A DNA stretch of 38,350 nucleotides from assembly GCA_030526295.1 (NCBI GenBank), contig JAUNDA010000014.1, forward strand, positions 1 to 38,350. The letters are read 5' to 3'. The stretch comes from Eubacteriales bacterium. GTDB taxonomy: Bacteria; Bacillota; Clostridia; Lachnospirales; Lachnospiraceae. A program made the position numbers and the translations under genes. This document shows positions 1 through 38,350 of this stretch, in pieces; position 1 is the first letter of the stretch; each line of letters begins with the position of its first letter. Under the pieces are notes generated by a model, which ran no database searches, was not told where the DNA came from, and saw nothing but the letters and a program-made list of their open reading frames with translations.

Positions 1-29
1 ACTCCCCGTCATTTGAAATAACGAGGAGT
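1..29 (-). terminator. Probable terminator stem of the 85-930 gene
   Basis: ACTCCCCGT (1-9) and ACGAGGAGT (21-29) form a stem with one mismatch and a 11-nt loop. It lies 55 bp past the stop of the secreted protein gene on the minus strand. The expected T-tract would fall outside the window, so it cannot be confirmed. Confidence 0.5.
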
Positions 30-84
30 TACAACCTTTAAATGGTTTAACATATTCAGCTTTTCGCTTTTAGCATAATCAGAC

Positions 85-930
85 TCAGGTTCTGGCGCCT
101 GTTGCGTCTACCTTATAGCCGTCCGGAGTTGTTGTGTTAACTGCCATCTTGCCGTCTGCCTTAAGGAAGTACCACTTTCCACCCTTCTGTACCCATCCGG
201 TCTGCATTGCGCCGCCGTTTGAATCCTTTGTTTCAGCAAAGTAGTACCAGTCGTTTCCAACCTTTACAAAGCCTGTCTGCATTGCACCGAGCGTTCCGTC
301 ACTTGACTCATTAAAGTAATATGTCTTTCCGTTAATTACCCTAAAGCCTGTAGCCATGTTTCCATCAGCATCAAACCAGAACCAGTCTGATGTATGCTGT
401 CCTGCCCTTGCATACGGGTTAACTACCATTCCCCAGGTGTTCTTAAACGGCTTAAATGAAGCATTTGAGAACTGCCACTTTCCGTTAGCACCAAGCGTCC
501 ATGTTCCTGATGTAGGCATATCCCATGAGCCGGTTCCTGTTGTTACATATGTTACTGTAACAAAGTCATCATCTGTATCATCTGACGAGCCTCCGCCGTC
601 AGCAGTGAATGCCTTTGCAGTCCATGGACCGCCGTCAAAATCTGCTGCCACTGCAAGGTAATCGTTACCGCTAAAAAGTGCGACCCTTGAAATCACAGCT
701 GTGAATTTTCCTTCGCTTACAGGAACTGACTTCATTGCGAGAACAGTGCCCTCGGAATCCTTAATCTGGACCATTGCCGCAAACATGCCTGCCTCGGCCT
801 CTCCTGTAACGGTAACTGTTTTTCCACTTTGTGAAACATCAATTGCAGTAACATTCTTTGCGAATGCGGTTCCTGCAAGAAGTAAACCCATGAAGGCAGC
901 AATAATAGTAATCTTTAATGTCTTTTTCAT
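85..930 (-). CDS. Secreted protein with C-terminal cell-wall-binding repeats
   Basis: A 281-residue exported protein. Residues 1-24 are a signal peptide (KK start, hydrophobic core, AFA cleavage site). Residues about 26-110 look like one beta-sandwich or Ig-like domain, followed by a Ser/Asp/Thr-rich linker. Residues about 135-281 are aromatic, glycine-rich repeats of the choline/cell-wall-binding type (units such as GWVQKGGKWYFLKADGKMA). The C-terminal ~140 residues are nearly the same as those of the protein at 3211-4599. The gene follows the 947-3004 gene by only 16 bp and has its own GGGAGG site, so both are probably one transcript. The repeats suggest non-covalent attachment to wall glycans or teichoic acid. 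The role of the N-terminal domain is unknown. Confidence 0.85.
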   Translation of the reverse strand: MKKTLKITIIAAFMGLLLAGTAFAKNVTAIDVSQSGKTVTVTGEAEAGMFAAMVQIKDSEGTVLAMKSVPVSEGKFTAVISRVALFSGNDYLAVAADFDGGPWTAKAFTADGGGSSDDTDDDFVTVTYVTTGTGSWDMPTSGTWTLGANGKWQFSNASFKPFKNTWGMVVNPYARAGQHTSDWFWFDADGNMATGFRVINGKTYYFNESSDGTLGAMQTGFVKVGNDWYYFAETKDSNGGAMQTGWVQKGGKWYFLKADGKMAVNTTTPDGYKVDATGART

Positions 931-946
931 TTTTCCTACCTCCCAT

Positions 947-3004
947 TTAGTCAGCTACCCAGAGAACGCCGTTTCCGCTTCCGAGCACTGTTCCTGCAAA
1001 GTTCGAATTATCTGAACCCCTCTTAACTGCAATCGCCTCGACCTGTACGGGTGCTTCTGACGCATCTCCGTCGTAGATGATGTAGTCACTTGACTGGCAG
1101 TCATTTGTTTCAAGGAGACTTCCCTCAACATATTTATTGTTGTCCTCCTCATGATGCCAGTCCATGTTGAGGTCTTCATCATTCTCGATGAGCATTCTTT
1201 CAACCGCACCGTCTGCATATGTCAATGTCACGAAAAGATCGACGTCAAACTCACCCTTTTCAGGATAGTAATATGTTGCGTAAATTACCTTGTTTCCCTC
1301 GGCCTCAGGTGTATATAAAGGTCCGTTTGCATTTCCGTGGAAGAGACACTTTTCTCCTTCAATGCCTTCATTATTGATACCTTCCTTAATGTCGATACCT
1401 ACCCTGTGGCATTTAATACTTCCCTTTGTGCCATCCTCGAATACAATCTCAAACTCGATATTGTCATAGAAGTCCGAAAGGAACCTTACATTCACCATGT
1501 CCGGTCCGAATATTGTCGTCGGCTCAATCTCAAAAGCTTCTGCCGGAGCATTAACAGGATTTACCTCTACTATCTTACTGTTTGTATTAACTACTCCTGA
1601 CAATACGATGTTCTCATTGCCATAGTAATTCTTTACCTCAATTACATTGCTGCCATTCGTACTTCCAACCTTACTGTATCCGAAATCCCATGACGGAGTC
1701 TTGTCCATTGCACCACCTGCATAAATCTCCACGCAGCGGGCATCCGACTGAATAAACGCAAATGAATTGAATATTACCGGAAGTGCGAAGTTACCCTCTG
1801 CATCAACCGCCTTCTGCTCTGTAGTTCCATACATATGAGCCTGGTTAACGAGAACCTCGTTTCTTCCCTGGTACTGGCAGAAGTTAACATCCTCTTCACT
1901 GCTCTGAAGGAAGTCGAGCTCTGCACCGTTTCCATGGATTCCAACAGCCCTTAAATCCTCACTTAAGTCAACATCATAATCACCATGCAGGACATATACA
2001 CCATTGTGATCATCCTTGTTCTGCGGATCAAATGTTTCTCCTGTACCAAGATCCACGCGTAAATCATGTGCTGTATCCACGAGCAGGCTGACTGTCTGGG
2101 TTCCCTTTGTCGCATACATTACAACATAGTTTCGGCTGTTCTCTATCTCCGCAGGATTAATTACGTCAAACATCCACGCCTTTCCCGTTATCTCAAGGTC
2201 AGGCTGTCCTTCTTCCTTTAAGGTCAAAATATATTCGTGCTCTTCCAAAACCGGATTTTCCCTGTCTTCATTTTCAGGGTTATAAAGCTCAATCTGTTCC
2301 TTTTCGCCTGTTGCCCCGACTGTAAGGTTAAGGTCTACATCATCCCATGAAGTAATACCGTATTTTTCCTGCAGGTCACTGTTTGTATCAAATACTGTGT
2401 AGTAAATCTGCTGGGCAATACCAACTGACATATCAGAAATGGTCATATCGCCATCACAGTCCCAGTCGCCAAAAACATACCACTGCCTGAGGATTTCCTC
2501 CTCGACATCTACCGGGAACACCGGACCTGTTCCCTCAGGCTTAATAAATACCTTAATCTTAATATTCTCCCAGTCTCCATCCTGGGCAACGTCCTCGTCC
2601 ATGAGTGTATATTGGAATCTTCCGGCATCGACCTGGGTGATTTCGTTTACACCCACCTCTTTTGAATCGCCTATTTCGATATGGTCAAGTTCAAAGCCGT
2701 CGGGAGTAAGTATGTTAAGCTTGCTGCCAACATCCTTTGTCGGTGGTTCAAGAAGGAACCTGTACTCGTTTGAGTCAATTGTAACATTCTCCCTTGGCTC
2801 CACCACAGTTGCCGCCGATGGTGAAGCAATCGCACCGCTTCCCTTTGCATATCTTACAACACCCTCGGGGTTACCTTGGTCGTCTAACCAGGTTTCATAC
2901 TCCACCATAAAAGTATCCTGGCCGGTTACATCGGCAAGGGTTGTAAAGTTAATGCTGCTTATAAGCAGTGAAAGTATAAGCATAAATGCAATCTTTCTTT
3001 TCAT
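947..3004 (-). CDS. Large secreted protein with a dockerin-like calcium loop
   Basis: A 685-residue exported protein of unknown function. I start it at the ATG at 3002-3004 because GGAGG lies 5 bp upstream and it opens directly on a signal peptide (MKRKIAFMLILSLL, cleaved near TLA-D); the frame stays open 10 codons further upstream without reason. Residues about 26-165 are paralogous to the N-terminal part of the 3211-4599 protein: both have a YE-W-DD-G--G-VRY motif and a GSKLNI--PDGFELD motif. Residues 180-191 (DWDCDGDMTISD) fit the D-x-D/N-x-D-G-x5-D calcium loop of dockerins and EF-hands, but only one copy is seen. The remainder is acidic and beta-rich. Unlike its neighbours it has no wall-binding repeats, so it may be released or bind through another protein. 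Confidence 0.8.
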   Translation of the reverse strand: MKRKIAFMLILSLLISSINFTTLADVTGQDTFMVEYETWLDDQGNPEGVVRYAKGSGAIASPSAATVVEPRENVTIDSNEYRFLLEPPTKDVGSKLNILTPDGFELDHIEIGDSKEVGVNEITQVDAGRFQYTLMDEDVAQDGDWENIKIKVFIKPEGTGPVFPVDVEEEILRQWYVFGDWDCDGDMTISDMSVGIAQQIYYTVFDTNSDLQEKYGITSWDDVDLNLTVGATGEKEQIELYNPENEDRENPVLEEHEYILTLKEEGQPDLEITGKAWMFDVINPAEIENSRNYVVMYATKGTQTVSLLVDTAHDLRVDLGTGETFDPQNKDDHNGVYVLHGDYDVDLSEDLRAVGIHGNGAELDFLQSSEEDVNFCQYQGRNEVLVNQAHMYGTTEQKAVDAEGNFALPVIFNSFAFIQSDARCVEIYAGGAMDKTPSWDFGYSKVGSTNGSNVIEVKNYYGNENIVLSGVVNTNSKIVEVNPVNAPAEAFEIEPTTIFGPDMVNVRFLSDFYDNIEFEIVFEDGTKGSIKCHRVGIDIKEGINNEGIEGEKCLFHGNANGPLYTPEAEGNKVIYATYYYPEKGEFDVDLFVTLTYADGAVERMLIENDEDLNMDWHHEEDNNKYVEGSLLETNDCQSSDYIIYDGDASEAPVQVEAIAVKRGSDNSNFAGTVLGSGNGVLWVAD

Positions 3005-3046
3005 AATAGCCTCCATTTTCAAGTAAACTTTCACTTAATATCATAG

Positions 3047-3112
3047 ATTTTATCACATTTGGAAGGTCTCTTTCAATGCAATTGACAATTCTGTCATAGA
3101 CTTTTTTGTCAA
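3047..3112 (-). promoter_or_regulatory. Promoter and twin-palindrome box of the 947-3004 gene
   Basis: On the minus strand the box is at 3112-3081, followed after 4 bp by TTGAAA (-35, 3076-3071), an 18-bp spacer and TAAAAT (-10, 3052-3047). The box holds a perfect TGACA-ATTC-TGTCA palindrome (3083-3096) and, 15 bp centre to centre, a weaker one whose outer half TGTCA (3107-3111) is intact. It matches the box at 4679-4710 at 28 of 32 positions, with the same 4-bp gap to the -35. The position just upstream of a weak -35 suits an activator. The -10/-35 calls are by eye. Confidence 0.65.
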
Positions 3113-3150
3113 TTCTCGGGAATCGGAATCGAAACAAGTCCAATTGAAAA

Positions 3151-3178
3151 GCGTGTGAGGCAATTAAATCTCACACGC
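3151..3178 (-). terminator. Terminator of the 3211-4599 gene
   Basis: GCGTGTGAG (3151-3159) and CTCACACGC (3170-3178) form a perfect 9-bp stem with a 10-nt AT-rich loop. On the minus strand it is followed by CTTTTC. It sits 33 bp after the stop of the upstream secreted-protein gene and before the next promoter box. Confidence 0.75.
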
Positions 3179-3210
3179 CTTTACCGCACTATATTTAATT
3201 AAAGCTTTGA

Positions 3211-4599
3211 TCAGATTCTTGCACCTGTTGCATCTACCCTGTAGCCGTCAGGCGTTGTGGCATTAACTGCCATTCTTCCATCATTCCTGAAGTAGTAAAA
3301 TTTTCCGTTAATGTCAACCCATCCGGTAACCATTGCTCCGCCGTTTGAATCCCTGGTAGTTGCAAAATAATACCTGTTTGCTCCGATTGTCACAAGTCCC
3401 GTCTTCATTGCACCGAGTGTACCGTCACTTGATTCATTGAAGTAGAAGGTCTTGCCGTTTATGGTTCTAAAGCCCGTAGCCATGCTTCCGTCCGCATCAA
3501 ACCAGAACCAGTCTGCTGAATTCTGTCCCATCTTTGCATACGGATTGACAATCATGCCCCATGTATTCTTAAAAGGCTTATATGTTCCGTTTGCAAACTG
3601 CCATTTTCCGTCTGCTCCAAGTGTCCATGTTCCCGATGTCGGCATGTCCCATGTACCTGTACCCGTTGAGGTGCTTGATGTGGATGAACTATCATCCGCC
3701 GAATCAGAAGGTGTCGGTGGTGTTGGTGGGTTAACCGGGCCGCTCTGTGCTTCCTTAAGGTATACAGTAATGCAAATCCAGTCCCAGTCTTCGTCATACG
3801 GTGAAGCATCATCCTCTGACAATGTGTAAACATAGGTGCCGTCAGTTTTCTTTGCTAATTCCGATGCCTGTACCTCTTCGCCTGTATCAAGCTCGAGATA
3901 ATCAAGTTCGAATCCGTCAGGAGCCTTGATATTTAGCTTGCTTCCTTCGGTCTTGCCTTCATATATATTACATCTGTAGTGTCCCGGAGTTTTTCCCGTG
4001 CTGTCAGGAAGCTCGTTGTATGCCTCCTCATAGATAATACTTCTATCCTCAAGCCATGTATATCCTCGTTCTTCTTCAAACACCACATCTAGGAACATGC
4101 ACTCCCCCTCGTCCGAAAGTTCACATGGGCCCATTGACTCATATTCGTTCCATCTTGCTTCAATCTCAAAGGAATCATAATTAAGCATATCAATCGTAAA
4201 CTGCATATCGGTCAACTGAAGATAATCCGGATCTGACGGATTATAGTAGTTTCTCATTCGCTTTCTTACCGCCCCGCCTTTATAAAGAATTACCTCAACC
4301 TGATATATTCTTCCCACGTCCTTATCCGGCTGCTGAAGCGCAAATCTTACATACCTTTCCGTGATGGCGATTTCATCCACCGGCTCGGCAATTGCAGCTT
4401 CTTCCGGGTCATCTATGACATAGGTGCTGCTTGTTGCACACACATATCTTACAGCACCCTGAACGGTTCCGTCATCATCGGTCCATGACTCGTAATATGC
4501 CACAAATGTACCATCTGTCGGACCATCGGCAAATGCCGTAATGTTAATGCTGCAAAGAAGCATTGATAGTATCAGTAAAAACGCAAGCCTTCTTTTCAT
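3211..4599 (-). CDS. Secreted protein with paralogous N-terminal domain and cell-wall-binding repeats
   Basis: A 462-residue exported protein. The signal peptide (MKRRLAFLLILSMLLCSI, cleaved near AFA-D) and the N-terminal region to about residue 300 are related to the 947-3004 protein, including GSKLNIKAPDGFELDYLEL. A Pro/Ser/Thr linker (about 305-335) leads to wall-binding repeats (about 335-462) almost the same as in the 85-930 protein. It therefore combines the two module types that its neighbours carry separately. GGAGGA lies 6 bp before the ATG. It has its own promoter with the twin-palindrome box and its own terminator. It is divergent from the tandem-HTH gene at 4860. The function of the N-terminal module is unknown. 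Confidence 0.85.
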   Translation of the reverse strand: MKRRLAFLLILSMLLCSINITAFADGPTDGTFVAYYESWTDDDGTVQGAVRYVCATSSTYVIDDPEEAAIAEPVDEIAITERYVRFALQQPDKDVGRIYQVEVILYKGGAVRKRMRNYYNPSDPDYLQLTDMQFTIDMLNYDSFEIEARWNEYESMGPCELSDEGECMFLDVVFEEERGYTWLEDRSIIYEEAYNELPDSTGKTPGHYRCNIYEGKTEGSKLNIKAPDGFELDYLELDTGEEVQASELAKKTDGTYVYTLSEDDASPYDEDWDWICITVYLKEAQSGPVNPPTPPTPSDSADDSSSTSSTSTGTGTWDMPTSGTWTLGADGKWQFANGTYKPFKNTWGMIVNPYAKMGQNSADWFWFDADGSMATGFRTINGKTFYFNESSDGTLGAMKTGLVTIGANRYYFATTRDSNGGAMVTGWVDINGKFYYFRNDGRMAVNATTPDGYRVDATGARI

Positions 4600-4645
4600 A
4601 ACATTCCTCCAAAAAATATTCCTTCCCTTTTATAAATATGAGTGA

Positions 4646-4710
4646 AATTTAGCATTAAAAGGGGTGTTTTTCAATAAAATTGACAAATCTGTCATTGACA
4701 GTTTTGTCAA
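4646..4710 (-). promoter_or_regulatory. Promoter and twin-palindrome box of the 3211-4599 gene
   Basis: Two perfect palindromes, TGACA-AATC-TGTCA (4681-4694) and TGACA-GTTT-TGTCA (4696-4709), lie 15 bp centre to centre. On the minus strand, 4 bp after the box, comes TTGAAA (-35, 4674-4669), a 17-bp spacer and TAAATT (-10, 4651-4646). Spacing equals that at 3047-3112. Two dimer sites on a 15-bp pitch suggest a regulator binding as paired dimers. The divergent tandem-HTH protein is the nearest candidate, but that link is inference. Confidence 0.7.
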
Positions 4711-4722
4711 TTTTTGTATCAT
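4695..4722 (+). promoter_or_regulatory. Divergent promoter of the tandem-HTH gene
   Basis: TTGACA (4695-4700), a 16-bp spacer and TATCAT (4717-4722) read toward the gene at 4860. The -35 is half of the second palindrome of the box, so a protein bound there would block this promoter. That fits autorepression. The predicted start is near 4729, giving a leader of about 130 nt. Confidence 0.5.
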
Positions 4723-4742
4723 ATTGAGTATAGGCACACGAT

Positions 4743-4818
4743 ATGCTCAGAAAGCATTTCACGGCTTAGTAACCAATATAACAATATAAGTTCTGAGCAT
4801 GCATGAAAAACATGCTCA
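4743..4818 (+). promoter_or_regulatory. Leader with two mutually exclusive hairpins
   Basis: ATGCTCAGAA (4743-4752) is an exact reverse complement of TTCTGAGCAT (4791-4800). The sequence TGAGCATG (4794-4801), which shares seven bases with that second arm, is also an exact reverse complement of CATGCTCA (4811-4818). The two stems cannot form together. They lie in the 5' leader of the 4860 gene. No T-tract follows, so if it regulates it would act on translation or as a protein site rather than by termination. Confidence 0.45.
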
Positions 4819-4859
4819 CGTCACAGCATATGACCGAACACCATTAGGAAAAACAAGAC

Positions 4860-6257
4860 ATGAACGAATTCAAAGACCTGTTAAACAAATTTATGAAGGA
4901 AGCCGGAATATCCGGCAAGGAGCTTGCAACAAAGGCCGGTCTCTCAGAGGCTCTTATAAGCAGATATAAAAGCGGACAGCGAATCCCGTCAGCAGACAGT
5001 GAGAACCTCCGCCTTATTGCCGATGCCATCGAAACGACAGCCGAGGAGAAAAGCATCACTCTTTCAAGGAGTGATATTTATGAAGCCTTCATTACGGTTA
5101 TTCCGTCAGATGAGAACGAAAGCCTTGATGTGGTAAAGAATTTTAACGCACTGATTACGGTCCTTGACCTGAAAATCTCGGACCTTGCAAGAAGCCTAAA
5201 CTTCGACCCCTCCTACATTTATAAGATTCAGTCCGGTTCAAGGCGTCCTGCAGATGCAAGAAAGTTTGTATCACAGGTCAGTAGCTATGTTGTAAGAAAT
5301 GCAGGTGATACCGGCAGACAGGTAATCGCTAAGCTTTCAGAAACAGACCCCGATGTCACTGACAGGGAGCTTATTAACTCACTTGAGAAATGGATGCTTG
5401 GAAATTACGAGGAGCCCGAAAACAATGTCTCCGATTTCCTTTCAAAGCTCGATGAATTCGATCTTAACGAGTACATTGAAAGCATACACTTTAATGAAAT
5501 GAAGGTTCCTTCAGTACCTATGGTGCTTCCTCACACAAAGACCTATTACGGCCTTGAGGAAATGAAAAAGGGCGAAATCGATTTCATGAAGAGTGCTGTC
5601 CTCTCAAAGTCAATGGAGGATGTATTCATGTGTGCTGATACACCGATGGAGGACATGGCTGAGGATAAGGAATTTGGAAAGAAATGGATGATGGGACTTG
5701 CCTTCATGCTGAGAAAGGGTCTCAGGCTCAACCTTATTCACAACATCAACCGCCCGTTTAATGAGCTCATGCTGGGACTCGAGAGCTGGATTCCGATGTA
5801 TATGACAGGCCAGGTATCGCCCTACTGTCTTAAGGGACTAGACAATACCTATTATCACCATCTTCTCTATGTATCGGGAACGGAGGCCCTTAGCGGAGAG
5901 TGCCTTGCAAAGCACCACGAGAACGGAAAGTATTACCTCACAAACAACAAGGAGGAATATAAATATTACAAAAGGCGTGCCGACGACCTTCTTTCGATGG
6001 CCCGCCCGATAATGCGTATATACAGGGAGGATGAGGAAAAAATCGTAAATGCATTCCTCGAATCTGAAAGTGAGAAGGACGATGCCGAAATCAGAAGGTT
6101 TGACTCCCGCGGCTTTAAGAACATCTCAATGGAGGGAAAGTCTGGAAAGTGGATTCTCATTACAAAGACAAATGACCCGAAAATCTGGTTCCTGATCCAC
6201 CATACTGACCTCGTTACCGCAATTGAGAACTACATTCCGCCGTATGTGGAGTCGTGA
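4860..6257 (+). CDS. XRE-type regulator with two HTH segments and an orphan C-terminal domain
   Basis: A 465-residue cytoplasmic protein. Residues about 3-60 are an XRE/Cro-type helix-turn-helix (SGKELATKAGLSEALISRYKSGQRIPS). A second, more divergent one lies at about 85-120 (LKISDLARSLNFDPSYIYKIQSG). The remaining ~300 residues match no domain I can name; a notable stretch is RLNLIHNINRPFNELMLGLE followed by a YMTGQ--PY segment, and I see no membrane helix or catalytic motif. The domain may sense a ligand. Only a weak AGGA precedes the ATG. The gene is divergent from the secreted-protein genes and shares their palindrome box, so it is the likely regulator of that set and of itself. It is probably transcribed alone and ends at the shared terminator at 6349. 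Confidence 0.8.
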   Translation: MNEFKDLLNKFMKEAGISGKELATKAGLSEALISRYKSGQRIPSADSENLRLIADAIETTAEEKSITLSRSDIYEAFITVIPSDENESLDVVKNFNALITVLDLKISDLARSLNFDPSYIYKIQSGSRRPADARKFVSQVSSYVVRNAGDTGRQVIAKLSETDPDVTDRELINSLEKWMLGNYEEPENNVSDFLSKLDEFDLNEYIESIHFNEMKVPSVPMVLPHTKTYYGLEEMKKGEIDFMKSAVLSKSMEDVFMCADTPMEDMAEDKEFGKKWMMGLAFMLRKGLRLNLIHNINRPFNELMLGLESWIPMYMTGQVSPYCLKGLDNTYYHHLLYVSGTEALSGECLAKHHENGKYYLTNNKEEYKYYKRRADDLLSMARPIMRIYREDEEKIVNAFLESESEKDDAEIRRFDSRGFKNISMEGKSGKWILITKTNDPKIWFLIHHTDLVTAIENYIPPYVES

Positions 6258-6348
6258 ACTCCTCGGCAATTGAATTGCCAAGGCTTCCCGCTTGATTTCC
6301 TAATCGGCATGTCACTTATGTAAATCGACACTTCGTAAATAATAAAAA

Positions 6349-6412
6349 AGCCTCCAATCTGAGATAAAAATTCAAAACAGTGTTTTATCTCAAATTGGGG
6401 GCTCTTCTTTTC
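6349..6412. terminator. Bidirectional terminator between convergent genes
   Basis: AGCCTCCAATCTGAGATAAAA (6349-6369) pairs with TTTTATCTCAAATTGGGGGCT (6383-6403) with one mismatch and a wobble. CTTCTTTTCTC follows on the plus strand and CTTTTTTATT on the minus strand, so it can serve both the regulator and the nucleoside hydrolase operon. A smaller perfect repeat GGCAATT-G-AATTGCC lies at 6265-6279. Nothing else is seen in 6258-6471. Confidence 0.8.
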
Positions 6413-6471
6413 TCACTTAATCACAACTAATTCTATTTCTGATATTGTTCGAAAAACGGTGAACAAATTTT

Positions 6472-7431
6472 TCAAATTGTCAGCTTTTTTGTCAAATCAG
6501 CGGCAATTGGATCTTTTTTAACGTAGTACACATAACCTACAGGATGTCGATTTGGGTCTATTCCATAGGTTTTATCATCCTGTGGAATAGGGCTTGGGAC
6601 GGTTCGCATAAGCATCGTATCGCCGCCAAGCGCCCAGGCTACCGTTATTACATCCCATAATGGCTTACTCCAATCTTCATAATTGAATTTCAGCTTTGCA
6701 TATTCATATGTACTATCAATTAAATAGTTGCATAATTCGTTCTTATCTCTGAAACGATACTCCAGTTCAGCTTTTCCGAAACGAAATTCGGATACAACTC
6801 CCATACATGGAACCTGAACCACTGCAGCACCACTTCCATAGATAACACGAGCTGCAGACAAATCCTGTTTCATATTAAACTCGTCACAACCACCATAATG
6901 CTGTGCGTGTCCACCAAGCCAAACAATTACAACCCTCTTCGCCATTTCCGGCTCTAAAAGAAGTGCTGATGCAACATTTGTTCCTGCAGCAATAGCAAGG
7001 ATATACAAAGGATGTTCCTGCGAATACTCTCTGGAAATCTCAATCATGGCTCTAGCAGCGGGAGAATCCACCGGAGTTACATCATCCGGTAAATATGCGT
7101 TTGAGCCTCGATATACCCTATCTTTCAATTCCGGTGTCCCAAGCAAATCCAACACTTTTAAGATTTCATGGTAACTCTTTTCCATCCCATCTCCCGGACT
7201 TTCAGAACGAAAAATGCCTGTTGAAGGATCTCTGTAAAATGGTGCTGCCGTAATGCCACGAATAGTCAGCTGATTCTGAGAGCGAACCAGATAAGAAAGA
7301 GCAAACTGGTCATCAATCTCATTATATGTATCGCTGTCCAAAATGACATCAACACCATTTCTTGGGAGATTAATGCGACGGATTAATTCAGTGTTGTCAG
7401 GCTTTGGAAAAATTTCTTTGAGTGTTTTCAT
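6472..7431 (-). CDS. Nucleoside hydrolase (IUNH family), catalytic His replaced
   Basis: A 319-residue enzyme of the inosine/uridine-preferring nucleoside hydrolase family, which splits N-ribosyl bonds to base and ribose. The calcium/ribose site is visible as D32-x-D34-x5-D40-D41 in LDSDTYNEIDDQFA. A C-terminal calcium Asp is visible in PLWDVITVAWAL (about residue 257), but the His that normally precedes it in classical members is Trp here. Family members with that change can still hydrolyse substrates, so specificity is open. There is no signal peptide, so it acts in the cytoplasm. GGAGGATATGAT precedes the ATG. It is the last gene of the LacI-ribokinase-ABC transporter operon, which suggests that the transported compound is a nucleoside or ribosyl conjugate; ribose released here would feed the ribokinase. 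Confidence 0.85.
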   Translation of the reverse strand: MKTLKEIFPKPDNTELIRRINLPRNGVDVILDSDTYNEIDDQFALSYLVRSQNQLTIRGITAAPFYRDPSTGIFRSESPGDGMEKSYHEILKVLDLLGTPELKDRVYRGSNAYLPDDVTPVDSPAARAMIEISREYSQEHPLYILAIAAGTNVASALLLEPEMAKRVVIVWLGGHAQHYGGCDEFNMKQDLSAARVIYGSGAAVVQVPCMGVVSEFRFGKAELEYRFRDKNELCNYLIDSTYEYAKLKFNYEDWSKPLWDVITVAWALGGDTMLMRTVPSPIPQDDKTYGIDPNRHPVGYVYYVKKDPIAADLTKKLTI

Positions 7432-7499
7432 ATCATATCCTCCTTGTCCAGCAAACGTTCAAGGACCTATTATCGAGAATTGCCAATTTTACATCAAAA

Positions 7500-8462
7500 T
7501 CAAAGATTGCAGCATGCTACAAAATGACCTGGCTTTACCTCCTGAAGCTTGGGTATTCCTGCTGAGCACTGTTCGCATTTACAGCTGCATCTCTTACGGA
7601 ATCTGCACTCATCTGGCAGGTTTATTGGTGACACAACTTCGCCCTGAATCAGCACTTCTTCTTTTCTTTCACGAATCTCAGGGACAGGAATTGCCGAAAG
7701 TAACGCCTTGGTATAGGGATGAAGAGGATTGCTGAACAATTCGTCTACAGGTGCCTTCTCCACAACACTTCCCAGATACATAACTGCAATTTCATCAGCA
7801 AAATGATTTACAACGGATAGATTATGTGTAATGAAAATGTAGGTAAGTCCTCTTTCCTTTTGCAAATCCTTAAGCAGATTCAGAATCTGAGCCTGTATAG
7901 AAACATCCAATGCAGAAACAGGTTCATCACAGACAATCAGCTTGGGATTCAATGCCAATGCCCTGGCAATACCAATTCTCTGACGTCGTCCACCATCCAA
8001 CTCATGTGGGTAGGAATTGTACAAACGTCGTGCGAGACCTACAGTATCCATCAGATTCAGAATGTATTCTTCCTTCTTTTGTGCCAGTTCTCGTCCACTG
8101 CCTTCCAATACTTTATGGTAATTCAAAGGTTCGGCAATTAACTCACTCACCGTCATTCGAGGGTCCAAAGAAGAAAAGGGATCCTGAAAAATAATCTGCA
8201 TATCACGGCGCAGCTTTGTCATCTCTCGGTCACTAACCTTGGTAATGTCTTTTCCCTCGAAAATTATCTGGCCCGATGTTGGTTCAATTAATCGTAGAAT
8301 TGTTCGTCCAGTTGAGGATTTTCCGCATCCAGACTCTCCTACAATGCCTAGGGTTTTACCCCTTTCGATGGAAAAATTCACATTATCCACCGCATGTACA
8401 TTTCCTTTAGGGGACTTGAAATACTTCTTTAGATTTTTTACTTCCAAAATGATTTCTGCCAT
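7500..8462 (-). CDS. Opp/Dpp-family ABC transporter ATPase (DppF-like)
   Basis: A 320-residue ATPase. Walker A is GESGCGKSS (42-50), the signature is LDGGRRQR (about 155-162, a variant of LSGGQ common in this subfamily), Walker B is LIVCDEPVSALD, and the H-loop is FITHNLSVV. The tail has the Cys-rich oligopeptide/dipeptide ATPase extension (CRFRKRCSCKCEQC) and ends in ACCNL. It pairs with the ATPase at 8465-9520 to power the two permeases. Only 2 bp separate the genes. A 68-bp gap without a clear promoter separates it from the nucleoside hydrolase. Confidence 0.92.
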   Translation of the reverse strand: MAEIILEVKNLKKYFKSPKGNVHAVDNVNFSIERGKTLGIVGESGCGKSSTGRTILRLIEPTSGQIIFEGKDITKVSDREMTKLRRDMQIIFQDPFSSLDPRMTVSELIAEPLNYHKVLEGSGRELAQKKEEYILNLMDTVGLARRLYNSYPHELDGGRRQRIGIARALALNPKLIVCDEPVSALDVSIQAQILNLLKDLQKERGLTYIFITHNLSVVNHFADEIAVMYLGSVVEKAPVDELFSNPLHPYTKALLSAIPVPEIRERKEEVLIQGEVVSPINLPDECRFRKRCSCKCEQCSAGIPKLQEVKPGHFVACCNL

Positions 8463-8464
8463 TG

Positions 8465-9520
8465 TTAATTCCCCCTTCTGATTTTAAATTCAGGATTCTC
8501 GTATGCAGTACACTGTGCATAATGTGTTTCCGAAAAACTGTGCACCGGAACATTTCCTTTTCGGCAGGCATCAGTTGCATAAGCACAACGATCTGCAAAA
8601 GCACAGCCCTCAGGAAGATTGGACGGATCCGGCATCAGTCCTGGAATCGGCTGGAGCTTTTGCTGTCGACTGTTGATATTCGGCAGTGAGTTAAACAGAC
8701 CCTCCGTATATGGATGTTTTGTGTGATTGAACACTTCTTCAAGTTTACCATACTCTACAATTCTTCCGGCGTACATTACTGCCACTTCATCACAAAGTTC
8801 TGCAACTACACCTAAATCATGGGTAATCATAATGAGGGCGGTATCATTCTTCTCCTTCAGGTCCTTCATCATTCTAAGAATCTGTGCCTGTATTGTTACA
8901 TCCAACGCAGAAGTAGGTTCATCAGCGATTAAAACTGTTGGATTACATGCTAGTGCAATGGCAATGCCAACACGCTGACGCATACCTCCTGAGAACTGGT
9001 GAGGATACTCACCTACTCGATTAGGGTCGATTCCAACCATTTCGAGCATTTTTCCAGCCTCTACCATTGCCTCTTTTTCCGTTAGATGGCGATGAAGAAT
9101 TATACTCTCTGCAATCTGCTCTCCAACGGACAGTACAGGATTTAACGAGGTCATCGGATCCTGGAAAATCATAGCGATTTCGCTTCCACGGACTGTCTGC
9201 AGTTCCGCCGGTGTCAGATTACGCATATCCAGACCGTTAACCTTTACTGTTCCGGATTTCACCACTCCCGGGGGATATGGAACCATATTCATCAGTGCAA
9301 GCATTGCCGTAGTCTTTCCGGCTCCTGTTTCACCAACCAAACCTAACGTATGCTTCTTTTCAAGCTTCAGGCTGATTCCGTTTACCGCTTCTACTGTTTC
9401 CGTGGAAGTAACATATTGAACCACCAGGTTCTCAACCTCTACAGCTGCGGCGTTTTCCTGCCTCTTTTTCTTTAAGGACTCTTCCACATTAGTCCTTGTG
9501 AATTTATTAATAAGCCCCAT
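8465..9520 (-). CDS. Opp/Dpp-family ABC transporter ATPase (DppD-like)
   Basis: A 351-residue ATPase. Walker A is GETGAGKTT, the signature FSGGMRQR, Walker B VLIADEPTSALD, the H-loop ITHDLGVV. A C-terminal Cys-containing extension (CAFADRCAYATDAC) is typical of oligopeptide/nickel ATPases. The frame stays open to a GTG at 9529, but I prefer the ATG at 9518-9520: GAGG lies 8 bp upstream of it and only 0-1 bp from the GTG. An N-terminal extension of about 20 residues before the ABC domain is rich in basic residues. It forms the NBD heterodimer with the 7500-8462 protein. Confidence 0.92.
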   Translation of the reverse strand: MGLINKFTRTNVEESLKKKRQENAAAVEVENLVVQYVTSTETVEAVNGISLKLEKKHTLGLVGETGAGKTTAMLALMNMVPYPPGVVKSGTVKVNGLDMRNLTPAELQTVRGSEIAMIFQDPMTSLNPVLSVGEQIAESIILHRHLTEKEAMVEAGKMLEMVGIDPNRVGEYPHQFSGGMRQRVGIAIALACNPTVLIADEPTSALDVTIQAQILRMMKDLKEKNDTALIMITHDLGVVAELCDEVAVMYAGRIVEYGKLEEVFNHTKHPYTEGLFNSLPNINSRQQKLQPIPGLMPDPSNLPEGCAFADRCAYATDACRKGNVPVHSFSETHYAQCTAYENPEFKIRRGN

Positions 9521-9530
9521 AGTCAACACC

Positions 9531-10418
9531 TCATCTCTTCAGCTTAGGATCCAGCGCATCTCTTAATCCGTCACCCACCAGGTTTATAGTCATAACAGTG
9601 ACCATAATGGCAAGTCCCGGGAACAGGCACATATGCTGTGCACGTGTCAGGAAGGACTTGGACGCACTCAGCAGTGCACCCCATTCAGGAGTCGGCAGCG
9701 GAACGCCCAGACCGATATAACTCAATCCGGCTGCGGATATAATCGCTGTTCCCACTCGTAATGTAGCCTGAACCAAAATCGGAGAGAAACAGTTTGGAAG
9801 AACATGTTTCAACAGAATAGTTGTAGTTGGTGCGCCTATCGCACGAGCGGATTCAATATAATCATTATTTCTTGTGACCATAACCGAGGCACGCGTAATC
9901 CTTGTAAATACCGGAATTGCACTTATTGAAAGAGCAATAATCAGGTTAATCATGCTGGTGCCCATAATTGAAACCAAAATAATAGTCATCAGCAGGCTGG
10001 GAATGATTGTAAAGGTATCTACAAAACGCATGAGTATGGTGTCGAATTTTCCTCCAATATATCCGGATGCTGCGCCAATAGGAACACCAATCAGTAATCC
10101 GATAAGCACTGAAGAAAAACCAATAATCAAAGAATAACGGGTACCATAGCCAATTCTTGCCAGCATATCACGGCCAAAATTATCTGTTCCGAAAGGATGC
10201 TCTAAACATGGTTCAATAAGACGGTCTTTGGAACTGGTAGCAATAATGTCTGCCTCATAATCCCATATAACATCCGCAAAGATTGCAATTAAAATCAAAA
10301 TAATGAGAATAATCAAACCAACCATTGCGCCTTTGTTTCTCTTGAACTGCTTCCACACCTCAACGACGCGGTTCTGTTTGACACTGATTTGTTCGTTTGT
10401 CTTTTCTACTTTTGCCAT
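9531..10418 (-). CDS. Opp/Dpp-family ABC permease (DppC-like)
   Basis: A 295-residue inner-membrane permease. The N-terminal OppC/DppC domain (WKQFKRNKGAMVGLIILIIL) carries TM1, a short external loop contains HPFGTDNFGRDMLAR, and the BPD transport domain has the EAA-type loop ESARAIGAPTTTILLKHVLPN that contacts the ATPases. About six membrane helices are visible. GGTGGGG precedes the ATG. It forms the channel with the 10431-11363 permease. Confidence 0.92.
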   Translation of the reverse strand: MAKVEKTNEQISVKQNRVVEVWKQFKRNKGAMVGLIILIILILIAIFADVIWDYEADIIATSSKDRLIEPCLEHPFGTDNFGRDMLARIGYGTRYSLIIGFSSVLIGLLIGVPIGAASGYIGGKFDTILMRFVDTFTIIPSLLMTIILVSIMGTSMINLIIALSISAIPVFTRITRASVMVTRNNDYIESARAIGAPTTTILLKHVLPNCFSPILVQATLRVGTAIISAAGLSYIGLGVPLPTPEWGALLSASKSFLTRAQHMCLFPGLAIMVTVMTINLVGDGLRDALDPKLKR

Positions 10419-10430
10419 TTCCCCACCTCA

Positions 10431-11363
10431 TTAGCTCTTGGAATATTGTGCCTTGATTCTGGGATCCAAGAATGCATAAACAATGTCCACAATCAAAAGG
10501 ACCACAGAAACAAATACAGCCAGCATGATGATAAAACCAGTAACCACTTCAAAGTCGCTCTTGAGAATGGAATCTACAAGGAAGCTGCCTACTCCAGGAA
10601 GTGCAAATACTCTTTCAGTCAATACAGCACCACCAATCAGTGTGGAAACCTGAATACCAATCATTGTAACAATGGGAATCTGTGCGTTTTTAAGCGCATG
10701 TTTCATAATGATTTTTTGATCACTGACACCCTTTGACCTGGCTGTTCTCAGGTAATCCTGTTTCAGCACGTCCAGCATTGCAGATCGGGTTGTTCGAGTC
10801 AGTGCTGCCATGTTACCGGTTCCACATGTTATCGCAGGAAGGATAAAGCTTTTCCAACCATTTGCTCCTGTGGAGGGCAACCATCCAAGCTTTACAGAAA
10901 ACAGAATAATCAACAACAAACCGAGCCAGAAGTTTGGCATTGCCAATCCCACAAAGGAGACGGTAGATGCAGCAGTGTCAACAAGCGTGTTCTCTTTTAC
11001 CGCTGCTATAATTCCCAATGGAATTGAAAGAATTACAGTCACAAGTACTGATGAAATTGCCAACTTCAGTGTGGTAGGGAATTTTTTGAAAAACAGGTCC
11101 CAAACAGGCACGTTATTGGCATAGCTGGTTCCAAGGTCTTTTTTCAAAACGCCGCCCATATACCGAATATAGCGTACAAGGAGCGGATCGTTGAGTCCAT
11201 GCGCCTCACGGTACTCTTCAAGCTGTTCCTCAGTTGCACCATCACCTAATGCAGTAACCGCGGCATCCGTGGGAACAAAGTCCATAATAAAGAACACAAT
11301 AAGCGATACTGCCACAACCACTGGTATGATCATAACAATTCGCTTCAAAATATATTTGAGCAT
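10431..11363 (-). CDS. Opp/Dpp-family ABC permease (DppB-like)
   Basis: A 310-residue inner-membrane permease. It starts with the typical MLKYILKRIVMIIPVVVAVSL helix and has the N-terminal motif GLNDPLLVRYIRYMGGVLKKDLG. The EAA loop is RTARSKGVSDQKIIMKHALKNA. The signature end is LDPRIK. AAAGGAG precedes the ATG. The stop lies 12 bp before the DppC-like start, so translation is coupled. An intercistronic hairpin separates it from the binding-protein gene. Confidence 0.92.
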   Translation of the reverse strand: MLKYILKRIVMIIPVVVAVSLIVFFIMDFVPTDAAVTALGDGATEEQLEEYREAHGLNDPLLVRYIRYMGGVLKKDLGTSYANNVPVWDLFFKKFPTTLKLAISSVLVTVILSIPLGIIAAVKENTLVDTAASTVSFVGLAMPNFWLGLLLIILFSVKLGWLPSTGANGWKSFILPAITCGTGNMAALTRTTRSAMLDVLKQDYLRTARSKGVSDQKIIMKHALKNAQIPIVTMIGIQVSTLIGGAVLTERVFALPGVGSFLVDSILKSDFEVVTGFIIMLAVFVSVVLLIVDIVYAFLDPRIKAQYSKS

Positions 11364-11402
11364 ACTTTTCTCCTTTACAGGTTAAATGGAGTCGATAGAA
11401 TT

Positions 11403-11434
11403 GGTGGGGAAGTCGACATTTCCACTTCCCCACC
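11403..11434 (-). other. Intercistronic hairpin between binding protein and permease genes
   Basis: GGTGGGGAAGT (11403-11413) pairs exactly with ACTTCCCCACC (11424-11434). It is strongly GC-rich for this operon and has no T-tract. Such stems after a binding-protein gene usually protect the upstream mRNA from 3' decay or partly stop transcription, which keeps the binding protein in excess over the permease. Confidence 0.65.
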
Positions 11435-11447
11435 ATAAAAGTTGATA

Positions 11448-13043
11448 TTATTCTGTCACATAGCAGTATGAGAAGTCTACATCTACTGCCTGAGCATTTA
11501 AGTTAACACCACCAAAGTTCTTAGATCCAACACAGAACAGGTTAGCAGTTGCAAGAGCCACGCCCGGAACCTCATCAGCAACATACTGCTGCAGTCCTGC
11601 ATACTTTGATAACATTTCATCGAAGTTTCCACTTGCAAGAACGTCTGCCAGCTTAGCATCGAACTCCGGATTAGCGTAGTTCATGAATGAACGTGTTGCG
11701 CCAGTCTTCAGATACTCGATCATAACTGTGATGATACCACCATACTGGCTAGTACAGTTGATTGCTAAGTCGTAACCGTTGTCCTCACGGATTGCCTTTG
11801 TAAATCCTGTCTGAGCCCACTCCTGAATTTCAAGATTGATGCCTGCGTCACGAAGATTACTCTGAATCATCTCTGCTACAGGGATATATTTAGCAAATGT
11901 ATATAACTTAAGGGTGATACCACCTAAGCCATTCTCCTCAAGAAGGGCCTTAGCTGCTTCAGGATTATACTCGTAAGCATCTACTTTAGTATATCCAACA
12001 GCAACCGGGCTTATGAAATTATCGCACATAGTGCCACAAAGTCCGTCCTCATAGCATACAGACAGAATATCATCACGGTTCACAGACATTGCAACTGCCT
12101 GACGAACAATCTTGTTTGCGCCATATTCGCTGTTTGCATTAAAACCAGCGTATACAACCTGAATGTTGCTTGCACTGAATACATTGTAGTTTTCCTCATC
12201 ATGGATGAAGTTAACAATATCAGAAGGATTACCATCATACATAGCATCGATGTCGCCTGACTGCAGAGCTAATGCACGTGAGCTGGCATCTGTGATTACC
12301 TCGAAGGTAATAGACTCTGTTACCGGCTTCTCTCCCCAGTAATCATCAAAACGACGGATTGTCCATGATACACCTGTCTCAACAGAATCGAAGTAGTAAG
12401 GACCTGTACCGATCTTCTGACCTTCAATGATTCCCATGTTCTCACAAGCAGTCTTGCTCATGATGTCCTGAGCAGCATAGTTGAGCCAGTCAGCAGATGG
12501 ATCCTTAAGCTTAAAAGTAACCTGATAAGGAGAATCAACCACAACCTCATCAACATAGGCAATACCTGAGATAGCCTGTGATACGCCCTCGTTTGATGTA
12601 GTAGAATTGTAATCCCAAGTGAACTTTACATCCTCTGCTGTGAAATCACTGCCATCGTGGAACTTAACGCCTTCACGTAAGGTGAATGTCCATTCTGTGG
12701 CAGTATCATTTGATTTCCATTCCGTTGCAAGTTCTGGAACTGCAGTTCCATCAGTCTGAATTGCAACAAGACCATTAAATGTTGAGTTACAGGTCTGAGT
12801 GGTAACTGTTGCAGTTCCTGCATAGCGGCATGCAACAGTCAGATCAGCAAGTGTACCAATTTTGATATCCTTCTTGTACTTGATATCAGATGATTCCGTA
12901 GCGCTAGCCGCTGTGGTTTCTGCCTTTTCAGCGGATGCGGCTGCTTGAGTAGTAGCTGCCGGAGTTTCGGCGGGTTTACTTCCGCATGCTGCTAAGCCTA
13001 ACAGCATTGCGACAGTCAAAAGGATTGAGATTGTCTTTTTCAT
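11448..13043 (-). CDS. ABC transporter substrate-binding lipoprotein (SBP family 5)
   Basis: A 531-residue extracellular lipoprotein of the oligopeptide/dipeptide/nickel binding family. I start it at the ATG at 13041-13043 (GAGGG 7 bp upstream), which gives a lipoprotein signal peptide with lipobox LAAC at about residues 18-21; the open frame extends 28 codons upstream without sense. After an Ala/Thr/Glu linker the family motif VPELATEWKSNDTATEWTFTLREGVKFHDG is clear, and LALQSGDIDAM and a C-terminal lobe follow. Family 5 proteins bind peptides but also sugars, heme, opines and other solutes. The company of ribokinase and nucleoside hydrolase argues for a ribosyl compound. The ligand cannot be read from sequence. 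Confidence 0.88.
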   Translation of the reverse strand: MKKTISILLTVAMLLGLAACGSKPAETPAATTQAAASAEKAETTAASATESSDIKYKKDIKIGTLADLTVACRYAGTATVTTQTCNSTFNGLVAIQTDGTAVPELATEWKSNDTATEWTFTLREGVKFHDGSDFTAEDVKFTWDYNSTTSNEGVSQAISGIAYVDEVVVDSPYQVTFKLKDPSADWLNYAAQDIMSKTACENMGIIEGQKIGTGPYYFDSVETGVSWTIRRFDDYWGEKPVTESITFEVITDASSRALALQSGDIDAMYDGNPSDIVNFIHDEENYNVFSASNIQVVYAGFNANSEYGANKIVRQAVAMSVNRDDILSVCYEDGLCGTMCDNFISPVAVGYTKVDAYEYNPEAAKALLEENGLGGITLKLYTFAKYIPVAEMIQSNLRDAGINLEIQEWAQTGFTKAIREDNGYDLAINCTSQYGGIITVMIEYLKTGATRSFMNYANPEFDAKLADVLASGNFDEMLSKYAGLQQYVADEVPGVALATANLFCVGSKNFGGVNLNAQAVDVDFSYCYVTE

Positions 13044-13089
13044 AATTTTTCCCTCTTTCTTATTTAATTCTTTATAGGACCTATATTTA

Positions 13090-13118
13090 ATATTATTCTT
13101 TATATTAATGAATAATAT
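13090..13118 (-). other. AT-rich inverted repeat between rbsK and the binding-protein gene
   Basis: ATATTATTC (13090-13098) and GAATAATAT (13110-13118) are exact reverse complements around an 11-nt loop in an 80-bp gap. It is weak as a terminator. It may be an internal regulatory hairpin or chance in AT-rich DNA. Confidence 0.3.
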
Positions 13119-13123
13119 AGTGT

Positions 13124-14050
13124 TCAAAGCCTAGTTGAAATGAGTGTTTCCGCTTCCTTTCTTGTTGGTATCGATGTCTGTGCCCCTGCTCTTGTAACTG
13201 AAATTGCTGCTGCAGCATTGGCAAGTCTTATTGCCTCATCAAGGCTTTTTCCCTCAGCCAGTCCTACTGCGATTCCGGCATTAAAGGTATCACCAGCCGC
13301 CGTTGTGTCTACAGGCTTAACACCTGTATATGTCGGACATAACCTACACTCCTTTTCATTGCAAAGGAATGCTCCCCTTGAACCAATTGTTACAATTACG
13401 TTTTTTACACCCTTTTCAAGTATTGCCCTTGAAGCCTTTTCTATTTCATCGATTGTATTAACAGGCATACCCGTTATTGTTGATAGTTCTGTTTCATTTG
13501 GTGTAATAAAATCAAGACCGTCAAATATGTCATCAGGAATCTTTGTTGAAGCGGGAGCCGGGTTTAATATCACTGTCTTTCCGGCCTTCTTTGCCATTCG
13601 GATTAATCCAAACACACCTGAAAATGCTGTCTCAAGTTGCGTCATAACAATGCCTGCTTCCTCAATTACATTCCTGTTTTCCTCAACATAATTCATATCA
13701 CATTCGCCGTTTGCACCCGGTATTATGACTATGCTGTTGTTTCCATTGGCATTAACCATAATTACCGCCGTACCTGTCGGACAGTTATCTAGTTTTGCCA
13801 TTTTTTCTGTATTTACACCTGCGGAATTCAGGCTTTTTGTTAATATCTCTCCTGCATCATCATTTCCAATCTTGCTTAGAAATACACAATCACCGCCAAG
13901 TCTTCCACATGCAACCGCCTGGTTGGCACCCTTTCCTCCGGGAACTGTTTTGTATTCCTTACATTTGATTGTCTCACCCTTTTGTGGCATTTCTTCAACA
14001 TTAAGAACCATGTCAATATTAGAACTTCCAAATACCACAATTTTTTCCAT
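13124..14050 (-). CDS. rbsK: Ribokinase (PfkB family)
   Basis: A 308-residue cytoplasmic kinase that turns ribose and ATP into ribose 5-phosphate. Family signatures are visible: N-terminal GSSNIDMVLNVEEMPQKGET, sugar-binding GGKGANQAVACGRLGG (about 38-53), and the catalytic/anion-hole motif DTTAAGDTFNAG (about 248-259) with the base Asp. Length matches RbsK. GAGG lies 9 bp before the ATG. It is the second gene of the operon, 9 bp after the LacI gene. No ribose transporter (rbsABC) or rbsD is nearby, so its ribose probably comes from the nucleoside hydrolase. Deoxyribokinase activity cannot be excluded. Confidence 0.88.
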   Translation of the reverse strand: MEKIVVFGSSNIDMVLNVEEMPQKGETIKCKEYKTVPGGKGANQAVACGRLGGDCVFLSKIGNDDAGEILTKSLNSAGVNTEKMAKLDNCPTGTAVIMVNANGNNSIVIIPGANGECDMNYVEENRNVIEEAGIVMTQLETAFSGVFGLIRMAKKAGKTVILNPAPASTKIPDDIFDGLDFITPNETELSTITGMPVNTIDEIEKASRAILEKGVKNVIVTIGSRGAFLCNEKECRLCPTYTGVKPVDTTAAGDTFNAGIAVGLAEGKSLDEAIRLANAAAAISVTRAGAQTSIPTRKEAETLISTRL

Positions 14051-14059
14051 TTCAATACC

Positions 14060-15058
14060 TCACTTAGTAGTTTCTCTCAAAATAAGTTTAGGTTGAATTC
14101 TTACATTCTCGTTTACCTTTTCACCGTTAATCATTCTTAGAAGCATTTCCGTTGCACGTCTTCCCATCTCGGTAGTAGGCTGCTGGATGGTAGATAGTGG
14201 TGGATTGCAAAACTGTGAAAAAGTCACATTGTCGCATCCAATAATCTGAACATCGTCGGGGACCCTGTAAGAGAGTTCCTTAATAGCCTTCATTGCTCCA
14301 AGCGCCATAAGGTCATTTGCTGCCATAACCGCATCATATTTTACGTCCTCTTTTTCAAGCTCCATTATTGCGTTGTAGCCACCCTCAACAGTGTACTGTC
14401 CGTATTTCACATATCTGCTTTCAAAAGGCAGACCATATTTTTCAAGTGCATTTCTGTAGCCCTCATAACGCTCGACAGAAGTTGAGATATTTTCATTTCC
14501 GGATATAAACACAACCCTCTTTGCGCCTTTTTTGATAAGCATCTCACATGCAGAATATGAAGCGAACATGTTATTAGCGCATACGCTCGGATAGTTTTCA
14601 AGATCAGCAAGCTTTCTGTCTAACATTACCATCGGTATGCCGTATTTCTGCGGTCTAAAATGCTCTTTGCTGCAGTGTGTTCCTGACGATATGAGAATTA
14701 TTCCGTCCACTCTTTTTGCAACAAGCTTTGTTATATACTCAGCTTCTTTTTCTGGCATAAAATCAGTATTTGAGAGAATAACCATATAATCGTCCTGCAT
14801 GGCTCTCGTTTCAACAGATTTTACGATGCTTGCAAAATATGGGTTTGTGACATCCGGAATCATGAGTACAATGCTTTTTGAACGAACGAATTTGCAATCC
14901 TCCGCCATAGTATTTGCGTAACCCATTTTCTCCATAACCTGCTTAACGCGTTTCCTCGTTTCCGCCCCAACGCCATTAGGATTGTCATTGAGAACCCTGG
15001 AGACCGTAGCCTTTGAAACCCCTGCATTTCTAGCGATTTCTTCCAATGTCACCTTCAC
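14060..15058 (-). CDS. LacI-family transcriptional regulator
   Basis: A 332-residue repressor. The HTH and hinge are VTLEEIARNAGVSKATVSRVLN. The periplasmic-binding-like core follows (SIVLMIPDVTNPYFASIV, VDGIILISSGT, VMAANDLMALGAMKAI). I prefer the GTG at 15056-15058, which gives an MKVTLEEIA start with AGGTG 6 bp upstream; the frame is open 9 codons more to a TTG. It heads the operon with ribokinase and the transporter and probably controls it, with ribose, a nucleoside or the true substrate as inducer. Confidence 0.88.
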   Translation of the reverse strand: MKVTLEEIARNAGVSKATVSRVLNDNPNGVGAETRKRVKQVMEKMGYANTMAEDCKFVRSKSIVLMIPDVTNPYFASIVKSVETRAMQDDYMVILSNTDFMPEKEAEYITKLVAKRVDGIILISSGTHCSKEHFRPQKYGIPMVMLDRKLADLENYPSVCANNMFASYSACEMLIKKGAKRVVFISGNENISTSVERYEGYRNALEKYGLPFESRYVKYGQYTVEGGYNAIMELEKEDVKYDAVMAANDLMALGAMKAIKELSYRVPDDVQIIGCDNVTFSQFCNPPLSTIQQPTTEMGRRATEMLLRMINGEKVNENVRIQPKLILRETTK

Positions 15059-15120
15059 ACAAAACACCTGCTTTCTATTGTCCAAGGCATTATTTTGTTT
15101 CCTTGTTTTTCATAGTAGTT

Positions 15121-15170
15121 AAGAAACATTTTTTCGTAAATTAGTAATTATCTATAAATAGACGTTTCTT
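15121..15170 (-). promoter_or_regulatory. Inverted repeat upstream of the LacI operon
   Basis: AAGAAAC (15121-15127) and GTTTCTT (15164-15170) are exact inverted copies 36 bp apart in the promoter region of the LacI gene. The right copy sits in ACGTTTCTT, close to the AACG core of LacI-family operators. Two half-like sites four turns apart could allow looping. I could not assign a clear -35/-10. Confidence 0.35.
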
Positions 15171-15188
15171 ATTTTGTTGAATTTTTAT

Positions 15189-15224
15189 CAAAAAAAGCGC
15201 CAAAGCCTTGTTGCTTCAGCGCTT
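15189..15224 (-). terminator. Terminator of pckA
   Basis: On the minus strand AAGCGCTGAAGC and GCTTTGGCGCTT (15195-15224) pair with a two-base internal mismatch, followed by a run of seven T. It lies about 60 bp after the pckA stop. Confidence 0.8.
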
Positions 15225-15285
15225 TTGTTATTCGTTAATATCATTTTTGGTTTCACCACATATCTGTGGCAACAGCCTTTTTTAA

Positions 15286-16899
15286 TTAGAGCTGTGGGCC
15301 AGCCTCAACGAGTGCCTTGCCTGCTGCGTTAGACTCATACTTAGCGAAGTTCTTGATGAATCTGCCAGCAAGGTCCTTAGCCTTCTCATCCCAAACTGAA
15401 GGATCAGCATATGTATCCCTAGGATCAAGAATACCTGTGTCTACGCCGTTAAGCTCTGTCGGAACCTCAAAGTTGAAGTAAGGAATCTTCTTTGTAGGAG
15501 CCTTGAGGATGTCACCGTTAAGGATAGCGTCGATGATTCCACGTGTATCCTTGATTGTGATTCTCTTTCCTGTTCCGTTCCAGCCTGTGTTTACAAGGTA
15601 AGCCTTTGCTCCTGTAGCTTCCATCTTCTTAACAAGCTCCTCGCCGTACTTTGTCGGGTGAAGCTCAAGGAATGCCTGACCGAAGCATGCTGAGAATGTA
15701 GGTGTAGGCTCTGTGATTCCTCTCTCTGTTCCTGCAAGCTTAGCTGTGAAGCCTGAAAGGAAGTAGTACTGTGTCTGCTCAGGTGTAAGGATTGAAACAG
15801 GCGGAAGTACTCCGAATGCATCAGCTGAAAGGAAGATTACGTTGTCAGCTGCAGGACCTGCAGAAACGCCGTTAACCTTAAGAGCGATGTTGTCGATGTG
15901 GTCGATCGGGTAAGAAACACGTGTGTTCTCCGTAACGCTCTTGTCATCGAAATCAATCTTTCCGTCCTCTGCTACTGTTACGTTCTCAAGAAGGGCATTT
16001 CTTCTGATAGCGTTGTAGATATCCGGCTCAGATTCCTTGTCAAGGCCGATAACCTTTGCATAGCAGCCGCCCTCGAAGTTGAATACTCCGTTGTCGTCCC
16101 AGCCGTGCTCGTCATCACCGATAAGAAGTCTCTTAGGATCTGTTGAAAGTGTTGTCTTACCTGTTCCTGAAAGACCGAAGAAGATAGCTGTGTGCTCACC
16201 GTTCATGTCGCAGTTAGCTGAGCAGTGCATTGAAGCGATGCCCTTGAGTGGAAGGTAGTAGTTCATCATTGAGAACATACCCTTCTTCATCTCTCCGCCG
16301 TACCATGTGTTGATGATAACCTGCTCACGGCTTGAAATGTTGAATGCTACACATGTCTCTGAGTTAAGTCCGAGCTCCTTGAAGTTCTCAACCTTAGCCT
16401 TTGAAGCATTGTAAACTACGAAATCAGGCTCGAATGAAGCAAGCTCCTCTGCTGTTGGGATGATGAACATGTTCTTTACGAAGTGTGCCTGCCAAGCTAC
16501 CTCTACGATGAAGCGGATAGCCATTCTTGTATCCTTGTTAGCGCCGCAGAATGCGTCAACTACGAAAAGTCTCTTGTTTGAAAGTTCCTTCTTGGCAATA
16601 TCCTTTACAACTGCCCATGTATCCTCTGACATCGGATGGTTGTCATTCTTGTACTCATCTGTTGTCCACCATACAGTGTCCTTTGAGTTCTCATCCATAA
16701 CGATGTACTTGTCTTTAGGTGAACGTCCTGTGTAGATACCTGTCATAACGTTGACAGTGTCAAGCTCTGTGAGCACGCCCTTGTCAAAGCCAGTAAGCTC
16801 AGGCTTCATCTCTTCCTCGAAGAGCTGCTCAAATGAAGGGTTGTAAACGATTTCTGTTGTTCCGGTAATACCGTACTTTGTTAAGTCAATGTTTGCCAT
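15286..16899 (-). CDS. pckA: Phosphoenolpyruvate carboxykinase (ATP)
   Basis: A 537-residue cytoplasmic enzyme that interconverts oxaloacetate plus ATP and PEP plus CO2 plus ADP. Length and motifs fit the ATP type: [12 protein letters not shown] near residue 56, the kinase-1a P-loop [11 protein letters not shown] (about 245), [10 protein letters not shown] with metal-binding residues, and [23 protein letters not shown] precedes the ATG. In rumen and gut anaerobes the enzyme often runs toward oxaloacetate and succinate or serves gluconeogenesis; the direction is not visible here. It stands alone with its own promoter and terminator between the LacI operon and rnf. Codon use is strongly biased (AAG, CTT, CCT, GTT), as for a highly expressed gene. 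Confidence 0.96.
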
Positions 16900-16958
16900 T
16901 TATTTATTCCTTTCATTTAAAAAAATCCAAATTGTACCAATTTAAAAACATCATACGC

Positions 16959-16987
16959 ATTATACGAAAATTAGCCTAAAAAGTCTA
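16959..16987 (-). promoter_or_regulatory. pckA promoter
   Basis: TAGACT (16987-16982), a 17-bp spacer and a consensus TATAAT (16964-16959) on the minus strand, 60 bp before the pckA start. No clear operator palindrome is seen. Confidence 0.65.
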
Positions 16988-17079
16988 TTGAATAAATGTA
17001 TAATTTTTGTATAAAAAAGGGCTGTTAATTCGTTAACTATGCAGTTTCTGACAACGCCTGCCACTGGTGTATCATGCTC

Positions 17080-17113
17080 AAAAAAAAGAGCCATGGCATT
17101 AAGCCACAGCTCT
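17080..17113 (-). terminator. Terminator of the rnf operon
   Basis: On the minus strand GAGCTGTGGC and GCCATGGCTC (17112-17088) form a 10-bp stem with two G-U pairs and a 5-nt loop, followed by eight T. It starts 6 bp after the rnfB stop. Confidence 0.9.
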
Positions 17114-17118
17114 TCTGA

Positions 17119-17922
17119 TTATTTTTCCACCATGTGAATGACCTTACGCGGACATTTTGCAGCACACGCGCCACAAGCCGTGCACTTCTCGTAGTCGATA
17201 ACTGCTACGTTTCCGTCCATGTGGATTGCATCAAACTCACACTGCTTTGTGCAGAGGGTACATGCGATGCAGCCTGCCTTGCAGACATTCATTACAGCCT
17301 TTCCTCTTGCCTGTGAAGCACATGCAACCTTTACCTTTGCGTCGTAAGGAACCATTGTAATGATCTTCTGAGGACATGTCTTTACGCATGCCATACATGC
17401 TGTACACTTGTCGGCATCAACCCTTGCGATACCGTTAACGAGGTGCATTGCATCAAACTTACATGCCTTTACACATGCTCCGTGACCCATACAGCCAAAT
17501 CCGCAGCCCTTGTCATCAAGACCCGGAACTACTGCAAGTGCGTTACAGTCCTCGATACCTGTGTAGGAGAACTTAGCCACAACCTTCTGGCAGTCTCCTG
17601 AGCATCTTACATATGCAACCTTTCTGACACCTGCCTCAGCCTTTACACCCATAACCTCAGCGATTGCGTCAGCTACAGGCTGCTGTCCAACAGGACATGC
17701 ATTAACCGGTGCCCTTCCCTCGTTGATGGCCTTTGCAAGACCATCACATCCAGGATATCCGCAGCCACCGCAGTTGTTGCCCGGAAGGCACGCACGTACG
17801 GCTGCTTCTCTTTCGTCTACTTCAACCTTGAACTTCTCACCGAAAATTCCAAGTCCGAGGCCTACTACAATTCCTGTTGCTGCTACAACAGCGGCAGCGA
17901 TAAGTATTAATGTAATATTCAT
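17119..17922 (-). CDS. rnfB: Rnf complex subunit RnfB (iron-sulfur protein)
   Basis: A 267-residue polyferredoxin, probably the entry point for ferredoxin electrons. Residues 1-25 form the single membrane helix. A four-Fe-S domain follows (CLPGNNCGGCGYPGC, about 47-61). A Cys-rich ferredoxin region has CGFGCMGHGACVKAC, CTACMACVKTCP, CIACTLCTKQC and CTACGACAAKCP, so several [4Fe-4S] clusters. I choose the ATG at 17920-17922 (GGAGG 7 bp upstream) rather than the GTG one codon earlier. It is the last gene of the operon. Confidence 0.95.
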   Translation of the reverse strand: MNITLILIAAAVVAATGIVVGLGLGIFGEKFKVEVDEREAAVRACLPGNNCGGCGYPGCDGLAKAINEGRAPVNACPVGQQPVADAIAEVMGVKAEAGVRKVAYVRCSGDCQKVVAKFSYTGIEDCNALAVVPGLDDKGCGFGCMGHGACVKACKFDAMHLVNGIARVDADKCTACMACVKTCPQKIITMVPYDAKVKVACASQARGKAVMNVCKAGCIACTLCTKQCEFDAIHMDGNVAVIDYEKCTACGACAAKCPRKVIHMVEK

Positions 17923-17934
17923 CACGCTACCTCC

Positions 17935-18012
17935 TTACATAATTCCGGAGAATCCGAAGAATGCGATTGACATGAGGGCCGCTGTTACAAGAACAATCGG
18001 AACACCCTGCCA
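17935..18012 (-). pseudogene. rnfA: Detached last helix of RnfA, in frame after a stop
   Basis: Directly after the TAA at 18015-18013, the same reading frame continues for 25 codons and ends with TAA at 17937-17935. The encoded WQGVPIVLVTAALMS- then IAFFGFSGIM is the conserved C-terminal helix of RnfA. With it the protein would be 191 residues, the usual length. No start codon or ribosome site would allow it to be made alone. Confidence 0.85.
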
Positions 18013-18510
18013 TTAGTGCTGCACGACATTGCCCTCGGTATGCTCCCTGATACCTGCAAGCAGGATGATTGCTATGCAGTAACCGATGGCTGTTGCAAAA
18101 CCGTTTACAACAGACTCAACGAGTGTGTAACTCTTCTGTGCATTTGTAAGTGCAACACCAAGCACTGCACAGTTTGTTGTGATAAGCGGAAGGTATACGC
18201 CAAGTGAGTTGTAAAGCGATACCATGCACTTATGCATGAACATCTCAACGATCTGTACAAGCGCTGCGATAACGATGATGAAAACAATCGTCTTAAGGTA
18301 TGTGATTCCAAGAGGAACAAGAACGAAGTTGTAAAGCAGTGATGCCACAAGTGAGGCAAGTGTCATTACGAATACAACCGCTCCGCCCATACCTGCAGAT
18401 GTCTTAACATCTGTTGAAACTCCGATGAATGAGCAGATGCCGAGGAACTGGCTCAGAACTACGTTTGAAACGAGGCATGAGCTTACAGCGATAATAATTA
18501 ATTTAGCCAT
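18013..18510 (-). CDS. rnfA: Rnf complex subunit RnfA, interrupted by an in-frame stop
   Basis: A 165-residue membrane protein; complete RnfA has about 190 residues and six helices. The N-terminal part is normal (SCLVSNVVLSQFLGICSFIGVS, then the MGGAVVFVMTLAS helix) and ends after LLAGIREHTEGNVVQH with TAA. The missing last helix is present in frame downstream (17935-18012). In other RnfA proteins the segment before that helix reads about DVP-x4-G; here it reads VVQH-stop-WQG. Adding one C after 18021 and removing one G of the TGG at 18012-18010 would give NVVPALMQG, so two compensating indels (biological or assembly) explain it better than one base change. GGAGG precedes the ATG. RnfA and RnfE bind a shared cluster in the membrane, so loss of the last helix would probably damage the pump. 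Confidence 0.85.
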   Translation of the reverse strand: MAKLIIIAVSSCLVSNVVLSQFLGICSFIGVSTDVKTSAGMGGAVVFVMTLASLVASLLYNFVLVPLGITYLKTIVFIIVIAALVQIVEMFMHKCMVSLYNSLGVYLPLITTNCAVLGVALTNAQKSYTLVESVVNGFATAIGYCIAIILLAGIREHTEGNVVQH

Positions 18511-18513
18511 GGT

Positions 18514-19221
18514 TTATGCCTCCTCCTTCTTCTCAGTCTTGTATGAGCCTGCACCCATACGGCACATTGTACAGTTACCGTCACACATTACGTGGTCAGG
18601 ATCAATTGCATCTCCGTTTGTTGCACATGGAAGCTTTAACTTGTTCTGCAGTGCCGTAAGCATTGCATAAACAAGGAATGCACCAGGTGCGAGTATGAAG
18701 ATTGAAATCGGTGTGTAGCCCTGCGGCATGATCCTAAATCCGAAGATTGTACCTGCACCGAGGATTTCCCTGAAGCCACCGATAAGAACAAGTGCAATTG
18801 CGAATCCAAGTCCCATTCCGAGTCCGTCAAACATTGAAAGAATCGGGTTATGCTTAAGCGCATATGACTCTGCTCTTCCAAGGATTATACAGTTAACTAC
18901 GATAAGCGGAATGAAGATTCCGAGTGACTCGTAAAGGTCCGGTACGAATGCCTCCATAAGCATGTCACATACTGTAACAAGTGAAGCAACGATTACGATT
19001 TCGGCTGGGAGACGTACCTTGTCCGGGATGATGTTCCTGAGTGCCGAAATGATGATGTTTGAGAATACAAGTACGGCAGTTGCGGCAAGACCCATTCCGA
19101 GACCGTTAGTCGCGCTTGTTGTTACCGCAAGTGTAGGACATGTACCAAGTAACAGAACGAAGAGAGGATTTTCTTTCCATACTCCGTTATAAATTCTCTC
19201 AAGATACTTATTGTTCTTCAT
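18514..19221 (-). CDS. rnfE: Rnf complex subunit RnfE
   Basis: A 235-residue membrane protein with six helices, homologous to RnfA. I start it at the ATG at 19219-19221, preceded by AAGGAGG 5 bp upstream; this gives the usual MKNN--LERIYNGVWKENPLFVLLLGTCPTLAVT beginning. Conserved parts are NGLGMGLAATAVLVFSN and the helix pair around IFIPLIVVNCIILGRAESYA. The cytoplasmic tail is unusual in holding CATNGD and CDGNCTMC, a Cys cluster (CDGNCTMC near the C-terminus) that might hold metal. Confidence 0.95.
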   Translation of the reverse strand: MKNNKYLERIYNGVWKENPLFVLLLGTCPTLAVTTSATNGLGMGLAATAVLVFSNIIISALRNIIPDKVRLPAEIVIVASLVTVCDMLMEAFVPDLYESLGIFIPLIVVNCIILGRAESYALKHNPILSMFDGLGMGLGFAIALVLIGGFREILGAGTIFGFRIMPQGYTPISIFILAPGAFLVYAMLTALQNKLKLPCATNGDAIDPDHVMCDGNCTMCRMGAGSYKTEKKEEA

Positions 19222-19235
19222 ATGGTCCTCCTTTC

Positions 19236-19853
19236 TTATACTAAGCATTCCATTACGAAATAAACTGCTGCATTAACTGCATTTGTTACTGCCCTTGATG
19301 TCTTTGTTGCACCTGAGATTGCCTCAACCTCCATCGGGCCTGCACCATCTGTCTTGATAACGGTAAGTGTTGCAGCCGACTTTGTTGTGAACTGGTCCTT
19401 AAACTCAGGCTCCTTTGCCTTCATTCCAAGACCTGCTGTCTCGTTAAGTGTAAGGAAGCCAACACCTGTAAGCTTACCTGCAGCCTTGTCAATACCAACT
19501 GAGATTGTAACCTCTCCGCCGTAGCCTTCCTTTGATGATGCTGTTACAAGATATCCGATAACCTCGCCTTTGGCAACATATGCCTTCATGCACTGGTCAA
19601 CGGTAACATTCTCACCCTGTGCGATTCTTATCATTGAATCACAGACATCTACCTTGTCCTGCATCTCCTCCGGAGCTCCGAAGTGGTCAGCTGTCGGGAA
19701 AACCTCCTTATAGGTCTTCTCTGCCTTCTCTGCCCTTACTCCGACGATAATGGGTGTTGTTACCTCATGTGTTGCACCGAGTGCGAGGCCTGCGATAAGA
19801 GTAATGGCAAAAAGGATAAGTGCATCCCTGATGATTCTTTTAACGTCCATCAT
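19236..19853 (-). CDS. rnfG: Rnf complex subunit RnfG (covalent FMN)
   Basis: A 205-residue protein with one N-terminal membrane helix (DALILFAITLIAGLALGA) and an extracytoplasmic FMN-binding domain. The flavinylation motif is SGATKTS (180-186), with T185 the predicted FMN-linked residue. GYGGEVTISVGID and NETAGLGMKA are typical. The ATG at 19853 overlaps the rnfD stop by one base; the next codon is also ATG and could be used. Confidence 0.95.
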   Translation of the reverse strand: MMDVKRIIRDALILFAITLIAGLALGATHEVTTPIIVGVRAEKAEKTYKEVFPTADHFGAPEEMQDKVDVCDSMIRIAQGENVTVDQCMKAYVAKGEVIGYLVTASSKEGYGGEVTISVGIDKAAGKLTGVGFLTLNETAGLGMKAKEPEFKDQFTTKSAATLTVIKTDGAGPMEVEAISGATKTSRAVTNAVNAAVYFVMECLV

Positions 19854-20794
19854 TATTTACCTCTCTTTCCGAATGCCTTAGGCATGGTGTACTTCTCGAT
19901 AAGCGGAACAAGAAGGTTTGAAAGGATGATTGCATATGAAACTCCCTCAGGTGAACCGCCGTAGAGTCTGAATACTCCGGTGAAGATACCAAGGATTGCA
20001 GCAAATACATACTGTCCCTTCTTTGTAATCGGGCTTGTTGCATAGTCTGTTGCCATGAAGAAAGCACCGAAGATGAGTCCTCCTGAGAGAAGCTCATAGA
20101 GAAGATATGATAAATCTCCGCCCTTAAAGAAAAGTACGAATACTGAGAATACTCCGATGTATGTAAGAGGTATTCTCGGTGAAATAACCTTTGTGATTAC
20201 AAGATATGCACCACCAACCAAAAGTGCAAGCTTGCTAACCTCACCGATTGTTCCAGGGATGTTTCCGAGGAAAAGATCGAGTGTGCTGTATGTTGAAAGG
20301 TTTCCTGAAGCTGCCGCTGCAAGCGGTGTTGCTCCTGAAACTGCGTCAAATCCAATCTTTGCACATGTGAAGTTGTTCATCATGCCTGCAAATGAAATAA
20401 GAAGGAAGCATCTTGCAGCAAGTGCCGGGTTCATGAAGTTCTGTCCGATTCCACCGTAAAGCTGCTTTACAACGATGATTGCGAAAACACCGCCAAGAGC
20501 CGGAATCCAGAGCGGAATCTGCGGCGGCATGTTGAGTGCGAGGATAAGACCCGTAACAACTGCCGAAAGGTCGCCTGCCGTCTGAGGCTTCTTCATGAGC
20601 TTATTCCAGAGATACTCTGAAAGTACACACGCACCTACTGTTACTGCAATGATTGCAAGTGCGTAGAAGCCAAATCTGAATACTGCGATTGCTGAAGCCG
20701 GGATAAGTGCGAGAACCACATCGAGCATGATGCTCCTTGTGTCGGCCTTTGCCCTGAAATGAGGTGATGATGATACATTATGAAGTTTTGCCAT
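19853..20794 (-). CDS. rnfD: Rnf complex subunit RnfD (covalent FMN, membrane)
   Basis: A 313-residue protein of the NQR2/RnfD family with about eight to ten helices. The FMN attachment motif is SGATPL (153-158, T156). The conserved GGIGQNFMNPALAARCFL and FMATDYATSPIT segments are present. Electrons pass from RnfG/RnfD through the membrane as part of Na+ or H+ transport. GGAGG precedes the ATG; the gene is joined closely to rnfC. Confidence 0.96.
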   Translation of the reverse strand: MAKLHNVSSSPHFRAKADTRSIMLDVVLALIPASAIAVFRFGFYALAIIAVTVGACVLSEYLWNKLMKKPQTAGDLSAVVTGLILALNMPPQIPLWIPALGGVFAIIVVKQLYGGIGQNFMNPALAARCFLLISFAGMMNNFTCAKIGFDAVSGATPLAAAASGNLSTYSTLDLFLGNIPGTIGEVSKLALLVGGAYLVITKVISPRIPLTYIGVFSVFVLFFKGGDLSYLLYELLSGGLIFGAFFMATDYATSPITKKGQYVFAAILGIFTGVFRLYGGSPEGVSYAIILSNLLVPLIEKYTMPKAFGKRGK

Positions 20795-20795
20795 A

Positions 20796-22184
20796 TCACT
20801 TTACCTCCGCTTTCTTTGCTTCTTTTGCCTGCTCCTCACGAAGCTTCTTCTCTTCCGCCTTGATTCTTCTCATGACGCCAACTTCCTTACGCATCATCTT
20901 GAAGCTCTGTGTAAGAGGTCTTCTTGCAGGGCAGATGTATGAACATGAACCGCATTCCATGCACTCCATGCCGTTAAGCTCCTCAAATTTCTCGAGGTTA
21001 TGCTTGTCTGCTGCCTTTGCCATGAGTACCGGTACGAGGAACTCAGGACATACGTCAACACACTTTCCGCATCTGATACACGGAGTTGTCGGATTCTCCG
21101 AAACCTCGTCGTGTGTGAATGCAAGAAGTGCAGATGACGGCTTTGTAACCGGGATGTTGAGATCGAAAAGTGCCTGTCCCATCATAGGTCCGCCGCAGAT
21201 GAACTTTGCGGGCTCAACGTCTGTCTTGATGCCGCCAACAGCCTCAAGAATCTTCGCATACGATGAACCAAGTCTTACCCTTACGTTTGAAGGTGAAACA
21301 ACTGCATCACCAGATACTGTGATAACCTTCTCCATAAGAGGTGTTGAATAGCATACCGCGTCACAGATAGCTGCAAGTGTAGCAACATTCTGAACGATGC
21401 AGCCTGCATCTGCAGGAAGCATGCTTGAGTTGATTTCCCTGCCTGTGCATGCCTTGATGAGCTGTCTCTCACCACCCTCCGGGTACTTTGTGAGAAGCTC
21501 CTTAACCTCAATGTTCGGCTCCTTCTCGCAGGCCTTCTTCATCTTTGCAATGGCCTCAGGCTTATTGTTCTCGATGCCGATGATTCCGCGTGCCTGCGGG
21601 AATACTGAAATGAGGACCTTAAGACCCATGACGATCTTTTCAGGCTCCTCTACCATGAGACGGTAGTCTGATGTAAGAAGCGGCTCACACTCTGAACCAT
21701 TTGCAATGAAGAACTCGATTGCATCCGGGTTCTTTGGCATAAGCTTTACATGTGTCGGGAAGCCCGCTCCGCCTATACCTACAATGCCTGCTTCCTTTAC
21801 GATTTCGACAATTTCCTCACGTGAAAGTGTTGTATAGTCTCTCTCGGTTCCTACACCCGGAACTGTCTCATAAAGACCGTCACTCTCAATAACGATTGAA
21901 GGTGTGTCGATACCAGCACTTGTCATGCGTGGCTCAATTGCGGTTACTGTTCCTGAAACGCTCGATAAAACGTTTGCAGAAACGAATCCGCCTGCTTCCG
22001 CTATTTTCTGGCCTGCAAGCACTCTGTCGCCGACAGCCACGATTGCTTTTGCCGGTGCTCCGATGCCCTGAGACAGCGGGAAGATATGCTTACCCTCAAA
22101 CTTAAGCTCGGCTATTCTCGAGCCTGCGGCAAGCTCCTTTCCTTCATAAGGATGTGTACCGCCTTTAAAGGTCGAAAGGCTCAT
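20796..22184 (-). CDS. rnfC: Rnf complex subunit RnfC (NADH/FMN/Fe-S)
   Basis: A 462-residue peripheral subunit that carries the NAD(H) site. The nucleotide/FMN site GIGGAGFPTHVKL is near residue 140. Two [4Fe-4S] motifs are CIRCGKCVDVC (with CP) near 375 and CMECGSCSYIC near 415. A basic Lys/Glu-rich tail ends the protein. AAAGGGGG lies 9 bp before the ATG. It is the first gene, so the promoter lies in 22185-22387. The whole complex couples reduced ferredoxin oxidation with NAD+ reduction and ion export, or runs in reverse. Confidence 0.96.
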   Translation of the reverse strand: MSLSTFKGGTHPYEGKELAAGSRIAELKFEGKHIFPLSQGIGAPAKAIVAVGDRVLAGQKIAEAGGFVSANVLSSVSGTVTAIEPRMTSAGIDTPSIVIESDGLYETVPGVGTERDYTTLSREEIVEIVKEAGIVGIGGAGFPTHVKLMPKNPDAIEFFIANGSECEPLLTSDYRLMVEEPEKIVMGLKVLISVFPQARGIIGIENNKPEAIAKMKKACEKEPNIEVKELLTKYPEGGERQLIKACTGREINSSMLPADAGCIVQNVATLAAICDAVCYSTPLMEKVITVSGDAVVSPSNVRVRLGSSYAKILEAVGGIKTDVEPAKFICGGPMMGQALFDLNIPVTKPSSALLAFTHDEVSENPTTPCIRCGKCVDVCPEFLVPVLMAKAADKHNLEKFEELNGMECMECGSCSYICPARRPLTQSFKMMRKEVGVMRRIKAEEKKLREEQAKEAKKAEVK

Positions 22185-22229
22185 ACTTTAAATCCCCCTT
22201 TTTATTTTGATTAGTTACTTATATTTCAT

Positions 22230-22302
22230 CATCTGTCTTTTATCTCCTTAAAACAGATGAATAATCGCCGGTAAACCTTTTACCGACAATTAACATATCA
22301 TA
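22230..22302 (-). promoter_or_regulatory. Leader palindromes upstream of the rnf operon
   Basis: The 203-bp gap before rnfC holds CGGTAAA-CCT-TTTACCG (22269-22285), a perfect 7-bp inverted repeat, and CATCTGT (22230-22236) with ACAGATG (22253-22259), another. A possible -10 TATGAT lies at 22302-22297, which places the first repeat just after the start point. It could be an operator or an RNA hairpin. Neither repeat matches the Rex consensus. No clear -35 is seen. Confidence 0.4.
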
Positions 22303-22387
22303 CTTTTAGCTTCTTTTGTATTTTTATTGTACTTAATATTTGTATTTTTTGTTATACAGATATACCAAAAGATTGTTAATTTTTTGT

Positions 22388-23710
22388 TCAATTTGCTGAA
22401 GCAAGCTCCACCACCATAAGTGCAAACATCTTCGACGCATTTGGAAGGTCCTTTTCCTGAAGGTCAAAGGTTACCGCATGCGCTGCTGCAGGGTACTCGG
22501 AAAGGGTTCTAAACATAAGCGATTTTCCACCGTGCTCCTGGACACGCTTTGCCATATATGTATAGTCCTCTGATGATGTTGATACAGTCGGATCGAGTGT
22601 CTTAATACCCGCTTCCTTAGCGAGTGCGTTCATCGAATCGACAAACTCCGGTACGTCGATTGGATGGCACGGTGTTGCACCCATCTCAACGATTTCAGCA
22701 GTGCAGCCGTGCATCATAGCCGCATGTTCAATGATTCTTTTTGCATATGGAACCATGTACTCAAGTGAAGCCTGTGTCAGACCGCGAAGCTCCATTACCA
22801 TCTTAACCCTGTCGCAGACAACGTTTCTTCCGCTTCCTGCCTCAATCATTCCGACATTGATTCTTGCATCTCCAAGTGATGTTCTCGGAAGTCCGTAGAT
22901 GGCCTGTACTATTGCAGCCATTGCAAGCATCGCATTGTTTCCAAACTCCGGTGTCGATGCATGGCATGCCTTTCCCTTTAAATATACATCCCACTTTGCG
23001 TTTGCAACACATGTCGCATAGCAGAACTTGATGTCAGCGTCTGTTCCCGCAGGTCTTGCACTCATGTGGTTTGCAAGCATAAATTCGACATCATCAAGGA
23101 TTCCCGACTCTGCGATTCCCCTTGCACCCCTGACACCCTCCTCGGCAGGCTGGAATACCATCTTTATTGTGCCGCAGAGCCTGTCCTTAAATTTCATGAA
23201 GGTCTCTGCATTTACAAGTCCGATTGTCGCATGCGCATCATGGCCGCAGGCATGCATCTCGCCAGGGTGAATTGAGGCAAAGCCCTCCCTTGCGGGTCTG
23301 TGTGACTCCTCACATGATTCAATAACACCAAGTGCATCGATGTCACATCTGATACCGATAACGGGACCAGGCCTTCCTGTTCTAAGCACTGCGATTACTG
23401 CCGTAAAGCCGTCCTTAAACCTCTCTGCATAAGGCATTACGGCACCCTCACTTAGGGCTCTCTCGTATGCCGCGTCAAGCTCTTCCTTTGGCGGAAGTCC
23501 CATTCTTTTAGAGGCGTCAAAGCACTCCTTACCCATGAGGATTTCCGTATATCCCATCCTAACGAGTCTATCCGCAATGATTGAGCAGGTCCTGATTTCC
23601 TTCCAGCCGCCCTCAGCGTGCTTATGGAAATCCTGTCTTATCTCCTTCATCTGCGGTGCCTTTTCGTCGATGAACGAGGCCATCTCGGTATAAAGTTCCA
23701 TATTTTTCAT
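22388..23710 (-). CDS. M20-family amidohydrolase, AbgA-like
   Basis: A 440-residue metallohydrolase. It resembles subunit A of p-aminobenzoyl-glutamate hydrolase: RQDFHKHAEGGWKEIRT, a long insert with MGLPPKEELDAAYERA, and DTGRPGPV-like RTGRPGPVIGIRCDIDAL. The two-metal site is seen in MHACGHDAHATIGL and FQPAEEGVRGARG. The lid domain has RINVGMIEAGSGRNV. AbgA normally works with AbgB, and no AbgB gene is present here, so the substrate may be another N-acyl amino acid or folate-like compound. The start overlaps the exporter stop (ATGA), which ties it to the ABC exporter operon. Confidence 0.8.
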   Translation of the reverse strand: MKNMELYTEMASFIDEKAPQMKEIRQDFHKHAEGGWKEIRTCSIIADRLVRMGYTEILMGKECFDASKRMGLPPKEELDAAYERALSEGAVMPYAERFKDGFTAVIAVLRTGRPGPVIGIRCDIDALGVIESCEESHRPAREGFASIHPGEMHACGHDAHATIGLVNAETFMKFKDRLCGTIKMVFQPAEEGVRGARGIAESGILDDVEFMLANHMSARPAGTDADIKFCYATCVANAKWDVYLKGKACHASTPEFGNNAMLAMAAIVQAIYGLPRTSLGDARINVGMIEAGSGRNVVCDRVKMVMELRGLTQASLEYMVPYAKRIIEHAAMMHGCTAEIVEMGATPCHPIDVPEFVDSMNALAKEAGIKTLDPTVSTSSEDYTYMAKRVQEHGGKSLMFRTLSEYPAAAHAVTFDLQEKDLPNASKMFALMVVELASAN

Positions 23711-25593
23711 CAGTCAAGTTCCTTCTTTCCCGTATAGAGTTCGTAATATCTTCCGCCCAGATTGAGAAGCTCGTCATGTGAACCCCTCTCGATGATTTCA
23801 CCGTTTTCAAGAACCATTATCGCAGTGGCATCCCTTACAGTTGAGAGCCTGTGTGCGATAACAAAGGTTGTCCTGTCTGTCATAAGCGCATCCATGCCCT
23901 GTTCGATGTGCTTTTCAGTCCTTGTGTCGACAGATGATGTCGCCTCGTCGAGCACGAGAATCGGTGCCTTTGAGATTGCGGCACGGGCAATGTTAATAAG
24001 CTGTCTCTGTCCCTGTGAAAGGTTAGCGCCGTCTCCCTCAATCATTGTGTTAAAGCCATCCGGGAGACGCTTAATGAATGAGTATGCAGAAGCAAGCTTT
24101 GCAGCCTCGATAACCTCTGCATCCGTTGCATCGAGTCTTCCGTAACGGATGTTCTCCATGATTGTTCCCGTGAAAAGGTGTGTATCCTGAAGCACGACCG
24201 CAATGTTTTTCCTAAGGTACTCCATCGGATAATGCTTAATGTCCACATCATCGATTGTAATGGTGCCCTGCTGGATGTCATAGAACCTGTTAATGAGGTT
24301 TGTGATTGTTGTCTTTCCTGCACCGGTTGAGCCTACAAATGCAATCTTCTGTCCTGGCTTTGCGTAGAGACTTATGTTCTTAAGAACCATCTTTTCGGGC
24401 TTATAGCCGAAGTATACGTTCTCCATCTTTACATAGCCGCTCATCTTTTCCGGTATGTATGCGTCCTCATCATCCTCTGGCTCAGGAAGCTCGTCCATTA
24501 CCGCAAATACACGCTCAGCTCCCGCAAGTGCCGAAAGCACCGAGGTTGCCTGCTGTGCTATTTCGTTAACCGGCCTTCCGAACTGTCTTGTATAGTTAAG
24601 GAATACCGTCATTCCACCGATGTCAAAGCCGCGTAATACGCAGAGAATTCCCGCAACAACAGCAGTAACCGTATAGATTACCTGGTTTGAGGCATTCGAT
24701 ACTGGTCCCATGAGACCGCCAAAGAACTGTGCAAAGAACTGGTTCTTACGTAATCTTTCGTTAAGGATTCCAAACTCCTCAACCGCCATGTCCTCATGGT
24801 TAAATACCTTAATGACCTTCTGACCCGTTACCATCTCCTCGATGTAGCCGTTAACAGCTCCAAGTGAGGCCTGCTGCCTTGAGAAGTACTTTGACGAAGC
24901 CTTTGTGATCTTCGAAACAAAGAACATCGTAAACGGCACAAGGAAAATGATAATCAGTGAAAGCAGCCAGTTCGTATAGAACATGAGTGCAACCGTTCCT
25001 ATAAGTGTAAGGAGCGATGACAAAAGCGTAATAAGCGTCGAGCCAAGAAGCATTCCGACATTGTCAACGTCATTTGTAAAGCGGCTCATGATGTCTCCAC
25101 GCGGATGTGTGTCATAATACTTTACAGGAAGCTTCTGGAGCTTATTGTAAAGGTCCGTACGGAGTCTCTTAAGCGAATTCTGTCCTGCCTTTGCCAGAAG
25201 CCTCATCTGGATAAAGAGAAGTACTACCGATAAAAGATGAAGTACAAACATCAGTGCGACCGATTTGATGAGTCCCGCGAGGTCTCCCCTCGAGCCGTCA
25301 ACCGGCACAATGTATGTGTTGATGATTGGCCTTAACATATATGAGGTTGCAAGTGTCAGGACCGTTGAAAGGAGTGAGCACACAACCGCGCCTATCATCC
25401 TGTTCTTTTCAAGAAGAACATATTTAAAAAGTCTTGCTATTGTCTGTTTCCTGTTTTTGCCTGTTCCCGCATTAGCCTGTTCCTCGGCCATTTTGGCTCC
25501 CCTGTTTCCGGGTCCGCCACCCTTTCCGGCCTTTGCAACAAGCTTTCCATATCTGCGGTCAAGGGAGGCTTCAAGCTTTTCGTGTCTTTCCAT
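23710..25593 (-). CDS. ABC exporter half-transporter, catalytically intact subunit
   Basis: A 627-residue membrane protein: a basic Gly-rich N-terminal cytoplasmic segment (to about 55), six helices (about 65-350), then the ATPase domain. Walker A is GSTGAGKTT, the signature LSQGQRQL, Walker B ILVLDEATSSVD with the catalytic Glu, and the H-loop VIAHRLST. With the next-upstream gene it forms a heterodimer of the BmrCD/TM287-288 type. The ATG at 25593 overlaps the upstream stop (ATGA); a GTG one codon earlier has the better GGAGG spacing (7 versus 10) and is an alternative. Substrate unknown: drugs, lipids or peptides. Confidence 0.9.
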   Translation of the reverse strand: MERHEKLEASLDRRYGKLVAKAGKGGGPGNRGAKMAEEQANAGTGKNRKQTIARLFKYVLLEKNRMIGAVVCSLLSTVLTLATSYMLRPIINTYIVPVDGSRGDLAGLIKSVALMFVLHLLSVVLLFIQMRLLAKAGQNSLKRLRTDLYNKLQKLPVKYYDTHPRGDIMSRFTNDVDNVGMLLGSTLITLLSSLLTLIGTVALMFYTNWLLSLIIIFLVPFTMFFVSKITKASSKYFSRQQASLGAVNGYIEEMVTGQKVIKVFNHEDMAVEEFGILNERLRKNQFFAQFFGGLMGPVSNASNQVIYTVTAVVAGILCVLRGFDIGGMTVFLNYTRQFGRPVNEIAQQATSVLSALAGAERVFAVMDELPEPEDDEDAYIPEKMSGYVKMENVYFGYKPEKMVLKNISLYAKPGQKIAFVGSTGAGKTTITNLINRFYDIQQGTITIDDVDIKHYPMEYLRKNIAVVLQDTHLFTGTIMENIRYGRLDATDAEVIEAAKLASAYSFIKRLPDGFNTMIEGDGANLSQGQRQLINIARAAISKAPILVLDEATSSVDTRTEKHIEQGMDALMTDRTTFVIAHRLSTVRDATAIMVLENGEIIERGSHDELLNLGGRYYELYTGKKELD

Positions 25594-27398
25594 CACCTGT
25601 TGTCCTCCTTGTCTACCTGCGAATAATAAATCTCCTGATATTCCTCACATGAGTTAATGAGCTCGTCATGTGTTCCGACGGCTGCAATCCTGCCGTCCTC
25701 CATTACGACAATCCTATCGGCATCCTTAACCGAGCCGATTCTCTGTGCGATGATAAGCTTTGTCGTCTCCTTAAGCGTTGTTGCAAACGCCTCCCTGATT
25801 TTTGCCTCTGTTGCCGTATCAACAGCACTTGTCGAGTCATCGAGAATAAGAATGCGCGGCTTTTTAAGAAGTGCCCTTGCTATACAAAGACGCTGCTTCT
25901 GTCCGCCCGAGACGTTTGTTCCGCCCTGCTCGATTTCGTAATCATAGCCACCCTTAAAGCTTTCCACAAAGCCACCAGCCTGTGCGCTTTCAGCAGCCTG
26001 TCTTACCTCCTCCTCGGAAGCATCCTCATTACCCCATCTTAAGTTCTCGTCAATCGTTCCAGCAAAAAGCGTATTGTTCTGAAGCACCATTCCGACGCCT
26101 TCACGAAGGTTCTTAATTGTATAGTCCTTAACATTTATTCCGTCTACGAGTACCTCTCCGCCTGTTGCCTCGTAAAGACGCGGGATAAGTGAAACGAGAG
26201 TTGTCTTTCCACAGCCTGTAGCACCGAGGATTCCTATTGTCTCACCTGCGTTAATCTTAAGGTTAATGTCCTCAAGCACAAGGCCGCAGCCTGAGGTATC
26301 CTCGTCGGGCTTTCCGTCACCGTCCTTATCCTCTGCCATTCCGGTGTCGGCATTTCTTATTGTCTTTGCAGGGTATGCAAAGCTTACATTCCTAAATTCA
26401 ATTGCACCTGACTTAACAACAGTATCCTCAGAGGCATCTGCCTTATCGGCGATGTCCGGGTTAGTGTCAAAGATTTCAGAAAGTCTCTTAAGTGACGCAA
26501 ATGACCTTGATGAATTAAGGAATATCATTGCAAGCATCATAAGGGATGAAAGAATCTGTGTTATGTATGTGATGAACGCAGTAAGGTCACCTATCTGCAT
26601 CTCGCCGTTAATAACCTTGTTTCCTCCGATTAAAACGACAGCACATGAGGTTACATTCATGATGATTGTCATGACAGGCATGATCATGAGCACGGTGTTT
26701 AATGCATCTACAGACTTATCGCGAAGGTTCTGGTTCTTTCTGTCAAACCTCTCAGCCTCAAAGTCCTCCCTTACAAAGCTCTTTATTACGCGGACATTTG
26801 TAAGTGATTCCTTGATTCCGTTATTGAGGTTATCGACAGCAGTCTGCATGCGCTGGAATCTCGGGAAGCCCGCCATTAACACAAGAACTGTTGCGATAAT
26901 GAGCACGGGGATAGAGAAAAAGAGCACGCCTGCAAGGCTTCTGTTAATAGAAACCGCCATAATGATTCCGCCGACCATGAGTCCCGGTGCCCTAAGTGCC
27001 ATCTTAAGTCCCATGACGATAAACTGCTGGATCTGCTGGATGTCATTGGTAAGACGCGTTACAAGTGAACCCGTCGAAAAATCGTCAATGTTTGCAAATG
27101 AGAAGGTCTGTACCTTCTTAAAAAGGTCCTTTCTGAGATCTGCCGAAAAACCTATTGATGCCTTTGTGGCAAAATAGTTTCCGAGTACTCCGCAGATTAC
27201 CATGAAAAGGCAGACAGCTAACATAACGCCACCTATCATGACAATCTTTCCCGTATCCTTGTTGGCGATACCGTCATTGATAATCATTGCCATGAGCTTC
27301 GGAAGCCAGATCTCACCGAAAACCTCCGAAAGCATGAATACAGGAGCCAGAATAAAGGCGAAGAAATATTTCTTTAAATACTTAGAATAATGCTTCAT
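25593..27398 (-). CDS. ABC exporter half-transporter with degenerate site and acidic insert
   Basis: A 601-residue membrane protein with six helices (about 10-300) and an ATPase domain. Walker A is GATGCGKTT and the signature VSGGQKQR, but Walker B reads ILILDDSTSAVD: the catalytic Glu is Asp. This is the pattern of the degenerate half of heterodimeric exporters. Between the A-loop region (FAYPAK) and Walker A there is an insert of about 20 residues containing DKDGDGKPDED (near residue 360), which resembles an EF-hand or thrombospondin-3 calcium loop. It is the first gene of the operon, with a palindrome-covered promoter. The ribosome site is weak. Confidence 0.9.
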   Translation of the reverse strand: MKHYSKYLKKYFFAFILAPVFMLSEVFGEIWLPKLMAMIINDGIANKDTGKIVMIGGVMLAVCLFMVICGVLGNYFATKASIGFSADLRKDLFKKVQTFSFANIDDFSTGSLVTRLTNDIQQIQQFIVMGLKMALRAPGLMVGGIIMAVSINRSLAGVLFFSIPVLIIATVLVLMAGFPRFQRMQTAVDNLNNGIKESLTNVRVIKSFVREDFEAERFDRKNQNLRDKSVDALNTVLMIMPVMTIIMNVTSCAVVLIGGNKVINGEMQIGDLTAFITYITQILSSLMMLAMIFLNSSRSFASLKRLSEIFDTNPDIADKADASEDTVVKSGAIEFRNVSFAYPAKTIRNADTGMAEDKDGDGKPDEDTSGCGLVLEDINLKINAGETIGILGATGCGKTTLVSLIPRLYEATGGEVLVDGINVKDYTIKNLREGVGMVLQNNTLFAGTIDENLRWGNEDASEEEVRQAAESAQAGGFVESFKGGYDYEIEQGGTNVSGGQKQRLCIARALLKKPRILILDDSTSAVDTATEAKIREAFATTLKETTKLIIAQRIGSVKDADRIVVMEDGRIAAVGTHDELINSCEEYQEIYYSQVDKEDNR

Positions 27399-27432
27399 AT
27401 TTTTCCGTTTTGCGTCCTTCTTAAATAGTTAA

Positions 27433-27461
27433 TTACGCATTTGCGTAACTAATTAATTATA
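27433..27461 (-). promoter_or_regulatory. Exporter promoter with operator at the start point
   Basis: On the minus strand TGG precedes TATAAT (27461-27456), an extended -10, with no good -35. Seven bp downstream begins a perfect TTACGCA-TT-TGCGTAA palindrome (27448-27433), so it covers the expected start point. This is the classic place for a repressor such as a MarR- or TetR-type protein; no such gene is in the window. The remaining 27462-27641 holds nothing else I can name. Confidence 0.6.
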
Positions 27462-27641
27462 CCATATTTTGTGAATTTCTTGTGTTTTGTTAATGTATCA
27501 TTTATGAAAGCGAATTGTCATTTTCCGATGTTACACACCGGGATTTCGCTTATATCCCTTCAAATCGCCTGACCTTTGTCCAATTTGATTTTGAGTTAAT
27601 TCAAGCACTATAGAAGCCAACAGAACAATCATAAAAAACAC

Positions 27642-27674
27642 AAGGCAGCGCATCCTGTTTAAATGCACTGCCTT
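27642..27674 (-). terminator. Terminator of the 27695-28513 gene
   Basis: AAGGCAG-c-GCAT (27642-27653) pairs with ATGC-a-CTGCCTT (27663-27674) around a short loop. On the minus strand GTGTTTTTT follows. It begins 20 bp after the stop. Confidence 0.8.
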
Positions 27675-27694
27675 TAAATTCTTGTATTTAATTA

Positions 27695-28513
27695 TTAAGG
27701 CTCAATGATCTTACCAGGGAGCATTACACTGCTGCCCTTATATAGCTCCCTGAGTCTGAATCCGTCATCTTCATTTTCGATGTCGTTATATTCAATAGTC
27801 ACGCCGTAATCGTCAGCAACCTTAAAAGCGAGCGTGCCAAAGCCGAAGCAGTAGTGACTGCACTTTAAGTCTCCGACCTCAATTTCCTGCGCTCCCCTGC
27901 CGTCAAGCTTTTCCTGGCCCTTATACATGGCTGCGCATACAAGTCCGATTGTAATGCCACTCTCTGCAGGAGTCTCCTCAACGATTTCACCCTTATTACA
28001 TGTATAATACTTATCGGTCCAGTTACCTGCCTCGTCCCTTACGCCCTCATAATAAGCAGCCTTTGATTTATATGAAATCACATACCAGACCTTGTCCTTT
28101 TTTCCGCCGTATGTATGGTCAACCCAGTCACGGTATCCAACGCTAAGCTCAAAGCCCTTATACTTTTCCATAAGTGCCAGGAAATCCGCCTCACGTGACC
28201 TGTCTGCTTCTTCAAGATAAAAATGTGGCTTAAAGTTAGCCTGCTTTTTAGCCTTTTCTGCCTTTTCCTCGGCTGCCATCTTTGTGAGCATGCCAATTAC
28301 ATCGTCAACACTGTCACTTGCCGCCTTGCCTGTCTCGGCCGCCTTATCAACAACAGGCTCTGCTGCCTTTGTGATAGCTTCTGAAGTCTTATCTGCGATT
28401 GTATCAGCTACCGGATTCACAACCTTTTCAACAGCACTTCTAGCCACGTCACGAAGTCCCCTGTCGAGACCCTCTGCCACTGCATTTTTAATCAAGTTAT
28501 CAAAGAAACCCAT
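27695..28513 (-). CDS. Unknown protein with long amphipathic N-terminal helix
   Basis: A 272-residue protein I do not recognise. Residues 1-100 are Ala/Lys/Glu/Asp-rich with a heptad-like repeat (VEKVVNPVADTIADKTSEAI, then KAAEPVVDKAAETGKA), an apolipoprotein- or LEA-like amphipathic helix that could lie on a membrane. Residues about 105-272 look like a folded alpha/beta domain with many aromatic residues (VGYRDWVDHTYGGKKDKVWY; KCSHYCFGFGTLAF). No signal peptide or membrane helix is seen. GAGG lies 6 bp before the ATG. It is flanked by terminators on both sides, so it is probably its own transcript. Confidence 0.75.
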   Translation of the reverse strand: MGFFDNLIKNAVAEGLDRGLRDVARSAVEKVVNPVADTIADKTSEAITKAAEPVVDKAAETGKAASDSVDDVIGMLTKMAAEEKAEKAKKQANFKPHFYLEEADRSREADFLALMEKYKGFELSVGYRDWVDHTYGGKKDKVWYVISYKSKAAYYEGVRDEAGNWTDKYYTCNKGEIVEETPAESGITIGLVCAAMYKGQEKLDGRGAQEIEVGDLKCSHYCFGFGTLAFKVADDYGVTIEYNDIENEDDGFRLRELYKGSSVMLPGKIIEP

Positions 28514-28588
28514 ACCGCACCTCTTTAAAAATAAAAATACCTTTCCTTAATATAACATCTCCAAAAGACTATGTACATATTTTTAAAC

Positions 28589-28661
28589 AAAAAAGGTGTA
28601 TCCCCTACAACGGAGGCGGCATTAGATAATGTCGATTCTCCCATCAGTTCTACACCTTTTT
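28589..28661 (-). terminator. Long-loop terminator of the NSS transporter gene
   Basis: AAAAAAGGTGTA (28589-28600) and TACACCTTTTT (28651-28661) pair. The 50-nt loop holds an inner hairpin (GCATTA-GA-TAATG near 28620-28631). On the minus strand the stem ends in TTTTTTG. It begins 57 bp after the stop of the transporter gene. A small structured RNA is an alternative. Confidence 0.6.
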
Positions 28662-28718
28662 AATTATATTAAATTAACTTTATTTAGTTGTCCAGTAAAA
28701 TGTAGTAAAATTACGTGT

Positions 28719-30110
28719 TTAACCGAGAATACCAGTTGACTGAAGGAACAGTGCGAGCATCATTACAGGTGCCACAAAGCGGATCATTATGCTGTAAAGT
28801 CCCTTTCTTCCGAACTTGTCACCGCTTGCCTCCATCTCACCAATTACATACTCAGGCTTTGCAATCCAGCCGATGAGGATTGTTGAAAGAAGTGCGATAA
28901 ACGGCATCATAAAGCTGTTACTGATATAGTCCATGATATCAAGAAGCTGTCCTACAGAGCCGTTTGGAAGCGGAATCTCCAGATAGAAGATGCTATATCC
29001 AAGTGATATTACGGCAGAGGCCGCAAGATAAATAACCGTAAGCACCTTAACAGTCTTTTCACGTCCCGTATGGAAGATGTCCATGCAGTTTGCAACTATC
29101 GACTCAAGCACTGAGATACATGATGTAAGTGTTGCAAATATTGCACTTATAAAGAATGCGATTCCTACAACAACACCCATCTTTCCCATTGCAGAGAATA
29201 CCTTTGGAAGTGATACGAACATAAGGCTCGGACCGGCACTCATACCCTCAACACCTGAGAATACATAAACTGCCGGGATAATCATTGCACCAGCAATAAG
29301 TGCAACACCTGTATCAAAGAATTCGATCTGCCTTATGGACTTATTGAGGTTAACCTCCTTCTTAACATATGAGCCGTATGTAATCATGATACCCATTGAA
29401 ACGCTAAGTGAGAAGAACAGCTGGCTCATTGCATCAAGAAGAATCTGGAGGAAACGCTTAATGGTAAGCCCTTCAAAATTCGGTGTCAGGTAATAAACAA
29501 GTCCCTGCATACCCGTACGGAGGTTACCATCTGCATCAGTGCTCTTAAGTGTCAGGGAATAAATTGCAATAACCACTACAAGCACAAGGAGCACCGGCAT
29601 CATGTATCGCGATACCCTCTCGATTCCGTCCTGGACACCGTTATAAACGATAAAAGCAGTAACTCCCGTAAATAAAAGTGTGAAAATAACAGGTGCCACA
29701 GGTGCTGTGATAAAGCCTGTGAAATATCCGTCCTGTGCAGCACTTTCAGCCTGACCCGTGAGATAAACAACGGCATATTTAGTAATCCATCCGCCGATTA
29801 CCGTATAGTAGGTCATAATGATTACAGGCACAAGGAACGTGAGAATTCCAAGGAAACGCCATTTCGGATTAATCTCCGTATACGCTCCAATGGCACTTTT
29901 CTTTGTCTTTCTTCCGATTGCAATATCTGAAACAAGAAGTGTAAATCCAAACGTAAGAACAAGTACAAAATATATAAGAATGAATAGACCGCCACCATCC
30001 TTTGCTGCAAGATATGGGAATCTCCACAGATTTCCTACACCGACTGCACTTCCTGCAGCAACAAGGACAAAACCCAGCTGTCCTGAAAAATGATTAGCTT
30101 TCTTCTCCAT
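28719..30110 (-). CDS. Sodium-dependent symporter of the NSS (SNF) family
   Basis: A 463-residue inner-membrane protein with 11-12 helices. TM1 has the NSS signature GFVLVAAGSAVGVGNLWRFPYL, where unwound backbone and Asn/Ala side chains bind Na+ and substrate. TM6 region SLSVSMGIMITYGSYV and TM8 FFISAIFATLTSCISVLES are also typical. Bacterial members carry amino acids such as Trp, Tyr or Leu; the substrate is not readable. I start it at the ATG at 30108-30110 (GGAG 9 bp upstream); the open frame continues upstream into tRNA-Leu only by chance. Its Na+ use would suit a cell with an Rnf sodium pump, but Rnf ion specificity is unknown here. Confidence 0.9.
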   Translation of the reverse strand: MEKKANHFSGQLGFVLVAAGSAVGVGNLWRFPYLAAKDGGGLFILIYFVLVLTFGFTLLVSDIAIGRKTKKSAIGAYTEINPKWRFLGILTFLVPVIIMTYYTVIGGWITKYAVVYLTGQAESAAQDGYFTGFITAPVAPVIFTLLFTGVTAFIVYNGVQDGIERVSRYMMPVLLVLVVVIAIYSLTLKSTDADGNLRTGMQGLVYYLTPNFEGLTIKRFLQILLDAMSQLFFSLSVSMGIMITYGSYVKKEVNLNKSIRQIEFFDTGVALIAGAMIIPAVYVFSGVEGMSAGPSLMFVSLPKVFSAMGKMGVVVGIAFFISAIFATLTSCISVLESIVANCMDIFHTGREKTVKVLTVIYLAASAVISLGYSIFYLEIPLPNGSVGQLLDIMDYISNSFMMPFIALLSTILIGWIAKPEYVIGEMEASGDKFGRKGLYSIMIRFVAPVMMLALFLQSTGILG

Positions 30111-30188
30111 AAATGTACTCTCCACTCCCGGTTTTGACTTCAAAACCAATTTTTTATTTTCCGGAGCTGTAACACAATCTCCCGAAAC

Positions 30189-30222
30189 AAAAAAGAGTAC
30201 CCTATACGGAATACTCTTTTTT
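30189..30222 (-). terminator. Terminator of the tRNA operon
   Basis: AAAAAAGAGTA (30189-30199) pairs exactly with TACTCTTTTTT (30212-30222). It lies 3 bp past the tRNA-Leu 3' end on the minus strand. Confidence 0.85.
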
Positions 30223-30225
30223 GAC

Positions 30226-30305
30226 TGCGGATAACAGGACTTGAACCTGCACGGTCTCCCACCAGAACCTAAATCTGGCGCGTCTGCCAATTCCGCCATA
30301 TCCGC
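30226..30305 (-). tRNA. tRNA-Leu (anticodon TAG)
   Basis: Acceptor arms GCGGATA (5', at 30305) and TATCCGC with discriminator A pair fully. The anticodon stem CCAGA/TCTGG has loop TTTAGGT, anticodon TAG. A long class II variable arm and the T loop GGTTCAAGTCC are present. CCA is not encoded. Confidence 0.93.
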
Positions 30306-30316
30306 ATATATAAGAC

Positions 30317-30388
30317 CAGGGCCGGCGGGACTCGAACCCACGAGTGAGAGGATCAAAACCTCTTGCCTTACCGCTTGGCGACGGCCCT
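30317..30388 (-). tRNA. tRNA-Gln (anticodon TTG)
   Basis: Acceptor AGGGCCG/CGGCCCT pairs with discriminator G. The anticodon stem AGAGG/CCTCT has loop TTTTGAT, anticodon TTG. The T arm has GGTTCGAGTCC. Confidence 0.92.
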
Positions 30389-30397
30389 ACATATAAT

Positions 30398-30429
30398 AAG
30401 ACCGCCGCTAGCTAGTAGCGGCGGGTCTT
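30398..30429 (-). other. Strong GC-rich hairpin between tRNA-His and tRNA-Gln
   Basis: AAGACCGCCGCTA (30398-30410) pairs with TAGCGGC-G-GGTCTT (30416-30429), with one bulged G. No good T-tract follows on the minus strand. It may act as a processing signal or partial terminator within the tRNA transcript. Confidence 0.6.
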
Positions 30430-30434
30430 TGAAG

Positions 30435-30509
30435 GGTGGGTAGAGGGATTCGAACCCTCGACCTTCAGAACCACAATCTGACGCGCTAACCAACTGTGCT
30501 ACACCCACC
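30435..30509 (-). tRNA. tRNA-His (anticodon GTG)
   Basis: The extra 5' G (30509) pairs with C73, the hallmark of tRNA-His. The anticodon stem TCAGA/TCTGA has loop TTGTGGT, anticodon GTG. The T arm is GAGGG-TTCGAAT-CCCTC. Confidence 0.93.
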
Positions 30510-30535
30510 ATATTTATTTCCCGATTACCTCGGTA

Positions 30536-30609
30536 CGACCCAGAAGGGATTCGAACCCCCGACCCTGCGCTTAGAAGGCGCATGCTCTATCCAGCTGAGC
30601 TACTGAGTC
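30536..30609 (-). tRNA. tRNA-Arg (anticodon TCT)
   Basis: Acceptor GACTCAG/CTGGGTC pairs with a G-T pair, discriminator G. The anticodon stem TGCGC/GCGCA has loop CTTCTAA, anticodon TCT. It is the first tRNA of the operon. Confidence 0.93.
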
Positions 30610-30633
30610 ACTCTCGTCCTAGGACGCCTAACT

Positions 30634-30662
30634 ATCTTATTGTTTTTTCCTCCATTTGTCAA
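30634..30662 (-). promoter_or_regulatory. tRNA operon promoter
   Basis: A perfect TTGACA (30662-30657), a 17-bp spacer and TAAGAT (30639-30634) on the minus strand, 25 bp before tRNA-Arg. A 12-bp perfect palindrome CGTCCTAGGACG (30615-30626) begins at about the start point. Confidence 0.85.
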
Positions 30663-30727
30663 GAAGAATTTTATAAAACTTTGTCCTTGTCCAATTTTCC
30701 CTGTTTTTTCATTTAACTTGAATATTG

Positions 30728-30755
30728 TTGACTATATTTCATTCATCTGTATAAT
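30728..30755 (+). promoter_or_regulatory. Promoter of the probable small RNA
   Basis: TTGACT (30728-30733), a 16-bp spacer and consensus TATAAT (30750-30755). The predicted start is at about 30762, just before the hairpin at 30766. Confidence 0.75.
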
Positions 30756-30761
30756 GGTATT

Positions 30762-30826
30762 AAAGAATCAGTGTCCCTCGCCTTAGGCATATATCGCCTA
30801 ACGGAAAGAAGATGCTGATTTTTTTG
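30762..30826 (+). ncRNA. Probable 60-nt self-terminating small RNA
   Basis: AATCAGTGTC (30766-30775) pairs with GATGCTGATT (30811-30820) over 10 bp including two wobbles. Inside is a second hairpin, TTAGGC (30784-30789) with GCCTAA. Between them is an asymmetric internal loop (CCTCGCC on one side, CGGAAAGAA on the other). Seven T (from 30819) close it. With the promoter just upstream the whole transcript would be this structure. It does not fit the consensus of the preQ1, fluoride, guanidine or c-di-GMP riboswitches as I know them. It could be a free sRNA or an attenuator for the ATPase gene 170 bp downstream, though that gene has its own promoter. Confidence 0.6.
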
Positions 30827-30870
30827 TGTCTGCTTTTCTTGAACGCTACAATTATTATTACTCAAATCCA

Positions 30871-30957
30871 AAAGTCGTTTGAAAAAATTGCTACTTTTAC
30901 GCGAAAGTCCATTGAAAAAATTGATTTTTTTCGAAAAAGTCGTTTGAAAAAGTTGAT
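30871..30957 (+). repeat. Three phased direct repeats before the ATPase gene
   Basis: Copies begin at 30871, 30904 and 30936 (spacing 33 and 32 bp, about three helical turns). The shared pattern is AAAGTC-xx-TTGAAAAA-x-TTG. The third copy contains the -35 of the ATPase promoter. This is the arrangement expected for cooperative binding of a regulator on one face of the DNA. Confidence 0.75.
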
Positions 30958-30971
30958 TAGTGCGCTATAAT
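30944..30971 (+). promoter_or_regulatory. ATPase gene promoter
   Basis: TTGAAA (30944-30949), a 16-bp spacer and TATAAT (30966-30971), 25 bp before the ATG. The -35 is part of the third direct repeat. Confidence 0.7.
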
Positions 30972-30996
30972 CAACATAGAAAGGGGGCTTAAAACA

Positions 30997-32313
30997 ATGC
31001 TTGAACGAAAAATCGAACATGTTCTGGAAAACTGGAAAATAACCAAAGGCCACAAGCCTCTAATAATCAAGGGATGCCGTCAATGTGGCAAAACATACTC
31101 TGTTTGTAACTTTGCAAAAAAGAATTACAAGCACTCTGTTTATATAAACTTTTATGAAAATCCGGACTTTGAATCAATATTCAAAGGGCCGATGAACATT
31201 GATTACATCATCATGATGATTTCGGCAATAATTCCCGACTCTGTTTTTGAACCGGGAGAAACTCTAATAATACTTGATGAGATACAAAAATGTCCTGATG
31301 CGAGAACATCGCTCAAGTTCTTTCAGATGGATGGAAGATTTGATGTAATAGGAACAGGATCACTTCTTGGCGTTAGCGGCTATGGTGATAACCCAAAATC
31401 CATACCGGTTGGATACGAAACAGTTGTTGAGATGAATCCTTTGGATTTTGAAGAATTCCTATGGGCTAACGGTATTACCAAAGATATAGTAGACCAGTTA
31501 AGAAAGCATCTAAATGAAGAGTCTCCAGTCCCTCAGGCACTTCACAGCTTAATGCGTGAAAAGCTGCTGCAATATGCGGTTGTTGGAGGAATGCCCGATG
31601 TTGTTCAGACCTTTGTGGATACAAAGCAGATCAATCTGGTATTACAGCTTCAGCGTGATATCGTCCGTTCTTACAAGGACGACATGGTTAAGTACGCCGA
31701 GAAAAACGATAAAGCCAATATCAAGCAGTGCTTTGAGTCAATACCGAAACAGCTTGCCAAGGAAAACAAAAAATTCCAGTATTCTGTTGTAAAAAAAGGA
31801 GCTACCTCTTCCAAGCTTGCAGGAAGCCTTCAGTGGATTGAAGACGCTGGAATAATCACACGTTGTTACAACCTTAATATTCCAGAGCTGCCTTTAGACG
31901 GCAATGCAATCGATGATGTTTTTAAGGTTTATATGAAGGACACGGGCCTTTTTGTCAGCATGCTGGAGGACGGAACGCAATTTGACATCTTGCAGGGAAA
32001 TCTGTTTGGATATAAGGGAGCAATCTTTGAAAACCTTACTGCAGACTTCTTTTCAAAAATGGGGAGAAAGCTTTATTATTACCATAAGGATTCAGGTCTG
32101 GAAATTGAATTTATAATCCGCTGGCGTGGAAAATGCACACTTGTTGAAGCAAAGGCCAGCACTGGAAATACAAAAAGTGCAAAAACCATTCTAAAGCACA
32201 ACGAAAAGTATCATGTCGAGCAGGCAATAAAGCTTGGTGACTATAACGTTGGAAGGGATGACAAATTCCTCACTCTTCCAATGTATATGGGTTTCCTGCT
32301 CACAGAATACTAA
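30997..32313 (+). CDS. AAA-family ATPase with DUF4143 domain
   Basis: A 438-residue protein of the widespread AAA_14/DUF4143 group. Walker A is GCRQCGKTYS (about 26-35), Walker B TLIILDEIQKCP (about 88-99), a sensor-like segment is DVIGTGSLLG, and the substrate-like middle has GMPDVVQTFVDT. The C-terminal DUF4143 part has YMKDTGLFVSML, KGAIFENLTADFF and a restriction-endonuclease-like end (YYYHKDSGLEIEFI, then a CTLVEAKAS strand; the D/E-x-E-x-K pattern is recognisable as GLEIEF-I and VEAK). The biochemical role of the family is unsettled; it is often found in accessory regions. AGGGGG lies 9 bp before the ATG. It is the only plus-strand gene in this half of the window and has its own terminator. 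Confidence 0.88.
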   Translation: MLERKIEHVLENWKITKGHKPLIIKGCRQCGKTYSVCNFAKKNYKHSVYINFYENPDFESIFKGPMNIDYIIMMISAIIPDSVFEPGETLIILDEIQKCPDARTSLKFFQMDGRFDVIGTGSLLGVSGYGDNPKSIPVGYETVVEMNPLDFEEFLWANGITKDIVDQLRKHLNEESPVPQALHSLMREKLLQYAVVGGMPDVVQTFVDTKQINLVLQLQRDIVRSYKDDMVKYAEKNDKANIKQCFESIPKQLAKENKKFQYSVVKKGATSSKLAGSLQWIEDAGIITRCYNLNIPELPLDGNAIDDVFKVYMKDTGLFVSMLEDGTQFDILQGNLFGYKGAIFENLTADFFSKMGRKLYYYHKDSGLEIEFIIRWRGKCTLVEAKASTGNTKSAKTILKHNEKYHVEQAIKLGDYNVGRDDKFLTLPMYMGFLLTEY

Positions 32314-32328
32314 TAACAAATTGATTAA

Positions 32329-32368
32329 GGGAGACATCGCTTTTTTCCGATGTCTCCCCTGTTTTTTT
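32329..32368 (+). terminator. Terminator of the ATPase gene
   Basis: GGGAGACATCG (32329-32339) pairs exactly with CGATGTCTCCC (32348-32358), followed by CTG and seven T. It starts 16 bp after the stop. Confidence 0.95.
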
Positions 32369-32416
32369 AAGTCAGAAACTATTAATAATCTATGCTTAAA
32401 GCTCTCCGCCGCATTA

Positions 32417-33103
32417 TTATTCGCCGTCGGCTGTCTCCTCTTCTTCCTCCTGCATCTCGTAGAAACGCATGCCTGCCGTATCGGTTACGGGGAGGCTTAG
32501 CACAACTGACTTTGCGCCGTGCTTCATGCCACAGTTATCCATGATTGCCTTCATAACCGCATTCTTAACATTAGCCCTTACGACAATGTAAATCATTTCC
32601 TTATCGGAACCGATTGTGATTCCGAGGAATTCCTCATTTGGCTCCCTGCCTGTTCCCTTGGCATGGACAACAGTGCCGCCCTTTGCTCCCGCAGCCCTTG
32701 CGGCATTCATTATCTCATCGCTGTGTCCGGCGTTTGCAATCGCTAATACAAGCTCATATTTAGTACCCTTCAAAACGGATTCCTCCTTAACCTCAATCTC
32801 CTGGCTTCCCATAAGAAGCTTAAGCTGCTTCATTCCGCCTGCCGATGACAGTGGAATCGTAAAGACAATTCCCTTATCGGGAAGGTCTATCTGAAGCTTA
32901 TGTATCAGGTCATTCTTAACCTTTCTCCAGGTTTCGCCCGATACAATTGACTGAATCACGGCGGTGGACTTTTTGTCAACTGCCGCCGTTCCCCTTCCGA
33001 GGGAAACAAACATTACAGCCACACCATTTTCCCTGTATATTTCGAGAAGCTGGTCCAGCTCATTTCTGTTTGTTATTGACATCATGTAATTGAAATCATT
33101 CAT
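32417..33103 (-). CDS. P-II-like signalling protein with two domains
   Basis: A 228-residue protein with two GlnB-like ferredoxin folds in tandem. The second is clear: KYELVLAIANAGHSDEIMNAARAAGAKGGTVVHAKG with VRANVKNAVMKAIMDNCG, matching the K-x-E--V----H---I------AGA-G-T---G pattern of P-II. The first (about 8-95) is more divergent (NRNELDQLLEIYRENGVAVMFVSLGRG). The uridylylated Tyr of GlnB is not evident. A Glu-rich tail ends the protein. It lies 3 bp after the DUF1538 membrane protein, as P-II proteins often lie by the transporter they control. It probably binds a nucleotide and regulates that protein. Confidence 0.8.
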   Translation of the reverse strand: MNDFNYMMSITNRNELDQLLEIYRENGVAVMFVSLGRGTAAVDKKSTAVIQSIVSGETWRKVKNDLIHKLQIDLPDKGIVFTIPLSSAGGMKQLKLLMGSQEIEVKEESVLKGTKYELVLAIANAGHSDEIMNAARAAGAKGGTVVHAKGTGREPNEEFLGITIGSDKEMIYIVVRANVKNAVMKAIMDNCGMKHGAKSVVLSLPVTDTAGMRFYEMQEEEEETADGE

Positions 33104-33106
33104 ACC

Positions 33107-34699
33107 TTAAAGCTCCACAATTACGTCATCGAAGGCATCCTCCAGGGCCTCAGCCGTTTCGACAGCTGCCCTGCTGATTCTTTCATTCTTAATTCTCGCA
33201 ATGAGTCCGAGAATCTGTATCGTTATAAGCGGTGTCATTGCAACCATGGCAACAACTCCGAATGCATCCGTTGCGATGTTTCCGCCGAGTGCCGAGCATG
33301 CACCCTGTGCAAACGGAAGAAGAAATGCCGCCGTCATGGGTCCCGAGGCAACTCCGCCGGAGTCAAAGGCGATGGCTGTATAAATCTTTGGAACAAAGAA
33401 CGAGATCACTATGGCAATGAGATATCCGGGTAAAATAAACCACATGATTGAAATACCCGTGAGTACCCTTATCATCGCTATGCCAAGTGAGATTGCAACG
33501 CCAACCGAGAGGCTTGTGCCCATTGTTTTCGCATTAATGGCTCCGTCCGTCATTTCCTCAACCTGTTTGTTGAGTACGGCAACAGCGGGCTCTGCCTTAA
33601 CGCAGGCATAACCCATGATCATCGCAGCAGGAAGGATAACCCATTTATTCTCAGCCGCAATAAGCTCGCCGAGATAGTATCCTGTCGGAAGAAATCCGAT
33701 GTTTACACCCGTCATAAAGAAAACAAGTCCCACATATGTGAGCATGAGTCCAAGGATAATTCTTGCAAGCTGGTCTTTCTTAAGTTTAAGTGCAATAAGC
33801 TGGAATATTATAAAGGTAAGTACAATGGGTGAAAGGCTTGTAAGCATCTCCACGATATATGTCGGCATATTGCCGATGTATAGCTTAACAAGCTCAACAG
33901 AAAATTCCACATTAGGAACAACCGGTGCAAGGTAAACGGCCGCATCCTCAACCTGGCGGGCGTTGTTTGAAGCATAGCCCGCAAGCTGCATCGTGATTCC
34001 GGTAAGAGGAAGGATACCGAGTATCATCACAACAAGGATCGGTCCGATTGAGCAAAGGGCAACAAGACCAAATGAGTCCTCCGATGCCCTGCTGTCAATT
34101 CGAGTCATTGCAACACCGACACCAAGCGCCATGATAAACGGAACTGTCATCGGTCCCGTTGTCACTCCGCCCGCATCAAAGGAAATGGCCCTGTATTCAT
34201 TTGGCACGAAGAATGAAAGAACGAATACTATCGCATAGCATCCGATTAATAATGCATTAAGCGGTATTTTAAGGAACATTCGGAGGATGGCTACCATAAG
34301 AAAGAAGCCTACTCCGAATGCAACTCCGTAAATCATAAGCTGTGACGGAATCGAAGGGACCTGGGCTGCAAGAACCTGAAGGTCAGGCTCCGCAACCGTT
34401 ACCGCTATTCCAAGCAGCAGACCGCTTATTATAATAATGATAAGTTTGCGGCTTTTTGCTATCGATGCACCAACCTTTTCACCAATCGGTGTCATCGAGA
34501 GCTCTGCTCCCATGTTAAAGAGACCGCTTCCTAGAATAAGAAGCGCCGTGGCAAATATGAAGCAAAGCAGCGTACCCGAATGAATCGGTGCCACAAAGAG
34601 GCTAAGTGCCAGTATTATCAGGAATACCGGCAGTACAGCCCTGAAAGCTTCATTGGTGGATTCAAGAAATTTCGATTTGTATTCGCCAAATTTTTTCAT
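33107..34699 (-). CDS. DUF1538 integral membrane protein, internally duplicated
   Basis: A 530-residue membrane protein with about twelve to fourteen helices. Two halves repeat the same motif: FFVPNEYRAISFDAGGVTTG (163-182, then PMT) and FFVPKIYTAIAFDSGGVASG (434-453, then PMT), and both have an SxxLxxG-like helix before it. The Asp-Gly-Gly in a membrane break suggests an ion or substrate site in each half, as in transporters with inverted repeats. DUF1538 proteins have been reported as Na+/H+-type antiporters (UmpAB); I recall this from the literature and did not check it. No strong ribosome site is seen 4 bp after the ligA stop, so translation is probably coupled. The next gene is the tandem P-II protein. 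Confidence 0.82.
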   Translation of the reverse strand: MKKFGEYKSKFLESTNEAFRAVLPVFLIILALSLFVAPIHSGTLLCFIFATALLILGSGLFNMGAELSMTPIGEKVGASIAKSRKLIIIIISGLLLGIAVTVAEPDLQVLAAQVPSIPSQLMIYGVAFGVGFFLMVAILRMFLKIPLNALLIGCYAIVFVLSFFVPNEYRAISFDAGGVTTGPMTVPFIMALGVGVAMTRIDSRASEDSFGLVALCSIGPILVVMILGILPLTGITMQLAGYASNNARQVEDAAVYLAPVVPNVEFSVELVKLYIGNMPTYIVEMLTSLSPIVLTFIIFQLIALKLKKDQLARIILGLMLTYVGLVFFMTGVNIGFLPTGYYLGELIAAENKWVILPAAMIMGYACVKAEPAVAVLNKQVEEMTDGAINAKTMGTSLSVGVAISLGIAMIRVLTGISIMWFILPGYLIAIVISFFVPKIYTAIAFDSGGVASGPMTAAFLLPFAQGACSALGGNIATDAFGVVAMVAMTPLITIQILGLIARIKNERISRAAVETAEALEDAFDDVIVEL

Positions 34700-34703
34700 C
34701 GTA

Positions 34704-36644
34704 TTAGTTTTCGTACATACTGATAAATTCTTCTTCGGTTATAATCGGAATATTTAATTCTTTTGCCTTCTTATTTTTGCTACTTCCGCTTAATATGTCA
34801 TTGTTGATGAGATAGTCAGTCTTTGATGAAACGCTTCCCGCAGTCTTGCCTCCAAGCGCCTCAATCTTCTCCTGAACCTCTCTCCTGTTCTTAAAGATAT
34901 GAACGTCTCCTGTTATTACAAAGGTCTTTCCGGCAAGCACCTGCTCGCCACCATCAGACTCCCTTTCCGAAAACTCGAGTACCTCAAAGAGTCTGTCTGC
35001 CTCGAGGCGCTTTTTCATGTCCATGAAGTATTCGGTAAAATTCTTAGCAAGAACGGGACCTATCTTATCGATGTCCTTAAGCTCATCAAGTGATGCATTC
35101 TTTATCTTTTCATAGTCACAGTCATAATATTTCGAAATAAGCTTTGCGTTTGCAAGACCTATTCCGTTAATTCCAAGACCGTATATGAATCTGTGCATCT
35201 CAGTTTTTCTCGCCTTTTCTGCGGCATTTATGATGTTGTCGGCACTCTTTTCGCCAAAGCCCTCAAGGCTGCTGATTTCATCCCTGTGTGAACCGAGGCT
35301 AAAAAGATCCGCAAACTCATGGATAAAGCCTTGCGAGATAAATTTCTCAAGTGTAGCCTCACTCATTCCGTCTATGTTGAGTGCATCCCTTGAAACAATG
35401 AGCGAAAAGCTCTTAATCTTCTTTGCGGGGCACTCCGGATTATTACAGAAAAGGTATTTTGCATCCCTGTCCTGTCTGATTTCAGTCCTTCCTCCGCATA
35501 CAGGGCACCTTTCAGGCGGTGTTACCGTTCCAGAGCCAGTAAGATTCTCACTTATCTGCGGGATAATCATGTTAGCCTTGTAAACCCTGATTGTATCCCC
35601 GATACCAAGCTTTAGTTCCTCAACTATGCTTATGTTGTGGACGCTTGCCCTTGAAACCGTTGTTCCCTCAAGCTCAACAGGATCAAAAATGGCAACCGGA
35701 TTGATAAGACCGGTCCTTGAGGCTGACCACTCAATTTCCTTAAGTGTTGTTTCCGCAGTTTCATCCTGCCACTTAAAGGCGATTGCGTTTCTCGGGAACT
35801 TTGCAGTCCTTCCAAGTGACTCTCCGTATTTGATGTCCTCAAAGGTAAGCACGAGTCCGTCTGACGGGAAATCATTTGTCTCGATTTTCTTCTTGAAGAC
35901 CTCTACATCTGAATGAATCTTACCTGCATCAGTAATCACATATTCAACCGTTTCAAAGCCAAGACCCTTAAGCCACTCGAACCTCTCTGAAAATACAGGG
36001 ATGTCGCTACCGGATACCAGCGAAAAGATCACGCACCTTACATGTCTTTGCTTTGTAACCTTAGGGTCAAGCTGCCTTACGGAACCGGAGCAGAGGTTAC
36101 GCGGGTTTTTGTACTTAGCATCGGCATCGCTTATTTCCTCGTTGATTTTCTCAAAATCACTGTAGGTGATAATGGCCTCTCCCCTTAAGACAAGTTCGCC
36201 GTCATAATCGATATTTACGGGTATGTTTTCAAAGTTGTAGGCGTTTCCGGTTATTACCTCTCCGATTTCACCGTTACCCCTTGTAATCGCCTTAATAAGC
36301 TTTCCCTTATTATAAGTAAGAACAACAGTAAGACCGTCTAGCTTCCAGCTGAGCACTCCCTGCTTGTCACCTAGCCACACCCCAAGGTCATCAACCGATT
36401 TTGTTTTATCCAAAGAAAGCATCGGAGCCGCATGTCTTTCCTTTGGAAGCTCCGACACAACCTTATAACCGACGTTTTGCGTCGGTGAATCATCCATAAC
36501 CATGCCTGTCTCTTTTTCAAGCCTCAAAAGCTCATCATAAAGGGCATCATATTCGATGTTTGGCATGATTTCACGCCCCTCCTGGTAATATGCCAGGGAG
36601 GCTTTATTAAGTAAATCTATAAGTTCTCTAATTCGTTCCATCAT
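34704..36644 (-). CDS. ligA: NAD+-dependent DNA ligase, divergent
   Basis: A 646-residue ligase, slightly shorter than the usual ~670. Domain order: Ia (YY-x-EYDALYDELLRLE, DDSPTQNVG), adenylation domain with KLDG (K101-G104), OB fold, Zn finger (C380, C383, C400, C405), helix-hairpin-helix region, and BRCT (about 568-646, KTFVITGD, then EALGGKTAGSVSSKTDYLI). Several usual motifs are altered: TRGDG is TRGNG (121-125), the RN-AAGSLRQLD motif is RNLCSGSVRQLD, and YKFP is FKWQ (290-293). It could be the only ligase or a second, diverged copy. The ATG at 36644 overlaps the nagA-like stop by 4 bp. Confidence 0.88.
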   Translation of the reverse strand: MMERIRELIDLLNKASLAYYQEGREIMPNIEYDALYDELLRLEKETGMVMDDSPTQNVGYKVVSELPKERHAAPMLSLDKTKSVDDLGVWLGDKQGVLSWKLDGLTVVLTYNKGKLIKAITRGNGEIGEVITGNAYNFENIPVNIDYDGELVLRGEAIITYSDFEKINEEISDADAKYKNPRNLCSGSVRQLDPKVTKQRHVRCVIFSLVSGSDIPVFSERFEWLKGLGFETVEYVITDAGKIHSDVEVFKKKIETNDFPSDGLVLTFEDIKYGESLGRTAKFPRNAIAFKWQDETAETTLKEIEWSASRTGLINPVAIFDPVELEGTTVSRASVHNISIVEELKLGIGDTIRVYKANMIIPQISENLTGSGTVTPPERCPVCGGRTEIRQDRDAKYLFCNNPECPAKKIKSFSLIVSRDALNIDGMSEATLEKFISQGFIHEFADLFSLGSHRDEISSLEGFGEKSADNIINAAEKARKTEMHRFIYGLGINGIGLANAKLISKYYDCDYEKIKNASLDELKDIDKIGPVLAKNFTEYFMDMKKRLEADRLFEVLEFSERESDGGEQVLAGKTFVITGDVHIFKNRREVQEKIEALGGKTAGSVSSKTDYLINNDILSGSSKNKKAKELNIPIITEEEFISMYEN

Positions 36645-37792
36645 GAGATTACTTTACCATGAAATATCACTTTATGTATATAAAAATCATCATCCGTAAG
36701 TACGATGTTTGCAAGCCTTCCGGGAAGTATTGAGCCGACCTCATCATCAATCCCAAGTGCCATTGCACTGTTTGTCGAGGCACACTTGAAAAGTGTCCTA
36801 ATATCAACTCCTGTATTCTTCTTAAAGTTCCTTGCACACCTTGCCACTGTAAGCTTCGAGCCAAAAAGCCTTCCGTCATGGCCAAGGTTCACATCATCCG
36901 CCCTATGTGGGTAATCCTCCGGGTTTTCAAGCACCCTTTTATGGAAGGTACAGTCCGAAACGAGTATTATCCTGTCCTCTCCCGCACATTTAAGTGCAAG
37001 GCGCTGCGAGTAGCCTGTCGTATGTGCATCCATGGAATCACATATAAGTTCATAATACATGTCAGGCATTGAAAGAAGCACCTGCGAAACGCTGTCCTGC
37101 GGGTCTCCCGTAAGGTCTGCCGCATGTATTCCCTTGTAATGACCCGTGGCATCGAAAAGATGTGTTACGATTTTGGCACCGTTCTGAACGGCAATCCTCA
37201 GATTCTCGGGATCAGATTCGGTATGGCCAATATCCATAACGACTCCGTGGCTTTTTATGATTCTTTCGACATCCCTTGCCCACGGCATCTCGGGCGCATA
37301 TGTACAGTGAAGAATGTTTTTTCCACCTGCCTCAAAAAGCCTTTCAAATGCCTCATCAGAGTATTTCCAGGCATACTTTCTGCCTGCTGCCATTCTGTGG
37401 TTAACATAGGGTCCCTCTAGGTGTATTCCGACAACACTAGATTCTCCTGATGCAATCTCCTCATTGCACTGGCTGATAATGCCCAGATACTTATCCATCG
37501 TAAGCGAATAGGAGGGACTTGGCGTAACCGAAGTAGTTCCCTCCTTTAGGTGCATTTTTGCCACCATATGCACATTGTCTATGATGTCATAGCCGCATGT
37601 ATTGTCAGAATAGCCGTGCAGGTGCTCATCGATAAGCCCCGGACCCGCGTAGAGTCCCCCGGCGTCTATTGTCTCCGTACCCTCGGGTATGGCGATGTCT
37701 CCCGCTTCAACTATCCTGCCGTTATCCATAAGCAGGCTTCCGTCCCTTATCTCGTCGGGAAAACAAAGCCTTGCATTAATTATTGCAATCAT
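36641..37792 (-). CDS. nagA: N-acetylglucosamine-6-phosphate deacetylase-like amidohydrolase
   Basis: A 383-residue amidohydrolase. It takes acetyl from GlcNAc-6-P to give glucosamine-6-P if it is a true NagA. Metal and catalytic positions visible: HLH (57-59), E126 in GIHLEGPYVNHRMAAGRK, H190 in DIGHTESD, H211 in VTHLFDA, catalytic D280 in ILVSDC. The usual TH-FNAM motif reads THLFDATG, and the segment around the catalytic Asp is unusual, so another N-acetyl sugar is possible. No nagB is nearby. GAAGG lies 6 bp before the ATG, and the start overlaps the stop of the 56-aa gene by 4 bp. Confidence 0.82.
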   Translation of the reverse strand: MIAIINARLCFPDEIRDGSLLMDNGRIVEAGDIAIPEGTETIDAGGLYAGPGLIDEHLHGYSDNTCGYDIIDNVHMVAKMHLKEGTTSVTPSPSYSLTMDKYLGIISQCNEEIASGESSVVGIHLEGPYVNHRMAAGRKYAWKYSDEAFERLFEAGGKNILHCTYAPEMPWARDVERIIKSHGVVMDIGHTESDPENLRIAVQNGAKIVTHLFDATGHYKGIHAADLTGDPQDSVSQVLLSMPDMYYELICDSMDAHTTGYSQRLALKCAGEDRIILVSDCTFHKRVLENPEDYPHRADDVNLGHDGRLFGSKLTVARCARNFKKNTGVDIRTLFKCASTNSAMALGIDDEVGSILPGRLANIVLTDDDFYIHKVIFHGKVIS

Positions 37793-37959
37793 GACTCACC
37801 TTCTCCGCCCTCATTTTCACCCTTAATAACCGGAATGAGCTTTTCCTTAATTGCAATATATAAGGTAAGAAGGACAGTAGCCAGGCTCACTGCCTTCATT
37901 ACCTTGTTTTCCTTTTTCGTGATTTTTTCCGATAAGGACATCTTTTGCTTTTTAGCCAT
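37789..37959 (-). CDS. 56-residue single-helix membrane protein
   Basis: A small protein starting at the ATG at 37957-37959, with AGGAG 6 bp upstream. A basic N-terminal part (MAKKQKMSLSEKITKKENK) is followed by one membrane helix (about 21-37, MKAVSLATVLLTLYIAI) and an acidic Gly/Glu tail. The stop overlaps the nagA-like start by 4 bp (ATGA), a strong sign of real translation. Function unknown. Confidence 0.7.
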   Translation of the reverse strand: MAKKQKMSLSEKITKKENKVMKAVSLATVLLTLYIAIKEKLIPVIKGENEGGEGES

Positions 37960-37986
37960 TATTTCTCCTATTCGTCTTCCCCTTCT

Positions 37987-38073
37987 TCAGTCCTTTTGAG
38001 GAATTCGGTGTATAAATTCGCTGTCACTTAAGGTTTCAACTATCTTTAATAATTCAGCCTGTCTCTCGTCCAT
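37987..38073 (-). CDS. 28-residue ORF, possibly frameshifted
   Basis: An ORF from the ATG at 38071-38073 with GGAGG 6 bp upstream. The product MDERQAELLKIVETLSDSEF- then IHRIPQKD is helical and acidic. Another frame runs on without stop from about 38025 to TAG at 37970-37968, ending in FLKRTEEGEDE, and that stop overlaps the ribosome site of the next gene. One missing or extra base near 38010-38025 would join both into a ~34-residue protein. Confidence 0.5.
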   Translation of the reverse strand: MDERQAELLKIVETLSDSEFIHRIPQKD

Positions 38074-38084
38074 ATCCGCCTCCG

Positions 38085-38228
38085 TCAAATGTTCTTATAT
38101 AACCGTTCCATTCCGTAGCCGTATTTTATTCTTTTGCGAAGTGCCTCATTTCGTCTTCCCTCGAGGTAATTGAAAATCACCACTCCCACAGATACGGCAG
38201 CTGCCATGATTATTACTGCGACCACCAT
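38085..38228 (-). CDS. 47-residue single-helix membrane protein
   Basis: A small protein starting at the ATG at 38226-38228, with AAGGAGG 6 bp upstream. An N-terminal membrane helix (VVAVIIMAAAVSVGVVIFNY) is followed by a basic tail (GRRNEALRKRIKYGYG). Its stop lies 11 bp before the next small ORF. Function unknown; it resembles other small helix-plus-basic-tail proteins only in form. Confidence 0.65.
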   Translation of the reverse strand: MVVAVIIMAAAVSVGVVIFNYLEGRRNEALRKRIKYGYGMERLYKNI

Positions 38229-38308
38229 TCTAGGCCTCCTTAAAGCACCGGGCCACTGCCCTGTTTTTTATGCCTTAAGTTTAAATCGGCCAATGTCCCA
38301 AAAATCAC

Positions 38309-38339
38309 CCAGCCGTAACCCGGGTTACCCGTGGGCTGG
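38309..38339 (-). terminator. GC-rich palindrome, possible terminator of an upstream gene
   Basis: CCAGCC (38309-38314) and GGCTGG (38334-38339) enclose a perfect 14-bp palindrome GTAACCCGGGTTAC (38315-38328). On the minus strand GTGATTTTTGG follows. It could end a transcript that enters from beyond the window. A minus-strand frame open at the window edge reads through it and stops at 38305, so a short coding end is the alternative. Confidence 0.4.
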
Positions 38340-38350
38340 AATCAGTCACA

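Follow-up and report, generated by a model that had tools for sequence, protein, structure and literature searches.

Two copies of one box in a single contig

The window analysed here is a stretch of 38,350 nucleotides that makes up an entire contig of a 2.25-Mb, 129-contig genome of the family Lachnospiraceae. It raises the question of why two secreted-protein genes carry nearly the same symmetric sequence just upstream of their promoters, and whether this sequence is read by the protein with two helix-turn-helix (HTH) domains that is encoded divergently from one of them. We consider it likely, with a probability of roughly 0.7, that the box is the operator of this tandem-HTH protein (4860-6257), which would activate the secreted-protein promoters and, in the window, repress its own gene. 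Further along, the window encodes a nucleoside hydrolase and an oligopeptide ABC transporter set (6472-13127, minus strand), Rnf-type electron-transport domains (17119-22184, with a 4Fe-4S protein at 17119-17925 and the RnfC barrel at 20796-22184) and four consecutive tRNA genes (30226-30609, minus strand) adjoined by an AAA_14/DUF4143 protein (30997-32313).

Recounting reproduced the match reported in the first-pass annotation: positions 3081-3112 and 4679-4710 are identical at 28 of 32 positions, and in 60 shuffles of the two promoter stretches a 32-base match never rose above 21. The same annotation described each box as a pair of TGACA-N4-TGTCA sites 15 bp apart. The pair is indeed present in box 2 (TGACAAATCTGTCA from 4681 and TGACAGTTTTGTCA from 4696, 15 bp apart) and recurs in box 1 with one half degraded; as a whole, however, box 2 is better described as a single nested dyad of 33 bp than as twin palindromes. 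It occupies 4679..4711, is assigned to neither strand and is centred on 4695, with the outer arms TTGACAAA and TTTGTCAA enclosing an inner core, TGTCA-T-TGACA. Its 19-nt arms are 95% complementary, and 30 of its 33 positions are symmetric. Box 1 (3081..3113, likewise strandless) is the same dyad copied, with one half degraded and 22 of 33 positions symmetric.

When the whole 2.25-Mb genome was searched with a fixed half-site pattern, boxes 1 and 2 were the only sites at up to two mismatches. Three other sites matched the box pattern at three mismatches, and a 71-base query around box 1 found two matching places. A wider regulon was dropped as a candidate, the pattern search having returned no further clear box in this genome.

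Both boxes lie 4 bp from a TTGAAA -35, as had been claimed. The promoter-like site of the 3211-4599 gene (4646..4674, minus strand) combines this -35 (4669-4674) with a 17-bp spacer and the -10 TAAATT (4646-4651); that of the 947-3004 gene (3047..3076, minus strand) has its -35 TTGAAA at 3071-3076, a spacer of 18 bp and the -10 TAAAAT at 3047-3052. The -35 of the regulator gene had been assigned to the outer TTGACA of box 2. It is actually the inner one, at 4695-4700 within the box, followed by a 16-bp spacer and the -10 TATCAT at 4717-4722 (site 4695..4722, plus strand), with 11 of 12 consensus letters. The scan as a whole gave 10 promoter-like sites, no clear excess over shuffled sequence (mean 7.4, sd 2.5), and its -10 and -35 matrices, like the hydropathy scale, the signal-peptide rule and the background composition used below, are rules of thumb.

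A palindrome of this kind might also act as an RNA hairpin, either an attenuator or a terminator, and a terminator scan flags CTGTCATTGACAG with its T-run (4689-4701, plus strand) as terminator-like. Because the box precedes both secreted-protein promoters and contains the regulator gene's -35, however, none of the three predicted transcripts contains it, and the chance that it works as RNA is, in our estimate, negligible.

The second box and gene duplication

The gene behind box 2, divergent to the regulator gene, encodes P0003 (3211..4599, minus strand), a protein of 462 aa with a signal-peptide-like start and C-terminal repeats of the choline-binding/glucan-binding type. Behind box 1 lies the gene of its paralogue P0002 (947..3004, minus strand; 685 aa), which also has a signal-peptide-like start. 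The two proteins are 44% identical over residues 1-96 and share a second block. P0002 has no family above the Pfam cutoff and is present in one of 80 genomes, its own. A third protein, P0004 (85..930, minus strand; 281 aa), has a signal-peptide-like start and choline-binding-type repeats that are 75% identical to those of P0003; since its start lies 17 bp past the end of the P0002 ORF, it probably belongs to the same operon as P0002. A hairpin, GCGTGTGAG / CTCACACGC followed by TTTTC, is seen 3′ of P0003 (3151..3178, minus strand) and is a possible terminator separating the P0003 and P0002 units. It is absent from the output of the terminator scan, in which the loop limit is 8 bases.

The DNA around the boxes had been described as without likeness. 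This is correct for the leader between box and gene, which at offset 1598, the offset of the boxes, is identical at 16 of 41 and 15 of 33 positions, but not for the beginning of the genes, where a 78-nt block covering start and signal-peptide codons shows 79% identity at an offset of 1595. The genes behind the boxes being paralogous, the box would have been copied together with the gene, and on this evidence the second box is a product of the duplication of the secreted-protein gene. One could go further and suppose that the boxes are alike merely through gene duplication and have no function. The paralogy of P0002 and P0003 agrees with this, as does the extent of the duplicated block, from the box through the signal peptide. 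Duplication accounts for the presence of two boxes, but it does not explain why 29 of 33 box positions were kept while the likeness of the leader was lost. Moreover, regulators in other genera are accompanied by boxes built in the same way and have unrelated neighbour genes (see below). We give very little credence to a functionless copy.

The tandem-HTH regulator and its family

The regulator P0001 (4860..6257, plus strand; 465 aa) consists of a first HTH at residues ~3-63 (HTH1), a second at ~84-147 (HTH2) and a C-terminal part without family assignment. Residues 10-61 match Pfam HTH_3 (E = 4.1e-10), and residues 99-135 match a CI-like phage profile (E = 5.5e-4). In an AlphaFold2 model built from four sequences (mean pLDDT 64.2, pTM 0.37) both HTHs appear as four-helix units, the first at high confidence, and the C-terminal part is a mixture of strands and helices at low confidence. 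This part, ~270 residues in P0001 and longer in most relatives, gave no convincing match in Pfam, NCBIfam or the sequences of solved structures. Among six aligned family members, HTH_3 was found in all six, and their Pfam matches included no TPR family. Full-length members mostly have 570-610 residues; P0001 is without a block of ~110 residues near the C-terminus, and the regulators of loci L074, L075 and L081 are also short.

A protein search of 99 genomes found matches at E = 0.001 in 20, many of them covering the HTH stretch only. Among other genomes of the window's genus, the top match shares 27% identity and has no HTH1. A profile of the six members detected the regulator at E = 1e-30 in 38 of the 397 genomes searched from the same family, and at E = 1e-60 in 19 of 392 genomes of the order, several of which are shared with the family set. 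Close relatives occur in records labelled uncultured Erysipelotrichaceae, Ruminococcus and Lachnospiraceae. The viral contigs searched contained no relative of the regulator, and matches of the regulator to phage profiles were limited to the HTH region and scattered weak ones. Among the papers listed in a literature search, which covered few subscription papers, none deals with the regulator family or the box; the matches listed for TGTCATTGACA were largely from HIV sequencing.

Similarly built boxes next to related regulators

We read the 330 bases before 27 regulators, namely those of 26 relatives and of the window. A dyad recurs there, for example AATTTCCGAACTGTCA-A-TGACAATTCGGAAATT at L058, and in the relatives it is built from an inner core, TGTCA-N-TGNCA, and outer arms that match each other. 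Twin palindromes as a general rule were ruled out: in most relatives the outer arm is unlike the inner half, and the design in which they agree is peculiar to the window. With a 16-bp half-site matrix in a leave-one-out test, 14 of the 26 relatives reached p < 0.01 against 572 control windows and 12 failed; in a later set, obtained after the core had been defined, 4 of 11 loci passed at the same threshold and 7 failed. Box 2, which was outside the training of the matrix, has a score that is reached by 0.5% of the 572 controls and by none of 300 shuffles. Box 1 is weak, its score being reached by 1.9% of the controls and 0.7% of the shuffles. The shuffles matter because the control windows are somewhat less AT-rich than the tested regions (0.56 vs 0.62).

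The pairing of the outer arms was assessed by permutation, using 24 boxes found by the core alone, of which two are probably chance hits and were kept. Arms within one box agree at 139 of 264 positions, as against a mean of 95.7 (sd 7.3) when arms are permuted between boxes, and none of 20,000 permutations was as high. At one locus, L089 (G711:C2), the regulator frame is broken in HTH2 and the box is still clear, possibly a recent loss.

When the 397 genomes were searched with the commonest box-type pattern at up to one mismatch, 14 genomes matched. These are 6 of the 38 genomes with the regulator (in 5 of them at the regulator) vs 8 of the 359 without it (Fisher p = 9e-4). Recall is low because some arm types, including that of the window, are not covered by the pattern. 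No relative of the regulator was found within a few kilobases around 10 off-regulator sites. In a set of 27 genomes with relatives, 5 sites at up to one mismatch lie at the regulator and 2 elsewhere; at two mismatches the reversed control pattern also matches in 9 of the 27. The first-pass annotation had proposed the identity of the regulator as a guess; comparison now supports it, as same-design boxes precede many relatives of the 4860-6257 protein.

The box might instead belong to a global regulator of unrelated type and have come to stand next to this gene family only secondarily. The core is short and the 4860-6257 protein is only the predicted binder, which leaves room for such a reading. 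Against it stands the fact that this genome contains only two copies at up to two mismatches. Boxes without the regulator family were also looked for, and off-regulator near-copies are no commoner than matches to the reversed pattern (8 of the 359 genomes lacking the regulator vs 8 of 397 for the control). We therefore regard a global regulator as highly improbable.

Which HTH reads which part of the box

In eight relatives HTH1 is missing, and the protein is made up of HTH2 and the C-terminal part. Upstream of three of them (L042, L043 and L049) stands a 13-base core, TTGTCA-N-TGACAA, at up to one mismatch and without arms, which was reached by none of 200 shuffles; no upstream core was found at the other five. 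These core-only boxes suggest that HTH2 may read the inner core.

The residue corresponding to position 121 of P0001, in HTH2, goes along with the centre of the box. Among 25 boxes, a 2-bp centre is found in 7 of 8 with an aromatic residue vs 0 of 17 with Ser (p = 1.7e-5), a value with few independent events behind it, since the 2-bp centre requires three changes, two of them forced, on a 23-member tree. The window is the one exception to this rule, having Y121 and a 1-bp centre. In Mantel tests, the outer arms covary with HTH1 when HTH2 is given (r = 0.34, p = 0.0035), and the inner core with its gap covaries with HTH2 when HTH1 is given (r = 0.37, p = 0.0005). After control for the distance of the C-terminal part, standing for the overall protein, the link between arms and HTH1 is lost (r = 0.14, p = 0.10), whereas that between core and HTH2 survives (p = 0.0035). 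HTH2 as the reader of the outer arms was set aside, the Mantel tests having gone the opposite way. Taken together, the bare cores and the rule for residue 121 hint at a division in which HTH2 would sit on the core and HTH1 on the arms.

Promoter geometry and divergent neighbours

Towards the divergent gene, 16 of 27 boxes have a -10 element with a score of at least 5 that starts at +25..28, counted from the edge of the box. The 27 boxes are a set that includes weaker boxes chosen by matrix or eye as well as the two of the window; in other windows four positions wide the mean count of target-side -10 elements was 0.55 and the maximum 2. The two promoters of the window are outside the 16 because their -10 scores are just under 5.0 and 3.6. 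Several target promoters, for example those of L058, L055 and L062, have a poor -35 beside the box.

The same regulator and box could also work by repression, with the secreted-protein genes and the regulator gene both shut off until a signal releases them. Cro/CI-type HTH proteins are often repressors, a protein bound at a box that abuts the -35 could hinder the polymerase, and one box faces two promoters. On the other hand, the -10 keeps a fixed distance of +25..28 and the box lies outside the -35, an arrangement that an activator requires but a repressor can do without, and the poor -35 elements beside the box point in the same direction. We consider repression of the secreted-protein genes unlikely. 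Activation of surface-protein genes, as first proposed, thus retains the support of box position in 16 of 27 boxes, although this spacing did not recur in the loci added last.

These were seven further loci for which predictions had been fixed beforehand. A strict core was present in 3 of the 7 and a matrix match at p < 0.01 in 2; the same three core-bearing loci are of the Ser type with a 1-bp centre, as predicted. The -10 spacing at a score of at least 5 was found in none of the seven, with two reaching 4.4, so the promoter rule is valid in the earlier sets but breaks down in this one. L146 and L147 are near-copies of L054 and L148 resembles L087, and they therefore add little.

On the regulator side, a -10 with a score of at least 5.5 lies at +5..8 in 6 of 26 boxes and at +25..30 in 12 of 26. 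In the first class the core supplies the -35 of the regulator gene, as in the window. Self-repression through a covered -35 would accordingly be one of two designs: it is plausible in the window, whose inner TTGACA doubles as the regulator -35, but is not general. In the second class the box has the same position relative to both promoters, as would be fitting for activation in both directions.

In 21 of 27 loci, counting that of the window, the nearest upstream ORF of at least 100 aa runs divergently. By a crude signal-peptide rule, 16 of 20 neighbours, a few of which belong to regulators without a box, look secreted, vs 47 of 146 other ORFs (p = 6e-5). Pfam assignments for 20 neighbours (18 from the loci tested for signal peptides and two others) are BspA-type LRR in three, Big_2 in two, thermolysin-type M4 in two, and DUF4214, TPR, an MscS-type channel and an HD/Cache protein; nine had none. 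This variety indicates that regulator and box accompany changing, mostly secreted partners. Not every partner is secreted, given that L150 and L152, two core-bearing loci of the last seven, combine a core box and the regulator with a divergent aminopeptidase-P-like gene (named by eye). In three distant relatives, L039, L046 and L049, the divergent gene starts with a zinc-ribbon-like CxxCG..CxxCGA.

Proposed mechanism and its meaning

In the reading we prefer, that of an operator of the tandem-HTH protein, a regulator dimer would bring four HTH domains to four nested half-sites around one centre, two of them inner (the core TGTCA-N-TGNCA) and two in the outer arms. From a position immediately before the -35 of a secreted-protein promoter, the dimer would help RNA polymerase and so activate transcription. 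In the window the regulator gene's -35 coincides with one inner half-site, and the same binding would therefore be expected to turn the regulator's own gene off. The second box would have arisen with the duplication of the secreted-protein gene. What the sequences show directly are the boxes with their geometry, the recurrence next to related regulators and the paralogy of the two genes. We infer binding, stoichiometry, activation, self-repression and the reading of core and arms by HTH2 and HTH1, respectively, activation following from the position of the box and self-repression from its overlap with the promoter in the window.

Since similar boxes recur next to many related regulators, diverse surface proteins may be governed by a small switch that also controls itself. 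As a more tentative extension, possible rather than probable, the locus might be a portable expression cassette for surface proteins, in which the design of regulator and operator is constant and the cargo (LRR, Ig-like, thermolysin-like or choline-binding-type) is exchanged; a constant core read by HTH2 and a lineage-specific address read by HTH1 would then keep related switches apart. If the operator reading is true, it offers a handle on when these bacteria display diverse secreted proteins, with a regulator family that occurs in 38 of 397 sampled genomes of the window's family. The nested operator, with its constant core and matched, lineage-specific arms, would make a long-standing question testable, namely how two HTHs in one chain share the reading of an operator, and targets would be predictable from the box alone.

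Comparison with known regulatory systems

A divergent arrangement and an operator that overlaps the regulator's own promoter are common among XRE regulators, and the N-terminal HTH of P0001 (residues 10-61; Cro/CI-type, Pfam HTH_3, E = 4.1e-10) places it near them. It differs in having a second HTH ~80 residues further on and a C-terminal part of ~270 residues without convincing match. From CI-like phage repressors the family is set apart by the C-terminal part as well: the Pfam matches of the six members include no self-cleaving S24 peptidase.

Among RRNPP regulators, AimR of arbitrium phages also combines an HTH protein with a long two-fold symmetric operator, the binding of P0001 being predicted. 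AimR is reported to protect 37 nt, with two 6-mer inverted boxes 25 bp apart; it combines a single HTH with a TPR domain, and the middle of its operator goes unread in sequence (PMC6458997). Here, by contrast, there are two HTHs, the middle of the operator is conserved and no TPR family was matched.

In 16 of 27 boxes (0 of 7 in the later loci) the operator precedes the target promoter at a fixed distance, as with a class II-like activator. LysR- and AraC-like regulators follow a logic in which a divergent local activator serves one neighbouring promoter. The system described here would share with them one box between two back-to-back promoters, its position by the target -35 and self-control. 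It differs from them in belonging to another protein family and in having as neighbours unrelated secreted proteins rather than the genes of one pathway.
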